From Isoptericola dokdonensis DS-3 (lineage in GTDB: Bacteria; Actinomycetota; Actinomycetes; Actinomycetales; Cellulomonadaceae), in assembly GCF_001636295.1 (NCBI RefSeq), contig NZ_CP014209.1, forward strand, positions 1,984,001 to 2,048,000: a stretch of DNA of 64,000 bases. Direction: 5' to 3'. Below are positions 1-64,000 of this stretch, piece by piece. The position numbers and the translations under genes were made by a program. The number at the start of each line of letters is the position of its first letter. The stretch's first letter is position 1. The notes under the pieces were generated by a model. It was not told the DNA's origin and ran no database searches. It was given only the letters and a program-made list of their open reading frames with translations.

Positions 1-210
1 GGCGACAAGGCTCACTCGATGGTGTTCGACTGCTCCCGCCTCCAGGCGCTCGTGCCGGAGTTCCGCCCGACCGTCACCTACGACGTCGGCGCCCAGGAAC
101 AGCTCGCCTGGTTCGACGCGCACCCCGAGGCCCAGCAGGTCGACCCCGCCCTCGACGCCGCGTTCGACCGGCTCGTCGCGCACGCCCGGTCGCTGCCCGC
201 CGCGCCGTGA
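1..210 (+). CDS. NAD-dependent epimerase/dehydratase family protein, C-terminal end only
   Basis: The open frame runs in from the left edge and ends at a TGA at 208-210; the 69 visible codons are the tail of a longer protein. The stretch HSMVFDCSRLQALVPEFRPT, then an acidic helix with AWFDAHPE and QQVDPALD, resembles the C-terminal helices of short-chain sugar-nucleotide epimerase-like reductases. The Rossmann domain and the YxxxK catalytic pair would lie outside the window, so substrate cannot be judged. The next gene starts 16 bases downstream on the same strand, so the two may be cotranscribed. Family call is from resemblance of the tail only. Confidence 0.5.
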   Translation, partial: GDKAHSMVFDCSRLQALVPEFRPTVTYDVGAQEQLAWFDAHPEAQQVDPALDAAFDRLVAHARSLPAAP

Positions 211-226
211 TCCGTAGGGTGGCACC

Positions 227-901
227 GTGACCTCACCTCTCGTGCTCCTCGACCTCGACGGCACCCTCATGGACTCCGCGCCCGGCATCACGGCGTCCGC
301 CGCGCACGCCTACCGGGCCCTCGGCCTCGACGTGCCCGACGCCGCGACCCTGCGCACGTTCGTCGGCCCGCCCATCACCGACTCGTTCCCGGCGCACGGC
401 GTCCCGCCGGAGCGGGTCGGCGAGGCCGTCGCCGCCTACCGGTCGGTGTACGCCGACGGCGGGATGTATGACGCGACGGTGTTCGACGGCATCCCGGACG
501 CGCTGACGGCGTTGCGCGAGGCCGGGTGCACGCTCGCCGTCGCGACGTCCAAGCCCGAGGTGTACGCCCAGCCCGTCTGCGAGAAGTTCGGCCTGGCCGA
601 CCTCGTCGACGCCGTGTTCGGCGCCCCGCTCGACGAGTCGACCTCCACGAAGGCGGACGTCGTCGAACGCGCGCTGGTCACCCTGGACCTGCCCCGGCCG
701 GGTGCGCCCGGCGCCGGACCCGTGCTCATGGTCGGGGACCGTGAGCACGACGTCCACGGCGCGGCCGTGCACGCCGTCGGCTGCCTCGGCGTCGCCTGGG
801 GGTACGCCCTCGACGGCGAGCTGGAGCGGGCGGGCGCCCTCGCCGTCGTCGACGCCGTGGACGACCTGGCCGCCGCGGTGCTGGAGCTCCTGCGGGGTTG
901 A
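227..901 (+). CDS. HAD-superfamily phosphatase, phosphoglycolate phosphatase-like
   Basis: A 224-residue protein starting at a GTG. Motif I is DLDGT with Asp9 and Asp11 (nucleophile and acid/base), a cap region with helices follows at about residues 20-90, the lysine motif lies in TSKPE, and motif IV is GDREHD with Asp171 and Asp175. This order and length fit the Gph/PGP branch of HAD hydrolases, which dephosphorylate small phosphoesters such as 2-phosphoglycolate in the cytoplasm. The exact substrate cannot be read from sequence. It ends 11 bases before the convergent GlxA-type regulator gene. Confidence 0.8.
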   Translation: MTSPLVLLDLDGTLMDSAPGITASAAHAYRALGLDVPDAATLRTFVGPPITDSFPAHGVPPERVGEAVAAYRSVYADGGMYDATVFDGIPDALTALREAGCTLAVATSKPEVYAQPVCEKFGLADLVDAVFGAPLDESTSTKADVVERALVTLDLPRPGAPGAGPVLMVGDREHDVHGAAVHAVGCLGVAWGYALDGELERAGALAVVDAVDDLAAAVLELLRG

Positions 902-912
902 TCCCACCTCGT

Positions 913-1995
913 TCAGGCGGCCCCGGCGGGCTCGTCGCGCCGGAACGTGCGCCGGTACGCCGACGGCGAGGTGCGCACGAGCTGCCCGAAGTGGTGACGG
1001 AACGTCGCGGGGCTCGCGAAGCCCACCGCGGCGCCGACCTCCTCGACCGGCAGGTCGGTGCCCTCGAGCAGCGGTAGGCTCGCCTGCACGCGCTGACCCA
1101 CCACCCAGCGCACCGGTGACGTGCCCGTGCGCTCCGTGAACCGTCTCAGGAACGTGCGTTCCGACATCAGGGCGGTGCGGGCCATCGCCGCGACCGTCAC
1201 CGGGGCCGCGACGTCCCGCAGGACCGACGCCATCGCCAGGGACACGCCGTCCGTCCCGGCAGCGTCGGGCACGGGCGCGTCGACGAACTGCGCCTGGCCG
1301 CCGTCCCGGTGTGGCGGCACCACCAGGCGACGCGCGACCGTGTTCGCCACCACCGACCCACGGTCGGTCCGCACCAGGTGCAGGCAGAGGTCGATCCCTG
1401 CCGCACTGCCCGCGCTGGTCAGAACGTCTCCGTGGTCGACCCACAGCACGTCGGGATCCAGCTCGACGGCGGGGAACCGGCGGCGGAACTCCTCCGTGTA
1501 CCGCCAGTGCGTCGTCGCCCGCCGACCATCGAGGAGCCCAGCGGCCGCCAGGGTGAACGCCCCCGAGCAGATCGACACGACACGGGCGCCACGCCCGGCA
1601 GCCCGGCGGACCGCGTCGACCACGCGCGGCTCGGGCCCGGTGCGGACGTCCACGGTGGCGGGCACGACGACGGTGTCCGCCGCACCGAGGACGTCCAGGC
1701 CGTGCGCGACCGTCAGCGAGAACCCGCCGACCATCGCCACGGGCACGTCCGGGTCCGGCGTGCACACGTCGAGCGTGTACCAGGGGCCGGGCACCTCGGG
1801 CCGGGGCAGGCCGAACACCTCGACGACGGCGCCGGTCTCGAACGGTGCCATGCCGGGAGTGACCAGCACGGCGACCCGGTGAGGCCGCCCGGGCGCGGAG
1901 AGCGGACGCGGCGGGCGGGGGTCGTCGTCGACCGTGACACGGCCGGGGGCGAGACGACTGTCCGTGCGGGGTGCGGGCACGCCGAGCTGGGGCAT
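913..1995 (-). CDS. GlxA-family transcriptional regulator (DJ-1/PfpI domain plus AraC helix-turn-helix)
   Basis: A 360-residue two-domain protein. Residues about 40-210 form a DJ-1/PfpI-like domain with the nucleophile-elbow motif SICSGAF, typical of amidase-like sensory domains. Residues about 255-350 are an AraC-type double helix-turn-helix, with SERTFLRRF and the closing FASPATFRHHFGQLVRTSP signature. Such proteins usually activate or repress nearby catabolic or stress genes on sensing a small molecule; the ligand is unknown here. The start could lie downstream, because the first 35 residues are proline- and arginine-rich linker. It is divergent from the rhodanese gene 70 bases away, a possible target. 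Confidence 0.85.
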   Translation of the reverse strand: MPQLGVPAPRTDSRLAPGRVTVDDDPRPPRPLSAPGRPHRVAVLVTPGMAPFETGAVVEVFGLPRPEVPGPWYTLDVCTPDPDVPVAMVGGFSLTVAHGLDVLGAADTVVVPATVDVRTGPEPRVVDAVRRAAGRGARVVSICSGAFTLAAAGLLDGRRATTHWRYTEEFRRRFPAVELDPDVLWVDHGDVLTSAGSAAGIDLCLHLVRTDRGSVVANTVARRLVVPPHRDGGQAQFVDAPVPDAAGTDGVSLAMASVLRDVAAPVTVAAMARTALMSERTFLRRFTERTGTSPVRWVVGQRVQASLPLLEGTDLPVEEVGAAVGFASPATFRHHFGQLVRTSPSAYRRTFRRDEPAGAA

Positions 1996-2065
1996 GGCGG
2001 GATTTTAACGATCATCGGCGTCCACGCCACTTCTGCTGCCGGTCGCGCTCCTCGACGATCAACGC

Positions 2066-2515
2066 ATGGACATCACTTCCTCGCGCCTCGACCCGACCTC
2101 CGACCTCGACCCCGCAGCCGCCGCGGCGCACTTCGCGGCTCGCCTCGCCTTCGAGACCGACGTCGCCGACGTCCACGCCGCGGCAGCGGCCGGTGAGGCG
2201 TTCACCCTCGTCGACGTGCGGTCGCCCGAGGCCTGGGACGCAGGGCACCTCCCCGGCGCCGTGCACCTGCCCGGCGGAAAGGTACGCCTGCGTGCCGCCG
2301 GGACGATCGACCCCGACCTGCCCGTCGTCACCTACTGCTGGGGGCCGGGCTGCAACGGCGCGACCCGAGGCGCGCTGGCGTTCGCCGCCCTCGGCTACCG
2401 CGTCAAGGAGATGCTCGGCGGCTACGAGTACTGGGTGCGGGAGGGGTTCACCGTCGAGACGGGCGACGGGACCCTCCGCCACCCCGTTGTGGACCCGCTG
2501 ACCAACGTTCGCTGA
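2066..2515 (+). CDS. Rhodanese-like domain protein
   Basis: A single rhodanese domain of 149 residues. The N-terminal half has the LVDVRSPEAWDAGHLPGA signature (CH2A/active-site framework), and the active-site loop is CWGPGCNGATR, which places the candidate sulfur-carrying cysteine at about residue 92 within YCWGPGCNG. The C-terminal LGGYEYWVREGF segment is the usual CH2B-like end. Single-domain rhodaneses move sulfane sulfur or act in thiol or metalloid stress. It is divergent from the GlxA-type regulator and is followed by a strong terminator. Confidence 0.85.
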   Translation: MDITSSRLDPTSDLDPAAAAAHFAARLAFETDVADVHAAAAAGEAFTLVDVRSPEAWDAGHLPGAVHLPGGKVRLRAAGTIDPDLPVVTYCWGPGCNGATRGALAFAALGYRVKEMLGGYEYWVREGFTVETGDGTLRHPVVDPLTNVR

Positions 2516-2595
2516 CCGCCGTCGGCCCGTGCCGGACGTGCGCCGACTCGCGAGAACCTGCGCCGGCTCGCGAGCGGCCGGCTCCCGGCACGACG

Positions 2596-2631
2596 AAGGC
2601 CCCGGACCCTGTGAGGAGGGTCCGGGGCCTT
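2596..2631. terminator. Bidirectional intrinsic terminator between rhodanese gene and clpC
   Basis: A 15-base-pair perfect stem (AAGGCCCCGGACCCT and its complement) encloses a 6-base loop. It lies between two converging genes and ends in a short T-containing tail on either strand, so it can stop transcription from both. Confidence 0.8.
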
Positions 2632-2675
2632 CTGGCTCCGGTGGGACCGGGACCGTCAGGAGACGGCCGGGCGGG

Positions 2676-5243
<2,568 letters not shown>

Positions 5244-5451
5244 GTGCTGCTCCCTCACGAGCGGCTTTTCCTGCACCCCGTCGGAGATGACGGCGACAGC
5301 CTGACCGCTACGACTCTATGCGGTGCCAACCGGCCCGACCCCCTCGGAATGCCCTTGTTCGCCAGGGGCGTGACGGCGTGCCCCGTTGCCGAGCACGCCC
5401 GAGGAGGGGCAAGGTCTGTGCAAGAGGGTCACGCTCACCGGGAGGTCCGCC

Positions 5452-6144
5452 ATGGACGACGTCGGACGGGACGCAGGGCACGACGAGACCGGACGCGAGC
5501 GGGACTCCGCCGCGTCGGCACCGACGGACGCGGAGCGGCACGGGCTGCCGTCGGTGTCGGCCGACGAGGTGGTGGACGCCCGGCTGGCGCAGTTCTCGGG
5601 GGTGGTCGGCGAGGTCGACGACCCGTTGACGTGGGGCCTGGACCTGGAGGACGAGGCGCTCACCGGCGACGAGGGGCGCGTGGACCCGACGTCGGACCGG
5701 TTCGTGCGGTCGTACCGCACGTTCGCGGGCGAGGCGTTCGAGGTGGAGACGCTGCGCACCGAGGTGCCGGACGACCTCGTGGAGGACGTGGTGCGGGCGG
5801 CGTGCAGTGGGGCGCTCGCCGCTCCCCTGCACGCCGACATCGCCGCGCCCGTCGAGACGGACGGCGACGCCGCCGTGCCGGACTTCGCAGACGGGTTCGC
5901 GGACTACCGGTCGGCGATGCGGGCCATCGTCGCGGAGGTGGACGCCGTGCCGCTGGAGAGCGGCGAGCTCCGGGTGGACGGCGAGCCCTGCCGGGCCACG
6001 CGGGTGCAGGTGCGCGACGTCGTCGCCGTGCACGCCCCGGCCCGGGGGAGGGCGATCGTCGTCACGGGACCGGGCGACCTCGTGGACCAGGTCGACATCG
6101 TCACCCGGCCGATCCGGTCCCTCCTGCACCCGCCGCCGCGCTGA
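5452..6144 (+). CDS. Conserved hypothetical acidic protein
   Basis: A 230-residue protein rich in Asp, Glu, Ala and Val, without signal peptide or membrane segment. The start at MDDVGRD is supported by GGGAGG seven bases upstream; a longer in-frame reading of 22 residues has no ribosome site. I recognise no domain. The central part (about residues 75-150) reads like a folded alpha/beta protein. It is divergent from clpC with about 200 bases between them, and its stop codon falls inside the first unit of a 20-bp tandem repeat. Confidence 0.7.
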   Translation: MDDVGRDAGHDETGRERDSAASAPTDAERHGLPSVSADEVVDARLAQFSGVVGEVDDPLTWGLDLEDEALTGDEGRVDPTSDRFVRSYRTFAGEAFEVETLRTEVPDDLVEDVVRAACSGALAAPLHADIAAPVETDGDAAVPDFADGFADYRSAMRAIVAEVDAVPLESGELRVDGEPCRATRVQVRDVVAVHAPARGRAIVVTGPGDLVDQVDIVTRPIRSLLHPPPR

Positions 6145-6209
6145 CTCGCGGGATTCTGCGCTGACTCGCGGGCTTCTGCGCTGACTCGCGGGTTTCTGCG
6201 CTGACTCGC
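6140..6209. repeat. 20-bp tandem repeat, 3.5 units
   Basis: Three units of GCTGACTCGCGGG(A/C/T)TTCTGC and a half unit follow each other without gaps, and the first overlaps the stop codon of the preceding gene. A diverged pair of the same 20-base pattern (GCCGACTCGCGAGAACCTGC) lies at about 2542-2581, so this looks like a genome-specific intergenic repeat family. Confidence 0.8.
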
Positions 6210-6219
6210 GCCCGCCCGC

Positions 6220-8379
6220 TCAGCCGGCGAGGCGGTCGCGGACGGCGCCGGACACCTCGGGGGCGAGGGTGCGGGCGAAGGTGGCGGTGAGGTGGCCGTG
6301 GTCGAAGTAGGCGACGAGCCCGCCGACGACGGCGTGGCAGAGCTCGGGGTCGCACATGAGGTCCTCGACGCCGGTCACCGACACGAGCCCGGTGGTGTCA
6401 ACGGCGGCCGCGGCGGCAAGCGGGTCCGGTTCGAGCGCGGTGGTGGGCGCGCCGCAGCGGTCGAGGTCGTCGGGGTGCAGGGCCACGCAGTCGGGCACGT
6501 TCGCGGGCATCGCAGGGGTGTCGCGCAGCACGAGCACCGGGATCCCGGCGTCGGTGAACGCCGCGAGGGTGTCGGCGTAGGCGGCCTGCGCGGCGTCCTC
6601 CTGCTCGGCGTCGGGCACCCCGGCGATCGGCTGGTTGGTGCGGTCCGACATGACGACGACGTCGTAGCCGCCCGTGACGATCTCCTCGACCGCCCACCGG
6701 TTGACGTCCCGGCAGCCGTCGGCCTCGCCGGCGCCGTCGAACGCGAGCGGCACGTCGACGGTGTAGCAGACGGACTGCAGGTAGGTGGTGAGCCGCCAGT
6801 CCTCGGCGTCGAGGGCGTCGGCGAGGGCCGGCACCCAGTGACCGGCGTGCGAGTTGCCGACGAGCGCGACGCGGGTGCCGGCGTCGGCGGGCCCGTAGGT
6901 GCAGGTGTTCCGGCTGGTGAAGGGCGTGTTGTTCCAGCAGCCGTCGGCGTACACGACGGGCTTGTCCTGCGCGGCGACGAGCGGCGGCGTGACGAAGTCC
7001 GGCTGCGCGCAGGACGGGTCCCGGACGACCTCGGCGCCGACGCACGGCTGCGCCTGCTCGACGGCGGTCGCGAACTCGGTCGCGGCCTCCTGCTCGGCGG
7101 CGTCGGTGCGCACGGCCACCGCCGCCCCGGCACCGGCGACGAGGCCGACGCACACCGCGAGCAGCACGAAGGTGGCTCCCCGACGCCGGACGAGTCCCGG
7201 ATGGTGGCGCAGCCGTTCCTCCACCCAGGTGCGCGACACCGCGGCGAGCGCGAGGGTGGCGACCAGGACGCCCACCATGACGAGCGGCCCGTCGACGTCG
7301 AGCGCCACGGGCACGATGACGACGAGCGGCCAGTGCCACAGGTAGACGGAGTAGGAGGTGTCCCCGAGCCACTGGACGGGACGCAGGCCGAGCAGGCGGC
7401 CGGGTCCGCCGCGCAGACCGTCGGCAGCGGCCGCGACCACGAGCGCGGTGCCGACGGTGGGCAGCAGGGCGGCGGTCCCGGGGAACGGCGTGCCCTCGTC
7501 GAAGGTGACGCACGCGACGACGATCATCACCAGCCCGGCCCAGGCCGCGACCGGGCGCAGGACGCGCGCCGCCGCGCCGTCGGCGGCCCCGGCGGACGGA
7601 CGCAGCGCCGACAGCGCGGCGAGCAGCCCGCCGAGCCCGAGCTCCCAGAAGCGGGTGGTGGAGACGAAGTAGGCGGCGGCCGGTTCGGTGGCCGTGAGAT
7701 GGACCGACCAGGCGAGCGAGGCGACGACGACGGCCCCGGTCACCACCACGGCGGCGACGACGACGGGACGGTCCGTCCCGTGGTGCGCCGCGGCGCCGTC
7801 GGGCGTCGAGGCCCGGGCGGCCCGGTGCCGCCGGACGACCAGCCAGGTGGCGGCGCCGAGCAGCACGGGCCACAGCAGGTAGAACTGCTCCTCGATCGCC
7901 AGCGACCAGTAGTGCTGCACCGGCGAGTGGGCCTGGTCGGCGGCGAGGTAGTCGGCCTCGGAGGCGGCGAGCTGCCAGTTCTCCACGTAGAGGGCGGACG
8001 CGACCACCTCGCGCGCCGTCGGGCCGAGCACGGTGGACGGCAACCACACGACCGCGGCGACGAGCGTCACGAGCAGCACGAGGCTCGCGGCGGGGATGAG
8101 GCGGCGCACGCGGCGGGCCCAGAAGTCGAGCAGCGCGCCCGGGGAGTCGACGGGGCGGCGCAGCAGGTGGCTGGTGATGAGGAACCCGGACAGCACGAAG
8201 AACACGTCGACGCCGACGTAGCCGCCCGCCAGCGCCGTCGGCCACAGGTGGAACACCACGACGGCACCGACGGCGAGCGCGCGCAGGCCCTGGATGTCGC
8301 GGCGGGAGCCGTCGCCGGACGCCGGGCGCGCCGCGGCGCCGTCGGCGCGCGCGAGGCTCACGGGACCGGTGCTGGGCAT
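6220..8379 (-). CDS. Membrane acyltransferase fused to an SGNH hydrolase domain (OafA/YrhL type)
   Basis: A 719-residue protein. The N-terminal two thirds (about 30-420) is an Acyl_transf_3 membrane domain with about ten to eleven transmembrane helices, the entry signature RDIQGLRALAV and the VFFVLSGFLI motif. The extracytoplasmic C-terminal part is an SGNH domain with the block GNSHAGH (Ser510) and a late DHGHLT that could supply Asp and His. Proteins of this design O-acetylate peptidoglycan, wall glycans or secreted sugars using acyl groups moved across the membrane. The acceptor cannot be predicted. It is divergent from the universal stress protein gene. Confidence 0.9.
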   Translation of the reverse strand: MPSTGPVSLARADGAAARPASGDGSRRDIQGLRALAVGAVVVFHLWPTALAGGYVGVDVFFVLSGFLITSHLLRRPVDSPGALLDFWARRVRRLIPAASLVLLVTLVAAVVWLPSTVLGPTAREVVASALYVENWQLAASEADYLAADQAHSPVQHYWSLAIEEQFYLLWPVLLGAATWLVVRRHRAARASTPDGAAAHHGTDRPVVVAAVVVTGAVVVASLAWSVHLTATEPAAAYFVSTTRFWELGLGGLLAALSALRPSAGAADGAAARVLRPVAAWAGLVMIVVACVTFDEGTPFPGTAALLPTVGTALVVAAAADGLRGGPGRLLGLRPVQWLGDTSYSVYLWHWPLVVIVPVALDVDGPLVMVGVLVATLALAAVSRTWVEERLRHHPGLVRRRGATFVLLAVCVGLVAGAGAAVAVRTDAAEQEAATEFATAVEQAQPCVGAEVVRDPSCAQPDFVTPPLVAAQDKPVVYADGCWNNTPFTSRNTCTYGPADAGTRVALVGNSHAGHWVPALADALDAEDWRLTTYLQSVCYTVDVPLAFDGAGEADGCRDVNRWAVEEIVTGGYDVVVMSDRTNQPIAGVPDAEQEDAAQAAYADTLAAFTDAGIPVLVLRDTPAMPANVPDCVALHPDDLDRCGAPTTALEPDPLAAAAAVDTTGLVSVTGVEDLMCDPELCHAVVGGLVAYFDHGHLTATFARTLAPEVSGAVRDRLAG

Positions 8380-8463
8380 GCGCGCCAGGGTAGGTCATGC
8401 CGACGGTGCGGCGCCCAGCTCCCCCGCCCTGCCGGGCGCCGACGCCCGACCTATCCTGCAGGC

Positions 8464-9324
8464 ATGGACGGCATCGTGGTCGGCGTCAACGGGTCGGTGG
8501 AGGCGGACGAGGCGCTGGACTGGGCGCTCAAGGAGGCCGCGTCCCGCCGCCTGCCGCTGACCGTGGTCCAGGCCGCCCCGGAGCGGGACGAGACCCGCCT
8601 CGCGCCCCTGCGTCCCGAACGCCTGGCGGTGACGCGAGAGATCGTGGACCGCGTGGCCGCGCGCCGCGGGGTCACGGTGGACACCGAGGTCCTCTGCCTG
8701 CCGGGGCCGGCGCCGGAGGCCCTGCTGGACGCTTCCGAGGGTGCGGACATGCTGGTGCTGGGCCGGCGGCGGCGCGGTCGCGTGGGCCGACGGATGCTGG
8801 GCAGCGTGTCGACGACGGTCGTGGAGAACGCCGACGTCCCGGTGACGGTGGTGCGCCGCCTGGACGACGGCCCGACGCCGGAGCTCGTCGAGGGTGCGGA
8901 GCACCGCGTCGTGGTGGGGGTGGACACGTCCGTGCCGTCGGTGGCGGCGCTGCGTCACGGCGCGGAGGTCGCGGAACGGACGGGCGCGGTGCTGGAGCCG
9001 GTGTTCGCCTGGCAGATCACGACGCTCGCGCCGCTGCCGGGGTCGTGGGGCTGGGCGCCACCGATCGACGACTACGAGAAGTTCGCCCGCCAGTGCCTGG
9101 ACGCCGCCGTCCACGACGCGGGGGTGACGCTGCCGGCCGAGCGGCTGCGTCCGCAGGTGCTGCACGGCCAGGCCGCGAAGATGCTCGTGGAAGCGGCCAC
9201 GGGTGCCGACCGGCTGGTGGTCGGCACCCGTGGGCTGGGCGGTTTCGACAGGCTGGTGCTGGGTTCGACCAGCCGTCAGGTGCTGGACTTCGCGCCCTGC
9301 CCCGTCACGGTGCTCAGGCGTTGA
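8464..9324 (+). CDS. Universal stress protein with tandem USP domains
   Basis: A 286-residue protein with two UspA folds, residues about 1-140 and 147-286. Each ends with the ATP-binding loop pattern G-x2-G-x9-GS: GRRRRGRVGRRMLGS in the first, and GTRGLGGFDRLVLGS in the second. Tandem USPs are typical of actinobacteria, where they bind ATP and tune dormancy or stress metabolism. ATG chosen because it opens directly into the conserved GIVVGVNGS strand. Its last 11 bases overlap the end of the convergent MFS gene. Confidence 0.9.
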   Translation: MDGIVVGVNGSVEADEALDWALKEAASRRLPLTVVQAAPERDETRLAPLRPERLAVTREIVDRVAARRGVTVDTEVLCLPGPAPEALLDASEGADMLVLGRRRRGRVGRRMLGSVSTTVVENADVPVTVVRRLDDGPTPELVEGAEHRVVVGVDTSVPSVAALRHGAEVAERTGAVLEPVFAWQITTLAPLPGSWGWAPPIDDYEKFARQCLDAAVHDAGVTLPAERLRPQVLHGQAAKMLVEAATGADRLVVGTRGLGGFDRLVLGSTSRQVLDFAPCPVTVLRR

Positions 9325-10642
9325 CGGTCTGCTCGGCGGACACGGCGCCCGGGTCCGGGCGGCCGCGGTCGCTGCGCATGAGGACCATGGCGACGGCGGT
9401 CACGGCGACCACGACGACGCCCATGACGACGTAGGTCGAGCTGAACCCGATGGCGTCGTAGGAGCGGCCGAACACCCACGAGAAGATGAAGACGCCGGCG
9501 GCCTTGGCCATGTTGAAGCCGATCATGTAGGCCGTGGCGGAGATCCGGACGTCGAACATGCGGGTGATGTACTTCATCACCGAGATGAGCATGAGCGGCA
9601 TCTCGATGGCCGCGAGGAGGCGCCAGACGATGAGCATCTCGGTGTCCACGATGAACGCGGAGCCGAGCACCCGGACGACCAGGACGATCGCGAACAGGAT
9701 CAGGCCCCACTTGGCGCCGATCTTGTTGATGAGGAACGGCATGACGACCATGACGGCGGCCTCGAGCAGGATCTGGACGAACACGACCTGCGAGAACAGC
9801 ACCTGCGGGTCCGCGACCTCCGTGGCGTGCTGGGCGAAGTAGATCGCGAACTGCTGGTCGAAGACGTCGTAGAGCGCCGCGGTGCCGAACATGAGGATCA
9901 TGAAGCCGACGAAGGAGCGGTTCTTCAGCAGCGAGCGCACGGCCCCGCCGTCGACCTTGGGCGTGGCGCCGGAGGCGTCGGCGCTGATGGCGGTGTAGCC
10001 GGGGTCGCCGGGCCTCGGGGTGCGGACGACGAACAGCAGGACGCCGAGCAGGAGCGCGGAGAACGTGCCGGCCCACCAGATGTTGTTCGGGTCGGACGCC
10101 CAGATGAAGCCGCCGACGAGGGAGGCGGTGGCGCCGGCGAGGGAGCCGAAGAGGCGCACGTGGCCGTACTCGAAGCCGTTGGCGCGGGAGGTGCGCTCGT
10201 TGAACGCCTCCACGACGCCGACGCCCGCGTTGAGCACGAGCGAGAGGTAGATGCCGCCGACGACGGCCCCGACGACCTCGTTGAACGAGACGATCGGCAG
10301 GAACACGAAGGCGAAGAACGGCCCGATGAACGCGGCGCACACGACGACGAAGGCGAGCAGGTTCTTGCGGAACCCGAGCCGGTCCTGGATGTAGCCGTAG
10401 AACGGCTGGAGGCAGAACGCGACGAGCGCGATGACGGAGAAGACGAGGCCGATGTTCCCGCTGCTCATCCCTGCTTCCTCGGCCAGCCAGGGGCTGAGGA
10501 AGGTCATCGCCAGCTGCCAGATGGCGAAGTAGAAGAAGAACAGGCCTCCGACGTTCCAGAACACGGGGCTGCGCAGCGACGCGCGTGCCCCGGTGGTGGG
10601 ACGGCCCTCGACCTCGACGGCGGTGTGGTGGTGGTCGGTCAT
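9314..10642 (-). CDS. MFS transporter, oligosaccharide:H+ symporter-like
   Basis: A 442-residue protein with twelve predicted membrane helices. The N terminus enters the first helix with SPVFWNVGGLFFFYFAIWQ, and loop 2-3 carries GYIQDRLGFRK, the MFS motif A in the LacY/oligosaccharide-symporter form. The start MTDHHH has GAGGAG five bases upstream, so the eight-residue longer reading was rejected. It follows a GH43 enzyme gene in the same direction, suggesting import of the sugars that enzyme releases (arabino-oligosaccharides or similar); this is inference from context. A terminator separates the two, so it probably has its own promoter. Confidence 0.85.
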   Translation of the reverse strand: MTDHHHTAVEVEGRPTTGARASLRSPVFWNVGGLFFFYFAIWQLAMTFLSPWLAEEAGMSSGNIGLVFSVIALVAFCLQPFYGYIQDRLGFRKNLLAFVVVCAAFIGPFFAFVFLPIVSFNEVVGAVVGGIYLSLVLNAGVGVVEAFNERTSRANGFEYGHVRLFGSLAGATASLVGGFIWASDPNNIWWAGTFSALLLGVLLFVVRTPRPGDPGYTAISADASGATPKVDGGAVRSLLKNRSFVGFMILMFGTAALYDVFDQQFAIYFAQHATEVADPQVLFSQVVFVQILLEAAVMVVMPFLINKIGAKWGLILFAIVLVVRVLGSAFIVDTEMLIVWRLLAAIEMPLMLISVMKYITRMFDVRISATAYMIGFNMAKAAGVFIFSWVFGRSYDAIGFSSTYVVMGVVVVAVTAVAMVLMRSDRGRPDPGAVSAEQTVNA

Positions 10643-10733
10643 CGACGCTCCTCGGGTGGTCTGCACCGTGTCTCCTGTCGACCCGGCGCCACTTCACGGT
10701 AAACGATGCAAAGAGTGCCCCGGCACACAACGA

Positions 10734-10768
10734 GGGCGCCGCTGCAGCTCTGACCTGCAGCGACGCCC
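10734..10768 (-). terminator. Hairpin after the GH43 gene
   Basis: Stem GGGCG-x2-GCTGCAG pairs with CTGCAGC-x2-CGCCC around a 7-base loop, 26 bases past the GH43 stop codon. It isolates that gene from the MFS gene. Confidence 0.6.
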
Positions 10769-10794
10769 CGGTGTGAGAAACCTGACGGTGCGAC

Positions 10795-11847
10795 CTAGGC
10801 GAGAACCTCGTCCGCCACGGGCTCGGCGACGACCGCCGTGCCGTCCGGCGTGAGGACGTCGGTGGACGCCGGCACCGGGCGGGTCAGGGGCGCCGGGGTA
10901 CCCCAGACCGGGTTGCCCTCGGCGTCGAACGGCAGCACCTGGGCGCAGGCGTGACGGTTCGGGTCCCACAGCGGGTCGCCCACGATCTCGGTGTAGCTGC
11001 GGGCGTGGTAGACCAGCACCGTCTCGCCCTCGGGCGACTCGGTGAACGAGTTGTGGCCCGGCCCGTACTGCTGCACCGACGGGTCGGAGACGAACACCGG
11101 GTCGGCGCTCTTGGACCACGACGCCGGGTCCAGGAGGTCGGCCGTCGCGTCGGCCGTCAGGACGCCCATCGCGTAGTCGATCCCCGTCGCGGCGCCCGAG
11201 TAGGTGAGGAGGACGCGGCCGTCGCGCACGAGGACCGACGGGCCCTCGTTGACCCAGAAGCCCTTGACCTCCCAGTCGAACTCGGGGCGGGTCAGCTCGA
11301 CCGCCGGTCCCGCGAGGGTCCAGGGGTTCGCCATCGGGGCGATGTACAGGTTGGAGTGCCCGCGGACCTGGAAGTCCTGCTGCGCCCACACGAGGTACTG
11401 GGTGCCGTCGAGCACGAAGGTGGTGGCGTCGAGGGCGAACGACTCCCAGCCGGTGTCGACCTGGCCGCGCTCGACCCACTCCCCCGTCATCGGGTCGGCG
11501 TCCGTGCACTCCAGGACGAAGACCCGGTGGTTGAAGGTCTCGGCCGTGCCGGGCACGTCGGCGGTGCCGTGGTCGTTCGGGGCGGCCGCGTAGTACACGT
11601 ACCAGGCGTCGCCGACGCGGTGGATCTCGGGCGCCCAGATGAGGTGGGACTGCGGCCCCGTGGCGTGCCGGGTCCAGATCGTCACCTCCGGCGCGGCCTG
11701 GAGGTCCTCGAGCCGCTCGGCCCGGCGCAGGACGACGCGGTCGTAGGCCGGGTAGGAGCCGGTGAAGTAGTACTGCCCGTCGTGACGCAGCACGTGCGGA
11801 TCCGCGCGCTGGAGCACGATCGGGTTGGCGGCGACCTGTTCCGTCAT
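10795..11847 (-). CDS. Glycoside hydrolase family 43 protein (arabinofuranosidase/arabinanase-like)
   Basis: A 350-residue five-bladed beta-propeller enzyme without signal peptide, hence cytoplasmic. The three GH43 catalytic acids are visible: Asp16 in ADPHV (general base), Asp140 in LDATTF (pKa modulator) and Glu201 in NEGPS (general acid). The family cleaves arabinose or xylose from plant polysaccharide fragments; the HWAP-like IWAPEIH motif is also present. With the neighbouring symporter it forms a small uptake-and-digestion unit. ATG at 11847 has GGA ahead; palindromes just upstream suggest repressor control. Confidence 0.85.
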   Translation of the reverse strand: MTEQVAANPIVLQRADPHVLRHDGQYYFTGSYPAYDRVVLRRAERLEDLQAAPEVTIWTRHATGPQSHLIWAPEIHRVGDAWYVYYAAAPNDHGTADVPGTAETFNHRVFVLECTDADPMTGEWVERGQVDTGWESFALDATTFVLDGTQYLVWAQQDFQVRGHSNLYIAPMANPWTLAGPAVELTRPEFDWEVKGFWVNEGPSVLVRDGRVLLTYSGAATGIDYAMGVLTADATADLLDPASWSKSADPVFVSDPSVQQYGPGHNSFTESPEGETVLVYHARSYTEIVGDPLWDPNRHACAQVLPFDAEGNPVWGTPAPLTRPVPASTDVLTPDGTAVVAEPVADEVLA

Positions 11848-11860
11848 GGCTGTCCTTCAA

Positions 11861-11893
11861 GTTGTACAACGATGTAGGACGCTCACGTTAACG
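11861..11893. promoter_or_regulatory. Palindromic operator candidates upstream of the GH43 gene
   Basis: GTTGTACAAC (11861-11870) is a perfect 10-bp palindrome 14 bases before the GH43 start, and CGTTAACG (11886-11893) is a perfect 8-bp palindrome 16 bases further up. The first resembles operators of GntR/LacI-type sugar repressors. No regulator gene lies in the window, so the binder is unknown. Confidence 0.5.
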
Positions 11894-11980
11894 CACCTGC
11901 CCCGACCCGGGAAACCTCCTGGGCGTGTGATCCGGTGCGCGGCGGACGGGCGCGGCGGGTGCCGTTCCGGGGCGCTCCGC

Positions 11981-12619
11981 TCAGTCGCCGGTGACGACGA
12001 GGCCCAGGGCCTCCGCCAGCACCACGGCCTGCGCGACGTCCACCACCGCACCGTCCAGCCGCGCCGAGCGCGGGTCCAGGGCCGACAGGTCGCTGCCGCG
12101 CAGCACCGCACCGGACAGGTCCGCGCCGTCCAGCACTGCGCCGGACAGGTCCAGGCCGAGGAGCGGCGCGCCCTTCGCCCGCACCTCCTCGAGGTCCGCC
12201 TCACGCAGCCGCAACGACTCCAGGTGCACGCCGTCGAGCACCGCGCGCCGGAACCCCGTGAACGACCAGTCCCCCTGCACGGCACGCAGCAGCGCGAACC
12301 GGCAGTCGTCGAACGTCGAGCCGATGAGCTTGCACCGCACCAGGTCGGCGTCGAACAGGTCGACGCGCGTGAACCGGCACGACGTGAACGCGCAGTCCGT
12401 CCACGACGACGCGTTGAGCTGCACGCCGCGGAACGTGCACCCGGTGAAGGTCGCACCGTCCACGCTCACCTCGGACAGGTCGACGTCGACCAGCTCGACG
12501 CCGTCGAGCACCACCCCGTCCAGGTCCTCGCCCGACCAGTCCTCCCCGACGACCCTCCCGCCGGAGCGTGCCCACCCGCCGGAGCGTGCTCCCGCCCACC
12601 CGCCCTGCCTCGACTCCAT
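11981..12619 (-). CDS. Pentapeptide repeat protein
   Basis: A 212-residue protein built from A(D/N)LXX-type repeats from about residue 35 to 190, for example LDGVVLDGVELVDVDLSEV and LSGAVLDGADLSGAVLRGSD, giving a right-handed quadrilateral beta helix. Some members mimic DNA and protect gyrase from quinolones, most have no known role. No signal peptide. The N-terminal 20 residues are Gly/Arg rich and may be upstream of the real start. Confidence 0.85.
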   Translation of the reverse strand: MESRQGGWAGARSGGWARSGGRVVGEDWSGEDLDGVVLDGVELVDVDLSEVSVDGATFTGCTFRGVQLNASSWTDCAFTSCRFTRVDLFDADLVRCKLIGSTFDDCRFALLRAVQGDWSFTGFRRAVLDGVHLESLRLREADLEEVRAKGAPLLGLDLSGAVLDGADLSGAVLRGSDLSALDPRSARLDGAVVDVAQAVVLAEALGLVVTGD

Positions 12620-12669
12620 CCCCGCAACGTAGCGCGCCCCCCGGACACCCGATCGGCGACACTGGGGTC

Positions 12670-13242
12670 ATGACCGCCCGCCCTGCCGGCCTCCTGCTCA
12701 CCCCGGGCGCCGGGGCCGACCGCGACCACCGCGCGCTGCGCGCCGTCGACGACGCCGTGTCCGCGCTGGACCCGGCGGTCGCCGTCGAGCGCGTCGACTT
12801 CCCGTACCGCACGGCGGGCCGCCGCATGCCGGACCGCGCCCCCGTGGCTGTCGCGCACGTGCGGGCCGAGGCGGAGCGGCTCGCCGCGCGCCTCGGGGTG
12901 GGCACCGACCGGTTGCTGCTCGGCGGGCGGTCCTACGGAGGCCGCATGTGCTCGATGGCGGTGGCGGAGGGCCTGCCCGCCACCGGCCTGGTGCTGCTCA
13001 GCTACCCCCTGCACCCGCCGGGCAAGCCGGACCGGCTCCGCACGGAGCACCTGGGCGGGCTCGACCTGCCCGTGCTGTTCGTGAGCGGGGACCGCGACCC
13101 GTTCGGCAGCCCGGACGAGCTCGCCGAGCACACGGCGGCGATCCCCGGTCCGGTCACCCGGATCACCTTGCCCGGCACCCACGACGTCAAGGACCTCGAC
13201 GCGGTCGCGGCGGCCGTCGTCAACTGGCTCGGCGGGCTCTGA
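12670..13242 (+). CDS. Small alpha/beta hydrolase (KANL3/TEX30-like)
   Basis: A 190-residue cytoplasmic hydrolase. The opening LLTPGAGAD is the oxyanion loop, the nucleophile elbow is GGRSYGG, the acid loop is SGDRDPFGS, and the histidine is in PGTHDV near the end, giving a complete Ser-Asp-His triad. This compact dienelactone-hydrolase-like family has no defined substrate. It starts 50 bases from the divergent pentapeptide gene; a GACACT hexamer close to the ATG suggests a very short leader. Confidence 0.8.
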   Translation: MTARPAGLLLTPGAGADRDHRALRAVDDAVSALDPAVAVERVDFPYRTAGRRMPDRAPVAVAHVRAEAERLAARLGVGTDRLLLGGRSYGGRMCSMAVAEGLPATGLVLLSYPLHPPGKPDRLRTEHLGGLDLPVLFVSGDRDPFGSPDELAEHTAAIPGPVTRITLPGTHDVKDLDAVAAAVVNWLGGL

Positions 13243-13363
13243 CCCGACGTCCGGGCGCCCGCCAGGGCCATTGCCAGGACGAGCGTGACGGGGGCCACCT
13301 CCACCCCGCTACGATGTCGCCGAACACGCCGGGCCGTCCGGCGCCCAGCGTCGGAAGGTCCCC

Positions 13364-14179
13364 GTGCGCGCCGCTCCTCCAGCCGCCCGAACCCTGCTCA
13401 CCGTCGCGCTGGCGTGCGGTCTGGCCGCCTCGACGGCGGGGGCCGCGACGGCGGACGACGACGACCTCGAGGTCTCGGTCTCCGGCGTCTCGTACCACGA
13501 CCGGGACCGGGACGACGACGACGACCGGGTCGGGTTCTCGGTCCGCAGCCTCGAGGGCTGGCGGTACGCCTGGCTGACCGAGCCGATGCCGCGCGGCCGC
13601 TCGGGCTGGGTGTCGTTCGACGCCGCCGCGACCGAGATGCCCGACGGCTACTGCGTCGTCTACGTCCGCGTGCCGGGCGTGGGCGAGTGGAGCGACGACG
13701 ACGGCGCCTGCACGCAGGCCGCCACCCCGTCGGCGTCGCCGTCCCCCACGGCCGTCGAGCCGTCGCCCACGCCGTCGCCCAGCCCGGAGCAGGAACCCGC
13801 GGAGCAGGAGAAGCGGAAGAAGAAGCCGTCACCGAGCCCGAGCCCGGAGGCCGCCGACCCGACCCCCACGCCGACACCGACGCCCACGCCGAGCCCCAGC
13901 CCGTCACCGTCACCGTCCGCGAGCCCGTCGCCGAGCCCCAGCCCGTCGCCGTCACCGTCGCCGTCGCCGTCGGCGAGCCCCTCGCCCAGCGCCGCGGCGG
14001 CCGTCGCGGTGGACGACGTCGCGCCCGCCCCGGTGGTCGCGCTCGGACCGCGGGACGACAGCCCCCACGGGATCCTGCTCGACGGCGACCTGTGGGCGGG
14101 CGCCGGGCTCGTGCTGGCGGCGACGGGCGTCGCGGCGGGCGGGCTGGTCGCGTGGCGGTCCCGCCGCCGCACCGACTGA
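13364..14179 (+). CDS. Secreted Pro/Ser/Thr-rich protein with C-terminal membrane anchor
   Basis: A 271-residue protein starting at GTG with GGAAGG ahead. It has a signal peptide (residues 1-28, ending AGAATA), an acidic globular part (30-115) with two cysteines, a long low-complexity stalk of Ser-Pro and Thr-Pro units (about 118-220), and one transmembrane helix near the end followed by RSRRRTD. There is no LPxTG motif, so it is likely held by the membrane helix. The stalk would span the wall. The globular part matches nothing I know. The stalk DNA is a run of 6-bp repeats and may vary in length. Confidence 0.75.
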   Translation: MRAAPPAARTLLTVALACGLAASTAGAATADDDDLEVSVSGVSYHDRDRDDDDDRVGFSVRSLEGWRYAWLTEPMPRGRSGWVSFDAAATEMPDGYCVVYVRVPGVGEWSDDDGACTQAATPSASPSPTAVEPSPTPSPSPEQEPAEQEKRKKKPSPSPSPEAADPTPTPTPTPTPSPSPSPSPSASPSPSPSPSPSPSPSPSASPSPSAAAAVAVDDVAPAPVVALGPRDDSPHGILLDGDLWAGAGLVLAATGVAAGGLVAWRSRRRTD

Positions 14180-14188
14180 CGCCTCCGG

Positions 14189-14875
14189 TCAGCGACCCCC
14201 GGCAGGCTCGGCCGGGTACTCGGCCGGACGCTTGCCGAGCTCGACGGCCAGCTCGTGCCGCTCGGCCAGCACGCCGGCGCGCTCCTCGTCCCGCTCGGCC
14301 AGCGCGCGCCGCTGCGCCTCGGCGTCCAGGTGGTCCCAGTACAGGGTGCCGTCGAGGTGCTGGCACTCGTGGACGTACGCCCGCGCCAGGTAGCCGGTCG
14401 CGTCGAGCTGCACGGGGGCGCCGTGCTGGTCCACGCCGCGCACCGACGCCGACTCGCGGCGGGCGAGCGGCTCGTACGCGCCCGGCACCGACAGGCAGCC
14501 CTCGTCCTCGGTGACGAGCTCGGAGGTCTCGTCGATCTCGAGCACGGGGTTGACGACGTGGCCGACGTGGCGGTCGCCGCGATCGTCGGTGAGGTCGTAG
14601 ACGAAGACGCGCAGGTCCACCCCGACCTGCGGCGCGGCGAGCCCGACACCCTGCGCGACCTCCATCGTCGCGAACAGGTCGTCGACGAGGCGCGCCAGCT
14701 CCGGCGTCGAGAACTTCTCGACGGTGCGTGCCGGGGTGTGCAGCACCGGCTCCCCGATCTCCGTGATCCGCAGCACGCGCCCCCGCCGCGCCTCCGGCAC
14801 CTGCGCGGGGTACGGGTCGACGGCCTCACCGAGGAGGTAGGTGGTGGGACGCCTGCGCCCGAAGCTCCATGCCAT
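14189..14875 (-). CDS. def: Peptide deformylase
   Basis: A 228-residue metallo-enzyme that removes the formyl group from new N-terminal methionines. All three motifs are present: GVGLAAPQVG (76-85), EGCLS (125-129, metal ligand Cys127) and HECQH (169-173, two metal-binding His and the catalytic Glu). The ~50-residue N-terminal extension and the charged C-terminal helix are usual for actinobacterial forms. The start MAWSFG was chosen over a far longer open frame that runs antisense to the ABC transporter gene. Confidence 0.93.
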   Translation of the reverse strand: MAWSFGRRRPTTYLLGEAVDPYPAQVPEARRGRVLRITEIGEPVLHTPARTVEKFSTPELARLVDDLFATMEVAQGVGLAAPQVGVDLRVFVYDLTDDRGDRHVGHVVNPVLEIDETSELVTEDEGCLSVPGAYEPLARRESASVRGVDQHGAPVQLDATGYLARAYVHECQHLDGTLYWDHLDAEAQRRALAERDEERAGVLAERHELAVELGKRPAEYPAEPAGGR

Positions 14876-14980
14876 GCTCCGAGCGTATCCGGCCGTCATC
14901 CTCCGGTCTGACGCGGAGCCCGCCCGGATCGGCCTGCCGGCCGATGCGCGCCACGGCGGCCGGGTGGAACCGTGGAGGCC

Positions 14981-15703
14981 ATGACCACGCTGCTGTCCGC
15001 CCGCGGGCTCACCCTCACCTACCCCGGCTCCACGACGCCCGCCCTCGACGGCGTCGACCTCGACGTCGCGACGGGCGAGTCGGTCGCCGTCATGGGCGCG
15101 TCCGGATCGGGCAAGACGACGCTCCTGCACTGCCTCGCGGGAATCCTCGCCCCCACCGCCGGCGACGTCACCGTCGCGACCCGGGGCGGCCCGGTCGCCC
15201 TCGGGACGCTGGACGACGCCGGCCGCTCCCGCCTGCGCCGCGAGGACCTCGGGTTCGTGTTCCAGCAGGGTCTGCTGCTGGACGAGCTCACCGCGCTGGA
15301 GAACGTCGCGGTGGCGCGGATGCTCGTGGGGGTGCCCCGCGCGCAGGCCGAGGCCGAGGCGGTGCAGCAGCTCGTCCGCCTCGGCCTGGCAGGCCTGGAG
15401 CAGCGCCGGCTCGGGCAGCTCTCGGGCGGGCAGGCGCAGCGCGTCGCCATCGCCCGCGCCCAGGTCAACGGCGCGCGCCTCGTCTTCGCCGACGAGCCCA
15501 CCGGGGCACTCGACTCCGCGACGTCCGCCGAGGTGCTCGACCTGCTGCTCGCGTCGGTCGCGGAGGGCCGCACCCTCGTCGTGGTCACCCACGACGCCGA
15601 GGTCGCCGCGCGCTGCGCCCGGACCGTCGTCCTGCGCGACGGCCGTGTCGTCGCCGACACCACCGCCGGCACCACCGCCACCGCACAGGGTGGCGCCCGA
15701 TGA
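14981..15703 (+). CDS. ABC transporter ATP-binding protein (MacB/LolD type)
   Basis: A 240-residue ATPase. Walker A is GASGSGKT at 39-46, the Q loop is FVFQQG, the signature is LSGGQ, Walker B with catalytic Glu is LVFADEPTGALD, and the switch His is in VVTHD. The DEPTGALD form is typical of the family that powers FtsX-like permeases, which export lipids or antimicrobial peptides. A GTG three codons upstream is an alternative start. The stop overlaps the permease ATG (ATGA), so the two are translationally coupled. Confidence 0.92.
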   Translation: MTTLLSARGLTLTYPGSTTPALDGVDLDVATGESVAVMGASGSGKTTLLHCLAGILAPTAGDVTVATRGGPVALGTLDDAGRSRLRREDLGFVFQQGLLLDELTALENVAVARMLVGVPRAQAEAEAVQQLVRLGLAGLEQRRLGQLSGGQAQRVAIARAQVNGARLVFADEPTGALDSATSAEVLDLLLASVAEGRTLVVVTHDAEVAARCARTVVLRDGRVVADTTAGTTATAQGGAR

Positions 15704-17076
15704 GCCCCGCCGTGCCCGGCGCGCGCCCGTACCGGTCCGCCGGGGTCGCCCTGCGGCTCGCGCCGCTGTTCTTCCGCCGGCGGGACACGGGTGCCGGCGC
15801 CTGGCTGCCTGTGGCCGCCTACGCCGTCGTCACCGCGCTGCTGGCGCTCGTCGCGGGCGGCGCGCAGAGCTTCTTCGTCGGCGACGACGACCTCACCGCC
15901 ACGTACGCGACGCTCGCCGTCATCGCGCTCGTGCTGCTCGTGGTCCCGCTGCTCACCGTCGGGGCCTCCGCGGCCCGGCTCGCCGCCCGCCGCCGCGACG
16001 ACCGCCTGTCGTCCCTGCGGCTGCTGGGCGCGACCCGCGGGACCGTCGCGACCCTCACCGTGCTGGAGGCCGCCGCCGGCGCGTTCGTCGGTGCCGTCGT
16101 CGGGCTCGTGCTGTACGCCGCGACCGCGCCCCTGCTCGGCCTGCTCCGGTTCCGCGGCGCCCCCCTCGGTGACGCCGTGTGGCTGCCGTGGTTCGCGCTG
16201 CCGCTCGTCGTGGTCGTCGTGGTCGTGCTGGCCGCGCTCAGCGCCGCCGCGGGCCTGCGGGGCGTCGTCGTCACGCCGCTCGGGGTACGCACCCGGCAGC
16301 GGGCCGCGACCGCCGGGTGGGTGCGCGCCCTCGTCGCCGCCGTCGTGCTGCTCGCCGGCGTGGGCTCGTTCCAGGTGCTCGGCCTGTTCGGGGAGCTCGG
16401 CGGGATCGTCGCGGTCGTCGGGGTGCTCGCCGCCACGTTCGGCGGCATGCTGCTCGCCCTCGACCTCGCCGGGCCCTGGTGGGTCGCCGTGCGTGCCCGC
16501 CGCATGCTCCGGCGCGCCGACGACGTCCCGCGGCTGCTCGCCGCACGACGCGTCCTCGACGACCCGAAGGTCGCGTGGCGGCAGGTCAGCGGGCTCGCCA
16601 TGACCAGCTTCGTCGGGGTGTTCGGCGGCGTCGGGCTCGCCCTGTCGAACGCCACCGACGCCTCGAACCCTGCCGAGCAGTGGCTGATGGCCGACATCTC
16701 CACCGGCCTGCTCGTCACCATGACCATCTCGTTCGTCATGGTCGCCTGCTCCGTGGCGATCAACCAGGCCGCCGCCACCCTCGACCGGGCCGCCGTGCAC
16801 GTCGCGATGGACCGGTTCGGCGTGCCGCCCGCCGTCATGGCCGAGGCCGCCCGACGGTCCGTCATGTCGACCGTCTGGTCCGTCGCGGGCGGGTCCGCGC
16901 TCACCGCCGCGCTCCTGATGTTCCCGCTCGTCGGCTTCATGGTGTTCGTGCAGCCGCTCGCCATCGCGACGTTCGTCGTCGTGTTCGCCGCCGGGATCGG
17001 GGTGGTGCGCAGCGCCGCGTCCGTCGCGGCACGACTCGTGCCCGACATCCTCGCCCACCCTGCCCGAGCCCTCTGA
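15700..17076 (+). CDS. FtsX-like ABC transporter permease
   Basis: A 458-residue membrane protein with eight to ten helices. The first half has an FtsX-domain-like layout: membrane helix at about 25-50, then helices around 65-85, 120-150 and 165-195. The second half repeats the pattern with helices at about 300, 340, 395 and 425. Loop RRDDRLSSLRLLGATRG after the second helix is the typical FtsX-domain coupling segment (usually 'R.E...LR.LGAT'). The partner ATPase precedes it. Substrate is unknown; antimicrobial peptide or lipid export is common in the family. Confidence 0.88.
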   Translation: MSPAVPGARPYRSAGVALRLAPLFFRRRDTGAGAWLPVAAYAVVTALLALVAGGAQSFFVGDDDLTATYATLAVIALVLLVVPLLTVGASAARLAARRRDDRLSSLRLLGATRGTVATLTVLEAAAGAFVGAVVGLVLYAATAPLLGLLRFRGAPLGDAVWLPWFALPLVVVVVVVLAALSAAAGLRGVVVTPLGVRTRQRAATAGWVRALVAAVVLLAGVGSFQVLGLFGELGGIVAVVGVLAATFGGMLLALDLAGPWWVAVRARRMLRRADDVPRLLAARRVLDDPKVAWRQVSGLAMTSFVGVFGGVGLALSNATDASNPAEQWLMADISTGLLVTMTISFVMVACSVAINQAAATLDRAAVHVAMDRFGVPPAVMAEAARRSVMSTVWSVAGGSALTAALLMFPLVGFMVFVQPLAIATFVVVFAAGIGVVRSAASVAARLVPDILAHPARAL

Positions 17077-17103
17077 CCTCGCCCTTCTGTACGGTGGGTG
17101 CCC

Positions 17104-18045
17104 ATGCGCGCCCTGGTCACCTACCTCGCCCTCGCCTTCGGGCTGTCCTGGCTCGTCGCGCTGCCGCTGTGGCTCGGCGACGGCCTGGACAGCCCGTCCC
17201 TCACGGTCGTCGCGATCGGGATGATGGCCACCCCGGCGATCGCCGCCGTCGTGGTCGCGCGGTTCGTGGAACGTCGGCCAGTCGCCCGTGCGCTCGGCAT
17301 CGTGCCGGTACGCCCGTGGGGGCGGACCTTCCTGTGGGCCGCGATCGCCGTCGTCGTGCCGATCGCGCTCGTCCTGGTCGCCCTGGCCGTCGCGGCGGCG
17401 CTCGGCCTCTACCAGACCGACCTGCGGGAGTTCTCCGGGTTCCGCGAGATCCTCGACACCCAGCTCGCCGCCGCCGGCGGCGTCGAGGCCGCCGGGCTGC
17501 CCCTCGAGGTGCTCGTCGCCCTCCAGCTCGTCAACGTCGTCATCGGCACCTTCATCAACCTCGTGCCCGCCCTCGGCGAGGAGGCCGGCTGGCGCGGCTG
17601 GCTGCTCCCCCACCTCGCCGGGCGCCTGCCGATGTGGGGCGCCGTCGTCGCCTCCGGCGTCATCTGGGGCCTGTGGCACGCCCCGCTCGTCCTGCTCGGC
17701 TACAACTACCCCACCGCGTCACCGCTCGTCGCGCTCGCCTGCATGGTCGGGTCCTGCACCGTCCTCGGCGCAGTGTTCGCCTGGCTGCGCCTGCGCAGCG
17801 GCAACGTCTGGGCCCCCGCCCTCGCCCACGGCGCCGTCAACGCCGCCGGAGGCACCTACCTGCTGTTCGCCCAGGCCGGCACCACCGTCGACACCACCCA
17901 GGTCACCGTCCTCGGCTGGACCGGCTGGATCGTCCCCGTCGTGCTCATCGCTGTCCTCGCCGCCACCGGGCAGTTCCGCGCCCGGCCGGAGCCGGACACC
18001 GATGCCGTGCCCCGCCCCGAGCCCGTCCCCTCCGCCGGGCCCTGA
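17104..18045 (+). CDS. CPBP-family intramembrane metalloprotease (CAAX/Abi type)
   Basis: About 313 residues with eight membrane helices. Motif 1 EEAGWRG and motif 2 WGLWHAP hold the glutamates and histidine of the family, and a later LAHGAVNA carries the last conserved His and Asn. Members process prenylated proteins, bacteriocins or signalling peptides in the membrane. GTG at 17098 is a possible earlier start; ATG at 17104 is better spaced from GGTGGG. It ends with a proline-rich cytoplasmic tail and is followed by a hairpin. Confidence 0.88.
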   Translation: MRALVTYLALAFGLSWLVALPLWLGDGLDSPSLTVVAIGMMATPAIAAVVVARFVERRPVARALGIVPVRPWGRTFLWAAIAVVVPIALVLVALAVAAALGLYQTDLREFSGFREILDTQLAAAGGVEAAGLPLEVLVALQLVNVVIGTFINLVPALGEEAGWRGWLLPHLAGRLPMWGAVVASGVIWGLWHAPLVLLGYNYPTASPLVALACMVGSCTVLGAVFAWLRLRSGNVWAPALAHGAVNAAGGTYLLFAQAGTTVDTTQVTVLGWTGWIVPVVLIAVLAATGQFRARPEPDTDAVPRPEPVPSAGP

Positions 18046-18069
18046 CCGGCCCCGCGACGGCCGTGGCCC

Positions 18070-18086
18070 GGCTCCCACCGGGAGCC
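18070..18086. terminator. Short convergent hairpin
   Basis: GGCTCCC-acc-GGGAGCC sits between two converging genes. It lacks a T-rich tail, so its strength is uncertain. Confidence 0.45.
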
Positions 18087-18091
18087 AGCGG

Positions 18092-18436
18092 TCAGAGCAG
18101 CCAGGCGTCGTCGTGGTCGGGGTGGTCCGCGTACGGCAGGACGATGGCCCGCAGCATGCGCTCGCCGACGAACTCGATCCCGCTCTCACGGCGCGCGTTG
18201 ACCTCGCGTTCGACGTCGCCGTCCATGTCGAGCCCCGTCGCCTCGTAGGCGAGGGTGACGATCCGGCGCTTCGCCTCGACCTCGGCCAGCGCGCGGGCAG
18301 GGCTGAGCCGCACGACACCGGGGGCGGCCGCCCCGCTGCCGGCGGGCACCGTCGTCGCCTCCTCTGCGCGCGCGGCCTCGCGTGCCGCCGCCTCGTCCTC
18401 GTCGAGCCGAGCGAGCAGGAACTCCGTCAGTGTCAT
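18092..18436 (-). CDS. DUF6221 family protein
   Basis: A 114-residue cytoplasmic protein. It has the family hallmarks: an N-terminal FLLARLDEDEAAA helix, the central EVEAKRRIV motif and the closing LPYADHPDHDDAWL. The family is frequent in actinobacterial phages and accessory regions and has no known function. The start was set at MTLTEF, because upstream codons run through the terminator and into attL. It lies outside the 38-bp att repeat, so it belongs to the host side of the present prophage, possibly a leftover of an earlier insertion at the same tRNA. Confidence 0.75.
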   Translation of the reverse strand: MTLTEFLLARLDEDEAAAREAARAEEATTVPAGSGAAAPGVVRLSPARALAEVEAKRRIVTLAYEATGLDMDGDVEREVNARRESGIEFVGERMLRAIVLPYADHPDHDDAWLL

Positions 18437-18480
18437 CTGCCGATCCTTCCACGCACCACGACGGGAGTGTCCCGGAACGA

Positions 18481-18521
18481 CGAACGGCCCGCCGGATCCT
18501 GAGGATCCGGCGGGCCGTTCG
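18481..18521. terminator. Strong hairpin adjoining attL (original tRNA-Thr terminator)
   Basis: A perfect 19-bp stem with a 3-base loop ends only two bases before the attL core. In the uninterrupted chromosome it would lie directly 3' of tRNA-Thr(CGT), so it is probably that gene's own terminator, now separated from it by 42 kb. Confidence 0.75.
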
Positions 18522-18523
18522 GG

Positions 18524-18561
18524 CTGAGCCGCCTGCGAGAATCGAACTCGCGACCTATTCA
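18524..18561 (-). other. attL: 38-bp core, partial tRNA-Thr
   Basis: Identical to 60786-60823. It holds the 3' part of tRNA-Thr from the anticodon-stem 3' strand to the discriminator base plus three flanking bases. Beyond 18561 identity stops, so this copy is not a functional tRNA. Confidence 0.95.
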
Positions 18562-18717
18562 GTCTCCGCACCCGCATCGGCATATGTCGGGATGCGTCGG
18601 CATCCGTTCGTCTAAAGACGGCTTGACCTGGCCCCGCGCCGACATGCTGCGCGTTTCTCTAGACGCGCTGCGGAATGTCGCCCGCCGAATTTCCGGCGAC
18701 TAAGCGGCGTCCGGACC

Positions 18718-18766
18718 TTGCGCGTACACGGGTAGCCGTGTACTGTGGTTCACGCCAGCAAGGAAC
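18718..18766 (+). promoter_or_regulatory. Phage promoter with operator and conserved leader (copy 1)
   Basis: -35 TTGCGC (18718), 17-base spacer, -10 TACTGT (18741), seven bases, then GCCAGCAAGGAAC (18754-18766), the presumed start of the transcript. The spacer is filled by the inverted repeat TACACGG-N4-CCGTGTA (18725-18742), well placed to block polymerase. It drives the first two left-arm genes. Confidence 0.75.
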
Positions 18767-18799
18767 AGGGCCGGGAGGCCCCCAGCCGAAGGAGCCACG

Positions 18800-19030
18800 A
18801 TGATCGACACCGCCATGAAGACGCCCGAGCAGGTGCTCACCGCCAGCTACGACGCCGCGCAGAACGCGTTCCTCCGCGGGGACTACGAGGCCGCCGCCCG
18901 CCTCGCCAGCGACTGCGCTGACGCCTTCGAGCGCATGGACGACCTCGACCGCGCCGCGGACATGAACGCGTGCTACGCCGCGGCCACCGCCGCGGCGGAC
19001 GCGATCGCCACCTGGAACCAGCGCATCTGA
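18800..19030 (+). CDS. Small alpha-helical phage protein, unknown
   Basis: A 76-residue protein, nearly all helix, with Ala-rich heptads such as YDAAQNAFLRGDYEAAARLA that look like one and a half tetratricopeptide hairpins. GAAGGAG sits eight bases before the ATG. It is the first gene of the leftmost prophage operon and shares its promoter design with three other left-arm units. Not recognised; a role in lysogeny or directionality is possible from position only. Confidence 0.7.
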   Translation: MIDTAMKTPEQVLTASYDAAQNAFLRGDYEAAARLASDCADAFERMDDLDRAADMNACYAAATAAADAIATWNQRI

Positions 19031-19086
19031 CCAGCCGGCCGGGGCCGCGAGAGCGGCCCCGGTCCCGTCCGAAGGAGCACCTCGCC

Positions 19087-19350
19087 ATGACCATCCAGTA
19101 CCTCGCCCGCCCGCAGGTCGCCGCGCTCGTCGGCGTGTCTGCCGACACCCTGAACCGCTACCGGCTTCCCGAGCCGGACGCCCAGATCGGCGACCGCCAG
19201 GTCGGCTGGCTGCCCGAGACGATCGAGCGGTGGGACGCGGTGCGCGGCGGCCGCGGCTGGACGCTGCGCCAGCCGAGCGACCCGCGGTACGTCTCGCGCG
19301 ACGAGCTCGCGGCCGCCGAGGCCGAGCTGCGCGGCCCGACGGCCGACTGA
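19087..19350 (+). CDS. AlpA/MerR-like helix-turn-helix protein, possible excisionase
   Basis: An 87-residue winged-helix protein. YLARPQVAALVGVSADTLNRY is a MerR/AlpA-type helix-turn-helix and VGWLPETIERWDA the wing-helix part. Small proteins of this kind act as excisionases or early activators. GAAGGAG lies ahead of the ATG, and it is probably transcribed with the 76-residue gene before it. Position near attL, far from the integrase, fits an Xis role, but a second candidate lies at 57644-57871. Confidence 0.75.
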   Translation: MTIQYLARPQVAALVGVSADTLNRYRLPEPDAQIGDRQVGWLPETIERWDAVRGGRGWTLRQPSDPRYVSRDELAAAEAELRGPTAD

Positions 19351-19366
19351 CCGCCTCGCGGCCCTC

Positions 19367-19400
19367 GAGGGGCCGGCTGCCTCGCGGCGGCCGGCCCCTC
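19367..19400 (+). terminator. Hairpin after the AlpA-like gene
   Basis: GAGGGGCCGG pairs perfectly with CCGGCCCCTC around a 14-base GC-rich loop, 16 bases past the stop codon. No T tract follows. Confidence 0.5.
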
Positions 19401-19457
19401 GCCGTGTCGGCCGGATGCGATAGCCTGATGCCGCGGTCCCGGGTTGAGCCGTCGGTT

Positions 19458-19470
19458 GTTTCTTGCTGGC
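19458..19470 (-). promoter_or_regulatory. Orphan copy of the phage leader element
   Basis: GCCAGCAAGAAAC on the minus strand with no clear gene after it and a poor -10 (CACCTG at the expected spacing). It may be a decayed promoter or start a short non-coding transcript that runs toward the hairpin at 19367-19400. Confidence 0.45.
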
Positions 19471-19516
19471 GCTAGAGCAGGTGGTGGCGCTCCCCGGGGC
19501 CGCTTCACGTGGAAAG

Positions 19517-19544
19517 GCCCCCGCACCGTCTCCGGTGCGGGGGC
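19517..19544. terminator. Bidirectional intrinsic terminator
   Basis: A perfect 12-bp stem GCCCCCGCACCG with a 4-base loop, followed by TTTTCGTTT on the plus strand and preceded by AAAGG, giving a U-run in both directions. It separates the first two left-arm units. Confidence 0.85.
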
Positions 19545-19557
19545 TTTTCGTTTGGGC

Positions 19558-19767
19558 CTAGACGCGGACGCCGGCGGCCTCGAGGGCCATCATCAGGTGG
19601 CCGCGCACCGCCTCGGCCTGCCGGCCGATCCCGGTGTCCCAGGAGCCGTCGTGCTCGGCCTGCCACTGCAGGGCGTTGAGCCGCTTGAAGATCTCGCGCA
19701 CCTCGTCGCTCTGCGCGAAGTCCCCCACCGCGGCGAGCATCTTGCGGTTCGTGTCGGGGTTGCTCAT
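19558..19767 (-). CDS. Small phage protein, unknown
   Basis: A 69-residue, mostly helical protein starting MSNPDTNRK, with GAGGAA ahead. It has one tryptophan pair region and no cysteine. It is the only leftward gene of the left arm, transcribed from its own promoter with the same leader element as its neighbours. Not recognised. Confidence 0.65.
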   Translation of the reverse strand: MSNPDTNRKMLAAVGDFAQSDEVREIFKRLNALQWQAEHDGSWDTGIGRQAEAVRGHLMMALEAAGVRV

Positions 19768-19798
19768 CGGTGTTCCTCTCGTCGGAGCCGGCTGGCCC

Positions 19799-19839
19799 GT
19801 TCCTTGCTGGCATCCCCCATATTACACGCCTAGCCGTGT
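19799..19839 (-). promoter_or_regulatory. Phage promoter with operator and leader (copy 3)
   Basis: On the minus strand: operator ACACG-N6-CGTGT (19824-19839), -10 TAATAT (19819-19824), seven bases, then GCCAGCAAGGAAC (19799-19811). A weak TGGATG stands at the -35 position. Drives the 69-residue gene. Confidence 0.7.
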
Positions 19840-19866
19840 CGCATCCAGCCCTATCTCGACTTTCTT

Positions 19867-19909
19867 TTACACGCCTAGCCGTGTAACGTTGTTCTCGCCA
19901 GCAAGGAAC
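19867..19909 (+). promoter_or_regulatory. Phage promoter with operator and leader (copy 4)
   Basis: Operator TTACACG-N6-CGTGTAA (19867-19886), -10 TAACGT (19884), seven bases, then GCCAGCAAGGAAC (19897-19909). It is back to back with the previous promoter, 27 bases between the two operators, so one bound repressor dimer pair could silence both. Confidence 0.72.
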
Positions 19910-19925
19910 AACCGAAGGAGTCACC

Positions 19926-20201
19926 GTGTACGACACGAACAACGAGTGCCAGGTCTGCGGCGAGCACCTGGCCGACCCCCACGCACCGGAGTGCTCGCTC
20001 GGCAACGCCGCCGCGCTGCGCACCTGGGGCGAGGCCGCGATCGCCGAGGGCCGGGACGAGGGATGGACCGCCCTCGCAGCGAGCGACCTGCTCGCCGCGG
20101 ACGGCCGTGACGAGCTCGTGCTCGCCGACCTGTCGAGCCGGTTCATCGACCTCGTGAACGGCGCGCTGAAGACTGCGGGGCTGTTCGAATCCGCGGTGTA
20201 G
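19926..20201 (+). CDS. Small zinc-ribbon-like phage protein
   Basis: A 91-residue protein from a GTG start with GAAGGAG ahead. An N-terminal CQVCGEHLADPHAPEC segment gives a CxxC plus Cys pattern that could bind zinc with a His; the rest is helical and acidic. Not recognised. It lies directly before the 42-base C run, which is part of the hairpin that probably ends its transcript. Confidence 0.7.
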   Translation: MYDTNNECQVCGEHLADPHAPECSLGNAAALRTWGEAAIAEGRDEGWTALAASDLLAADGRDELVLADLSSRFIDLVNGALKTAGLFESAV

Positions 20202-20210
20202 TCCGGGCGC

Positions 20211-20289
<79 letters not shown>

Positions 20290-20297
20290 TTACCGAT

Positions 20298-20346
20298 TTG
20301 GCGATACCCGCCTAGCCGTGTAATGTAGTTCTCGCCAGCAAGGAAC
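20298..20346 (+). promoter_or_regulatory. Phage promoter with operator and leader (copy 5)
   Basis: -35 TTGGCG (20298), 17-base spacer, -10 TAATGT (20321), seven bases, GCCAGCAAGGAAC (20334-20346). The spacer carries the operator ACCCG-N6-CGTGT, whose left arm has one mismatch against the other copies. Confidence 0.75.
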
Positions 20347-20363
20347 AACCCGAAGGAGTCGCC

Positions 20364-20636
20364 ATGAACGCCACCACCGCCGAGCTGCTGAACCTGAAGG
20401 CCGACCTCGACGTGAACGTCCACTGGTACGGCGGCGTCATCGCCGACGGCGACGTCGAGACCATCACGATGGTGCCGGCCGAGGGCGTCGCCCTCGAGGA
20501 CGCGGCCGCCACCCTCGCCACCTGGGTCGGCCGCCGCCGCGGGGTGCTGACCGTCTCGAAGGTCGCCCGGCTGCGCGGCGGCCAGTGGGACCGCCAGCGT
20601 CGGACCCACTACCGCGTGACCATGAAGCGCGGCTGA
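20364..20636 (+). CDS. Small phage protein, unknown
   Basis: A 90-residue protein with alternating strand-like segments (VNVHWYGGVI, VETITMVPAEG) and a basic C-terminal half (WVGRRRG, RGGQWDRQRRTHYRV), suggesting a small alpha/beta fold that may touch nucleic acid. GAAGGAG lies ahead of the ATG. It closes the left arm and is followed by a strong bidirectional terminator facing the lysis genes. Confidence 0.65.
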   Translation: MNATTAELLNLKADLDVNVHWYGGVIADGDVETITMVPAEGVALEDAAATLATWVGRRRGVLTVSKVARLRGGQWDRQRRTHYRVTMKRG

Positions 20637-20651
20637 TCGAGAACGACGAAG

Positions 20652-20683
20652 AGGCCCCCCTCGCCGGAAGGCGAGGGGGGCCT
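20652..20683. terminator. Bidirectional intrinsic terminator ending the late operon
   Basis: AGGCCCCCCTCGCC-GGAA-GGCGAGGGGGGCCT, a 14-bp perfect stem with a stable GGAA tetraloop. It ends both the left-arm unit and the leftward late transcript. Confidence 0.85.
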
Positions 20684-20690
20684 TGTCGTG

Positions 20691-20888
20691 TCAGCCGAGG
20701 TCGAGCGCGGAGCGCACCGCGGCATCCTTGCCCTCGAGCAGCTTGCGCAGTGCGACCGTCGTCTCGGGTCCGGCGGGCAGCGTGCGGTCGAGCTCGTGCG
20801 CGAGGTCCTGGAACCCGCGCGAGACGTCCCGCGCCGGCCCGTCGGGGATGTGCCTGTTCTCGAAGTACCGCAGGAGCGGGGCGACCAT
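20691..20888 (-). CDS. Small helical protein resembling Acb2/Tad1-type hairpin proteins (possible anti-defence sponge)
   Basis: A 65-residue protein, last gene of the late transcript. Its pattern is an aromatic start (LLRYFENRHIP), a middle helix (FQDLAHELDRTLP) and the ending PETTVALRKLLEGKDAAVRSA. This two-helix layout and the xTxALRKLLExKxAA ending resemble the hairpin family that includes Acb2, which sequesters cyclic nucleotides and so blocks CBASS defence. The call rests on pattern resemblance, not on an alignment. Start codon shares one base with the holin stop (TGATG), so the two are coupled. Alternative: a lysis regulator. Confidence 0.45.
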   Translation of the reverse strand: MVAPLLRYFENRHIPDGPARDVSRGFQDLAHELDRTLPAGPETTVALRKLLEGKDAAVRSALDLG

Positions 20889-21304
20889 CAGGCGGCCTCG
20901 CCGTCGTCGACCTCGGGAACCTCCGGCAGGCGGCTGTAGAGGCCGAGCAGCACCGTCCCGATGACGGACGCGACGACCTGCAGCCCGAGGGCGAGCCAGT
21001 TGACGTCGGTCAGGAGGGTCGCGCCGGCGACCGTGGCCACGATGGTCTGGCCGAAGGTCCGGGCGGCCCGGCCGGCGAGGGCGCGCCAGAGCGGGACGAC
21101 CTTGCCGGCGACCTCGGGGAGGCTCGCCAGCGACGTCGCGACCGAGAGGACCACGGCGAGGGCCGTCGTCGACGCGGCCGCGACGACGACCTCGCTGGTC
21201 GGGGTCGCCACGAGCTGCGGGATCCACGGCGTGACCACGGTGATCGCGGTCTTGGCCGCGCGGATACCGGCGGCGCGCCAGAAGGCGGCGGTGAAGAGCT
21301 TCAC
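20888..21304 (-). CDS. Phage holin, r1t-like, with an extra N-terminal membrane hairpin
   Basis: A 138-residue membrane protein from a GTG start. Four hydrophobic stretches are seen at about residues 12-34, 37-62, 84-104 and 105-127. The second half, ARTFGQTIVATVAGATLLTDVNWLALG, has the look of r1t-type actinophage holins. The end is acidic (PEVPEVDDGEAA), unlike most holins, which end in basic residues. It lies immediately after the endolysin gene and forms the membrane hole that times lysis. Confidence 0.8.
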   Translation of the reverse strand: MKLFTAAFWRAAGIRAAKTAITVVTPWIPQLVATPTSEVVVAAASTTALAVVLSVATSLASLPEVAGKVVPLWRALAGRAARTFGQTIVATVAGATLLTDVNWLALGLQVVASVIGTVLLGLYSRLPEVPEVDDGEAA

Positions 21305-21315
21305 GGGGTGTCCTC

Positions 21316-22290
21316 TCAGGTCCAGAGCGCGACGAGCTTGTCGCGCGTGTTGGGGCCGGGGATGCTGTCCGCGTCGACGCCGAGGTACCGCTGCACGGCC
21401 TCGGTGCCCACGGCCGTCTTCGGGCCGAAGACGCGATCGCGCTTCACGCCGACGATGTACTGCAGCAGCTCGACGTGCGGGCCGCGGTCGCCCTCCCGCA
21501 GCCGGCCGTCGTCGTCGGAGAGCAGCGCGCGGGTCCACGTCTTCGGGCCGACGACGCCGTCGGGGTTCAGGCCCCGGTCGGCCTGCCACCGCTTGGTCGC
21601 GGCCGCGGTGTCGTTGCCGTACACCTTGTCGACGCCGGCCGAGCCGATCTTGTAGCCGTCGGCCTTGAGGATGCGCTGCCAGAGGCCGCGCAGGTATCCG
21701 CGGCTCTTGTTCCGCAGTGTCGCCGGCTGCCGCGGCTTGCGCTTGCTCTTGCTCGAGGTCGTGGGCTTGCTGGGCTTGGCCGGCTTGCTCGTCGACGCCG
21801 TCAGCGCCCCCGAGCGAACCGCGGCCATGACCGACGGGCCAGGGCACGCGGTGGACGCGCCGGGCACCTGCTGGTGGCCCATGACGGGCAGCTTCGAGCC
21901 GAGCTCGGCGCGCAGCGAGCGGAAGGCGGCGATCGCCTTGGCGCTGACGGCCTCGCCCTGCCCGACGACGAACAGGACGCCGTAGAGCTCCGCGTTGGCG
22001 TCGGGGTTCGCGCTGGACGCGGCGTGCGCCGCGGTGCGCTTGCCGGCGAGCTCCCAGATGCGGCCGGCCTGGTCGACGGCGTAGTTGTAGCCGATGTCGG
22101 CCCAGCCGCGGGTGTACACGTGGTAGTGCCGCCAGCCGCGCAGCGCGGCCGCGACGGCGCTCTTGCTGGTGCCGATCTTGCCGCTCGCCGGCCAGTGGCA
22201 GGCGATGCCCTCAGCGTCGACGTAGGGCGGCGTGCGCCACCAGCCGGGCTTGGTGCTGGTCCATGCGGACCGGGGGAGGATCGTGGCCAT
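21316..22290 (-). CDS. Endolysin: N-acetylmuramoyl-L-alanine amidase with peptidoglycan-binding repeats
   Basis: A 324-residue protein. Residues about 5-160 are an Amidase_2 (T7 lysozyme-like) domain, with zinc ligand candidates His32 (ACHWP), His139 (VMGHQ) and Cys149 (TACPG). A Lys/Ser/Pro linker (165-190) follows, then two PG_binding_1 units, YGNDTAAATKRWQ... and VFGPKTAVGTEAVQRYLG. It cuts the amide between muramic acid and stem peptide at the end of infection. AGGAGG stands six bases before the ATG. No signal peptide, so it depends on the holin. Confidence 0.9.
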   Translation of the reverse strand: MATILPRSAWTSTKPGWWRTPPYVDAEGIACHWPASGKIGTSKSAVAAALRGWRHYHVYTRGWADIGYNYAVDQAGRIWELAGKRTAAHAASSANPDANAELYGVLFVVGQGEAVSAKAIAAFRSLRAELGSKLPVMGHQQVPGASTACPGPSVMAAVRSGALTASTSKPAKPSKPTTSSKSKRKPRQPATLRNKSRGYLRGLWQRILKADGYKIGSAGVDKVYGNDTAAATKRWQADRGLNPDGVVGPKTWTRALLSDDDGRLREGDRGPHVELLQYIVGVKRDRVFGPKTAVGTEAVQRYLGVDADSIPGPNTRDKLVALWT

Positions 22291-22313
22291 GAGGTGCCTC
22301 CTGGGCATGAGAA

Positions 22314-22335
22314 AGGCCCGCACGGCGGCGGGCCT
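22314..22335 (-). terminator. Intrinsic terminator between tail and lysis genes
   Basis: AGGCCCG/CGGGCCT stem followed on the minus strand by TTTCTC. Lying inside the late transcript, it would dampen read-through into the endolysin gene unless anti-terminated. Confidence 0.7.
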
Positions 22336-22346
22336 GTTGGTGGGGG

Positions 22347-22727
22347 TCAGAGGAAGGTCTGCGGGGGCCTGGTGGGCGGCGGCGGCCCCTTGCCGGCGAG
22401 GATGTGCGCTTGGAGGGCGGCGATGAACTCGGCGTCGTGCCGCTTCTCTGTCTGCAGGACGTCGACGCGCCCGTTGGTCTGCGCGAGCTCTTCCCGTGTG
22501 GCGTTGAGCTGGCCCTGGGTGTCGTTGAGCTGGCCCTGGAGGGCCTCGGCGAAGTCCTGGAGGCCGGCGGTGACGGCCTTCCAGTCCTCGGTGTCCACTC
22601 GCCGCTTCTCGACGACGAGCTTGTCCCGCTCGCTGCGTCGGCCGATGAGCGCCCCGCAGAGGGTTCCAACGGCGGTCACGATCACCCCGACGGCCGCCAG
22701 GGTCGCCGCGTCGAGCGTGACGGTCAC
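22347..22727 (-). CDS. Membrane-anchored coiled-coil protein, possible lysis accessory
   Basis: A 126-residue protein from GTG, overlapping the upstream stop (GTGA). One membrane helix (about residues 5-26) ending at GRRSERDK, then a heptad coiled coil with the 7-residue repeat QGQLNDTQGQLNATREEL, and a proline-rich end. Topology puts the coil on one side of the membrane, like a spanin-type or tail-associated accessory. Not recognised by sequence. Confidence 0.65.
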   Translation of the reverse strand: MTVTLDAATLAAVGVIVTAVGTLCGALIGRRSERDKLVVEKRRVDTEDWKAVTAGLQDFAEALQGQLNDTQGQLNATREELAQTNGRVDVLQTEKRHDAEFIAALQAHILAGKGPPPPTRPPQTFL

Positions 22728-24079
22728 GAGGCCCACCCCGTGCCCGTGCCGGTGCGCGCCTCGGCGAGGACCCAGTCGGTCCCGTTGCCGATGTACAGCA
22801 GCGCGTCGATCCACTCGGTGCCGTCGCCGACCTTGACGGCCGAGAGCATGCGGAACGTCGCGGGCTCCGACCAGTCGGACCAGCCCACGGCGTTCCGCAT
22901 GCGGACGCGCGCCCGGTAGGTCCGGCCGGGCTGGAGGCCAGTGATGCCGCTGTAGTACGGGGGGCCGTTCCCGTCGTCGAACGTGCCCAGCACGGTCCCG
23001 CTCGTGTCCTCGAGCCGGACCTGCCAGGTGGTGATCGCGTCACCGCCGGTGTTCGGGTTCTCGTAGTAGACGCGCATCGTCTGCGTCGTCACGTACTCGG
23101 CCGGCGCGGTCGGTCGAGCCGGCTTGTCGGGCCTCGTCGCCGCGGTGGTGAACGGGGCACGGTCTGACCAGTCGCCCCATCCGGCGGAGTTGTGGGCGCG
23201 CACCTGGATCACGTAGTCGGACGCCCGGTTGAGGCCGTCGACTCCGAAGAAGGGCGAGCCGTTCGGGTCGGTCCAGCGGCCGATGTCCGTGGACGAGCTG
23301 GCACGCTCGAGGTTGATCTCGTACTTGTCGATGCTCGCGCCGTTGGAGGCCGGGGCCTTGTAGTTGACGTTGCAGCCGCTCGACGTGATGGCGCTGATGG
23401 TCGGTCGCGCGACCTTGCCTGGCGGGAGCGGCGCGGTCGAGAAGGAGCGCTTGTCGGACCACGGCCCCCAGCCGGCGCTGTTGTGCGCTCGGACGCGCAC
23501 GGTGTAGTCGCCGCCCGGGCTCATCCCGTACATGCGGTGGTAGTTGTCGGTCCCCGAGTTCCGCCGGTCGATGTCGCCGCCGGTGGGGCGCTCGACGAGG
23601 ACGTCGTACTTGTCGACCGCTGCGCCGTTCGACGCTGGCGTAGACCAGCGGACGTCCACCACCGTGCTCAGCGGGCTCGCCGTCGGCCGGCCGACCTTGC
23701 CGGGCGCGGCGGCCGGACGGTAGGGCGCGGTGTAGCCGCGCGTCTTGGTCGGCGTCGCCCCGTTGAACGCCCCGGAGAGCGTCGCCTTGAACGTCCGGCT
23801 GGCCCGGCTGCTGTACGACAGGCCGACGGTCCGCGTCCTCGTGGCGACGAGCTTGCTCTCATTCGTGCCCGTCAGGCTGTTGTAGAACTCGACGCTGCCC
23901 GAGACGTCTCCGCTGAGCTTCAGCGTCTGCGTGTCCGCGAAGTTGTAGCCGTCGGTCCGCACGTAGTAGCGGATCGTCAGCGTCACCGAGGTCGTGCCGT
24001 TCGACGGCGACGACGGGCTCTGCGATACGTCGATGCCGACCTGCAGGCGGCCGTTCCAGCCACCCCAGCTGATCGCCAC
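22724..24079 (-). CDS. Minor tail protein with fibronectin type III domains
   Basis: A 451-residue protein. The first 120 residues form a unique beta-rich domain opening AISWGGWNGRLQVGID. Three Fn3 domains follow (about 125-215, 217-310, 312-408), each with the strand pattern Y-x-V-x-V-R-A-x-N-x-A-G-W and a WS pair (AHNSAGWGPWSD, AHNSAGWGDWSD, MRNAVGWSDWSE). The last 40 residues, with two W-x-D elements, resemble a small sugar-binding tip. Likely displayed on the tail, aiding adsorption to wall polysaccharide. Confidence 0.8.
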   Translation of the reverse strand: MAISWGGWNGRLQVGIDVSQSPSSPSNGTTSVTLTIRYYVRTDGYNFADTQTLKLSGDVSGSVEFYNSLTGTNESKLVATRTRTVGLSYSSRASRTFKATLSGAFNGATPTKTRGYTAPYRPAAAPGKVGRPTASPLSTVVDVRWSTPASNGAAVDKYDVLVERPTGGDIDRRNSGTDNYHRMYGMSPGGDYTVRVRAHNSAGWGPWSDKRSFSTAPLPPGKVARPTISAITSSGCNVNYKAPASNGASIDKYEINLERASSSTDIGRWTDPNGSPFFGVDGLNRASDYVIQVRAHNSAGWGDWSDRAPFTTAATRPDKPARPTAPAEYVTTQTMRVYYENPNTGGDAITTWQVRLEDTSGTVLGTFDDGNGPPYYSGITGLQPGRTYRARVRMRNAVGWSDWSEPATFRMLSAVKVGDGTEWIDALLYIGNGTDWVLAEARTGTGTGWAS

Positions 24080-24089
24080 AGGGTCCCCC

Positions 24090-24782
24090 TCAGTTGATCG
24101 GCTTGATCCAGATCCGGTTGGTCGTTGGAGTCCCTGACGGCGTCGACGTCGAGATGACGACGTCGTAGCCGTTCACCGTCCTGGCGTTCGGCACCGTGGT
24201 CGGGATCAGGTCCACCCACTCGGTGCCGCTCCAGCACTCCCAGACGCCGGTCGTCTCGTTGAAGCCGAGCTGCCGGCGGCGCGGGGTCCTTGGACGTGTG
24301 GCGCTGCTCCACGAGCCGGTCCTCGCGCCGACGAACTGCCGTCGCTCGGTGACGTTCGCCGCGGCGATGGTGACGACGTTCGCCCCGACGGCGACGCGCG
24401 CGAGCTCGAGCTCGAAGACGCCCCCGGGCTCGTCGGCGAGGCTCGGCACGCTCGGGTTCGCCGCCGGCGTGCCCTGGACCACGGCGAGCGTGATCTGGTC
24501 AGCCGCCTGGTCGACCCGCACCACGACGACGTCGATGCGCGGCGAGGTGTCGGCCGGCTCGATCGCGAGCGTCTCCGCGGCGGTCGAGTCGAAGAAGAAG
24601 CCTTTCAGGATCGCCCGGCCGGCCTGGACGGTGACCTGCATCCCGGACGAGTCCGCCGAGACCTTGAGGTCCGACGCGCCGAACGACGCCACCACGCCGG
24701 TGTCCTGCCACTCGCTCGCGAGGGCCTCGTACTGACTCTCGGTGGTGTCTTGCGGCTCGAAGGGGTAGCCGTACTGGGTCAT
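24090..24782 (-). CDS. Putative tail/baseplate protein
   Basis: A 230-residue protein starting MTQYGYPFE; its ATG overlaps the stop of the gene before (ATGA). Residues 30-170 are beta-rich with long Val/Asp strands (IDVVVVRVDQAADQITLAVV) that resemble phage adaptor or receptor-binding stem domains. A tryptophan-rich tip (VWECWSGTEWVDL) follows. Position between the Gp37-like protein and the Fn3 protein argues for the tail tip. No enzyme motif. Confidence 0.65.
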   Translation of the reverse strand: MTQYGYPFEPQDTTESQYEALASEWQDTGVVASFGASDLKVSADSSGMQVTVQAGRAILKGFFFDSTAAETLAIEPADTSPRIDVVVVRVDQAADQITLAVVQGTPAANPSVPSLADEPGGVFELELARVAVGANVVTIAAANVTERRQFVGARTGSWSSATRPRTPRRRQLGFNETTGVWECWSGTEWVDLIPTTVPNARTVNGYDVVISTSTPSGTPTTNRIWIKPIN

Positions 24783-27118
24783 GATGCTCCGTTCTGCAGC
24801 GTGGCCACCGCCGCGGCGAGGTCGCTGATCTGCTGGGCCTGCGAGTCGAGCTGCGTGCGCTGGTGCTGCACCGTCGCGACGAGAGCCGCCGTAAGCCGGT
24901 CGTATGCGAGGCCGGAGAGGTTGCCGCCGTTGTCGTAGATGCCGAACTCGGGCAGCCCGGCGTCCTCCACGACTTCCTCGGCGACGAAGCCGGGGATGCG
25001 CTGGTTGATCTGGGAGCAGTCCTCCGTCGACCAGTCGATGACCTCGCCCTGTTCCTCTCGGTCGAGGAGCTCGGCGTAGTGCTCGACGGTGCCCCGATCG
25101 AGCCAGGTCCGTGGGCGAAGGGCGTAGATCTTCTCGGCCCAGTCGCTGGGCGCGTCCTCGATCTCGACCTTGGCTGCGCGGAGGGAGGTCGACCGTCCGA
25201 AGGTGCCCGCGGAGGTGACGACCATGCTCGCGTTCGACGTGTACGTGCGGCCGTGGACGAGGGTCGTGCTGGTCCACATGCGCGGCCCGGCGGAGTCCTC
25301 CCCGATCAAGGCGGCGTTGTCGTTCCCGTCGCGGATGCCGATGTTCGGGCCGCCAGAGGATCCCTCCAGGCGAGAGCCGTTGCGGAGGTTGATGTTCCCT
25401 GCGCTGTTGAGGATGATCCGGCTGTCGGTGTTGTTGCCGATCGCGACGTCGCCGCCGTCAGGGTTGAGGTAGAGGGTTGCGAGCGCGCCGTTGTTCATGG
25501 CGGTCACTTCGTTGCCGTCGATCCGGAGGTTCTCGACGCCGTCCGTCCCAATTTGGAGGGCGTGGCCGGTGGACGTCGCGCTGGCGTCTTCCGTGGCGGT
25601 GAGGCGGAGACGGGGGGCGGTAGCGACCCCGTCGGCGACGGCGAGCAGCTCACGCCACGTGCTCCACGTCGTGGTGTAGCGGGCGCGCACGTAGGTCGTG
25701 GCCGCGGTCCCGTACACCGTGTACCGCTGCCAGGTCATGTTCCCCTGGTCGAAGACTTCCAGGAGACCCGCGACGGGGACCGGGTAGTTCGTTCCCGTGG
25801 CCGCCTGAGCGGTGAGGGACTGGCGGTAGACGCCGGCCTGCGCGACCGTGTTGAGATCTACTGCGTCGCCGAGCTCAGTAAGGCGGAGGCTGGCTAGCGG
25901 GGCAGCGTGCCGCACCTGCTCCAGAAGCGCGGTCAGGTCGACCGGCGTCTCCGTGTTGCGCTCGAGCGCACTCACGCGCTGCTCGGTGTCCTCGACCCGA
26001 GCCGTGAGCGCGGCCGACCGCGAGAAGCCGGCCGGGTCGCCCAGCCCCATGCCGATGCGCAGGCCCTTGCCGACGTCCACGATCGGCGCGCTCGTGATGG
26101 TGCTGGTCGTCTCCTGCCCCTCGATCACGACCGTGACTCGGTCGCCAAGGTCCCAGTGGCGGCCGAAGGTCTGGCCGGTCTCGTCGGCCGGCACGACCGC
26201 CACGTTCGTCGCGGTGCTGCCGCCGTCGGCGAGATCCTCGTCGCCGGCCTGGTCGAGCTCGTCGAGGTCGTCGGTCTGGCGCTGGTCCTTGAACCGCTCG
26301 ACGACGCGTCCCCACTCGTTCTCGGCGGCGGATGCTTCGGCCGATGTCCGGGTGCGGATGGTGCGGTCCGCGCCTTCGCCCTGCCCGGCGACATACACGC
26401 GCGTGACCGTCGGCGGGGTCGTGGCGACCTTCTGGGAGGCGAGGCCTCCGTTGCGGACATCGAGTCGCAGCTCGGCGGTCCGGTCGGTGGTCTCGGTGAC
26501 CTCGAAGACGAGCGCGTCGCCCCGCTGCACGACCCGGAAGCCGAGGCCGTCGACGGCTGCGATCTCTGCGAGGAGGTCAGCCAGGTTGGCGAACCGCGCC
26601 CGCTTGGCGATGACGGTGCCGCGCCCGAGGTTCGTGCCCATCACGAGCTGAGACGCGAGCCGGCCCCGCCGCGACGTCGGCGCGTCCGGGCCGATGTTCG
26701 CCGAGACGTAGGCGTGCATGAGCGTCTCGGCCGCGCCGGTGCGCGCGTCGTAGGCGAGGGTCTGGGTCGTGGCGTCCCCGTTGCTGGGCTGGGGCCACGC
26801 CGCGGCGTCGACGAGCACGACGCTGTCGGTCACGCCCGTCGCCTTGAGCATGCCCCGGACGTCGCTCGCGCCTGCCTCAGTGGCCGGCTGCGTGACCGGG
26901 CCAGACCACCACACGTCGTCCGGTCCGGTCACGATGATGCCGCTGCCGGGCTTCCTGAGCTCGGCGGCCATGGGGTGCTCGGCAGGCACCTCGAGGCTCC
27001 ACTCCCCTGCCCCGTTGAAGGCTGGCTTGGCTCGCAGGAGCCGGTCCTTCGGGAGCAGGATCCCGACGCGCCGCAGGCTGGAGTCGCGGACCTCGACGGT
27101 GAGCTCGTCGGAGCGCAT
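24779..27118 (-). CDS. Gp37-like tail protein with C-terminal S74 self-cleaving chaperone domain
   Basis: A 779-residue protein. Residues about 1-370 resemble the siphovirus ReqiPepy6 Gp37-like/Tal family found at the tail tip after Dit. A trimer-forming beta-helix stalk follows (about 430-660, with NGALATLYLNPDGGDVAIG and INLRNGSRLEG). The end is an S74 intramolecular chaperone: AEKIYALRPRTW, then GFVAEEV, and a terminal coiled coil QHQRTQLDSQAQQISDLAAA. Such domains fold the trimer and usually cut themselves off. It probably is the main receptor-binding spike. Confidence 0.85.
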   Translation of the reverse strand: MRSDELTVEVRDSSLRRVGILLPKDRLLRAKPAFNGAGEWSLEVPAEHPMAAELRKPGSGIIVTGPDDVWWSGPVTQPATEAGASDVRGMLKATGVTDSVVLVDAAAWPQPSNGDATTQTLAYDARTGAAETLMHAYVSANIGPDAPTSRRGRLASQLVMGTNLGRGTVIAKRARFANLADLLAEIAAVDGLGFRVVQRGDALVFEVTETTDRTAELRLDVRNGGLASQKVATTPPTVTRVYVAGQGEGADRTIRTRTSAEASAAENEWGRVVERFKDQRQTDDLDELDQAGDEDLADGGSTATNVAVVPADETGQTFGRHWDLGDRVTVVIEGQETTSTITSAPIVDVGKGLRIGMGLGDPAGFSRSAALTARVEDTEQRVSALERNTETPVDLTALLEQVRHAAPLASLRLTELGDAVDLNTVAQAGVYRQSLTAQAATGTNYPVPVAGLLEVFDQGNMTWQRYTVYGTAATTYVRARYTTTWSTWRELLAVADGVATAPRLRLTATEDASATSTGHALQIGTDGVENLRIDGNEVTAMNNGALATLYLNPDGGDVAIGNNTDSRIILNSAGNINLRNGSRLEGSSGGPNIGIRDGNDNAALIGEDSAGPRMWTSTTLVHGRTYTSNASMVVTSAGTFGRSTSLRAAKVEIEDAPSDWAEKIYALRPRTWLDRGTVEHYAELLDREEQGEVIDWSTEDCSQINQRIPGFVAEEVVEDAGLPEFGIYDNGGNLSGLAYDRLTAALVATVQHQRTQLDSQAQQISDLAAAVATLQNGAS

Positions 27119-28638
27119 CAGAACATCACCCACTTCCTGGGCCGCCACTGGACGAGGATCTCGGTGCGGTCGACGTTCACCGCCGCCCGCTCGATCGAGG
27201 CGGACGCGTGCACGGGTCCCGTCCACTCGGTGATGAACCGGCCGGTGTTGGGTGTCGACCCGTCGAAGTACCGATCGACGGCTGCCTCCGCGTCGGCCTG
27301 GGTCGCTGCCTGCTCGACGTGGACCTGGTCGAGCCAGAGCCGCCGGTCGGCGGGCAGGTTCGTGCCGTCGCTGGTCGCCATCGTGAGGTAGATCCTCATG
27401 CGCTCGGCGTTCGCCGGGACCTGCCCCGAGAAGGTGCGGAGGCGGCCGGCGTAGAAGTTGGCCCCGGTCTGCCACTCGGCCGCGGGCGACGTCAGCAGCG
27501 TGCCGGCCTCGTCGTAGAAGTAGACGACCTGGCGGACCCTCGGGTTGCCCGTGACGTCGTGCGCGTACCAGAGGCGGTACGCGAACCAGCCGCCCTCCGC
27601 CGGGTCGATCGGCCACTCGCACCAGGGGTACATCGTGGCCGTCGCGCCGTTGGAGGTCGCTTGGAGGTACGAGCTGCCGACCTTGCCGCCCATCGGGAAC
27701 GACTCTCCGACGGTGAGCGTGCCGCCGTTGCAGCCCCAGTTGCCGACGCCGTCCTCGAACGACGGCGTCGGCACGAGGTTCTTCCTCGTGATCTTGCCGC
27801 CGACGATCGTGCCGGGGCTGGCGTTGGCCAGCGCGACCGACACTGTCGACTTGCCGGGCGGCAGCGCCCAGAACCTGGGTGCCGTCCCGAGCTCGCTGTA
27901 CCGGTTCGCGCCGGTGCCGTCGACGACGGTGCCGGCGCTGTGGTCGATGATCAGCTTCTCGCCGGCGACGAGGGAGCCGTCCCACGAGATGGTCTCGCCC
28001 GACGGCGACGTGGCGACGAGGTGGTCTCCAGGCCCTGTCACCGTGATCGTCGGGTACGCCACGGCGTCGCCGGCCACGGTGATCGTCCTCGCGCCTTGCG
28101 CCTGCCCGCTGGTGAGGCGGAGCGCTGAGAGCGGTCCTGTGAGCAGCCCGCGGGCGGTGCCGCTGCCGGTCTCGATCTTGAAGTCCGACGGGCGCTCACG
28201 CGTCCAGAACGGGCTCCCCCGCAGCGGCACCGTGGTCTTCACGTACGTGCGGCCGTTCGTGTCGGTGCCCCATGCCCAGTCCGCCTTGCCCGTCCGCACG
28301 ACCTGCGTCGACCAGGCATCGCCGGTGGGCTCGACGACGCGGAGCGATGGCGGGGCCATGCGCGGGTCGAGCAGGAGGGCGATGCGTGAGAGCGTCTCGG
28401 CGACCTGCTCGCGGTTCTCGCCGACGACGCGCAGCGGGAGCTTGAAGTCGCGGGGCAGCGGGCGCGCCCCGCGGAAAACCGCACCCTCGCCGGCCGCGTC
28501 GAACCAGTGCGTCTCGATGTCGGGGAAGCCGGCTCCCTCGAAGCCGCGGGCGATGAACGCGTCACCCCCACCGGGTACGTACTCGGTGAGGGTGATCGCG
28601 TCCGTCGCGCCGGCGAGCTGCAGCGCGAGCGTCACCAT
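27118..28638 (-). CDS. Distal tail protein (Dit) with an inserted carbohydrate-binding-like domain
   Basis: A 506-residue protein directly after the tape measure gene. The N-terminal 200 residues, with PLPRDFKLPLRVVGE and FWTRERPSDF, follow the siphovirus Dit pattern (PF05709-like). A galectin-like middle (about 210-290) comes next. Residues about 300-470 form a jelly-roll domain with FEDGVGNWGCNGG and LWLDQVHVEQ, as in carbohydrate-binding modules. Evolved Dit proteins with such inserts help phages attach to wall sugars. It shares one base with the following gene. Confidence 0.82.
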   Translation of the reverse strand: MVTLALQLAGATDAITLTEYVPGGGDAFIARGFEGAGFPDIETHWFDAAGEGAVFRGARPLPRDFKLPLRVVGENREQVAETLSRIALLLDPRMAPPSLRVVEPTGDAWSTQVVRTGKADWAWGTDTNGRTYVKTTVPLRGSPFWTRERPSDFKIETGSGTARGLLTGPLSALRLTSGQAQGARTITVAGDAVAYPTITVTGPGDHLVATSPSGETISWDGSLVAGEKLIIDHSAGTVVDGTGANRYSELGTAPRFWALPPGKSTVSVALANASPGTIVGGKITRKNLVPTPSFEDGVGNWGCNGGTLTVGESFPMGGKVGSSYLQATSNGATATMYPWCEWPIDPAEGGWFAYRLWYAHDVTGNPRVRQVVYFYDEAGTLLTSPAAEWQTGANFYAGRLRTFSGQVPANAERMRIYLTMATSDGTNLPADRRLWLDQVHVEQAATQADAEAAVDRYFDGSTPNTGRFITEWTGPVHASASIERAAVNVDRTEILVQWRPRKWVMF

Positions 28639-31600
28639 GTAGCCAGTCCTTCCTCGATCGGTTCGACGTCGCCCTCGAAGACGCGCCCGGCCTCGACGCG
28701 CATCCGGCCGATGAGCGCCCCGTCGACGTCGCGGACCTCGAGGACCCCGGGCATGCTGGCCAGGCCCTGCCCTGCCCGTGCCCGCTCGACGTCGAGGCGT
28801 GCGAGCGGTTCCGGGCGGCCGGTCCGGTTCTCGATGATCGAGCGGCCCGGCGGGAGCCAGCCGCCCTCGTCGAAGAGGAGCGGCGAGGGCAGGACGCCGC
28901 CGTTCGCCATCGCCCAGTGGATGTGGTTGTGGTGCATCGACTGGGTGATGGGCGCGAAGGCCGACGTGCGCTGCCCGTTGCGGATCTGCCGGCCGCCGGC
29001 CGGCGTGTAGATCAGCTCGGCGCTGTTCGGGAAGTTGTCGGACAGCCAGTTGAAGACGTCCCAGCGGGGCGGTGCGATGTCTACCGCGCGTCCCAGGCCG
29101 TGGAAGCTCGGCACGCCGGTGGCCGTAATGGCTCCAGGCCGGTACGTCGACGAGATCCCGATGCCGGGGAACGCCTCGCGTAGCAGGGAGACCATGGCCT
29201 GCCAGCCCATGCCGGGGCTCCCGCTGCCGGCGGGCGGGAGCGCGGTCTTGGCGAAGTCCTCGCTGCGGCCGCTCAGCGTGTCGACGACCATCCCGGGGAT
29301 CGCCGTGACGATCTGGCCGAGCGAGCCGCCCCCGATGTTGCGCAGGAGCGCGTTCATCGGGCCGGTGATCATCTCCTTGATCGCGCCGGCGGGGTCGGAG
29401 AGGAACCGGCCGACCGACTGGGCGGCGTTGCCCGCCCAGTCCCAGGCCGCCTGGGCGGCTCCGGAGACGGCGTTCCACGCGTCGCCGGCCCAGCCCCACA
29501 CGCCGCCGTCGGCGAACCGTCCGGAGCGTGCGTCGGCGTTCATGCGGGCGATGGCGGCCGGGCCGCCGACGGCCCGCGTCCACTCGGGCCGCATGATGGC
29601 CTCGCCGCCGGAGAGCTCCAGCCGGCCGCCCGTGGGCGACACGAAGCTGTGGACGTCCCTGCCCGGGGTATAGCCGGGCAGGACGCCGCCGGTTGCGAAC
29701 CTGACGGGGCTCATCGCGGGCAGCTTGAGGTCGAGGCCGACGGCGTCAGCGACCTTGTTCCAGGTCGCCCGGACGCCGTCCATGTAGACGGTCTCGATCA
29801 CGAAGTTGACCGGCTTGGCGGCGTACTCCTTGATCTTCGACCACGCCTTGTTGACGACGCCCGGCACGGCGTCGAAGGCGTCGCCGACCAGGCCGGCTCC
29901 CTTCTTCACCGGCGCGAAGACGTGCTCGTTCAGCCAGAGCCAGCCGGTCCGGAGCGCGTCGGTCATGCCGTCCCACGCGTCGCCGATCGCCCCGCCGGCG
30001 TCCTCGAAGCGGTCGCCGACCCAGGTCGCGCCTTGCTTCACCGGCGCGAAGACGTGCTCGTTCAGCCAGAGCCAGCCGTCCTCGAGCGCGCCGGTCATGC
30101 CGTCCCACGCGTCGCCGATCGCCTCGCCGGCGTCCTCGAACCGGTCGCCCACCCACGAGGCCCCCTGCTTGACCGGCGAGAAGACCTTCTCGTTGATCCA
30201 GTCCCAGCCGGACTTCAGGCCGCTCTGGACGCCGTCCCACGCGATGCCGATGACGACGCCCATGTCGCCGAACCAGTCGCCGACGTCGCCGAGCCAGTTG
30301 CCGATGGGTCGAAAGACCTTCTCGACCAGCCAGTCCCAGCCCGTCTTGACGGCCGCCTTGATCGTGTCCCAGTTGGCGATGATCAGGACCGCCGCCGCGA
30401 TGACCGCGGTGATGATCCAGGTGATCGGGTTCGCGAGAATCGCGGCGTTCGCGGCCCACTGCGCGACCGTGTACCCGCCCCACGCGGCGGTCACCACGCC
30501 GAGGCCGGTCGCGATCGCCGGCAGCAGGCCGGGCACGCTGTTGGCCCAGTCGAGGACCTGCTTCGCCGGCTCCATGAACGGCTCGAGTCCGTCGGAGACG
30601 GTCGCGACGAACGACCGCTTGAGCTCGGTGAAGCCAGTTGCCGTGTTGTCGTTGAGCGTCTCGCCCATCTCGGCGGCACGGCCCGTGAAGTCGTCGAACG
30701 CGTCGCCGGCGGGGTCAAGCGCGCCGAGGAAGTCTGGGATTTTGCCGGTGCCGATGTCCTCGAGCGGGGTGCCGAACAGCGCGATCGCCGCGGCAGCCTG
30801 GTCGCTCGGGTCCTTCACGCCCTGCAGGCCGTGGATGATGTCGGCGAACGCGCCCTGTGCCTGGTCTCCCCCGGCCAGGATGCGCTCGGTCATCTTGTCG
30901 GCGTCGACGCCGATGGTCTCGTACGCGTCCGTCGTCGACTTGGACATGTCCGTCGACCGGATCGAGAACTCTTTGAGGCTGTCGCCCATCTTGTCGATGC
31001 CGAACTGGCCGTTCTCAAGAGCGGAGCGCAGCACGCCCATCGTGGTCGCGCCGTCGAAGCCGAGCTGGGAGAAGAACGCCGAGTACTCCTGGGTGGCGTC
31101 GGTCATCTCGCCGCGCAGGGACTTCGGCACCTCCTGCATCGAGCCGACGATGAGGTCGAACGCCTCGGTGGCGTCGGCTGCGAGGCCGGTCTTCATGAGG
31201 ATGCCGGCGTTGCGCGCGGCTTCGTCGACGTCGAGGTCAAAGGCCTTTGCGATGTCGAGCGCCCCGGCGGTGACCTTCTCGAGCTCGGCGGGGCTCGCGT
31301 CCGCCATGCCCTCGATGGAGCTCATGACGGACTCGACGGCCCCGTTGACGTCCTCGAGGGACTCTCCCCACGCGCCGCTGTACAGGCTGCCGGCGACCTG
31401 GCCGGCGACGGCCGACTGCTCGCTCGTGAGGTGGAGCGCGGCGGCGACCTTGTCGGTGCCGGCCTCGAGGTTGATGTTCTGGGACCACGCCTCGCTCACG
31501 GTGGCGGCACCGGCGGCCATGAGGCCGAGCTGCGCGACGATGCCGCCGGCGCTGCTCGCCGCCTGGTCGAACTTCTCGCGGCCCTTGTTCACGGACGCCT

Positions 31601-32129
31601 TGAGCGAGTCCCACTTCCCCGAGGCGGTGTTCGCCTCGCGGCCGCCCTTGTCTGTGGCGTCGGCGAGTTGCTTAGTGACCTCGCGGTGCTCGTTCGATGC
31701 GGCCTTGAGCTGGTCTTCGCTCGAGGCGAGCTTCACGGAGGCGGCCCGCTGCCGGTCGCGCGCTCCCTCGAGGCGCTGCTCGGCGGCGACGGCGCGCGCG
31801 GAGCCGTCGCCGTACTTCTCGCGGGCGTCGATGAGGGCCTGCTCGGCGAGCGTGACCTTCGCAGTCGCGTCGCGCTCGGAGGCTCGCGCCTTCGAGACGA
31901 CCGCGACCTGGTCGTTGACGACCCGCTTGGTGCGCTTGGACGCATCCTCGAGCTGGGCGACGACGTGCGACGTACCGCCGTCGGATGCCGCCCCCTTGAA
32001 GCCGTCGGTCCAGGTCTTGCCGCTCTTCGTGCCGGCTTCGGCAGCGGCCTTGGCCGATCCCTTGATCAGGTCCTTCGAGAAGGCCCCCATGTCGGGGAGC
32101 ACATCGAGCCAGACGGCGTCGCCCGCCAT
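28632..32129 (-). CDS. Tape measure protein with M15/LAS-like peptidase domain
   Basis: A 1165-residue protein that sets tail length. N-terminal coiled coil (about 50-190), a PhageMin_Tail-type core (200-500), hydrophobic helices at about 540-585, and then two and a half 43-residue repeats (about 630-745) each with GDRFEDAG-x-AIGDAWDGMT and WLWLNEHVF. Near the end (about 985-1075) is a LAS metallopeptidase pattern: SFHGLGRAVDI (His and Asp ligands) and HHNHIHWA. Such a domain can open peptidoglycan during DNA entry. Length predicts a tail of roughly 170 nm, using about 1.5 angstrom per residue. Confidence 0.92.
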   Translation of the reverse strand: MAGDAVWLDVLPDMGAFSKDLIKGSAKAAAEAGTKSGKTWTDGFKGAASDGGTSHVVAQLEDASKRTKRVVNDQVAVVSKARASERDATAKVTLAEQALIDAREKYGDGSARAVAAEQRLEGARDRQRAASVKLASSEDQLKAASNEHREVTKQLADATDKGGREANTASGKWDSLKASVNKGREKFDQAASSAGGIVAQLGLMAAGAATVSEAWSQNINLEAGTDKVAAALHLTSEQSAVAGQVAGSLYSGAWGESLEDVNGAVESVMSSIEGMADASPAELEKVTAGALDIAKAFDLDVDEAARNAGILMKTGLAADATEAFDLIVGSMQEVPKSLRGEMTDATQEYSAFFSQLGFDGATTMGVLRSALENGQFGIDKMGDSLKEFSIRSTDMSKSTTDAYETIGVDADKMTERILAGGDQAQGAFADIIHGLQGVKDPSDQAAAAIALFGTPLEDIGTGKIPDFLGALDPAGDAFDDFTGRAAEMGETLNDNTATGFTELKRSFVATVSDGLEPFMEPAKQVLDWANSVPGLLPAIATGLGVVTAAWGGYTVAQWAANAAILANPITWIITAVIAAAVLIIANWDTIKAAVKTGWDWLVEKVFRPIGNWLGDVGDWFGDMGVVIGIAWDGVQSGLKSGWDWINEKVFSPVKQGASWVGDRFEDAGEAIGDAWDGMTGALEDGWLWLNEHVFAPVKQGATWVGDRFEDAGGAIGDAWDGMTDALRTGWLWLNEHVFAPVKKGAGLVGDAFDAVPGVVNKAWSKIKEYAAKPVNFVIETVYMDGVRATWNKVADAVGLDLKLPAMSPVRFATGGVLPGYTPGRDVHSFVSPTGGRLELSGGEAIMRPEWTRAVGGPAAIARMNADARSGRFADGGVWGWAGDAWNAVSGAAQAAWDWAGNAAQSVGRFLSDPAGAIKEMITGPMNALLRNIGGGSLGQIVTAIPGMVVDTLSGRSEDFAKTALPPAGSGSPGMGWQAMVSLLREAFPGIGISSTYRPGAITATGVPSFHGLGRAVDIAPPRWDVFNWLSDNFPNSAELIYTPAGGRQIRNGQRTSAFAPITQSMHHNHIHWAMANGGVLPSPLLFDEGGWLPPGRSIIENRTGRPEPLARLDVERARAGQGLASMPGVLEVRDVDGALIGRMRVEAGRVFEGDVEPIEEGLATW

Positions 32130-32141
32130 GGGGGCCTCCCA

Positions 32142-32911
32142 TCAGGTGGTGGTGCGCGCGAGGGTGCGGAGCAGCTCGGACCGCTCAGCGGCGTGCTGTT
32201 CCTGGTCGCGGGCTTCGGCCTCGCGCTCGTCGCGGCCCTTGGGCCTCGGCAGCGGCTCGGGCTGTAGCGCCGGCTGCCCCTCGCGGCGGTGGATGTTGTA
32301 CGTCAGCGCCTTGAGGTCGCGGAGCTGGGCGTCGATGTCGTGCAGGAGGCGGTTCCGGTCGTCCCACGGGCCGTGGGCGTGTCGTGCCCACGCGTTGCCC
32401 GGCGGCAGGTGCTCGACCATCACGCGGAGCTTCCGCAGGGTGATCCGGCCGTCGAGGTACTCCTGCAGGGGGTCGCGTGGCGCGTACTCCTGCAGGAGGG
32501 CGGCCTCGATCGCCTCCGGCGCGTCGCCGAGGAGGTCGCTCAGCCCCTGTAGCGAAAAGCCGCGAGGCGGTCGCGTGCGGCGTTGGTCTCCGCCCCGACG
32601 AGCTGGCCGAGGTCGCCGATCGTGTAGCCGGCGTCAACCCACTTCAGGAGCTGCTCGTCGGCGTCGTGGTCAGGGTGGCCGCTCAGCACCACGCGGGCCA
32701 TAGCCTCGCTGTCGTTGTTCTCGCCGGCCTCGCGGAGGCGGTCGGCATAGTCGTCGTCCTCCTCGAGGTTGACGGCGATCTTGATCCAGACGGTCTCGCC
32801 GTTGGGCAGGTCGACGGGGATCAGGCTGCCCTCGCCGACGACCTGCTCGGAGACCTGGTCCTTGAACTGGGCCATGTTGATCCGGCGGCGCTTGTTGTTC
32901 GGCTTGCTCAC
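32142..32911 (-). CDS. Tail assembly chaperone, long form by -1 frameshift (gpGT-like)
   Basis: The short chaperone gene (stop at 32540) and a second open stretch ending at 32142 lie in frames that differ by exactly -1 and overlap for many codons. In the overlap, GCG-GCT-TTT-CGC-TAC contains a TTTT run where slippage by one base leads into SLQGLSDLLGDAPEAIEAAL and on to LDGRITLRKLRVMVEHLPPG, a typical chaperone T-part. The exact slip site is inferred. The long form should be made in small amounts and bind the tape measure protein, which begins 13 bases downstream. Confidence 0.8.
32540..32911 (-). CDS. Tail assembly chaperone, short form (gpG-like)
   Basis: A 123-residue protein from GTG (SKPNNKRRR), or from ATG at 32875 (MAQFKDQ). 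The C-terminal part DYADRLREAGENNDSEAMARVVLSGHP and an acidic middle are usual for actinophage chaperones. It coats the tape measure protein before tube polymerisation. An upstream terminator after the tail tube gene probably lowers its level. Confidence 0.85.
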   Translation of the reverse strand: MSKPNNKRRRINMAQFKDQVSEQVVGEGSLIPVDLPNGETVWIKIAVNLEEDDDYADRLREAGENNDSEAMARVVLSGHPDHDADEQLLKWVDAGYTIGDLGQLVGAETNAARDRLAAFRYRG

Positions 32912-32949
32912 GGGGTGCTCGCTTCCTTGGGGGATCGGGGGGATGTAAA

Positions 32950-32989
32950 GGCCCGGCCGCGCGCGTCCCCCCACGCGCGCAGCCGGGCC
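32950..32989 (-). terminator. Strong hairpin between tail tube and chaperone genes
   Basis: A GC-only stem of about 16 bp (GGCCCGGC-x-GCGCGCGT and complement) with a 6-G loop, followed by TTTAC on the minus strand. It lies 18 bases past the tail tube stop and would act as an attenuator, keeping capsid and tube messages above those of the tail-tip proteins. Confidence 0.75.
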
Positions 32990-33007
32990 GGTTCATGGCC
33001 GGGAGGC

Positions 33008-33829
33008 TCAGGCGGCCTCTCCGGAGGCCCACTGGCTGCCGTCCCAGTAGGCGTGCGAGTCGTCCTCGAGCTCGACGAACTGGCCCGTGGTCCACGGGTC
33101 CGTCGGGTTCGCGGTGATCGAGGACGCCTGCAGCGCAGCGAAGTCCGCGGGGACGGACGACCCGTTCGGCAGGAACACGCCGGGGGTGCCCGCGGTCGCG
33201 CTCGTGGCAAGCGGCGGCAGGAAGCCGGGGCCGTTCTCGCCGCGGCTCAGCGAGCGGCCGGCGATCGGGTCCTTGAACAGGCCGAACGTGAAGCCGATGT
33301 TCTCGGGGTTCGCGCGGGCGAGGGTGCGGTCGGTGGTCGCCGTGACCTTGGCGCGGTAGGCGTACTCGACGCGGTAGAAGACGTTGTCGCCGACGCCGTC
33401 CTGGGCGATGACCCAGAGGCGGTAGTACGGGTAGTCCGTGATGTCGCCGTCGTGGAACAGCCACGGGCTGTGGGGGTCCTCGGCGAAGTCGGCGACGCGC
33501 TTGCCGTGCAGGACGGCGTTCACCCACGCGTTCGACGACTCACCGAACGCGACGGTGAGCTGCTTCTCGATGCCCGTCATGTCGGTGCGCACGGGCTCGA
33601 GCTGCTGGTCCATCTGCGTGCTCTCGGACGAGATCGAGTTCGCCTGCGTGATGCCGTCGGTGGTGATGAAGCCGAGCTGCCGGGCGGTGGCCGGCAGCAC
33701 CGGCTCGTTGAGCGCGGTGAAGAAGGCGTCGGGGACCGGCCGGTTGTAGTCCTCGAGCGCGAGCAGCTTCGTGCCCCACTTCCGGGTGGCGGTGTCGTTC
33801 GTCTGGAGCAGCTCGTCGACTGCAGACAT
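33008..33829 (-). CDS. Major tail tube protein
   Basis: A 273-residue protein located between the tail terminator and chaperone genes, the standard place for the tube protein. It opens with a helical arm (MSAVDELLQTNDTATRKWG), then beta strands with LGFITTDGITQA and VFYRVEYAYRAKVTATT, as in other actinophage tubes. A C-terminal addition (about 195-273) rich in Pro, Gly and Trp may be a surface-exposed Ig-like or CBM-like bump. Expected to be among the most abundant virion proteins. Confidence 0.85.
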   Translation of the reverse strand: MSAVDELLQTNDTATRKWGTKLLALEDYNRPVPDAFFTALNEPVLPATARQLGFITTDGITQANSISSESTQMDQQLEPVRTDMTGIEKQLTVAFGESSNAWVNAVLHGKRVADFAEDPHSPWLFHDGDITDYPYYRLWVIAQDGVGDNVFYRVEYAYRAKVTATTDRTLARANPENIGFTFGLFKDPIAGRSLSRGENGPGFLPPLATSATAGTPGVFLPNGSSVPADFAALQASSITANPTDPWTTGQFVELEDDSHAYWDGSQWASGEAA

Positions 33830-33892
33830 GAGGCATGTCCTCTCGGTGGTGATGGGTGGCCCGCGGGCGCGGGCCGGCGTGGTGTGCGCTCG

Positions 33893-34282
33893 TCACCGCG
33901 AGGGGCGGCAGGTGAGCGTGTAGGTCGCCGTCGCGACGCGCTGCGCGCGGTCGGTGGCCGCCGGGTCGATGGCGAAGCCGAATGCCTCGACGACGTCGTC
34001 GACGTAGCCGTCCTTGGTGCCCGCGGCCGCGAGGGCGGCCATGGCCGTCTCGACGGCTCGGGCCGCGCCCCACAGCGCCGACCGGTCGCCGGCGTAGACG
34101 GTGACCTCGACGTCGATGTCGCGCTCGTGTGGGTCGAGGCGGCTGCCGCCGACCCGCGCGACGATCAGGTACAGCTCGGGCGGGTTGTCGCCCGTCTCGG
34201 TGTACGTGGGGATGCCGGTGCGGTCGGCGAGCCAGCCGCGCACGAGCCGTTCGGCGTTGGCCCAGGTGACTGCCTCACGCAC
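33893..34282 (-). CDS. Tail terminator-like protein (minor tail protein U family)
   Basis: A 129-residue protein from GTG overlapping the preceding gene by 8 bases. The pattern AERLVRGWLADRTG, then ELYLIVARVGGSRLDPHERDIDVEVTVYA and a final strand RVATATYTLTCRP, is that of proteins that cap the tail at the head end. Position just before the tube gene agrees. Confidence 0.75.
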   Translation of the reverse strand: MREAVTWANAERLVRGWLADRTGIPTYTETGDNPPELYLIVARVGGSRLDPHERDIDVEVTVYAGDRSALWGAARAVETAMAALAAAGTKDGYVDDVVEAFGFAIDPAATDRAQRVATATYTLTCRPSR

Positions 34283-34586
34283 TCGCCGACCTCCGTAGGA
34301 TCTGCCGCCGTGTGAGGCGCGCGTCGGCGTCGGCTTCCTTCATCTCGTCGGTGACCTCGGCCTCGATGCGGGCGAAGGGTCGGCGGAAGCCGCCGGCCTT
34401 GGACCCGGGGCGCACGCCGGTGTCGACGTGCAGTGCGCCGGCGAGCTCGTCCGCTCCCGCGCTTAGCGCGAGGCGCTGGGCTCGTGGGAGCACCCGGCGC
34501 GCCTTGGCCGCGAGGGCGGCCTTGACGGCGTCGGTGAGGGCGGCCTGTTGGATCGTCTCGCGGCTGATCTGCGGCTTGCGGGCCAT
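34275..34586 (-). CDS. DUF5403 family head-tail protein
   Basis: A 103-residue basic protein with VLPRAQRLALSAG, ALHVDTGVRPGSKAGGFRRPFARIEAEV and the ending LTRRQILRRSA, the usual blocks of DUF5403, which in many actinophages occupies the slot of the HK97 gp10-like neck protein. The gene spacing (4 bases after the stopper, overlap with the terminator protein) supports a neck role. Confidence 0.75.
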   Translation of the reverse strand: MARKPQISRETIQQAALTDAVKAALAAKARRVLPRAQRLALSAGADELAGALHVDTGVRPGSKAGGFRRPFARIEAEVTDEMKEADADARLTRRQILRRSASA

Positions 34587-34589
34587 CGG

Positions 34590-34919
34590 TCACCCCCAGG
34601 TGGTCATGACGAGCTCGGTGTGGTCGTCGAGGACGCCGCCGGTGAAGTGCGCTGGCCGGCCCTCGACCCACCACTGGTCGCCGTCGTGCAGGAGCCGGTC
34701 GCCGGATGCGATCCACGGTGCGTGCGGCCCCGAGACGGCTCGCCGCTCGACGGGCCGTTCGGTCGGGGGCGGTGTCTCGCTGGTCTCGTGCTGGTGGACC
34801 GAGCACGGCCCCCACTCGCGAGTGGCGACTGTCTCGGTGGCGACGCCGTCGGCGTCGGGCGGGCCGTCGACGACCTGCTCGACAATCAGGGTGTGCGGGT
34901 GCAGGAGGCTGCCGATCAT
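34590..34919 (-). CDS. Head-tail connector, stopper-like
   Basis: A 109-residue protein starting MIGSLLHPHTLIVEQVV; the ATG overlaps the adaptor gene's end (34916). A beta-barrel pattern with GDRLLHDGDQWWVEGRP and the closing DHTELVMTTWG resembles SPP1 gp16-like stoppers. A longer start of 14 residues was rejected because it lies inside the previous gene without ribosome site. Confidence 0.7.
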   Translation of the reverse strand: MIGSLLHPHTLIVEQVVDGPPDADGVATETVATREWGPCSVHQHETSETPPPTERPVERRAVSGPHAPWIASGDRLLHDGDQWWVEGRPAHFTGGVLDDHTELVMTTWG

Positions 34920-35437
34920 GGGCGCGGCCCCCAGGCGTACCGCTCGACGGTGTCCGTCCATCCCTGGGAGACGCCGGCCTTGGTGAACGTGACGGATTCC
35001 TGGCCGGCGGTCGCCGAGGCGACGCCGGCGATCGCGCGGTATTGGGCCTCAGCCTGCTCGAGCACGGCGTCTTCGATGTCGCCCGGGATGTTGTCCTCGG
35101 GCCAGCCGTGCGTGAACGTGACGTCGATGTTGTCCTCGCCGTCGGGCCAACCGGCCGCGCGGCGCAGGAAGCCGACGGCGCGGTTGACCTCGAAGTCGTC
35201 GACGGGTTCGCCGGCGATCGTGACGACGGGGTCGCCGACGACCGGCCGGCCCGGCAGGAAGAGGCGGGTGCCGCCGCTGCCGGAGACCTTGACCTGGTCG
35301 TCGACGACCCGTTCGACGCTGTAGCCGATCTCGCCCTCGAAGCGGGCCGAGGCTCGACGAAGCGCGAGCTGGACCTTGCCGTCGTTACTTGCTGCGCCGA
35401 CGAGCAGCGCGACGTCGTCCGGCCTCGCCAGCGCCAT
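34916..35437 (-). CDS. Head-tail connector, adaptor-like
   Basis: A 173-residue helical protein starting MALARPDDVALL. The pattern of a long first helix with ALRRASARFEGEIGY, a beta loop, and late helices AVLEQAEAQYRAIAG matches gp15/gp6-like adaptors that join portal to neck. It overlaps the preceding gene by 53 bases in another frame, unusual for a phage neck gene but consistent with the start chosen. Confidence 0.72.
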   Translation of the reverse strand: MALARPDDVALLVGAASNDGKVQLALRRASARFEGEIGYSVERVVDDQVKVSGSGGTRLFLPGRPVVGDPVVTIAGEPVDDFEVNRAVGFLRRAAGWPDGEDNIDVTFTHGWPEDNIPGDIEDAVLEQAEAQYRAIAGVASATAGQESVTFTKAGVSQGWTDTVERYAWGPRP

Positions 35438-35744
35438 CGGTCTCCCCCTCGCCGTCCGTGGACGTCTCGTCCGCCGCCGGCTTGTCGTCGTCGTCGCCGG
35501 CGGGCTCGTCGTCACCGGCGGGCTCGTCGTCACCGGCGGGCTCGTCGTCGCCGGCGGCCGCGGCCGTGGTCAGGACGTGGTCCTGGGTCGACGGCTCCCC
35601 CTGCGAGTCGTCGGCCGGGTCGGTCGGTGCGGTGGCCGTGGTCGGCTGGACGTCGACCTGGTCGAGCAGGCCGAGGGCCTCGGCGTCGTCGCGTCGGTAG
35701 CGGACGCCTCGAACGACGACCATCGTGCTGATCTTCTTCGCCAT
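35385..35744 (-). CDS. Small capsid-linked protein with acidic GDDEPA repeats
   Basis: A 119-residue protein. The first 35 residues (MAKKISTMVVVRGVRYRRDD) look like a small folded domain common after capsid genes in actinophages. Then comes an acidic low-complexity part with GDDEPA repeated three times (18-bp tandem DNA repeat at about 35490-35550) and a very basic tail (RRRAARRRSK). The charge split suggests an unstructured scaffold or decoration. Function unknown. Confidence 0.65.
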   Translation of the reverse strand: MAKKISTMVVVRGVRYRRDDAEALGLLDQVDVQPTTATAPTDPADDSQGEPSTQDHVLTTAAAAGDDEPAGDDEPAGDDEPAGDDDDKPAADETSTDGEGETDGAGEAGRRRAARRRSK

Positions 35745-35756
35745 GGCTCAGTCCCC

Positions 35757-37001
35757 TCAGACGCCGGCCGAGGTCAGCTCGGCGATCGCGAGCTTCGCGG
35801 GCTCGCGGATCAGGAGCATCTCTCGGACCTCGGCGCGGATGTAGGTCAGGTTGTGTCGGGCGTCGTCCTCGTTCTGGTTGAACGCCTGGATCGTCAGCCC
35901 TTGCCGCTCGAGCAGGTTGACGGACGAGAAGTCGCCCAGGACGGCGGTGCCCGTGGGCACGGACTCGTCGGCGATGCGGGGGCGGCCCCAGATGGTGTTC
36001 GGCCCGTTGCCGAACGGCCCGTTGCCGTAGAACCGCTCGTTCGCGTCGCGCAGGAGGTCCAGGGCCTCGTCGTCCTCGGGGTTGAGCAGGACGGCCTGGA
36101 CCTGGGTGCGGGACGTGGTCCGCAGCTGCGTGATGGCCTTGCGGATCGTGGTCACCATGTCGGTGTTGAACGCCGTGTTCAGCACGCCGGTGGTGTTGAA
36201 GATGCCGGTCGGCTCGTTGGTGCCGCTGCCGTTGAAGACGAGGTCGGCGACCTTCTCCCACAGGTTGCGCTGCAGGACCGAGTCGAGCAGCGACGCGATG
36301 ATGCCGTCGTCGGCGAGCTCCTGGTTGGTGACCTTGAAACCGTCGGCCACGACGTGCGCGACGGCCTGGTCGGTGCCCATCGTGAGCTGCGACAGCGGCT
36401 TGAGGCCGCCCTCGGCCACGACGGCGGCCGCGGAGGCGATCGCCTGGAGCTGCCGGTACTCGACGTAGGACGACGCGGTCGTGCCGCGCGTGATGAGGTC
36501 GAGGATCGTCAGCGGCTTGGCGTACGTCAGGTCGACGATGCCCGGCTCGCGGTAGTAGTCGACCGCGCCGCCGAGGCTCGAGCTGACGGGTCCCGGGTCG
36601 CCGTCGGCCTTGGCCACGAAGCCGCCGAGGTTGTCGGCCTTGATGCTGACGGGGCCGCCCTCGACGGGCATCGGGTTCGCCTCGCGGAAGGCGCGCATCG
36701 CGGCGCTCTTGACGAACCGCTGGCCGAGGCTGCGCGGCGCGGCGTTGTCGACGTCGCCGCCGGCGTCGCCGGCGGTCTTGGCGGTCTTGGACGGCTGCGC
36801 CGGCTTGTCGGTGCTGAGCGCGTTGCGCAGCGCGGCGGTGGCCTTGTCGCGCTTCTCGATGGTCTGCGCGAGCTCGACCATGCGCTTGGCGACCGCGTCG
36901 GCGCGGTCGGCGTCCTCCGGGGTCAGGGTGTTGTCGTCGGCCTTGGCGAGCAGCGACTCGCGCTCGCTCTTGAGCTGCTGGAGCTCCAGCACGGGGTCCA
37001 T
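35757..37001 (-). CDS. HK97-fold major capsid protein with N-terminal delta (scaffold) domain
   Basis: A 414-residue protein. Residues 1-75 form a charged coiled coil (LELQQLKSERESLLAKADDN), the delta domain cut off by the prohead protease; the mature part starts near 100. The body has the HK97 family sequence ARPLTI-type spine seen here as AKPLTILDLITRG, the P domain GLKPLSQLTMGTDQ and the A-domain ending. Neighbours are protease upstream and neck proteins downstream. Confidence 0.92.
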   Translation of the reverse strand: MDPVLELQQLKSERESLLAKADDNTLTPEDADRADAVAKRMVELAQTIEKRDKATAALRNALSTDKPAQPSKTAKTAGDAGGDVDNAAPRSLGQRFVKSAAMRAFREANPMPVEGGPVSIKADNLGGFVAKADGDPGPVSSSLGGAVDYYREPGIVDLTYAKPLTILDLITRGTTASSYVEYRQLQAIASAAAVVAEGGLKPLSQLTMGTDQAVAHVVADGFKVTNQELADDGIIASLLDSVLQRNLWEKVADLVFNGSGTNEPTGIFNTTGVLNTAFNTDMVTTIRKAITQLRTTSRTQVQAVLLNPEDDEALDLLRDANERFYGNGPFGNGPNTIWGRPRIADESVPTGTAVLGDFSSVNLLERQGLTIQAFNQNEDDARHNLTYIRAEVREMLLIREPAKLAIAELTSAGV

Positions 37002-37017
37002 GCGGACGTCCTTTCGA

Positions 37018-37764
37018 TCAGATGAGCGCGAAGATCGCGCGGGTGCGGTTGGAAATGACGGCGGCCCCGGACGTGTCGTCCGAGGCCGTCTTGGTGGTGG
37101 GCTCGCCGCTGGCGTCGCCCGGGTCGGGTGCGCCGGGTGGCGCGCCGTCGTCGGTGGGCGGGTCGTCGCCGGCCGACTTGGACTCGACGGCGTCGAGCAC
37201 GCCGCCGAGCTGCTCCTGGATCCCGCGGAGGGTGTCGACGTGCCGCTGTGCGAGCACGCGCCCTTCCTTCGTCGTGAGGCGTGCGGACAGGGCCTTGACG
37301 CCGAGCAGCTCGGTGTCGGGGTTCGCGCCCTTGAAGGTCGGGCCGACTTCCCACAGGTCGATGTCCTTCAGGCCGAAGGCCCAGGTGTCCTCGTCGACCT
37401 TGACCATCTCGCCCTCGCGGACGCGGCCGGACCACGAGAACTCGACGACGAGGCCGGAGTCCATGAGGTCGCGGACGTGCTGGGCGCGCTCGGTGTCGAG
37501 GTACTCGGCGGTCACGTACAGCCCGTCTTCGCGGGCCTCGATGGTCGCCTTGCCGATGAACGCTTCGGGGTCCCAGGTCTGGTGGGACCACACGACAGGA
37601 ACGGGGCGGTCGCCCCATTCCTCGATGGTCCGGTCGAACGCGCCCGGCAGGACGACGTCGCCCTGGACGTCGACGTTGCCGAACGTCGAGACGCGGGCCT
37701 CGAAGCCGCCGGCCGTCTTGCTGACGACGGCGGCCACGCTCTTGCAGATCACCCGGTCAGTCAC
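37018..37764 (-). CDS. HK97 family prohead protease
   Basis: A 248-residue serine protease. The folded half (1-165) has the family blocks STFGNVDVQGDVVLPGAF, VPVVWSHQ (catalytic His) and VEFSWSGRV (region of the catalytic Ser), and LWEVGPTFKGANPDT. The C-terminal 75 residues are an Asp/Pro-rich linker used as a self-cleavage scaffold. It trims the capsid delta domain during maturation. The start overlaps the portal stop by 8 bases. Confidence 0.9.
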   Translation of the reverse strand: MTDRVICKSVAAVVSKTAGGFEARVSTFGNVDVQGDVVLPGAFDRTIEEWGDRPVPVVWSHQTWDPEAFIGKATIEAREDGLYVTAEYLDTERAQHVRDLMDSGLVVEFSWSGRVREGEMVKVDEDTWAFGLKDIDLWEVGPTFKGANPDTELLGVKALSARLTTKEGRVLAQRHVDTLRGIQEQLGGVLDAVESKSAGDDPPTDDGAPPGAPDPGDASGEPTTKTASDDTSGAAVISNRTRAIFALI

Positions 37765-38992
37765 CGGTGCTCCCCTCTCCCGCGCTCGGGGGCGCGGTGT
37801 CTCTCGGTGACGCGAGGCCGCCCTCGGTCACGTTCAGCGGCGTGATGAGCTCGTCCGTGCCGTCGAGGTGCGGCAGGTTCTTCCGGGCGCGCGCCTCGGC
37901 GCGGGTGAGCCACGGGCCGCCGACGGCGGTCTGCAGCACGACGGCTTCCTCGACGAAGGAGCCGGCGATCGCGCCCTCGCGGTCGAGCTCGGCGTACATG
38001 CCGACCTTGCCCGCGAGGGCCGGCACGATCTCGCTGTTGAAGGCTTGGTTCAGCGCGGTGAGGATCGGGCCGAGCGTCGGGCCGTAGAGCATCTGGCGGA
38101 AGGCGGCGACGTTCGCCATGGTCCCCTCGCGCGCCCCTACGAGCTCGGGCGGGATGTGGTAGAAGGACGAGACCTCGATGTCCGTGAGTTGGCGGCCCTC
38201 GATGTCCTTGGCGTCGGCCGGCTTGAGTGTCTCGACCGAGCTGTACTTCATGCCGTTCTCGAAGATCGGCGTGCCGCCCGACTTGCTGCGGCGGTACTCG
38301 TCGAAGCCGGCTGCGAACTCGGCTCGTGCGCGGGGGTCCTTGAACTTCCCGGGGTGCTCGATGACGCCGGTCAGCTTCGCGGCGTGGTCCCACTGGTCGG
38401 ATCGCCACTGGACGGCCCGTTCCTGCTCGTCCATCAACGAGCTGAGGGTCTTGGTCGGCGAGGTGCCGTAGGCCATCGACGTGTGCCAGCCGGCCCCGTA
38501 CGCGACCGGCACGTCGAGCAGGTTGACGATCCCGGTCGGGGTGCTGACCGCGAGGCGGTTGACGCGGCCGAGGAAGTCGCTGCCGACCTCGAGCAGTCGG
38601 GGCGGGATTCGGACGAGCTCGTCGCCGATGAGGGCAACGCACCAGCGGTCGTAGAGCATCCAGTCGGTCACGATGTCGCGCTTGAGCTCGAAGCCGGACG
38701 TGAACCGCGCGGGGCGGTTGAGCGTCGTCTCGATGGTGCTGCCGGCGTCCCGCTGGCGGTCGGTGTCGTCGACGCGCTCGAAGGCGTGCCAGGCGACGGC
38801 CGCGACCGCCCTCGCCGCGAACTCGACGACCTTGCGGACGCTGGGCTGTGTCTCCCAGACGCGCTGCGGGTCGCGCCCCTCGAAGCCGAGGGCCAGCGGC
38901 GTGCCGGCGTCGACGACGGGGATCCCCCAGGACGTGTGCGAGACGGGGCCGGTGCCGAAGGTGAGGGAGTCGCCGGTGAGGTAGCCGGCCAT
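37757..38992 (-). CDS. Portal protein, HK97/SPP1-like
   Basis: A 411-residue protein that forms the dodecameric DNA gate. Typical portal blocks include VRKVVEFAARAVAAVAWHAF near the start, YGTSPTKTLSSLMDEQERA in the middle (clip/stem), and DAKDIEGRQLTDIEVSSFYH followed by IPPELVGAREGTMANVAAF, the crown-proximal helix region found in most phage portals. Start MAGYLTGD touches the stop of the small gene before it. Confidence 0.92.
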   Translation of the reverse strand: MAGYLTGDSLTFGTGPVSHTSWGIPVVDAGTPLALGFEGRDPQRVWETQPSVRKVVEFAARAVAAVAWHAFERVDDTDRQRDAGSTIETTLNRPARFTSGFELKRDIVTDWMLYDRWCVALIGDELVRIPPRLLEVGSDFLGRVNRLAVSTPTGIVNLLDVPVAYGAGWHTSMAYGTSPTKTLSSLMDEQERAVQWRSDQWDHAAKLTGVIEHPGKFKDPRARAEFAAGFDEYRRSKSGGTPIFENGMKYSSVETLKPADAKDIEGRQLTDIEVSSFYHIPPELVGAREGTMANVAAFRQMLYGPTLGPILTALNQAFNSEIVPALAGKVGMYAELDREGAIAGSFVEEAVVLQTAVGGPWLTRAEARARKNLPHLDGTDELITPLNVTEGGLASPRDTAPPSAGEGSTGD

Positions 38993-39195
38993 CAGCCGGT
39001 CACCTGCGCGGTCAGGATCGACCTGTGCGGCACGAAGATGTGGCCGTCGACCGCGCGCCCCTCGCCGGGGCCGGTGAAGGCGTGCACGGCCTCGAGGCGC
39101 ACGACTCGCCACCGCCAGGAGCGGCGGACGGTGCCGCGCAGGATGCTGCCGTCGGTGAGGTTGAGGAGCGCCGGGCTCCCGTTGCGCAGTCGCAT
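38992..39195 (-). CDS. Small conserved protein between terminase and portal
   Basis: A 67-residue basic protein (LLNLTDGSILRGTVRRSWRW, then VDGHIFVPHRSIL). The strands and turn spacing suggest a small SH3-like barrel. A gene of this size and sequence style often sits between terminase and portal in actinophages; function unknown. Confidence 0.75.
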   Translation of the reverse strand: MRLRNGSPALLNLTDGSILRGTVRRSWRWRVVRLEAVHAFTGPGEGRAVDGHIFVPHRSILTAQVTG

Positions 39196-39205
39196 GGTGC
39201 GCTCC

Positions 39206-41011
39206 TTACGTCGTCGTCGTGGTGAAGACTGGATCGGAGCCGCCGTCGCCGTTGGCCATGGCCTCGCTCATGGCGTTGACGAGGGCCGACCAGCCGTCGA
39301 TCTTCTCGGCGGCCGCCGCCTTGTCGGGCTTGACGTTGCCGGCGGGGTCGCGCGCGACGGCGAGGTTGTCGGTCATCCAGCGCATGACGGGGTTGCCGCC
39401 GTGGTGGAGCATCGGCCGGTGCGCGCTCTTGCCGCGCAGGATGAGGCGCTGCAGCTCCTTCATCGGCGCGCTCGTGCTGGCGTATCCCTGCCCGACCTTG
39501 ACCATCTCGACGCCGTCCTCCATCAGGTCGATCGAGAGCTGCGTCGCGTTCCAGCGGTCGAAGCCGACCGTCTCGACGTCGAGCCAGTCGAGGTCGTCTT
39601 CGATCTGCTGCCGCACGTAGGCGTAGTCGGTGACGTTGCCGGGAGTGACGTCGAGCCAGCCGTCCTCGACCCAGAGGCTCGCCTCGCCGGCCGTGCGCCG
39701 GTCGAGGTCGTCGAGCGCGTCTTCGGGCAGCCAGAACCGCCAGACGGCGTCGTACCCGTCGTCGTGGTCGCGCGGCATGAGCCAGCACAGCGCGGTGAGG
39801 TCGCTGACCGACCCGAGGTCGAGGCCGCCGTAAGCGGTGCGGCCGTCGAGCTGGTGCTCGTCGACGATGTCGCCGGCGTTGGCGTCCCAGGCGTCGAGGT
39901 CGATGAACCGGACGTCCTGCTTGGTCCGGATCCCGAGGTGGAGCCGCAGGAACGCCGCGAGGTCCGCGGGGCTGTTCTGCGCCTTGCGGGACTCGGCGGC
40001 GAGATACGCCTTGGTCGGGCTGATGCCGAAGCCGGGGTTCGCCTTGCGCCAGGTGCTCTCGACGTGCGGGTCGTCCTTCTTCCCGGCCGCCCACACGACG
40101 CCGTAGATCGACTCGTCCGTGATGATGCCGCGGGAGAGTCGCTCGACGAGCTCGCGCTTGCGCGCGTAGATCGTGCCGGGCCGGCCGCTGTCGGCGGTCG
40201 TGATGATGACCGACAGCGGCTGTGTGCGCGAGCCTCGGCCCGTCTCGATCGTCTCGACGAGGTCGGCCGTCTTGTGAACGTGCAGCTCGTCGACGATCGA
40301 GCAGTGGATGTTCGCGCCGTGCTGCGCGTCGGCGACCGACGAGACGACCTCGATGTACGAGCCACTGCGCGGGTGGATGACTTTCTCCGACAGGGCCTTG
40401 ACGCGACTCTTGAGTGCCGGTGCGCGCTCGGCGAGGGTGCGGATCGGCGTGAAGACGAACCGGGCCTGGTCCTTGGTGGTCGCCGCGGTGACGACCTGCG
40501 CGCCCTGCTCGCCGTCGGCGCACGCCATGTAGATGGCGATGCCGGCGCTGAGCGTGCTCTTGCCGTTCTTGCGTGGGACGTCGACGTACAGGTCGCGGAT
40601 GACGCGGACGTATCCGTCGGACTCGTCGTCCCACCGCACCCAGCCGAAGACGGGCGCGAGGATGTGCGCGATCTGCCACGGGTCCGGCTCGAGCGGCTGG
40701 CCGGCCCACCGGCCGGCGACGTGCCGGAGCGCCCGGAAGGACGCCAGCACGCGGTCGACGCGCTCGGGGTCGAAGACTGCGCCGGGCACCTCGCGGGGCT
40801 CGGGGGTCTTGAACGCCGGCGGGCAGTCGGGCAGCGGGATGTCGCGGGCGTCGAGGTACCACGCGACCTCGGGGCTGATCTTCAGCCGTCGCAGCTTGGC
40901 GGCGCTCGGGCTGCGACGGGCCTCGGCCGTCGCCCGCTTGGCGGGGTCGCCCGACCGAGTGGCCGCGCGCGTCGTGGCCCCGTCAGTCGAAGGGGTTTTC
41001 GTTCTCGGCAT
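39206..41011 (-). CDS. Terminase large subunit
   Basis: A 601-residue packaging motor. The ATPase half has a Walker A variant PRKNGKS (146-152) and Walker B IVDELH (239-244) with catalytic Glu242. The RNase H-like nuclease half begins with GGLDLGSVSDLTALCW at about 390 and includes a second Asp in the FDRWNATQLSIDLM region. This is the HK97-type (Terminase_1) family. It overlaps the small subunit gene by 29 bases, so translation is coupled. Confidence 0.95.
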   Translation of the reverse strand: MPRTKTPSTDGATTRAATRSGDPAKRATAEARRSPSAAKLRRLKISPEVAWYLDARDIPLPDCPPAFKTPEPREVPGAVFDPERVDRVLASFRALRHVAGRWAGQPLEPDPWQIAHILAPVFGWVRWDDESDGYVRVIRDLYVDVPRKNGKSTLSAGIAIYMACADGEQGAQVVTAATTKDQARFVFTPIRTLAERAPALKSRVKALSEKVIHPRSGSYIEVVSSVADAQHGANIHCSIVDELHVHKTADLVETIETGRGSRTQPLSVIITTADSGRPGTIYARKRELVERLSRGIITDESIYGVVWAAGKKDDPHVESTWRKANPGFGISPTKAYLAAESRKAQNSPADLAAFLRLHLGIRTKQDVRFIDLDAWDANAGDIVDEHQLDGRTAYGGLDLGSVSDLTALCWLMPRDHDDGYDAVWRFWLPEDALDDLDRRTAGEASLWVEDGWLDVTPGNVTDYAYVRQQIEDDLDWLDVETVGFDRWNATQLSIDLMEDGVEMVKVGQGYASTSAPMKELQRLILRGKSAHRPMLHHGGNPVMRWMTDNLAVARDPAGNVKPDKAAAAEKIDGWSALVNAMSEAMANGDGGSDPVFTTTTT

Positions 41012-41462
41012 TGGCGGCCCCCGGCATCTTTCCTTCGGCCGCCGGCGTCAGCCCGAACTCGGCGCACCAGGCGCGGAAGTCCTTGCTGGCGCGTTCCTCG
41101 ATCCCGACCCAGGGGGCCGTAACGACGCCTTGGCTGTTCTTCGACAACAGGCCCCGCTCGAGGCGGAACCGGACGGCTTCCTTCCATCGGGCGTAGGTCT
41201 CGCAGGCGACCCGGAGCGAGCCGCCGTCGAGGGGCTTGAGGAGCTCGACGTGCTCGAGCTCGGACGTGATCAGGTCCCAAATCCACGACGCGTCGTCGGA
41301 CAGGTCGGACGGCTTGTCCGGTGCTCGGCGCGTGAAGTCTCGGGTCGGCGCGATCGGCCGGCCCCCGGAGTCGACGGGGTTGCCGGCTGCGTCGCGGCCG
41401 CCGTGGAGGATCCGCAGCGCGGCCGGCTGTTGCTTCCTGCCCGTCGCGGCCTGTTGCGCCAT
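40983..41462 (-). CDS. Terminase small subunit, P27-like
   Basis: A 159-residue protein that recognises the packaging site. LSDDASWIWDLITSELEHVELLKPLD and the helix ACETYARWKEAVRF are characteristic of P27-family small subunits, followed by the conserved phrase ASKDFRAWCAEFGLTPAAE. Leads the structural operon. Confidence 0.92.
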   Translation of the reverse strand: MAQQAATGRKQQPAALRILHGGRDAAGNPVDSGGRPIAPTRDFTRRAPDKPSDLSDDASWIWDLITSELEHVELLKPLDGGSLRVACETYARWKEAVRFRLERGLLSKNSQGVVTAPWVGIEERASKDFRAWCAEFGLTPAAEGKMPGAANAENENPFD

Positions 41463-41472
41463 GTCGTCTCCC

Positions 41473-42777
41473 CTACTCGTCGAGCAGCGGCTCGGGCGCG
41501 CCGTTCCGCTCCGGGGTGCCGCCGGTGACCTTCTCCCACCGGCGCACGATCACGTCGCAGTACCGCGGGTCGAGCTCGACGACGCGGGCTCGAGCTCGGC
41601 GGTACTCGGCGGCGATGAGCGTCGAGCCGCTGCCGGCGAACGGGTCGAAGACGAGGCCGCCACGCTTGAGGCTGTTGTCGAACATGGCCGTGATCAGCGC
41701 GACGGGCTTCATCGTCGGGTGCTCGCGGTTGGCGGCCGGCTTGTCGAAGCACAGGACCGTGGTCTGGGCGTTGTTGCCGTACCAGCGCGGGCCGCCGCGG
41801 CCGAGGCGGCCCTCGCCGCCCGGGGCGAAGCCGTACAGGATCGGCTCGTGCCCGGTGGGCTCGTCGGGGGCGTCGTGCGCGGGGTCGCGCTCGTCGGCCG
41901 GCGGGGCCTCGCCCTCGAGGATCGGCTCGTGCTGGTAGTGGTAGTCCGACCGGCCGAGCACGAGGCTGTTCTTCACCCAGATCAGGTTCTGCCGCACGAG
42001 GAAGCCGGCGGCCCGCAGCGTCGTCTCGAAGGTCACCCGCTCGGTGTCGGCGTGCGCGACGTAAACGGGCGCGCCGGGCCGCAGCACGGCTCGGGCTGCG
42101 ACGAACGCGTCGGTGAGGAGCTGGTCGAGCTCGGCCGCGCCGTCGTTCTGGATCGTCAGGGCCTCGGCCGTCTTGCCGACGTAGTCGACGCCGTAGGGCG
42201 GATCGGTCCACATGGCGTCGGCCGTCTCGTCGCCGAAGAGCCGCGCGAGGACCTCGGGGCTCGTCGAGTCGCCGCACACCAGGCGGTGCTCGCCGAGCTG
42301 CCAGACGTCGCCGGGCTCGGTGATCGGCTCGGGGCGCAGCGGCGGCGCGTCGTCGGCGGCGTCGTCGACGTCCGTCGGGTCGGTGTTGTCGACCTCGTCG
42401 CGCAGGTCCTCGAGGTCGGCCGCGTCGACGCCGGTTCCCTCGAGGTCGCCGAGCGAGTCGAGCACGGCGAGCAGCTCGGCCTGGTCGTAGGTCGCGAGGT
42501 CGTTCGACCGGTTGTCCACCACGACGATGCGCGTCGCGGCGTCGTCGTCGACGTCGACCTCGTGGACGTCGATCTCGTCCCAGCCGAGCTTCCTCGCCGC
42601 GGCGAAGGTGTGGTTACCGGCCAGGATCTCGAACGGCCGGCCCGTGTGCGTTCCGCGGTTGACGACGATCGGTCGGTACTGGCCGAGCTTGCTCAGCGAG
42701 GCCGCGATCGTCTCGACGTCACCGCGGCGCGGGTTGCGATGGAAGGGCCGCAGCTCGGCCAGGGCCATCTTGGGCAT
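41473..42777 (-). CDS. ParB-like nuclease/DNA-binding domain fused to a DNA methyltransferase (N4-cytosine or N6-adenine)
   Basis: A 434-residue fusion. The first 100 residues are a ParB N-terminal-like domain (FHRNPRRGDVETIAASLSKL, then LAGNHTFAAARKLGW). The rest is a beta-class amino-methyltransferase: DPPYG at 192 (motif IV) comes before DPFAGSGST at 378 (motif I), and the target region lies between. Phages often carry this fusion before the terminase, where it may protect packaged DNA from host restriction. No restriction partner is adjacent. Start MPKMALAEL is inside a much longer frame. Confidence 0.9.
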   Translation of the reverse strand: MPKMALAELRPFHRNPRRGDVETIAASLSKLGQYRPIVVNRGTHTGRPFEILAGNHTFAAARKLGWDEIDVHEVDVDDDAATRIVVVDNRSNDLATYDQAELLAVLDSLGDLEGTGVDAADLEDLRDEVDNTDPTDVDDAADDAPPLRPEPITEPGDVWQLGEHRLVCGDSTSPEVLARLFGDETADAMWTDPPYGVDYVGKTAEALTIQNDGAAELDQLLTDAFVAARAVLRPGAPVYVAHADTERVTFETTLRAAGFLVRQNLIWVKNSLVLGRSDYHYQHEPILEGEAPPADERDPAHDAPDEPTGHEPILYGFAPGGEGRLGRGGPRWYGNNAQTTVLCFDKPAANREHPTMKPVALITAMFDNSLKRGGLVFDPFAGSGSTLIAAEYRRARARVVELDPRYCDVIVRRWEKVTGGTPERNGAPEPLLDE

Positions 42778-42924
42778 CGTGGGGTTCCTCCGAGGGGGCG
42801 AAGGTGGGGCGGTCAAGGGGGGGTCACCGATCTGAGACGCCGCGCGCGAGAGGTCGGCGTCGCGGACGCTCGGAAGCGGTCGCGAGAGCGCGACTCCCCT
42901 CCCCCATGGCGCTACCGTTCGGGC

Positions 42925-43281
42925 GTGGAGACAGGCGAGGTCGTGGCAACGGTGGTCGGGGTACTGGGCCTCTTGGCGGCGGTGGGGGCCTGGCTCCACT
43001 CGCGTCCCTCGACGCCATTCGAGATCGTCGGTGGAACAGGCGACGTGTTCGGGGTCCGCCGGCAGGGCTATGCCCCTGTGGTGGTGAAGCGCGTCTGGAT
43101 CCCGCACCACGCGACATTGGTTCTAGCGAACGAGTCAGCGTTCGAAGGACCCTTCCCGATGCGCAGGGGCGAGGCGCATTTCTTCCACTTGGCTGGCGTC
43201 GAGGCTCCTGTCGACGTCGTGGTGGTGTGGCGGTGGCGGCTCGGCCGTAAGGAGCGCTTCTGGAGCACGTGGGTGCTCTAG
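42925..43281 (+). CDS. Membrane-anchored small protein (prophage cargo)
   Basis: A 118-residue protein from GTG. The N terminus is one membrane helix (GEVVATVVGVLGLLAAVGAWL), after which a beta-rich cytoplasmic part with many aromatic and His residues follows (VKRVWIPHHATLVL, EAHFFHLAGVE). TACCGT lies seven bases before the GTG, so the message may be leaderless. It is read against the late operon on both sides, the mark of a moron gene expressed from the lysogen. Not recognised. Confidence 0.65.
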   Translation: METGEVVATVVGVLGLLAAVGAWLHSRPSTPFEIVGGTGDVFGVRRQGYAPVVVKRVWIPHHATLVLANESAFEGPFPMRRGEAHFFHLAGVEAPVDVVVVWRWRLGRKERFWSTWVL

Positions 43282-43415
43282 CGGCGGTCGCCAGAGGCGG
43301 CTTGCTTGGCGTCGGGCTCGGTGTGGTCGAGGGCGCGTTCGGCGAGGCGGCGGTCGTGCCGGCAGAGCGCGCATCGTTCGGGGCGCGGGTCGCCGTGTCG
43401 GCACTCGTCGGTCAT
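43278..43415 (-). CDS. Cys/His-rich micro-protein
   Basis: A 45-residue protein, MTDECRHGDPRPERCALCRH followed by a charged helix. Four Cys/His spaced C-x-H...C-x2-C-x-H could bind one zinc. It overlaps the convergent cargo gene by four bases and the previous gene by four, as in a tight phage operon. Too short for most gene finders; kept because of the overlaps and the zinc pattern. Confidence 0.55.
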   Translation of the reverse strand: MTDECRHGDPRPERCALCRHDRRLAERALDHTEPDAKQAASGDRR

Positions 43416-43582
43416 CGCCGGCGTGCTCGTGTGGCGCTGGCCGGGTTGCGCGGGACGCGGCGCGGTCGGCGCGGGTTGCTGGTGGCGCGGGGTCGGTAGC
43501 CGTACGGGCGGCGCGGGAGCAGTACGTCTAGGGCGAGGGTGAGCACCAGTGCGACGCCGAGGGTGATGGCTGCTGCGGTCAT
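43412..43582 (-). CDS. Small membrane protein with basic tail
   Basis: A 56-residue protein: membrane helix AAAITLGVALVLTLALDVLL, then 34 residues with 14 Arg. Start overlaps the HNH stop (ATGA-type), end overlaps the zinc micro-protein start. Function unknown. Confidence 0.55.
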   Translation of the reverse strand: MTAAAITLGVALVLTLALDVLLPRRPYGYRPRATSNPRRPRRVPRNPASATRARRR

Positions 43583-43926
43583 GTGCGCCTCCGTGCTTGT
43601 CGGGCTCGGCGGGCGAGCTGCGTCTTGTGCTGGTGGTGCTCGTGGCAGAGGCCCTGCCCGTTGGCGGGGTCGGTGCCGCTGCCGCCGTCTGCGATCTCGA
43701 CGATGTGGTCGGCTTCGGTGGCGGGTGCGGTGCACCCGTGGGCTTGGCACACCTGGTCGCGGTCGAGCACGGCTGCGCTGAAGGTGCGGCGCTGGTGGCG
43801 GGTGAGGGTGCGGGTGTTGGCGCTGGGCCGCTCCCACGGGACGTAGTGCTGCTCGCAGCGCCCCCGTGTGTGTGCGTACTGCCGGCAGCCGTGGACGAGG
43901 CAGCGGGAGGGTGCTCCGGTGGGCAT
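43579..43926 (-). CDS. HNH endonuclease
   Basis: A 115-residue protein with two zinc-type Cys pairs (CLVHGC...CEQH and CQAHGC) and the HNH motif ATEADHIVEIADGGSG, then NGQGLCHEHHQHKT. In HK97-like cos phages an HNH protein beside the terminase is needed to cut concatemers, so it probably works with the terminase rather than as a free homing enzyme. Start MPTGAPSRC chosen because the upstream frame is Arg/Pro nonsense. Confidence 0.88.
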   Translation of the reverse strand: MPTGAPSRCLVHGCRQYAHTRGRCEQHYVPWERPSANTRTLTRHQRRTFSAAVLDRDQVCQAHGCTAPATEADHIVEIADGGSGTDPANGQGLCHEHHQHKTQLARRARQARRRT

Positions 43927-44255
43927 GTGTGTCTCCCGTTGGGCGGTGGGGTGTGGTGTCCGGCCCCGGGCCGTTGCTGCGACCAGGTCGTGTGTGCGCC
44001 GACGGGAGCTGGCCCGGGGCCGGAGAGCGGGGCGTAGTGGCTCGTAGGCGCACTTCGCCCGCTGCCAGGAAGCGTTGCAGTCTGGTCGTCTCCGCACAAC
44101 CACGCACTCGTCTAGGACTCGTATCCGGACGGGTTCCGCTGGATGCCGATGTTTGGGGACGGCGACGCCCGTCGACGGGCGGAACTGCGGGCGTCGGGAT
44201 GCAGCGACGGGTTCGGCTCTGGGACGATCACGGCACGTCGGACGGGGAGGTGGTC
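43927..44255. other. Gene-free region, candidate cos/packaging site
   Basis: About 330 bases between the HNH gene (leftward) and the cargo gene (rightward). It holds the inverted repeat GGCCCCGGGCC (43962-43972) and GGCCCGGGGCC (44011-44021) with a 38-base gap. A site upstream of the HNH and terminase genes is where cos usually lies. It must also hold promoters for both directions. No credible gene. Confidence 0.4.
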
Positions 44256-44792
44256 GTGAGCGAGGCGCTGCTGGTGATCGTCGGTGCGCTGATCGGTGTG
44301 CTCGGCACGACTTGGACCACGTGGCTCGGGCACCGCATGCGGCGACGCGACGAGGTGGCCGAACGCGTGCGGGTCGCGCTGCTCCCCGTCTCCGAGGCCC
44401 ACGCGCAGTGGGCGACCGCGGTGTGGTCCTGTCTGCTCATCGAGGACAGCTCCGAGAGGCGCGAGAGGGTCGACGTCCTCGGGCTGGACTTCATGCGTAT
44501 GCTCGGCGCGCTCGCCGATGCGTCGGCCGACCCGGAGATCGGACGTCGGAGCAGCGACGCGGCCGATGCGGTGCAGGGAGTCAGCATGAAGATCGGCATG
44601 CGGGCCACTGACGAGATCGTCGAGGCCGCGCTCGAAAGCGCCAACATTGCGGCCACCCTTGCCCAGCGCGCAGCGCGGCGGCGCGCCTACCCACGGACGC
44701 TGGGCGAACGATGGCGGGGCTGGCGTCTGGAACGCGCCAACAGGGAGCGGAGTGTGCGGGTGCACGTCCCGCGACAGGAGGGGAAGTCGTGA
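44256..44792 (+). CDS. Membrane-anchored cargo protein A (paralogue of the next gene)
   Basis: A 178-residue protein from GTG with GGGGAGG ahead. One N-terminal membrane helix (EALLVIVGALIGVLGTTWTTWLG), then a basic turn HRMRRRDEVAERV and a long helical cytoplasmic domain. The next gene has the same plan and start (VSE-x-L), so the two look like diverged copies. They are read opposite to the late genes and overlap by four bases. Role unknown; a lysogen-expressed exclusion or defence function is possible. Confidence 0.65.
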   Translation: MSEALLVIVGALIGVLGTTWTTWLGHRMRRRDEVAERVRVALLPVSEAHAQWATAVWSCLLIEDSSERRERVDVLGLDFMRMLGALADASADPEIGRRSSDAADAVQGVSMKIGMRATDEIVEAALESANIAATLAQRAARRRAYPRTLGERWRGWRLERANRERSVRVHVPRQEGKS

Positions 44793-45424
44793 GCGAGACG
44801 TTGGTGGGCGTGATCGTTGGTGGCGCGGTCGGTGTCGCGTCTGCACTCATCACCGCGGTGGTAGGTCCCCTGCTGGCCGCTCGCCACGAGCGGCGGAAGG
44901 CGCGCGCGGAGCGCGTTCACGCGGTGCTCGCGGAGCTGCCCGAGACACGCGCCGTGTGGTGGGGCGGGACCTTTGCTGCCGCCAGCGGCCACGACTCGGG
45001 AATCACGAGTGAGCAGGTCGAGAACCTGACCCGACTGCTGTCTCGGCTCGCCACATCAGCGAACGATGCGGCCCTACGGCGCGCGACGACCAAGGCATCA
45101 GGATCCGTGTCGACCGCATGGACCATGGCGTCCGTCGCCGAGGTGGCGCGCCTCCGCGGGATGAAGGCGAGCGACGACGCGCTCGACAACATCGGGATCA
45201 AGTCGTACGAGGCGGCGGCCGACCTCGACGCCGTGACGGCGGCGGCGATGGAGATCGTCGACCCGACACCCTGGTGGCTGCGGCTCTACCGCCTCGCCTT
45301 TCCACCCGAAGAGCCGAAGGTGGACTACGCGGCAACCATGCGAGAACTGCGCAAGGTCGCACGCGCGGCCGGCGCGGTTGGGCTCACGGATAAGGCGAGC
45401 AGCTCGACGACTACCGCCGACTGA
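44789..45424 (+). CDS. Membrane-anchored cargo protein B
   Basis: A 211-residue protein from GTG (overlap GTGA, AGGAGG ahead). N-terminal helix ETLVGVIVGGAVGVASALITAVVGPLLAA, basic turn ARHERRKARAERV, then helices (TSEQVENLTRLLSRLATSAN). Compared with its neighbour it has 33 more residues. End overlaps the convergent SOS-box gene by 14 bases. Function unknown. Confidence 0.65.
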   Translation: MSETLVGVIVGGAVGVASALITAVVGPLLAARHERRKARAERVHAVLAELPETRAVWWGGTFAAASGHDSGITSEQVENLTRLLSRLATSANDAALRRATTKASGSVSTAWTMASVAEVARLRGMKASDDALDNIGIKSYEAAADLDAVTAAAMEIVDPTPWWLRLYRLAFPPEEPKVDYAATMRELRKVARAAGAVGLTDKASSSTTTAD

Positions 45425-45704
45425 CGGCGCTCGCCCAGACCCAGGCGAAGCCTTCGCGGCCGTGGGGGTCGAGGTAGCGGACATGGACCTGGCGGTCGGT
45501 CCAGGCGGTGGCATGGCCGTCAGCCTCGAACTCGCCGGTCTGCCGGGCGGTGAGCCAGACGCGGATGGCAGGCGGGTCGTCGGGCCGGGTGACCCGGGCG
45601 TCACGGCGCTGCGCGGCCGGCGCTTCCTCGGCACAGTCGCGCAGCGGCACCTGCTCGATGCTGTCGGGGGTGCTCCCCCACGGTGTCCGTCGTCGCGTGC
45701 CCAT
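45411..45704 (-). CDS. Small protein under an SOS box
   Basis: A 97-residue basic protein: disordered first half (TRRRTPWGSTPDSIEQVPL) and a compact beta second half (IRVWLTARQTGEFEADGHA, VHVRYLDPHGREGFAWVW). Not recognised. A perfect LexA-type box lies 13 bases before its ATG, so its expression should rise with DNA damage. It could be an inducer or antirepressor linking host SOS to prophage escape, by position only. Confidence 0.6.
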   Translation of the reverse strand: MGTRRRTPWGSTPDSIEQVPLRDCAEEAPAAQRRDARVTRPDDPPAIRVWLTARQTGEFEADGHATAWTDRQVHVRYLDPHGREGFAWVWASAVSRR

Positions 45705-45716
45705 GCTGTCTACCTC

Positions 45717-45732
45717 TCGAACGCTTGTTCGA
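45717..45732 (-). promoter_or_regulatory. SOS (LexA) box
   Basis: TCGAAC-GCTT-GTTCGA matches the actinobacterial/mycobacterial consensus TCGAAC-N4-GTTCGA with no mismatch, 13 bases before the start of the 97-residue gene. Confidence 0.8.
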
Positions 45733-45774
45733 GTCTAGGTCAGGTGGACACCTCGCCGGCCGGGTGGCCGGTGC

Positions 45775-46096
45775 TCATCCGCGCAGCTCCCACGGATCGG
45801 GCTCGGGGGCGGGCGCGAGCTCGTGCATGAGCAGGGCCTGGATCGCGGGTGTGAGTCGCTGGAGCGCGGCCAGCGCGGCGTCGGCGGTCACGCCGTCGAG
45901 GGCGGCCAGCACGGGGATGCCGAGCCGCTGGACCTCGACGGTGCGGGTCGTGGTGTCGACGACGAAGGGCCGGGCGTCTCCGGTTCGGTCGTACAGCGGT
46001 GCGCGGCCGGCGAGCTCGACGACCTCGACGCGCTGGTGGTGGCTTGGGATGACGGTGCCGTGGTGGGGGCCGCCGATGACGATCGGGGTGGTGCAC
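45775..46096 (-). CDS. Small phage protein with a one-base frame disruption at its start
   Basis: Reading leftward, a good coding frame runs from TTPIVIGGPHHGTVIP through VEVVELAGRAPLYDRTGDAR to the stop at 45775, about 105 residues. It has no start codon of its own. A GTG with GGAGA ahead lies at 46096 exactly one base out of frame, separated by a CCCC run; length 322 is one more than 107 codons. Removing one C would give a normal gene. Either a sequencing indel, a real mutation or a phase switch. Function unknown. Confidence 0.6.
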
Positions 46097-46107
46097 GGTG
46101 TCTCCGT

Positions 46108-46224
46108 TCAGGCGTTGTAGGTGGTGGCGTCGCACCGGCAGGAGTGGTGGGCGTCGTCGTGCTCGGCGCGGTGGCACTCGTGTGCTCCCCAGCCGTCGGT
46201 CCAGGTGTGGCCGCAGGTCTTCAT
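46108..46224 (-). CDS. Cys/His-rich micro-protein
   Basis: A 38-residue protein, MKTCGHTWTDGWGAHECHRA, then HHSCRC. Four Cys and six His in this length predict a zinc knuckle. GGAGG lies five bases before the ATG, which overlaps the stop of the helix-turn-helix gene (ATGA). Confidence 0.65.
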   Translation of the reverse strand: MKTCGHTWTDGWGAHECHRAEHDDAHHSCRCDATTYNA

Positions 46225-46418
46225 CGGTTCCTCCGATTGGCGGGTCGGTCGCCCATGGCGACGCGGCGCACGTCGTCGAGGGCGTAGAGCTTGCGGCCGC
46301 GGCGGTCGCGGCCCTGGGCGGTGAGGTGTCCTCGGTTGGCCCAGGAGCGGATCGTTCGGGGCGCTACGCCGACGGCGGTGGCGGCGGCGTTGGTGTCCAC
46401 GGGGATGTCCTGCTGCAT
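46221..46418 (-). CDS. MerR/AlpA-like helix-turn-helix protein
   Basis: A 65-residue DNA-binding protein. AAATAVGVAPRTIRSWANRG is the helix-turn-helix and DRRGRKLYALDDVRRVA the wing, as in AlpA or MerR-like regulators. It heads an operon with the two micro-protein genes and lies just after a 19-bp operator, so it is probably an early regulator under repressor control. Confidence 0.75.
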   Translation of the reverse strand: MQQDIPVDTNAAATAVGVAPRTIRSWANRGHLTAQGRDRRGRKLYALDDVRRVAMGDRPANRRNR

Positions 46419-46439
46419 CGTCTCGCGTTATCCTTTCTT

Positions 46440-46458
46440 CGTCTCGCGTTGGTAGACG
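46440..46458 (-). promoter_or_regulatory. 19-bp operator, CGTCT-N9-AGACG
   Basis: Perfect inverted repeat 22 bases before the helix-turn-helix gene start, over the likely promoter (GATAAC at about -10). One of five copies in the prophage. Confidence 0.65.
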
Positions 46459-46531
46459 CTCAGCCTATCCGTAGCGGCCGGCGGCCCCCGGCGAGGTGTC
46501 ATCGGGGGCCGCTTGGCGGAGGCTATGGCGG

Positions 46532-46601
46532 GGCCGCTAGGACGCTAGAACCGCGGAATCTTGCGGTTTCTGCGCCTAGCGGCCCCGATAGGGCTATCGG
46601 G
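46532..46601. other. Nested hairpins after the FtsK-like gene
   Basis: A 53-base imperfect palindrome (46532-46584; arms starting GGCCGCTAGG) is followed by a perfect CCCGATAG-GG-CTATCGGG (46584-46601). The second lies right after the TAG of the FtsK-like gene and can terminate it. CTAG occurs five times in about 80 bases although it is rare in such genomes, so the site may serve in transfer or replication. Confidence 0.55.
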
Positions 46602-46606
46602 CCGGC

Positions 46607-48712
46607 CTAGCGGTCGGTGGCGTCGACGAGGGTCTGCCGGGCGAGGCCCTTGCCGTTGACCTGCTGGCCGTCGACGGTGCGGTTGACCTGGATCGTGCGC
46701 ACGCCGTGGGGCTTGACGGCGGCGTGGACCTGCGCGGCGCTCCAGCCGTCGTAAAGCGTCGGGCGGGCCGCGGCGAGCCGCTCGGCGATGACGGTGCCGC
46801 GCAGCTTGTCGTCGTCGGTGGCGGGCCAGATGCCGAGGATGTGATCGATGACGGTGCTGTCGTCGATGTCCTCGGGCTCGACGCCGGCGGCGAGGCCGGT
46901 CAGGAGGCCGGCGCGCTCCCGGGCGGCGCGGGCGCGAGCTGCGATCGCCTCGGCGGCCGGGCCGTCGACATAGGCGGTGCGGACGATGACCGGGTCGTCG
47001 CCCTCGCCGACGAGGTAGCCGACGCCGAGGTCCTTGCGGCCGAACATCGTTGCGCGCACGCCGGCCTTGTACATGCTCGTGCCGAGGACCATGTCGTTCT
47101 CGACCTGGCCGAGCACCTTGAGGCAGAACCGCAGGATGGCGTTGGCGCTGATGGCGGTGGGGATCGACTTGGCGTCGGGCCGCTGGGTGGCGAGCCACGT
47201 CATGATGCCGACGGCGGGGCCGCGCTTGACGAGGTCGGTGACGATCTCCTCGATCTCCTTGCCGTGCTCGGGGTGCTCGAACATCACCTGCGTCTCGTCG
47301 AAGGCGAACATGACCGGGTGGAGGCCGAGGCTGCGGTCGCTGGCGATCTCGTCGGTGACCTTGGACTCGGGGCAGATGTCCTTGGGCAGGCCGCGGACGG
47401 TCTTGTACCGGCGGCGCATGTCGGTGCGGGCGGCGCGCAGGTCGGCGACGAGGTACGCCATGTCCTCGGGGTCGTCGCCGGTGCGGTAGGCGTGCGCGAC
47501 GGCGGCGAGCGGCGCGTGGTCGGCCCCGCCCTTGAGGTCGTAGATGTGCAGCTCGACGCGCGGGTCGAGGGCGGCCGCGAGCTCGAGCAGGCGCAGCGAG
47601 AACGTCTTGCCCATGCGCGGCACCGCGCCGACGAGGCCGGCGGCGAACATCAGCGTGGTCTCGACGGTGCGGCCGCGCTGGTCGAGGCCGATCGGGGCCG
47701 GCTTGAAGACGTTCACGCGGCCGGCCTTGGCGAGGTCCCAGGTGGGGGTCTTGGCGTCGGCCATCGACTTGTCGGCGACATAGAGCACGAGGCGGCCCTC
47801 GTGCACCTCGGGGTCAGGCTCGGGCCAGACGCAGCCGAGCGGGCGGCGCAGGCCGGATGCGAGCTTGCTGCGCCGCTCGATGACCTCGGCGGCCGTGGTG
47901 CCGCCGGGGAGGTCGATGTCGGCGCGGAAGCCGGGGCCGTCCCGGACGATGGCGACGTACCGGATGGCGTGCGGGTCGCCCTTGAGCGCGGCCGTGATCG
48001 ACGCGAGGCCGAGGCTGGCGAGCGACTCGGTGATCAGGTAGCCGGTAAGCGGCGGGACCTCGATCTTCTCGTTGGCGTCGCTGGTGACGCGGGTGTTGGC
48101 CTTGCGGCCCAGCGCGCCGAGGACGAGCAGGGCGACGGCGGCGGTGGCGACCTGCGCGGCGGTCGGGGCGGCGACGGCGACCCAGGCGATGGCGGCGGCC
48201 AACGGCCCGGCGATGAACGCGAGGGTGATGGCCCGCTGCTTGATGACGTGGCGACGCTCGGCCCGCACCTTGATGTAGTGGTTCGGGTCGTCGACCTTGC
48301 CCATGACGTGCCAGTGGATGTCCCGGCTCGCGGTGTCCCAGACCCAGGCCCAGGTGGCGGCGACGAGGCGGCCCAGGCCGATGGGGCTGCGGACCGCGAG
48401 GCGGCCCGCGTAGATCGGGGCGCGGAGCAGGTGGTACGCGCTGAAGTGACCCGCGTACCCGGCGGCCCAGGCAAGGGTCGCCCCGAGGGTGGCCCGGTCG
48501 CGCAGCCAGGTCGGGACGATGGGGCGGCGGTCGCCGTCCCGCTCGGGGCGGGCCTTGGTCCGCTCGGCAGGGCGGCTGCCGATGGGCTTGCGACCGTCGA
48601 GCGGGTCGGGCGGGTCGGTGACGGTGCGGTCGGGGTAGGAGTGGATCGTCGGGGCGAGCACGACGTCGGTCACCTCGCCGTACGCGGGGCGGTGGGACGT
48701 GTCGGTGGACAT
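46607..48712 (-). CDS. FtsK/SpoIIIE-type DNA translocase, TraB/TraSA-like
   Basis: A 701-residue membrane ATPase. Two to three membrane helices at about 162-200, then an FtsK domain with Walker A GAVPRMGKT (362-370) and Walker B FDE (471-473), and a basic winged-helix end (about 640-695, DGWSAAQVHAAVKPHG). This plan equals the Tra proteins that move double-stranded DNA between hyphae or cells in actinomycete conjugative elements. In a siphovirus it may move or segregate the phage genome. It is divergent from a DUF2637 gene, the other transfer-type protein. Confidence 0.85.
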   Translation of the reverse strand: MSTDTSHRPAYGEVTDVVLAPTIHSYPDRTVTDPPDPLDGRKPIGSRPAERTKARPERDGDRRPIVPTWLRDRATLGATLAWAAGYAGHFSAYHLLRAPIYAGRLAVRSPIGLGRLVAATWAWVWDTASRDIHWHVMGKVDDPNHYIKVRAERRHVIKQRAITLAFIAGPLAAAIAWVAVAAPTAAQVATAAVALLVLGALGRKANTRVTSDANEKIEVPPLTGYLITESLASLGLASITAALKGDPHAIRYVAIVRDGPGFRADIDLPGGTTAAEVIERRSKLASGLRRPLGCVWPEPDPEVHEGRLVLYVADKSMADAKTPTWDLAKAGRVNVFKPAPIGLDQRGRTVETTLMFAAGLVGAVPRMGKTFSLRLLELAAALDPRVELHIYDLKGGADHAPLAAVAHAYRTGDDPEDMAYLVADLRAARTDMRRRYKTVRGLPKDICPESKVTDEIASDRSLGLHPVMFAFDETQVMFEHPEHGKEIEEIVTDLVKRGPAVGIMTWLATQRPDAKSIPTAISANAILRFCLKVLGQVENDMVLGTSMYKAGVRATMFGRKDLGVGYLVGEGDDPVIVRTAYVDGPAAEAIAARARAARERAGLLTGLAAGVEPEDIDDSTVIDHILGIWPATDDDKLRGTVIAERLAAARPTLYDGWSAAQVHAAVKPHGVRTIQVNRTVDGQQVNGKGLARQTLVDATDR

Positions 48713-48731
48713 GGGGCACCTTCCTCGGTTG

Positions 48732-48827
48732 GTCTCTTGCTGGCGTCTACGAGTGTCCCATGGTTTGTCTCGTAGCGCTAGACAGTCACGGGGCGGCCCA
48801 GTACGTTGGGGCGTGCCAGCAAGAAAC
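48732..48827. promoter_or_regulatory. Divergent promoters with two leader elements and one operator
   Basis: Leftward: -35 TAGCGC, 17 bases, -10 GACACT (48752-48757), seven bases, GCCAGCAAGAGAC (48732-48744). Rightward: -35 TAGACA (48779), 17 bases, -10 TACGTT (48802), seven bases, GCCAGCAAGAAAC (48815-48827). The operator TGTCT-N9-AGACA (48766-48784) overlaps both -35 boxes, so one repressor could silence both. Confidence 0.75.
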
Positions 48828-48844
48828 CGACGAAGGGTCGCCCC

Positions 48845-49918
48845 ATGCCTGCAATCGCCCCGTCCGCCCCGGCCCACGAGGCCGCTCCGATCGCCCCGGC
48901 CCAAGCCGCCCCGGGCGTCGAGGACCGTCCCGCTCCGACCGGCGAGGCCCGGCCCGCGTGGGACAAGGTCCGCATGCCGGCCCGCCCCGCCGCGGCCGGC
49001 CCGCGTCGCAGCTCGCGCGCACTGGTGATGGTCGGCGCAGTGTCCGTCGCGCTCGTCTCGACCGCCAGCGCGTATCTCGCCATGGTCGGGTTCGGCGTCG
49101 ACCTGCTCGCCATGTCGCCCCCGGTCGCCTACGCGACGGCGGGGGTGTTCGAGCTCTCGCTCATGACGGTCGCGCTGCTCGCCCGCGAAGCGGCGAAGGG
49201 CAACCGGCCGGCCGGCACGCTGCTGGCGCTGACCTGGGTGCTCTCGGGCGCGTCGGGGCTGTTCGCCGCGTGGCACGAGCTCGTCGTTGGTCACCCGGCC
49301 GGCGCGGCCGTGTTCCGGCTGACCGTGCCGCTGCTCGCGGCGCTGATGTGGCACCTGGCGCTGATCGGCGACCAGCACCTCGCCTCGGGCCGGACGTGGT
49401 CCGAGCTGCGCGCCGGGCGGCGCATGCACGCGCTGTTCCAGGCCATCGAGGCCGAGCGCCGCGCGCGGGTGCTCGACGACGGCTCGCGCCGTGCTCGCCG
49501 GCACGCGCTGCGGGCCGAGGCCCGTCGTCTGCGTGCGCGCTCGCTCGCGCTGCGGTCGGTCCCGCCGGAGCAGATGCGCGAGGTCACCGCTGCGTGGACC
49601 GATGCTTTCGCCGCGCTCGAGGCCGGGGCGGTCGCAGTGCTGGCCCGGTTCGACGATGGGGCGGCCCGGATGACCGCGGAGCCGCATGCCGCGAAGGCGA
49701 CCCGCCGGTCGACGTCGACGCCGGCTCGGGAGGCCCGGCCGACCGAGGCGCACCCCGCCCCGGCGAGGCCTGCCCCGACGCCCCGCCCCGCCGGCGGGGA
49801 CCGCGAGGCGCTGCGCGCCGAGGTCGAGCGGCTCGCCGGCGAAGGCCTGTCCCACCGCGAGATCGCCGACCAGCTCGGCGGCGTCACGAAGTCGACGGTG
49901 GGCCGCTGGCTCGCCTGA
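48845..49918 (+). CDS. DUF2637 (SpdB-like) membrane protein with C-terminal helix-turn-helix
   Basis: A 357-residue protein. A proline/alanine-rich head (1-58) is followed by four membrane helices at about 60-82, 93-115, 123-142 and 154-175, with the DUF2637 signature VFELSLMTVALLAREAA. A charged coiled region comes next, and the last 33 residues are a homeodomain-like helix-turn-helix (SHREIADQLGGVTKSTVGRW). DUF2637 proteins are typical spread/transfer proteins of actinomycete plasmids and integrative conjugative elements, usually beside a Tra translocase, as here. Cytoplasmic HTH may tether DNA to the membrane. Confidence 0.85.
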   Translation: MPAIAPSAPAHEAAPIAPAQAAPGVEDRPAPTGEARPAWDKVRMPARPAAAGPRRSSRALVMVGAVSVALVSTASAYLAMVGFGVDLLAMSPPVAYATAGVFELSLMTVALLAREAAKGNRPAGTLLALTWVLSGASGLFAAWHELVVGHPAGAAVFRLTVPLLAALMWHLALIGDQHLASGRTWSELRAGRRMHALFQAIEAERRARVLDDGSRRARRHALRAEARRLRARSLALRSVPPEQMREVTAAWTDAFAALEAGAVAVLARFDDGAARMTAEPHAAKATRRSTSTPAREARPTEAHPAPARPAPTPRPAGGDREALRAEVERLAGEGLSHREIADQLGGVTKSTVGRWLA

Positions 49919-49927
49919 CACAACAAC

Positions 49928-49961
49928 GAAGCGCCCCGGCCCGCAAGGGTCGGGGCGCTTC
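49928..49961. terminator. Bidirectional intrinsic terminator
   Basis: GAAGCGCCCCG pairs with CGGGGCGCTTC around a 12-base loop, between the converging DUF2637 and MT-A70 genes. Confidence 0.8.
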
Positions 49962-49971
49962 GATTACTCGA

Positions 49972-50877
49972 TCAGGAGCGGACGGCCGTGCGTCCACGCC
50001 CGCGCAGTTCGGTACCAACCGATTCAAGGAGTGCGCGAACTCGAGTGATCGAGTAGTCCGTCTCGGCGCAGAGTTGGCGGATCGACGCTCCCGACTCGTA
50101 CCGCTCACGGAGGACTACACCGATCCGCTGCGCCGTTACCGAGGTCAAGCGTTCGTGAGGCTCGAGGTGCGGCACGGGAGCGACGTCGCCTCCGCCGTAT
50201 CCACGGTGCACCTGACCGCGAGGGGTCGTTTCGTCACCTGCCTCATCTCCCCATGCAGTCCAACCCTCCTGCGGGTAACGGGCGAAGAGCTCAAGGAAGG
50301 GCCCAGGGCTGCATCGCTCAATGAGGTCGTACTGCTCATCAGGCTTGCGACTGTGCTCGCGCTTGCGCGTCTCGATCATGTTGACCTGAGACCGCGCCGG
50401 CGCGAGGGTGCGCATAGACCCCCGGACGCCGAAGAGCAGAAGCTCGGTGACGTTTCGGAAGTAGAAACCAACACCCCGCCCGTCGGGTCCACCGTCCTTG
50501 CGCCGCTTAGCCCAGACGATGTGCGAGACGTATCGGAAGCCCCATGCCTCCATCACTCGCAGACCATCCGGGAGGAGCGCGTTGGGCACCCACAGGTACA
50601 GGTGCGCGTCGTCCGCCGCACTCGTAGCAACCGGAATCTCAGCGATCTCGTCAACGGTCAGCGTCGAGTAGCGATCGAGCCGACGGTGCTCCGGAGCTAC
50701 CTTGCCGGTGCGGTTGGTGAAGCGCCACGGCGGATCAGCGAGGATCGTCTTGAAACCACCGTCAGTCGCCGGCAGCGGCGGAGGGGCTTGAACCTCACGA
50801 AGAGGCGGCGCGGTAGCCGTCTGGATCGGGATCGCCAGTGATGGCTGAGGAACCTCGGTAGTTGTCTGGGCGGACAT
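49972..50877 (-). CDS. MT-A70 family N6-adenine DNA methyltransferase with C-terminal helix-turn-helix
   Basis: A 301-residue protein. The MT-A70 core (about 40-230) has the catalytic DPPW at 48-51, the YLWVPNALLPDGLRVMEAWG strand-helix unit and GFYFRNVTELLLFGVRG. The last 65 residues (SVTAQRIGVVLRERYESGAS, then IRQLCAETDYSITRVRALLE) are a helix-turn-helix domain. It follows a BglII/BstYI-like nuclease gene in the same direction and is probably its protective partner. A promoter and palindrome lie just before the ATG, which is likely the first transcribed base. Confidence 0.88.
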   Translation of the reverse strand: MSAQTTTEVPQPSLAIPIQTATAPPLREVQAPPPLPATDGGFKTILADPPWRFTNRTGKVAPEHRRLDRYSTLTVDEIAEIPVATSAADDAHLYLWVPNALLPDGLRVMEAWGFRYVSHIVWAKRRKDGGPDGRGVGFYFRNVTELLLFGVRGSMRTLAPARSQVNMIETRKREHSRKPDEQYDLIERCSPGPFLELFARYPQEGWTAWGDEAGDETTPRGQVHRGYGGGDVAPVPHLEPHERLTSVTAQRIGVVLRERYESGASIRQLCAETDYSITRVRALLESVGTELRGRGRTAVRS

Positions 50878-50921
50878 GGAGCCACCGTAGCCGCAAAGAT
50901 CTACTTTGCCAAAGTGGATCT
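50877..50921 (-). promoter_or_regulatory. Methyltransferase promoter with a 25-bp palindrome holding AGATCT and GGATCT
   Basis: -35 TTGGCA (50907-50912), 17 bases, -10 TACGGT (50884-50889), six bases to the ATG. The near-perfect palindrome 50897-50921 has arms AGATC-x-ACTTT and AAAGT-x-GATCT; it covers the -35 and the upstream half of the spacer. It contains the hexamers AGATCT and GGATCT, sites of BglII/BstYI-type enzymes. Confidence 0.75.
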
Positions 50922-51615
50922 ATGGCGTGTCTCCGTGCCACGTAGCCTCGCTGATGAACACGGCCAGGACCGGGCACCCGCCGCCGTCGCCTCGCTGCAG
51001 GCGCGGCACCAACTTGTTGAAGTTGGTCGTTGTCGACGTGTTGAGTCGCTTGCGGGCAGCCTCTTCGCTCTGTCCTGCGTCACGAGCGAGCCGGTAGGCA
51101 AGGTCTCGCAGTTCGTCGTGCATGCGCGTGATGATGACGGCCACGTCGATCAGCGCGAGGTCATACCAAGACCGGTACGCGCCCAGGTCACGGTCCAGGT
51201 TTCCGTCCTTCGCGTTCCACTCGACGTCGAGAGCCACGCGCTCGATCACGTTGTCGACCTTGTAGCCCTCGGCGGCGATGGTCGTCGAACTCACGAGCTC
51301 CGTGCCCTTTTCTCCCGCAGCCCCGTACGGGAACCTGTAGAGCTTGAGTTGGGTCTCAACGTCGGCACGTGACTCACGCCAACCGTGGGCTCTGAACGAC
51401 GCGTTGAGGCGTGCCGCCAGGTTTGACTCGTTGCCGCCCGCAGCGACCAGGTCTGCCGTCAGGAGGGTGAAGTCGCGTAGGGCGCGCACCAGGTCCTCAA
51501 AGGCTCTCGGATTGGTGCCCGCAAGCACCGCGGCCGCGTTGCGGGTCTCGCGGAACTTGTACTTCGCAAGCACGTCCGCAGGAAGCGCTTCCTCATAGGA
51601 GTGAGTGAGGTCCAC
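50920..51615 (-). CDS. BglII/BstYI-family type II restriction endonuclease
   Basis: A 231-residue nuclease. The family block is VDNVIERVALDVEWNAKDGN followed by LDRDLGAYRSWYDL, with candidate metal ligands Asp121, Asp130 and Glu132 and the invariant WN-x-KD. N-terminal helices (NLAARLNASFRAHGWRESRA) match the dimer region. Relatives cut A/GATCT or R/GATCY. GTG start, with TAAGGT close upstream suggesting a leaderless message. Specificity is inferred from family only. It precedes the MT-A70 gene by 42 bases. Confidence 0.82.
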   Translation of the reverse strand: MDLTHSYEEALPADVLAKYKFRETRNAAAVLAGTNPRAFEDLVRALRDFTLLTADLVAAGGNESNLAARLNASFRAHGWRESRADVETQLKLYRFPYGAAGEKGTELVSSTTIAAEGYKVDNVIERVALDVEWNAKDGNLDRDLGAYRSWYDLALIDVAVIITRMHDELRDLAYRLARDAGQSEEAARKRLNTSTTTNFNKLVPRLQRGDGGGCPVLAVFISEATWHGDTP

Positions 51616-51620
51616 GCGCG

Positions 51621-51634
51621 AACCTTACAAGGTT
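51621..51634 (-). promoter_or_regulatory. Inverted repeat over the restriction gene promoter
   Basis: AACCTT-AC-AAGGTT, perfect, lies six bases before the GTG and covers the TAAGGT -10. It could bind a controller, for instance the methyltransferase's helix-turn-helix domain. Confidence 0.55.
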
Positions 51635-51664
51635 GGACGCGGGCCATACTCGCTGGCCTCGGCC

Positions 51665-51928
51665 CTAAGCGCGCTCGGCCTTGGCGCGGAAGCCAGTTCG
51701 CGGCAGTGGATGCCACCAGCCGCGGTGCCAGCAGACGCCGTCGAGCCGCTCGGCGTCGGGGTCGCCGCCGCAGACGGCCCAGCCAGCCATCTCGGCTCTC
51801 GTGGGCCGCTGTGCGGCCGGCGGGTGGCCGGTGGGGCGCACGGGCTCGGGGCGGACGGTTACGCCGTCCCGGACGCGCTGGGCGCGCTCCGTGAGGGCCT
51901 CGAATGTTGGGACGGGCGTGCGGGGCAC
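51665..51928 (-). CDS. Small phage protein, unknown
   Basis: An 87-residue protein from GTG with GGAGA ahead. Two Cys and three Trp/His clusters occur late (CGGDPDAERLDGVCWHRGWWHP), possibly a metal or nucleic-acid site. The helix PTFEALTERAQRVRDG opens it. First gene after the restriction unit in the early operon. Not recognised. Confidence 0.6.
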   Translation of the reverse strand: MPRTPVPTFEALTERAQRVRDGVTVRPEPVRPTGHPPAAQRPTRAEMAGWAVCGGDPDAERLDGVCWHRGWWHPLPRTGFRAKAERA

Positions 51929-51939
51929 GGTGTCTCCTT

Positions 51940-52023
51940 TCAGTCGCTGCAGCGGCACTCGGCGGTGTGCGGGTTGATCCACCCACCGCAGGAGCCGCAC
52001 CGCTCGGGTTGCTGCGGGCTCAT
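51940..52023 (-). CDS. 27-residue zinc-ribbon micro-protein
   Basis: CGSCGGWINPHTAECRC: four cysteines in the spacing C-x2-C...C-x-C fit one zinc knuckle. The ATG overlaps the stop of the preceding membrane protein (ATGA), the main argument that it is real. Confidence 0.5.
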   Translation of the reverse strand: MSPQQPERCGSCGGWINPHTAECRCSD

Positions 52024-52208
52024 CCGGCGATCCAACGCACGCCGGCGACGCCGATGCCGACGGCGGTCGTGAGGATGGCCAGGAGGATCGCGACGGCGAT
52101 CACGCGCCCGAGGACGTTGACGGCGCTGGTGCGCCTCGGCTCGAGCCGGGCCGGGCAGGCGTGCCCGCAGGTCAGGCACATGTCTGTCGAGCGGTCGGTG
52201 GTGTTCAT
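52020..52208 (-). CDS. Small protein with CxxC motif and membrane helix
   Basis: A 62-residue protein: CLTCGHACPAR near the start, a basic linker, then the membrane helix VLGRVIAVAILLAILTTAVG. Four-base overlaps with both neighbours. Function unknown; orientation would put the zinc-binding head in the cytoplasm. Confidence 0.6.
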   Translation of the reverse strand: MNTTDRSTDMCLTCGHACPARLEPRRTSAVNVLGRVIAVAILLAILTTAVGIGVAGVRWIAG

Positions 52209-52366
52209 CGTGTCTCCGGTCGGGGGAGCCGGCCGTGGCCGGCGGGGCGGTGCGGGCAGAACCGCTCGAGATAGGCCGCGACCCATCTCGTGCGCTCGTG
52301 CTCGACGAGGGGCAGGCCGGCTGCGCGCTGCAGGGCGCGCCGCTCGCAGGCGCAGCGGCGTGCCAT
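52205..52366 (-). CDS. Small Cys/His/Arg-rich phage protein
   Basis: A 53-residue protein starting [17 protein letters not shown] with a late FCPHRPAGHG; three Cys and several His may hold zinc. The ATG overlaps the ssb stop, so it is translated after ssb. Not recognised. Confidence 0.55.
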   Translation of the reverse strand: MARRCACERRALQRAAGLPLVEHERTRWVAAYLERFCPHRPAGHGRLPRPETR

Positions 52367-52836
52367 CAGAAGGGCGGTTCTCCGGCGAGGGCGGCCGCCG
52401 GCGTCGCCCACGGGTCGTGTGCGGGGGCCGGCGTGCCGGCGTCGCGGCCGCCCGCGGTGGTCGCGCCGGAGCGGCCGGCGCGCTGCACCTGCGCGGTGGC
52501 CCAGCGCAGTGAGGGGCCGATCTCGTCGACCTCGAGCTCGACGACGGTGCGCTGCTCCCCCTCGCGCGTCTCGTAGGACCTCTGGGTGAGGCGGCCCTGG
52601 GCGATGACGCGCTGGCCCTTGCGGAGCGACTCGGCCACGTTCTCGGCCGCGTCGCGCCAGACAGAGCAGCGCATGAACAGCGCTTGACCGTCGCGCCACT
52701 CATTGGTCTGTCGGTCAAAGGTGCGCGGGGTGCTTGCAATGGCGAAGTTCGCGACGGCCGCGCCGGCGGGTGTGAACCGCAGCTCCGGGTCCGCGACGAG
52801 GTTGCCGATCACCGTGATCATGGTTTCGCCTGGCAT
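52366..52836 (-). CDS. ssb: Single-stranded DNA-binding protein
   Basis: A 156-residue SSB. The OB fold covers residues about 5-105 with [38 protein letters not shown] and [16 protein letters not shown] Pro/Ala linker ends in GEPPF, a reduced form of the acidic tip that recruits partners. Alternative start at MITVIGN (residue 6). It serves phage replication and RecT-type recombination encoded downstream in the same operon. Confidence 0.92.
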
Positions 52837-52885
52837 CGTTTGTTTCCAATCGTGAGGTTTCTCTAGACGCCTTGGGTCGAAGTAT

Positions 52886-52913
52886 GGGGACGCCGGTCAT
52901 GGCCGGCGTCCCC
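52886..52913 (-). terminator. Hairpin before ssb
   Basis: GGGGACGCCGG and CCGGCGTCCCC form an 11-bp stem with a 6-base loop, 14 bases past the stop of the 78-residue gene. It separates that gene from ssb, whose own promoter region holds TTTCTCTAGACGC (52858-52870), a 13-mer also found at 18654-18666. Confidence 0.7.
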
Positions 52914-52927
52914 CTGTTGGCGGCACG

Positions 52928-53164
52928 CTAGTTGGAGTGCTCGCGCCCCTCGAACTCGGCCACCATCGTTCTCAACGCGTCGATGAGCTGCTGGGCATGG
53001 GAGAGCGATACGGGCTGCTCAGGGGGTTCGAGATCAAAGGTCACGTCCCCGTCGGTGATGTAGGTCTGGAGCGTTATCTCATCGCCCTCGCACTCGACGC
53101 TGATCGCCGGGCCGAGCTGGAAGCCGTCGTTGACTTCCTGGGCGGCGTGAGTGGCACTGCTCAT
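52928..53164 (-). CDS. Small acidic phage protein, unknown
   Basis: A 78-residue protein with a beta middle (ISVECEGDEITLQTYITDGD) and a C-terminal helix (SLSHAQQLIDALRTMVAEFE). It is a single-gene unit: a 19-bp operator lies upstream and a terminator downstream, so it is probably regulated by the repressor. Fold suggests a small ligand- or partner-binding protein. Confidence 0.65.
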   Translation of the reverse strand: MSSATHAAQEVNDGFQLGPAISVECEGDEITLQTYITDGDVTFDLEPPEQPVSLSHAQQLIDALRTMVAEFEGREHSN

Positions 53165-53194
53165 CGTTGTGTTGCCCCCAGGGTGATCGGTGGG

Positions 53195-53213
53195 TGTCTT
53201 GTGTTTGTAGACG
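53195..53213 (-). promoter_or_regulatory. 19-bp operator, TGTCT-N9-AGACG
   Basis: One mismatch between arms; placed 31 bases before the 78-residue gene, over its likely promoter (TTGAAC near 53215). Confidence 0.6.
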
Positions 53214-53215
53214 GT

Positions 53216-53827
53216 TCAACGTAACAGCCGGGTCGAACATCCATTCGACGTGCGCCCGCACGCAGGGTTGGAACAGCGTTGCGCGAGGTTCTGTGACTCA
53301 ACCCACACAGACCGTTGCCCGCAGCGCTCACACGGGCGTTCACGCAGGTAGGGGGCCACAACATGGCCCGCCGCGGCCCGTGAGCGGTGGGTGAAATTTC
53401 GAAGCCGGATCGTTATCGCTTTCGCCTGCTCCAGGTCAACTTCCGTGAGGGTCTGGGCATGGTCTGCAAGGAATTTCAGGCGGCGGAGGACGGCCGCTTC
53501 ACGCGGCGCGCCCCAGGCCGGTGTGGCCGGCGACTGCTGACGGAGCGCGGAGACGGCGAGCCAGTACTGCTCGTGGATTCCCTCATCCACCTGGGTGGTC
53601 GTGTCGAGGACGTGCAGGGCTATCGGGGCGGGCACGTCCTCGCCCCGCGAGGCGCGGCCGCCGTCCTGGGGGCCGCGCACCTCGGGATGCAGGAGGCCGA
53701 CGAGCTCGACGCGGGCGGCGGCGAGCTCGTCGGCGTGCAGGGCGAGGCTGCTCGCGATCTCCTGCTGCTCGAGCGCGTGCTGGTGGAGGGCGTCGTTGCG
53801 CGCTGCGCGGGCGGCTCGTCGGCTCAT
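53216..53827 (-). CDS. Phage protein with C-terminal zinc ribbon
   Basis: A 203-residue protein. A helical N-terminal half (ALHQHALEQQEIASSLALHA) and middle (AVLRRLKFLADHAQTLTEVD) precede a C-terminal ribbon, CERCGQRSVWVESQNLAQRC with CSNPACG, giving two Cys pairs. Position after the replication initiator and a ribbon end suggest DNA or RNA contact. Not recognised. Confidence 0.65.
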   Translation of the reverse strand: MSRRAARAARNDALHQHALEQQEIASSLALHADELAAARVELVGLLHPEVRGPQDGGRASRGEDVPAPIALHVLDTTTQVDEGIHEQYWLAVSALRQQSPATPAWGAPREAAVLRRLKFLADHAQTLTEVDLEQAKAITIRLRNFTHRSRAAAGHVVAPYLRERPCERCGQRSVWVESQNLAQRCSNPACGRTSNGCSTRLLR

Positions 53828-53830
53828 GCC

Positions 53831-53980
53831 TCACTCCCCATCGCGTGTCGCTCGGTGCTCGTTTACGTCGGCCGGGGTGATGCGAACGGCCCCGCGGCCG
53901 GCGGCCCTGCCGCGGATACGGACGTACCCGCGGCAGGTGCCGCACCAGACGGTGGCGCTGAGGCCGTCGTGCTCGCTCAC
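53831..53980 (-). CDS. 49-residue phage protein with CxxC
   Basis: MSEHDGLSATVWCGTCRGYV, then RIRGRAAGRGAVRITPADVN. The GTG start overlaps the stop of the initiator gene (GTGA) and the stop is four bases before the next ATG, which supports coding. The WCGTCRGYVRI turn resembles half a zinc ribbon. Confidence 0.6.
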   Translation of the reverse strand: MSEHDGLSATVWCGTCRGYVRIRGRAAGRGAVRITPADVNEHRATRDGE

Positions 53981-54747
53981 GCGCGCGCTCCGGCGAGGGC
54001 GGCGTCGACGGCGGCGCGGCCGCGCGCGTTGCGCTCGACGAGGGCGGGGTCGTGCTTGCAGGGCAGGCCGTTGCGGAGGCGGCCGTCGTCGTCACAGAGG
54101 CCGCAGGCGTCGATGTCGATGCGGGCCAGGCGGGTGCGCTCGGCACGCTCGGCGCGGAGCCGCTCAGCGTCTGCAGTGCGCTGGCGCTGGTCGCGCTCGG
54201 CCTCGGCGGCCTCGACGACCCGCCGGGCGCGGGCGCAGGCCCCGCAGGGCGGCGGGACGTCGGTGTGCTGGTGCTCGGCGCACCGCTCGGGGTGCTCGAG
54301 CCGCTGGGCGCGGGCCGTGGCGGTTTCCTGCGCCGCGAGGTCGCGGCGGTCGGTGGCCGCGGGCTTGGGGGCGGGTGCGGTGGGCTCGGAGGCGGCCGGC
54401 TTGGCCCCGCGGTGGCGGTGCTGGTCGGCGTCGGTGACGTGGTTCTTCGAGCGGTCACAGTCGGGCGGGCACGTGAGCGTGAAGGCGTAGAGGTTCGGGC
54501 GCAGGTGGTCCGGCGTGCGGGCGGTGCCGCCCTGCTGGCGGCCGCGGCTGACCTCGCCGAGCACCTGCAGCTCGTCGATCGCGCGCTGGACGCTGCGGGT
54601 GCTGACGTTGGCGTACTTGGCGAGGGTGGCGATCGAGGGCCAGGCCCCGCCGTCGCCGTCGTGGTTCGCGATTCCGAGCAGGACGACCTTGGCCGTGCCC
54701 TGCGCGCGACTGTGGTGCAGGGCGATGGTCATGGCTTCGACGCTCAT
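53977..54747 (-). CDS. Helix-turn-helix protein, likely replication initiator
   Basis: A 256-residue protein. A winged helix fills residues about 1-90 (VVLLGIANHDGDGGAWPSIA, LAKYANVSTRSVQRAIDEL), as in phage initiators of the O/DnaD class. A charged coiled coil with two Cys clusters follows (CAEHQHTDVPPPCGAC, CGLCDDDGRLRNGLPCKH), which may bind zinc. It lies next to a repeat-rich region that looks like an origin, and starts a transcript with the leader element. Start MSVEAMTIAL chosen after that leader. Confidence 0.8.
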   Translation of the reverse strand: MSVEAMTIALHHSRAQGTAKVVLLGIANHDGDGGAWPSIATLAKYANVSTRSVQRAIDELQVLGEVSRGRQQGGTARTPDHLRPNLYAFTLTCPPDCDRSKNHVTDADQHRHRGAKPAASEPTAPAPKPAATDRRDLAAQETATARAQRLEHPERCAEHQHTDVPPPCGACARARRVVEAAEAERDQRQRTADAERLRAERAERTRLARIDIDACGLCDDDGRLRNGLPCKHDPALVERNARGRAAVDAALAGARA

Positions 54748-54771
54748 GGTGGTTCTCCTACGTGGGGGGAA

Positions 54772-54854
54772 GTTCCTTGCTGGCGGTCGCGACAGTACGC
54801 CGACTGTTGACAACTGGCAAGCCGCACCTGCCATTCGTCTACGTTTCCGAGACG
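54772..54854 (-). promoter_or_regulatory. Initiator-gene promoter with leader and upstream operator
   Basis: -35 TTGCCA (54815-54820), 17 bases, -10 TACTGT (54792-54797), seven bases, GCCAGCAAGGAAC (54772-54784). The 19-bp operator CGTCT-N9-AGACG (54836-54854) is 15 bases above the -35. Confidence 0.75.
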
Positions 54855-54959
54855 GTCCGGGCGCGAAGCGTCCCGGCTTGCTCGTGATCCGTCGTCTCTG
54901 CCGGGGGCTGCGACGGCTCGCCCGCGCCGTAGTGAGTTACCCACACAGCGCCACCCAGG

Positions 54960-55110
54960 AAGGACGGTTCTCAAGGACGGTTCTTAAGGATGGTTCGGGT
55001 GACACTGGCGTCAGGGGGTGGGGTGACACCAGCGTCAGGGGGTGGGGTGACACCAGCGTCAGGGGGTGACACTGGCGTCAGGGGGTAGGGGGTGACGTAG
55101 ATGTCACCCC
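54960..55110. repeat. Iteron-like direct repeats, candidate phage origin
   Basis: Three 13-bp units AAGGA(C/T)GGTTC(T/G)(C/T/G) at 54960-54998, then four units of about 24 bp, GGGTGACAC(C/T)(A/G)GCGTCAGGGGGTG, at 54997-55088, then the inverted repeat GGGGTGAC-N6-GTCACCCC (55089-55110). It is within the 330-base gap between the initiator and rusA genes (54748-55077), overlapping the rusA end. Such arrays bind initiators at phage and plasmid origins. Confidence 0.7.
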
Positions 55111-55560
55111 TGTGGAAAACGTCGCGGCGGCCGCTGACCGGGAGACACCAAGAGCGCCCGGCGGCATCGGCTCGAGGATGAACGTCAGGCAGGCCGGCCC
55201 GTTGGGATAGACGCGCTTGATCCACGGCCCCTCGACGACTCCGTCGTGGTCACCCGGCAGCGCGCCGGCGTCGGTGGCGACGCCGTCGAGCAGGGCCTTG
55301 ACGGTGGGGTAGAGGTTGCCCGAGTCGCGGCGGTGGTTGTTCGGCAGCCGGACCTCGAGCCAGACCCGCACAGGCGTCGTGAACGCGCCGTGCTGCGCCT
55401 TGAGCCGCTCGCCGATGCCGGCCCCGAGCTCGCGCCACGGGCGGGTGCGCTTGGACGTGTAGCGGGTGTGCCCGCGGACGTCGTTGATGTTGATCAGGCG
55501 GCCGGGCCACAGGGCCTCGGGGATCGTGGCGGACCAGGGGGCCGGCTTGCGCTCACGCAT
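55078..55560 (-). CDS. RusA-like Holliday junction resolvase
   Basis: A 160-residue protein. The RusA core is NHRRDSGNLYPTVKALLDGV with metal-binding Asp residues and GDHDGVVEGPWIKR with further acids. It resolves recombination joints, matching the RecT and exonuclease genes before it. The last 30 residues are a low-complexity tail encoded within the repeat array, so the terminal residues vary with repeat number. Confidence 0.88.
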   Translation of the reverse strand: MRERKPAPWSATIPEALWPGRLININDVRGHTRYTSKRTRPWRELGAGIGERLKAQHGAFTTPVRVWLEVRLPNNHRRDSGNLYPTVKALLDGVATDAGALPGDHDGVVEGPWIKRVYPNGPACLTFILEPMPPGALGVSRSAAAATFSTGVTSTSPPTP

Positions 55561-55879
55561 CGGTGGTCGCCCGCCACAGGGCCGCGCGGCGGCCGGTCGT
55601 GCTGGTGCCGTGCGCGCCGGGCACTCGCTCGACGAGGCCGTCGCGCACGAGCTCGTGGACGCGGGTGCGCACGCTGGAGTCGGTGGCGGCCGGCCAGCCG
55701 ATCCTGGTGCCGGCGCGCTGGCGGAACCGGCCGACGATGCGCTCGTGGGTGAGCGGCTCGGGGGCCTCGCGCATGATCGCCAGGACGCAGTCGCGCACGA
55801 TCGTTCGGCGTCGACGCACGTCCGCTGCGGCGTCGTGGGACGTGTCGGGGTCGGTGCGGCGGGCGAGGGCGGTGCTCAC
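55553..55879 (-). CDS. Winged-helix phage protein
   Basis: A 108-residue protein from GTG overlapping the recT stop (GTGA). RRTIVRDCVLAIMREAPEPL, then SVRTRVHELVRDGLVERVPG form a winged helix-turn-helix; the TDPDTSHDAAAD opening is common in phage proteins next to RusA. Likely DNA-binding; role unknown. Confidence 0.72.
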   Translation of the reverse strand: MSTALARRTDPDTSHDAAADVRRRRTIVRDCVLAIMREAPEPLTHERIVGRFRQRAGTRIGWPAATDSSVRTRVHELVRDGLVERVPGAHGTSTTGRRAALWRATTDA

Positions 55880-56643
55880 TTGGTGTCCTCCGTGTCGGTC
55901 TCGTCGAGGGCGGGGATGTCGATGTCGCCGGCGTCGTACCGCTGGACCTGCTCGTCGGCCTGGACGGCGAAGCTGAGGGCGGTGCTCTGCGGCAGGAGCG
56001 GGACGAGGGCGCGCAGGGCTGTCTTGCGGACCATGGCGTCGTAGTCGGTGGCCCACGGGCTGTTGCTGCCGTCCTTGAAGCCGCCGCGGTCGCGCCGCTC
56101 GTGGACCTCGGCGAGCGAGAGGTACCGGTGCTGCACGTCCCCGCCGGCGAGGCGGGCGGCCGCCAGCGCGCCGACCGGCTTGCCGCGCTCGACGGCCGGC
56201 TCCCAGTCGAAGAAGAAGCCGCGCTCGGACGAGGCCCCCTCGCGGAAGGTGTCTCCTTCGTGGACGACCACGGCGTTCACCTGGCCGACGCCGGCCCGTC
56301 GGGCGAGGGTGATCAGGCCGCGGTAGCCGACGATCGGGACGACGGCCCAGCCGTCGCGCTTGAGCCGGCGCGGGGTGAGGTAGAACTGCCCGAGCGGGCC
56401 GCCGACCTCGAGGCCGACGCGGGCCGCGGTCATGAGCGCGCCGAGCAGGGACTCGCCGCTGCAGTTGCCGAGCTGCGGGTTCATCTTCAGCTCGGTGAGC
56501 GCCAGGCGCAGGAAGTTGTCGATGCTGGCGTGCTCGGGCAGGGCCTTGTGCAGCTCGCCGCGCATCGACTCGACGAGGTCAAAGGCGGTGCGGCGCTGGG
56601 CCGGCTGCTGGTCGGCGATGGCGGTGGCGAGGTCCTGTGTCAT
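55876..56643 (-). CDS. recT: RecT single-strand annealing protein
   Basis: A 255-residue RecT/Redbeta-type recombinase. Conserved blocks: FLRLALTELKMNPQLGNCSG, GQFYLTPRRLKRDGW, PIVGYRGLITLARRAG, and PWATDYDAMVRKTALRALVP. It anneals complementary strands exposed by the exonuclease encoded just upstream (overlap ATGA). With SSB and RusA this makes a full phage recombination set. Confidence 0.92.
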   Translation of the reverse strand: MTQDLATAIADQQPAQRRTAFDLVESMRGELHKALPEHASIDNFLRLALTELKMNPQLGNCSGESLLGALMTAARVGLEVGGPLGQFYLTPRRLKRDGWAVVPIVGYRGLITLARRAGVGQVNAVVVHEGDTFREGASSERGFFFDWEPAVERGKPVGALAAARLAGGDVQHRYLSLAEVHERRDRGGFKDGSNSPWATDYDAMVRKTALRALVPLLPQSTALSFAVQADEQVQRYDAGDIDIPALDETDTEDTK

Positions 56644-57647
56644 GCGTCGTGCTCCTTCGGGAGGAAGCGCCGTGCCGTGGACTGCTTGGTCACGGCCTTG
56701 GCGATGGCGGGGTAGTTCTTGCGGAGGCGGGCCGAGTCGATGCGGCTCGAGGTCTGGGGCTTCCAGGTGGCCAGCAGGCGGCCGTCGCGGTCGCGCAGCG
56801 CGGTGCGGTCGCCGAGGGCGGTCTGCAGCTCGAAGGCGGCGGCGTCGGCGTCGGCCTCGGCCTCGGCCTTGCGGCGGCGGGCGTCGACGAGGCGGCCGTG
56901 GGCGTCGAGGACGTCGTCGCTGGCGGTCAGGTCGTCGAGGTTCTGGTCGCCGGGCCAGAGCTTGTGCAGGGTCTTGCGGTCGCCGAAGGTCGGGGCCGGC
57001 TGCTCGCCGCCGACGACGTGGTCGTTCCACCAGCGGCCGCCGTAGTTGATGAGCTGCTCGATGACGCGCTCGTTGCGGTCGATCGGTATCGGGGCCGGCA
57101 TGCGCTGGCCCCCGACGAGGACGGCGACCCAGATCCGGTCGAGGCCGGTCACGGCGAGCTGCTGCTGCACCTGGACCTGGATGCTCAGCGGTGGCAGGTT
57201 GTCCTCCCACCGCTGGATGTAGTTCGCCAGCGAGGTCGTCTTGACCTCGAGGGCCGCGAGGACCCGCGGGTTGGCCGTGCCGCGCTCGACGAGCAGCCGG
57301 TCGAGGGTGGCGAGCATCCACGGGTGCTCGGGGTGGCGCAGCAGGCCGGGCGTCGGGGCGATCTTGCCGAGCTCGCGGTGGCGCGTGCCGACCTTGCGGG
57401 CGACGACGGCCTCGAGCACGCTCCCCCACTCGGCGGCCTCGCTGACGTGGACGTCCTCGACGGGCGCGGTGCTGGTCTTGTCGAGCCAGACCTGCAGCGG
57501 GGTCTTCCAGTCGCTCAGGTTGAGCACGGCGGCCGTCTCGGAGGCCCCGAGGCCGGTGCGGCGCGCCTGGAGCCACGGGATGCGGGATCGGGAGTAGTCG
57601 CGGGCGTCGAGGATGAGCTCGCCGCCGAGGCCGTCGGGGAGCGTCAT
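56640..57647 (-). CDS. YqaJ-like viral recombinase (exonuclease)
   Basis: A 335-residue lambda-exo-fold nuclease. IPWLQARRTGLGASETAAVL is the family opening, AAEWGSVLEAVVA carries the first acid, WMLATLDRLL the Asp, and ALEVKTTS the E-x-K pair. It resects DNA ends for RecT. The last third has a coiled coil (RRRKAEAEADADAAAFELQ). Confidence 0.9.
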   Translation of the reverse strand: MTLPDGLGGELILDARDYSRSRIPWLQARRTGLGASETAAVLNLSDWKTPLQVWLDKTSTAPVEDVHVSEAAEWGSVLEAVVARKVGTRHRELGKIAPTPGLLRHPEHPWMLATLDRLLVERGTANPRVLAALEVKTTSLANYIQRWEDNLPPLSIQVQVQQQLAVTGLDRIWVAVLVGGQRMPAPIPIDRNERVIEQLINYGGRWWNDHVVGGEQPAPTFGDRKTLHKLWPGDQNLDDLTASDDVLDAHGRLVDARRRKAEAEADADAAAFELQTALGDRTALRDRDGRLLATWKPQTSSRIDSARLRKNYPAIAKAVTKQSTARRFLPKEHDA

Positions 57648-57871
57648 GCGCCGGCCCCCGCGCCCATCTGCCGCTGCGCGGCGATGAACGCTCGCACGTC
57701 GTCGGGCGCGAAGTGGTACGTGCGCCCGACGCGGATCGAGGCGATGTCGCCCGCGCGCCGCAGCTCGGAGACAGTTGTCGGCGCGCAGCGCAGGATGCGC
57801 CCGACCTCCGCCGCGGTCAGCAGTTGCTCGATGCCGAGCCAGCCGTTCTTGCGGTCGATGGACGTGGTCAC
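57644..57871 (-). CDS. Excisionase-family helix-turn-helix protein
   Basis: A 75-residue winged-helix protein. LLTAAEVGRILRCAPTTVSE is the helix-turn-helix and SIRVGRTYHFAPDDVRAFI the wing, the excisionase/AlpA (SinI-like) pattern. It overlaps both neighbours by four bases in the early operon, so it would be made early in induction, as needed for an Xis. Confidence 0.8.
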   Translation of the reverse strand: MTTSIDRKNGWLGIEQLLTAAEVGRILRCAPTTVSELRRAGDIASIRVGRTYHFAPDDVRAFIAAQRQMGAGAGA

Positions 57872-58191
57872 GCTGGTTCTCCTGATTCGATCTGGGCGGC
57901 GGCCGCGGTCAACGTGGCGACCTCGACGACCCGGTGCCGGCGGCCGTCGAAGCCGACGACCTCGTGTGCGTGCCGCTCGGCAACGCCGCGCAGCGCGCTG
58001 GCTTGGGCGGCTCGGACGTAGCCGCCGACGTCGTAGACCTCGGCGTCGATGACGAGTCCCTCGATCTGCTCGTCGGCCACGCGGCCGTCGGCCCGTAGCC
58101 AGGCGATGGCTTCCTCGAGGCCGGGCTCGGGGTCGGCGGGGGCGGACCTGCGGTCGGCCTCGGCGTGCAGCCTGTTGTCGAGGGTGCTCAT
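57868..58191 (-). CDS. Early phage protein, unknown
   Basis: A 107-residue acidic protein (GLEEAIAWLRADGRVADEQI, VYDVGGYVRAAQASALRGVA, VVGFDGRRHRVVEVATL). Beta-alpha pattern without known motif. It lies between the Cro-like gene and the excisionase-like gene in the leftward early transcript. Confidence 0.65.
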   Translation of the reverse strand: MSTLDNRLHAEADRRSAPADPEPGLEEAIAWLRADGRVADEQIEGLVIDAEVYDVGGYVRAAQASALRGVAERHAHEVVGFDGRRHRVVEVATLTAAAAQIESGEPA

Positions 58192-58193
58192 GC

Positions 58194-58439
58194 TCAGGAC
58201 GGGTTCAGCGGTGCGCCGTCGGCGTGCACGAAGAGCTCGTGAACCGAGAGGCGGAGCGCGCCGGCGACGGCCTCGGCCTTGTCTCGGCTGATGCTCGAGC
58301 GGCCGCGCTCGACGTTGTTGACCGTGCCGTGCGAGACGCCGGCGGCCGCGCCGAGGTCTCGGACGGACAGGTCTGCCAGCGCTCGTGCTTGGGTGATCGC
58401 GCCGGGCCGTGCGATCACCGTGCTGCGGGGGGTTGGCAT
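58194..58439 (-). CDS. XRE/Cro-like DNA-binding protein
   Basis: An 81-residue HTH_3 protein: LSVRDLGAAAGVSHGTVNNV is the helix-turn-helix, DKAEAVAGALRLSVHELF the closing helices. First gene of the leftward early operon and divergent from the repressor gene, the position of Cro. A 19-bp operator lies 28 bases before its ATG. Confidence 0.82.
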   Translation of the reverse strand: MPTPRSTVIARPGAITQARALADLSVRDLGAAAGVSHGTVNNVERGRSSISRDKAEAVAGALRLSVHELFVHADGAPLNPS

Positions 58440-58604
58440 GCAGTACGTCTCCCTCTGCGTGATCTTCGTCTAAAAATCGTAGACGAATGTATCAGAGCGG
58501 TTCTGCGTTGCTCGTCTACCGGAAGACGCACACCGTGTAGCGTCGCGCTAGTCTGCCTGTGTCCATTTCTAATAGGCAGTGCAACGAGAGGGAGAGGCAC
58601 CCCC
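58440..58604. promoter_or_regulatory. Immunity switch region
   Basis: 165 bases between the divergent Cro-like and repressor genes. It contains the operator CGTCT-N9-AGACG (58467-58485, extended by TT/AA) and a second, closer-spaced CGTCT-N6-AGACG (58513-58528). TAGTCT near 58545 can be a rightward -10. Confidence 0.65.
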
Positions 58605-58979
58605 TTGCCTACGAACAGTCGAACCATCGCGGACCTGATCCGCGAGTACCAGCATGCGACGGGCTCGTCCTACGGCGATATTGCAAGGCTGACAGGACTC
58701 TCGAAGCCGAAGATCGGCCAACTCGCCAAGCAGGAGCAGGTCCACATGCCGCGCGCCGACACGCTGGCGAAGCTCGCTCGCGGGCTCGGGCTGCCGCTCC
58801 ACTCAGTGCAGGCCGCGGCGCTGGCGTCAGCCGGCGTCGTCGCGCCCGAGGTCTCCGAACCGGACGTGTCGCTGTTGGTCGAGCGCTACCGGGCGTTGTC
58901 CGACGACTCGAAGCGCAACGTCTCAGACTTCGTGGCGATGCTGTACCAGCGCGAGGCCCGCGGGGCGGCCAATGAGTAG
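58605..58979 (+). CDS. Immunity repressor-like helix-turn-helix protein
   Basis: A 124-residue protein from a TTG start with GGGAGAGG seven bases ahead. The helix-turn-helix is YGDIARLTGLSKPKIGQLAK, followed by MPRADTLAKLARGLGLPLHS; the C-terminal half (LVERYRALSDDSKRNVSDFV) is helical and probably dimerises. No LexA-type protease domain, so SOS cannot cut it directly; induction would need another factor. It overlaps the integrase start by eight bases, coupling immunity and integration. Confidence 0.8.
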   Translation: MPTNSRTIADLIREYQHATGSSYGDIARLTGLSKPKIGQLAKQEQVHMPRADTLAKLARGLGLPLHSVQAAALASAGVVAPEVSEPDVSLLVERYRALSDDSKRNVSDFVAMLYQREARGAANE

Positions 58980-60180
58980 GGGCCGGCCCCCGCTTCCCAT
59001 CGGCACCTGGGGTGAAATTTCCACGCGTCGGCTGCCGTCCGGCGCGTGGCAGGCGAAGGCTCGCTACCGCGACTACGACGGGCGCACACGCGCCGTCACG
59101 CGCAGCGGCCAGACCGAGGCTGCCGCGAAGCGTGCGCTGCGCACCGACCTCGCCCAGCGCACGCCGCCGGTGCTCGACGAGATCAGCGACCGCTCGCGCC
59201 TGTCCGCAGTCGCCGAGGTGTGGCTCGCCGAGGTCTGGGCGGCCGTCGACGCCGGCGACCGCTCCCCCACGACGGCGAGCCGCTATCGGCAGGTGTGGCG
59301 GGTGCATGTCGACCCGGGGCTCGGCGAGCGGCTGATGCGCGAGATGAGCGTCCCGGCGGTCGACCGGTTCTTGAAGGCCGTAACGGCCGCCCACGGCGCG
59401 GCCACGGCGAAGCTGTGCCGCTCGGTGCTCGCGGGTGTGTGCGGCCTCGCGGTGCGCCACGGCGCGCTGACGACCAATCCCACGAAGGACGCCGGGACCA
59501 TCCGGGTGGCGTCGAAGGAGCCGCGCGCGCTGACGCCGGTCGAGATCGCCCGGTTCCGCGCCTCGGCCCGCAACTATCAGGCCGGCGGCCCGCAGCCCGA
59601 CGGGCGGCCGCGCCAGGGGCCGCCGACGACGGTCGGGATCGCGGACATCCTGGACGTGCTGCTCGCCACCGGCGCGCGCATCGGCGAGGTGCTCGCGCTG
59701 CGCTGGTCCGACGTCGACCTCGGCAAGGAGCCGACGGTGCGAATCTGCGGGACGCTGGTGCACGTCGACGGCCAGGGCTGGATCCGCAAGCCGAAGACGA
59801 AGACGGGCGAGGACCGTGTCCTCGAGCTGCCGCCGTTCGCGGTCGAGTCGCTGATGCGCCGCCGCGTCGAGATCGTGCTGCCCAACGTCCACGACGCCGT
59901 GTTCCCGTCGACGGCCGGCACCTGGCACGACCCGAACAACATTCGGACGCCGTGGCGCAAGGCGCGCGACGAGGCCGGCCTCGAGTCCTGGATCACGCCG
60001 CACTCGATGCGGCGCACGGTCGCCACGTACCTCGACGGCGCGGCCGATACCCGGATCGCCGCGCAGCAGCTCGGCGACACCGAGCACACGACTCGCCGGC
60101 ACTACATCGAGCGCGACGCTCGGGGGCCGGCTGTGCGCGACCTGCTGCAGGTGCTCGCCGTGCCGCCGCAGGCCGGCTGA
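58972..60180 (+). CDS. int: Tyrosine integrase
   Basis: A 402-residue tyrosine recombinase. The AP2-like arm-binding part is at 1-60, a SAM-like core-binding domain at about 75-165, and the catalytic domain has Arg236 (TGARIGE), His344-x-x-Arg347 (HSMRR), His372 and the nucleophile Tyr378 (RHYIE). It recombines attP with the tRNA-Thr site. Located 600 bases from attR, in the usual place. Confidence 0.93.
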   Translation: MSRGRPPLPIGTWGEISTRRLPSGAWQAKARYRDYDGRTRAVTRSGQTEAAAKRALRTDLAQRTPPVLDEISDRSRLSAVAEVWLAEVWAAVDAGDRSPTTASRYRQVWRVHVDPGLGERLMREMSVPAVDRFLKAVTAAHGAATAKLCRSVLAGVCGLAVRHGALTTNPTKDAGTIRVASKEPRALTPVEIARFRASARNYQAGGPQPDGRPRQGPPTTVGIADILDVLLATGARIGEVLALRWSDVDLGKEPTVRICGTLVHVDGQGWIRKPKTKTGEDRVLELPPFAVESLMRRRVEIVLPNVHDAVFPSTAGTWHDPNNIRTPWRKARDEAGLESWITPHSMRRTVATYLDGAADTRIAAQQLGDTEHTTRRHYIERDARGPAVRDLLQVLAVPPQAG

Positions 60181-60196
60181 CGTCCGACGAAGGCAA

Positions 60197-60227
60197 GGCC
60201 CCCGCTACCGGCTCGGAAGCGGGGGCC
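60197..60227. terminator. Intrinsic terminator after int
   Basis: GGCCCCCGCT/AGCGGGGGCC, 10-bp stem with an 11-base loop, between the converging integrase and lipoprotein genes. Confidence 0.75.
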
Positions 60228-60245
60228 GCCGTGTGTCTGCGGCGG

Positions 60246-60650
60246 CTACGCGCACCATTCGCTGCCGCGCACGACCTCGACGAGCTGCGCGGCGTCGTCC
60301 TCGGTGACGCTGCCGCTGCCGTCGTCGAAGCGCAGCGTCGCACCCTGGACGAGGGCATCGTCGTCCGTGCCGCCGAGGATCGAGCTGCAGACGTTGCGGG
60401 CGGCGTCGACCGTCGCGTCGGGGTCGTCGGCGAGGGCGGGCACGGCGGCGGCGAGCTCGTCGACGAGGGCGTCGGCCTGTTCGTCGGTCGGCTCGGGGAT
60501 CCCGCCGCCGGCGGACTCGGCGGCCTCGCCCACGGTCGTCTCGTCGGGGGTCGTCTCGTCGGCCGGCGCGGCGTCGTCGCCGCTCGAGCAAGCCGCGACG
60601 AGGACTGCGACGCTGGCGGCCAGGGCGAGTGCTCCGAGGTGTTTGCGCAT
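60246..60650 (-). CDS. Prophage-encoded lipoprotein
   Basis: A 134-residue protein with a lipoprotein signal (residues 1-21; lipobox LVAAC, Cys21). A Thr/Glu/Asp linker follows, then a small helical domain with two cysteines (ARNVCSSILGG and GSEWCA), similar in layout to DUF732-type secreted domains. Alone between int and attR, in leftward orientation, it is probably expressed in the lysogen and shown on the cell surface. Superinfection exclusion or altered host surface are possible roles. Confidence 0.75.
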   Translation of the reverse strand: MRKHLGALALAASVAVLVAACSSGDDAAPADETTPDETTVGEAAESAGGGIPEPTDEQADALVDELAAAVPALADDPDATVDAARNVCSSILGGTDDDALVQGATLRFDDGSGSVTEDDAAQLVEVVRGSEWCA

Positions 60651-60746
60651 GTCAGCAGGCTACTGGCGAGAGCTCGCCGGCTGCAGGGCGGCTGGAATAT
60701 GCGGCGAATATTCGGCGAATGGGCGGTGCGCGCCGGCAACGAAGAA

Positions 60747-60780
60747 GGCCCCTCGCCAGCGTTTCCACTGGTGAGGGGCC
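60747..60780 (-). terminator. Prophage hairpin directly 3' of tRNA-Thr
   Basis: A 13-bp stem beginning GGCCCCTCGCCAG, loop CGTTTCCA, five bases from the att core. It replaces the host terminator that integration moved to 18481-18521. Confidence 0.75.
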
Positions 60781-60785
60781 GTGTC

Positions 60786-60823
60786 CTGAGCCGCCTGCGA
60801 GAATCGAACTCGCGACCTATTCA
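60786..60823 (-). other. attR: 38-bp core inside tRNA-Thr
   Basis: Identical to 18524-18561. It ends at the base before the anticodon loop of the tRNA, so the phage carries the 3' half of the gene and integration leaves the tRNA intact. Confidence 0.95.
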
Positions 60824-60861
60824 TTACGAGTGAATCGCTCTACCGACTGAGCTAAGGCGGC
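60789..60861 (-). tRNA. tRNA-Thr (anticodon CGT)
   Basis: 73 bases, complete cloverleaf: acceptor GCCGCCT/AGGCGGC, anticodon loop CTCGTAA on an ATTCA/TGAAT stem, T-arm GCGAG-TTCGATT-CTCGC. No encoded CCA. Reads ACG codons. Its 3' part is supplied by the prophage. Confidence 0.95.
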
Positions 60862-60980
60862 GCGCCCGTGACCTCGATCAGCGGGCGCGCCCACACTACC
60901 CGACGGGCGGGCGGGACTCCAAAAGCGTTCCACGGTGCGACGACGTCAGGTTCGTCACGTCCCGCCGCGGTGGCCGCGGA

Positions 60981-62561
60981 TCAGCAGGTGAGGCCGTCGT
61001 CGGGGGCGGTGCCGTCGACGAGGTAGTCCTCGACGGCATCCGCGATGCAGTCGTTGGAGCGGCCGTAGGCGGTGTGGCCCTCGCCCTCGTAGGTGACCAG
61101 GACGGCGGACTTCAGGGTGTCCGCCATGCCCTCGGCCCACATGTAGGGGGTGGCGGGGTCGTTGGTGGTGCCGATGACGACGATGGGCGGGGCGCCGGGC
61201 GCGGAGCGGTCGTAGTCGCGCTCGACGACGGGGTACGGCCAGTCGGCGCAGGTGACGCCGCCGTACGAGAAGAACGTGCCCACGGTGGGGGCGGCCTCCT
61301 CGATCTCGGCGGCCTCGGCGCGCATCGTGTCGACGTCGGCGCTGCTGCGGGCGTCGAGGCAGTTGATCGCGGTGAACGCCTCGATGGAGTTCGTGGCGTA
61401 GGAGCCGTCGGTGTTGCGGTCGTTGTAGAAGTCCGCGAGGTAGAGCAGGGTGTCGCCGGTGCCCGCGTTGATGGCCTCGTCCAGCGCCTGGGTGAGCACG
61501 GGCCAGCTCTGCTCGGCGTACAGGGTGACGGCGACGCCGTAGAACGCGAGGGTCTGCGTGACGACCCGGTCCCCGCTGGTGGGGTACGGCCGGTCGAGGG
61601 CACGGTCGAGCACGCCGCGCACCTGCTGCATGCCCTCGTCGACGGACCCGGTCAGCGGGCAGTCGGCGCCCGCCTGGCAGTCCTCGACGTAGGCGCGCAG
61701 CGCGTTCTCGAAGCCGACGGCCTGCCCCTTCGACACGGCCGCCGCGTCGAGCGTCGGGTCCATCGCGCCGTCGAGCACGAGCCGCCCGGCACGGTCCGGG
61801 AACAGGCCGGCGTAGGTGGCGCCCAGGTCGGTGCCGTAGGAGAAGCCCAGGTAGTTGAGCTTCTCGTCGCCGAGCACGGCGCGCAGCATGTCCATGTCCT
61901 TCGCGGCGCTCGGGGTGTCCACGCTGCCCAGCAGGTCGCCGGTGTTCTCCCCGCAGGCCTCCGCCCACCGTGCCGCGGCCTCCCGCTTGGCGGCCAGGCC
62001 CTCGTCGGTCGAGACGTCGAAGTCCGCGCTGAGGTACTCGTCCTTGCCGGCGTCGTCGTAGCAGGCCACCTCGGTCGAGGCGCGCACGCCGCGGGGATCG
62101 AACCCGACGACGTCGTACGCCGCCAGCAGGCGGTCGCCGAAGCTCTCGGCGGCTGTCTCGAGGAAGTCCGTGCCGGACCCGCCCGGGCCGCCGGGGTTGA
62201 TGAGCAGCGACCCCTGCTTCTCGCCCGTGGCGCGGGTGCGCTTCAGGTCGAGCTCGATCGTGCCTGCCTCCGGGTCGTCCCACGTCAGCGGGGCGGTCGC
62301 CGTCGCGCACTCGAGGCCTGCGTCGCAGGAGGTCCACTCCAGGTCCTGGGAGTAGAGGTCGTCGAAGCCCTCCGGGACGCCCGCGGCGTCCGTCGGCGCC
62401 TGCGACGTGGCCTCGTCGACGGGCGTCGCCTCCTTGCCGGGGGCGTCGGCGTCGCACGCGGCCAGCGCGACGAGCGCGGCCACCGTCACGAGCGCGGCGG
62501 CACCACGCCGCGCGGGTCGCAGGGTCAGGCTCGGTCCGGAGGAGGGGAAGTTCACCCGCAC
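60981..62561 (-). CDS. Secreted lipoprotein alpha/beta hydrolase, tripeptidyl aminopeptidase-like
   Basis: A 526-residue protein. Signal peptide with lipobox ALAAC (about residues 31-36). The hydrolase has INPGGPGGSG (oxyanion region), nucleophile GFSYGT, and a C-terminal TAP-like part with Asp in TTNDPATPY and His in GEGHTAYG, giving Ser-Asp-His. Streptomyces SlpD/E and tripeptidyl aminopeptidases have this plan and cut short peptides outside the cell. GTG at 62561 or 62555; TAGGTT immediately before suggests a leaderless message. Confidence 0.88.
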   Translation of the reverse strand: MRVNFPSSGPSLTLRPARRGAAALVTVAALVALAACDADAPGKEATPVDEATSQAPTDAAGVPEGFDDLYSQDLEWTSCDAGLECATATAPLTWDDPEAGTIELDLKRTRATGEKQGSLLINPGGPGGSGTDFLETAAESFGDRLLAAYDVVGFDPRGVRASTEVACYDDAGKDEYLSADFDVSTDEGLAAKREAAARWAEACGENTGDLLGSVDTPSAAKDMDMLRAVLGDEKLNYLGFSYGTDLGATYAGLFPDRAGRLVLDGAMDPTLDAAAVSKGQAVGFENALRAYVEDCQAGADCPLTGSVDEGMQQVRGVLDRALDRPYPTSGDRVVTQTLAFYGVAVTLYAEQSWPVLTQALDEAINAGTGDTLLYLADFYNDRNTDGSYATNSIEAFTAINCLDARSSADVDTMRAEAAEIEEAAPTVGTFFSYGGVTCADWPYPVVERDYDRSAPGAPPIVVIGTTNDPATPYMWAEGMADTLKSAVLVTYEGEGHTAYGRSNDCIADAVEDYLVDGTAPDDGLTC

Positions 62562-62631
62562 AACCTACCGGGCGTCCCCGGGGCACGGCCTGGTTTCACG
62601 GAACCTCCCCGGCCTGGTCGGACGACGTGCG

Positions 62632-63783
62632 TCAGCCCTGCGGCCGCAGCGCCACGGCCATCGCCTCCAGCGCGAGCAGGGGGGCGACGTTGCCGTCCAG
62701 TCGTTCGCGCGCCTGCCCGATGGCGTCCATGCGGCGCACCGTCTGCTCGGGGGTCGAGTCGCGGGCGACCATCTGCACGGTCTGCGCGTGCTCGTCGTTG
62801 ACGAGGTCGACCTCGGCGCCGAGCTGGACGACGAGCACGTCCCGGTACAGGGACAGCAGGTCCACCATCGCCCGGTCGAGCACGTCCCGCTGGCGGCGGG
62901 TCGCGCGACGCTTCTGGTCGTCCTCGAGCTGCTTGAGCTGGGACCGCAGCCGCGGCGGGAGGGTCTCCCCCTCGCCCGCGCCGAGCGCTCGCATCAGCTC
63001 CGCCTTCTCGACGGCGTCCCGCTCGGCGGTGTCGGCGGTCGCCTCCGCCTTCGCGACGTCCACGAGCTCGGCTGCGGCCAGCACGGCGTCGGGCACGCCG
63101 CGGATCCGGCGCGCCACCTCCAGCACCTCGTTCCGCCGCCGGCGGGCCTCCGGGTCGCGGGCCAGGCGTCGCGCCAGCCCGACGTGCGACTGCGCGGCCC
63201 GGGCGGCCCGCAGCGCGACCTCGGGGTCGACGCCGTCGCGCCGGACCAGCAGGTCGGCGACGTCGGCGGCGGGCGGCACCCGCAGGGTGACGCTGCGGCA
63301 CCGCGACCGGATGGTCGGCAGGACGTCCTGCGCGCTGGGCGCGCACAGCACCCACACGGTGTGCGCGGCAGGCTCCTCGATGGACTTCAGCAACACGTTG
63401 GTGGTGCGCTCGGCCATGCGGTCGGCGTCCTCGACGAGGATCACCCGGAAGCGCCCCGCAGCGGGTGTGCGGGCCGCGGCGACGATGAGGTCGCGCACCT
63501 CGGCGACCTGGATGACGACCTTCTCCGTGGCCACCACGGTGAGGTCCGGGTGGGTGCCCGCGAGCGTGGTCGTGCAGGCGTGGCACCGACCGCAGCCGCC
63601 CGTCACGCCGTCGGTGCCCGTGCACTGCAGCGCCGCCGCGAACGCGCGCGCCGCGACCGAGCGCCCCGAACCGGGCGGGCCGGTGAGCAGCCAGGCGTGG
63701 GTCATCGCGGCGGGGTCGGTCGCGGCCCGGCGCAGCGCCCGGACGGCCTGCGGCTGCCCGACGACGTCGTCCCAGACGCTCAC
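62632..63783 (-). CDS. holB: DNA polymerase III delta' subunit
   Basis: A 383-residue clamp-loader subunit. P-loop GPPGSGRSVAARAF, a zinc module C-x8-C-x2-C-x2-C within CTGTDGVTGGCGRCHAC, and the sensor segment LLKSIEEPAAHTVWVL, with SRC in TIRSRCRSV. The start overlaps the tmk stop by four bases, the normal tmk-holB operon of actinobacteria. Confidence 0.93.
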   Translation of the reverse strand: MSVWDDVVGQPQAVRALRRAATDPAAMTHAWLLTGPPGSGRSVAARAFAAALQCTGTDGVTGGCGRCHACTTTLAGTHPDLTVVATEKVVIQVAEVRDLIVAAARTPAAGRFRVILVEDADRMAERTTNVLLKSIEEPAAHTVWVLCAPSAQDVLPTIRSRCRSVTLRVPPAADVADLLVRRDGVDPEVALRAARAAQSHVGLARRLARDPEARRRRNEVLEVARRIRGVPDAVLAAAELVDVAKAEATADTAERDAVEKAELMRALGAGEGETLPPRLRSQLKQLEDDQKRRATRRQRDVLDRAMVDLLSLYRDVLVVQLGAEVDLVNDEHAQTVQMVARDSTPEQTVRRMDAIGQARERLDGNVAPLLALEAMAVALRPQG

Positions 63784-64000
63784 GGGGCGTCCCGGACCGT
63801 CACGGCCTCGTCCACGACCGGCGTGAGGTCCAGGCGGGCGGCGATGTCGACGCGGATCTGCGCCTGGATGTCGTCGACCGTGCCGCTCGCGTCCACCACG
63901 AGCCAGCGGGTCGGGTCCTCGGCGGCGCGGCGCAGGAACGTGTCCCGGGCACGGCGGTGGAAGTCGTCGCCGGCGCGCTCCAACCGGTCCGGCTCGCCGG
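63780..64000 (-). CDS. tmk: Thymidylate kinase, C-terminal part
   Basis: The frame enters from the right edge. EPDRLERAGDDFHRRARDTF is the conserved lid/acidic region of dTMP kinase, then WLVVDASGTVDDIQAQIRVD, the end of the family. The P-loop lies outside the window. It phosphorylates dTMP to dTDP. Confidence 0.88.
   Translation of the reverse strand, partial: GEPDRLERAGDDFHRRARDTFLRRAAEDPTRWLVVDASGTVDDIQAQIRVDIAARLDLTPVVDEAVTVRDAP

Follow-up and report, generated by a model that had tools for sequence, protein, structure and literature searches.

The restriction-modification locus

The window, a stretch of 64,000 nucleotides from the genome of Isoptericola dokdonensis DS-3, contains a Type II restriction-modification (R-M) system that is borne by a prophage. 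The following features were assigned:

28632..60180 (approximate), no strand: prophage context, with PHROGs matches for tape measure, major tail, capsid, protease, terminase, RecE, RusA and integrase
58972-60180, plus strand: integrase (PHROGs)
50920..51615, minus strand: BglII/BstYI-family restriction endonuclease, 231 aa, GTG start
49972..50877, minus strand: MT-A70 family DNA adenine methyltransferase with a C-terminal helix-turn-helix (HTH), 301 aa
49990..50157, minus strand: C-terminal HTH_58 domain of the methylase, residues 241-296

A profile search identified PF09195 (Endonuc-BglII) in the nuclease with 101.4 bits against a cut-off of 26 (E 5.8e-29), in line with the preliminary description, which had called the protein BglII/BstYI-like. 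Structure comparison of the product of 50920-51615 returned the BglII/BstYI fold as well. A sequence search of the PDB with the nuclease matched no restriction enzyme, whereas the fold comparison matched one. We describe the protein as a nuclease with a BglII/BstYI fold, for which cleavage at AGATCT or RGATCY is putative, by analogy with its relative R.Nph3I, which cuts RGATCY.

The methylase matched the MT-A70 profile PF05063 (E 4.9e-28, 98.6 bits, cut-off 23.9) and, over residues 34-292, the PADLOC model MTase_II PDLC03221 (E 4.5e-128). METTL3 and MTA1 were its top Foldseek matches, and the DPPW motif of MT-A70 methylases is invariant across a 32-row alignment. The structural model of the full protein is of middling quality, with a mean pLDDT of 71 and 52 residues below 50. 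Its C-terminal tail matched HTH_58 (PF19575; E 3.6e-9, 36.8 bits, cut-off 23.8) and was modelled as three helices (246-261, 266-273 and 277-286) with pLDDT values of 77-95 for the block and 89-95 from residue 251. The two profile matches bear out the proposal that an extra C-terminal HTH is appended to an MT-A70 enzyme, and strand, coordinates and genes of the pair are as first described. Nuclease and methylase are separated by a gap of 42 nt. A separate small controller gene of the C-protein type was not recognised among the seven proteins scanned.

Two RGATCY sites precede the methylase gene

The gap and its borders contain the elements listed here, all on the strand of the methylase:

50916..50921, minus strand: operator site 1, AGATCC (minus strand)
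50897..50902, minus strand: operator site 2, AGATCT, inside the proposed -35/-10 spacer and 19 nt upstream of the methylase ATG
50897..50921, minus strand: proposed operator, two RGATCY sites whose starts lie 19 bp apart and which together make an imperfect palindrome of 25 bp
50884..50912, minus strand: proposed leaderless methylase promoter, TTGGCA at 50907-50912, 17 bp, TACGGT at 50884-50889, ATG 6 nt further on

Read along the methylase strand, the order is AGATCC, 13 bp, AGATCT, 19 nt and ATG, and the TAG stop codon of the nuclease overlaps site 1. The dyad at 50897-50921 has 12-nt arms with one mismatch and one centre base. A 25-bp palindrome holding GATC-type hexamers is thus present in the window as had been proposed, but the palindrome itself is mostly not kept in relatives, since the inner ACTTTG/CAAAGT dyad that creates it is missing from most of them. 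Relatives keep two AGATCT/RGATCY words and a set of spacing classes instead. Judged from the window by itself, such a pair is no more than a moderate surprise: one was found against 0.07 expected, and 7 of 100 shuffles contain one. The case for the site pair comes from its conservation among HTH-fused loci, which is described below.

The methylase promoter is a candidate. TTGGCA, 17 bp, TACGGT, 6 nt and ATG can be read as the earlier account had it, yet the match is weak (5/6 and 3/6 positions of the sigma-70 hexamers, counted by hand), and a consensus promoter scan of 50600-51800 listed no promoter.

The site pair co-occurs with the fused HTH

To place the locus among its relatives, a first sample of 134 loci was assembled from the window's own locus, 8 viral loci, 5 phage or plasmid records, 80 genome loci out of 572, and another 40 viral loci. 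A tblastn match to the MT-A70 methylase of the window lay within the fetched stretch in all but 5 of the 134 (L014, L076, L081, L111 and L129). An MT-A70 enzyme as partner of a BglII-like nuclease, which had been suspected to be unusual, is the rule among the loci sampled. After setting aside these 5, 9 duplicates (all among the 40 viral loci) and 2 loci with a late-starting match (L042 and L075), 118 usable loci remained, with the HTH tail fused in 36, absent in 72, present as a separate reading frame in 7 and truncated in 3. Site pairs were defined as two RGATCY sites 10-25 bp apart, and the 300 bp preceding codon 42 of the methylase were searched for them. All 36 fused loci contained an RGATCY pair in comparison to 1 of the 79 others, and exact AGATCT pairs were found in 30/36 versus 0/79. 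The single exception, L080, has its pair at -296 from codon 42, in what reads as nuclease coding sequence.

A later sample was fetched via the methylase instead of the nuclease, after the pattern had been seen, and one of its searches kept 80 of 121 loci. Among the 103 loci obtained, 36 repeated the upstream sequence of an earlier one (the fused L233 that of L016), in 4 the upstream sequence was short, and 1 locus was truncated. The RGATCY pair occurred in 6/6 new fused loci and in 1/56 others. L236, from a genome of the window's order, keeps the pair with a methylase of 232 aa in which no HTH was detected, so the coupling of tail and pair is not absolute.

Pooling both samples, an RGATCY pair precedes the methylase in 42/42 HTH-fused loci versus 2/135 others, and an exact AGATCT pair in 34/42 versus 0/135. 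In dinucleotide shuffles the rate of RGATCY pairs was 0.006 per locus (0.6%). AGATCT is the only one of the 64 palindromic hexamers that is paired in more than 2 of the 42 fused promoters. This co-occurrence strongly supports the idea, put forward in the preliminary description, that the fused HTH may act at the two sites and so replace a controller protein. The simplest reading would be that the fused HTH_58 domain is a repressor and the two RGATCY sites are its operator.

Methylation could also act on the promoter directly, with m6A altering the binding of RNA polymerase, no repressor involved and the HTH serving another job, e.g., target search. The putative recognition sites do lie in the core promoter region, and control of this kind is documented for CfrBI, LlaDII and AhdI (PMC12707154). 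However, a tail is not needed for such control, so that tail-less systems should have the sites too, and 133/135 of them do not. We consider this explanation unlikely.

The number of independent origins behind the coupling is small. In a quick methylase tree of 178 rows the fused label changes 5 times, with 1 change forced by starred branches, and an independent-pairs test on the same tree had no power. Single-linkage clustering of the 42 fused catalytic domains yielded 2 clusters at 85% identity and 24 at 90%. Given so few label changes and clusters, 42/42 reflects conservation within one family more than repeated origin and, as far as these sequences tell, the association rests on few independent events.

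Geometry of the pair

Spacing was compared in 43 loci, i.e., the 42 fused loci and the truncated L020. It is 12 bp in 24, 19 bp in 14 and 20 bp in 2 loci, with 18, 22 and 23 bp found once each. The start codon follows site 2 by 17-25 nt in 41/43 loci (median 21), a tightness that is somewhat overstated because the rule for choosing starts favours about 21 nt. A TANNNT word lies 3-12 nt before the start in 27/42 loci, and 26 of 30 such matches end 6-8 nt before it; an SD-like word was seen in 11 of the loci. The placement of TANNNT suggests leaderless transcripts. If the transcripts are leaderless, site 2 would fall in the -35/-10 spacer, with site 1 on the -35 element or farther upstream, and a protein bound there should exclude RNA polymerase.

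The recognition helix of the tail varies with the spacing class. Among the 36 of 43 loci in which it could be read, the residue following Tyr-x-Ile is Q in 19/23 loci of the 12-bp class and T, A or G in 13/13 others, a link that can be explained by descent. With that caveat, a helix residue that tracks spacing argues further against direct promoter methylation and is in keeping with a repressor function of the tail.

The pair lies upstream of the methylase whether the two genes are co-directional, convergent or divergent. In L020, approximately 2.7 kb separates nuclease from methylase, and the pair stays at the methylase. It is also found at the methylase in L239 (12 kb), L240 (10.8 kb) and L154 (a 6 kb viral contig), stretches in which no BglII-like nuclease was found. 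Judged by its position across these loci, the site pair belongs to the methylase.

Shared ancestry offers another account, in which the sites are merely promoter sequence inherited by common descent and no operator exists. The fused loci are indeed one family with few independent origins. Against this, the sequence that separates and flanks the sites differs among relatives while the 6-mers and their distance to the start stay, spacing takes a few discrete values, the pair is kept across changed gene order, and separate arrays of 3-4 copies stand before RAMA genes (see below). We regard simple inheritance as very improbable.

Several neighbouring genes were recorded in these loci. In L020 other reading frames were seen by eye at 3700-6400, within the ~2.7 kb between nuclease and methylase. 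At 5375-9510 of L239, whose genome belongs to the same genus as the window's, the HTH-tailed MT-A70 gene and the pair lie beside an AAA gene (McrB-like by position) and a McrBC-family gene, either another restriction partner or chance neighbours. The 10.8 kb of L240 include a McrBC-family piece.

Recognition sequence

One such pair has been characterised, in Nitratiruptor phage NrS-3. According to PMC10734518, its PF09195 nuclease R.Nph3I cleaves RGATCY, m6A blocks this cleavage, and the neighbouring M.Nph3I methylates RGATCY with the product RG(6mA)TCY. M.Nph3I is 56.6% identical to the methylase of the window over residues 39-288 (joined tblastn matches, running past the annotated gene end). 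Both systems thus have a phage-borne PF09195 nuclease and an adjacent methylase, and the two methylases are homologous. The NrS-3 locus (L010) differs in that it has no HTH_58-like tail by profile and no RGATCY pair before the methylase, and its downstream HTH gene NrS3_06 is, by eye, of another type. Since this characterised relative cuts and methylates RGATCY, the enzymes of the window probably recognise RGATCY as well. The initial guess of AGATCT or RGATCY agrees with published work, and both sites of the pair conform to RGATCY.

The tail could instead be a target-recognition extension that confers AGATCT specificity, tail-less loci having other targets and hence no AGATCT in their promoters. 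Such an extension would likewise couple tail and AGATCT. However, the NrS-3 methylase, tail-less by profile, already methylates RGATCY, and tail-less promoters show no 6-mer at all that is paired in more than 4/135. Therefore, we rate this possibility as quite improbable, and the tail as a repressor of its own gene remains the preferred reading.

Site avoidance was considered as evidence for specificity and dropped, as AGATCT was not clearly avoided in the window, the loci or the genome. Outside the operator, AGATCT occurs 3 times in the window versus 6.9 expected (rank 6 of 39 palindromes), 25 times versus 45.2 in 41 fused loci (rank 4/63) and 92 times versus 133.2 in 72 tail-less loci (rank 8/64). 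The host genome contains 472 copies of AGATCT in comparison to 176 of ACATGT, counts that do not show depletion.

Viral contigs were also scanned for the bare patterns. This gave 3 loci with an 8-bp triple array and, for the 12-bp pair, 80 listed of at least 120 stretches; none of those 83 viral loci matches the MT-A70, HTH-tail, nuclease or RAMA profiles. Hence the motif alone is unspecific, and only its place before the methylase is specific. Pairs of the form AGATCY..RGATCT occur at 12 places in the host genome, 11 besides that of the window.

A sister arrangement with a RAMA protein

Three tail-less loci contain 3-4 tandem RGATCY sites with an 8-bp period, 10/11 of them AGATCT:

L030, 4624-4645: tandem RGATCY array
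L034, 4561-4590: tandem RGATCY array
L070, 4350-4379: tandem RGATCY array

Each array stands shortly before a small gene, which is itself followed by the MT-A70 methylase gene and encodes a RAMA domain protein (PF18755, 52-63 bits, cut-off 35.2). On the evidence of gene order, they are a second layout of recognition sites, themselves putative, in a methylase-operon promoter. The layout was seen only in L030, L034 and L070 among the loci sampled, and RAMA searches of 395 and 396 genomes gave, besides these three, one weak match, L378, whose 3.3 kb contain neither an MT-A70 nor a nuclease match. RAMA has been proposed as an m6A reader, and the evidence is disputed (PMC11037411; PMC9963953).

In six loci of Actinomycetospora type (L017, L018, L023, L026, L027 and L029) a separate HTH_58-like frame lies just downstream of a tail-less MT-A70 gene, and these six have no site pair. 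One of the six frames was confirmed as HTH_58; the seventh locus classed as separate is L125. The separate frame might be an unfused or split form, the source of the fused tail, or a chance neighbour.

Comparison with known regulatory systems

Methylases with a fused HTH that repress their own gene have been described for M.EcoRII, M.SsoII and M.Ecl18kI (PMC12707154; PMC3874152), and M.EcoRII is reported to repress only when its sites are methylated (PMC12707154). The HTH of such regulatory methylases is N-terminal (PMC3874152) and SsoII is a cytosine-5 enzyme (PMC3978073). The locus of the window resembles them in the fusion of an HTH to the methylase and, as we infer, in self-repression at a promoter operator. 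In contrast, its HTH is C-terminal and carried by an MT-A70 enzyme, and its proposed operator consists of two copies of the probable recognition site.

In CfrBI, LlaDII and AhdI the methylase promoter is reported to be controlled by methylation of a site within it (PMC12707154). The RGATCY pair in the methylase promoter region of the window would be comparable, given the likely recognition sequence; the available passages name no fused HTH for those three systems, whereas the pair described here is coupled to one.

Acinetobacter baumannii A118 has a BglII/BstYI-type nuclease, m6A at RGATCY and a separate HTH gene, and loss of this regulator raised the methylase transcript ~50-fold with the nuclease unchanged (PMC10287943). 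It shares a BglII/BstYI-family nuclease with the window and, on the proposed reading, m6A at RGATCY and an HTH regulator. Unlike in the window, the HTH gene is separate, and the methylase is annotated as DNA adenine methylase. A similarly laid-out Acinetobacter locus, L014, gave no tblastn match to the MT-A70 enzyme of the window. RptR, in turn, is described as repressing the promoter of a Type I R-M island via the repeated 6-bp palindrome TAGCTA (PMC12255303), and would parallel the proposed repression of the window's methylase promoter at a repeated 6-bp word. It differs in being a separate small protein, and the abstract does not present TAGCTA as the recognition site of the system.

Taken singly, every element is already known: the nuclease, the methylase, the pairing of the two, regulatory methylases with a fused HTH, and methylation of promoter sites. 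Their combination, i.e., an MT-A70 enzyme with a C-terminal HTH and a paired-site operator tied to this tail, together with the RAMA variant, was not found in the titles, abstract openings and passages of open-licence literature.

Proposed mechanism

Taken as a whole, we think it probable that the methylase-fused HTH represses its own promoter at two copies of the recognition site, with methylation probably tuning the repression. The adenine of RGATCY is the most likely target of the MT-A70 enzyme, as deduced from the characterised relative, and the C-terminal HTH of this enzyme would bind two RGATCY copies, mostly AGATCT, across the -35 element and the spacer of the methylase's own leaderless promoter. 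Once enough methylase is present, RNA polymerase would be kept off this promoter. Upon entry into a new cell, the sites would be unmethylated and the promoter open, so that methylase would be made first; with the sites methylated, the promoter would be repressed.

The operator is probably also the substrate of the enzyme, which invites a methylation-sensing step, and the state of methylation would then tune repression. That the methylase gene reads the methylation of its own promoter, as suggested at the outset, is plausible, given that a characterised relative methylates RGATCY and that the paired sites match this sequence. More tentative, and in our estimate somewhat short of an even chance, is a methylation thermostat in which the fused HTH, or the RAMA protein in the sister branch, would read m6A at the tandem sites in the methylase promoter and so match methylase synthesis to the degree of genome protection.

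It has long been studied how a mobile R-M system produces its protective enzyme first and later keeps it from building up too far. In this locus, 25 bp may hold the answer, with the probable recognition site, present twice, as operator and the tail of the methylase as controller. This compact layout recurs in actinobacterial and proteobacterial loci (by record names) and in viral contigs. If the thermostat were true, unrelated DNA-binding domains would have been recruited on more than one occasion to make an R-M system safe. With the RAMA variant, the disputed question of whether RAMA domains sense N6-methyladenine (PMC9963953; PMC11037411) could be put to a simple system.

Two other genes of the prophage were noted. 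A second methylase at 41473-43110 on the minus strand joins a ParB-like domain to a DNA methyltransferase portion (PHROG 498 and 723). Beside the R-M genes, 46607-49921 on the minus strand reads by eye as a DNA translocase of the FtsK/TraB type (VPRMGKTFSLR), which is odd for a tailed prophage.
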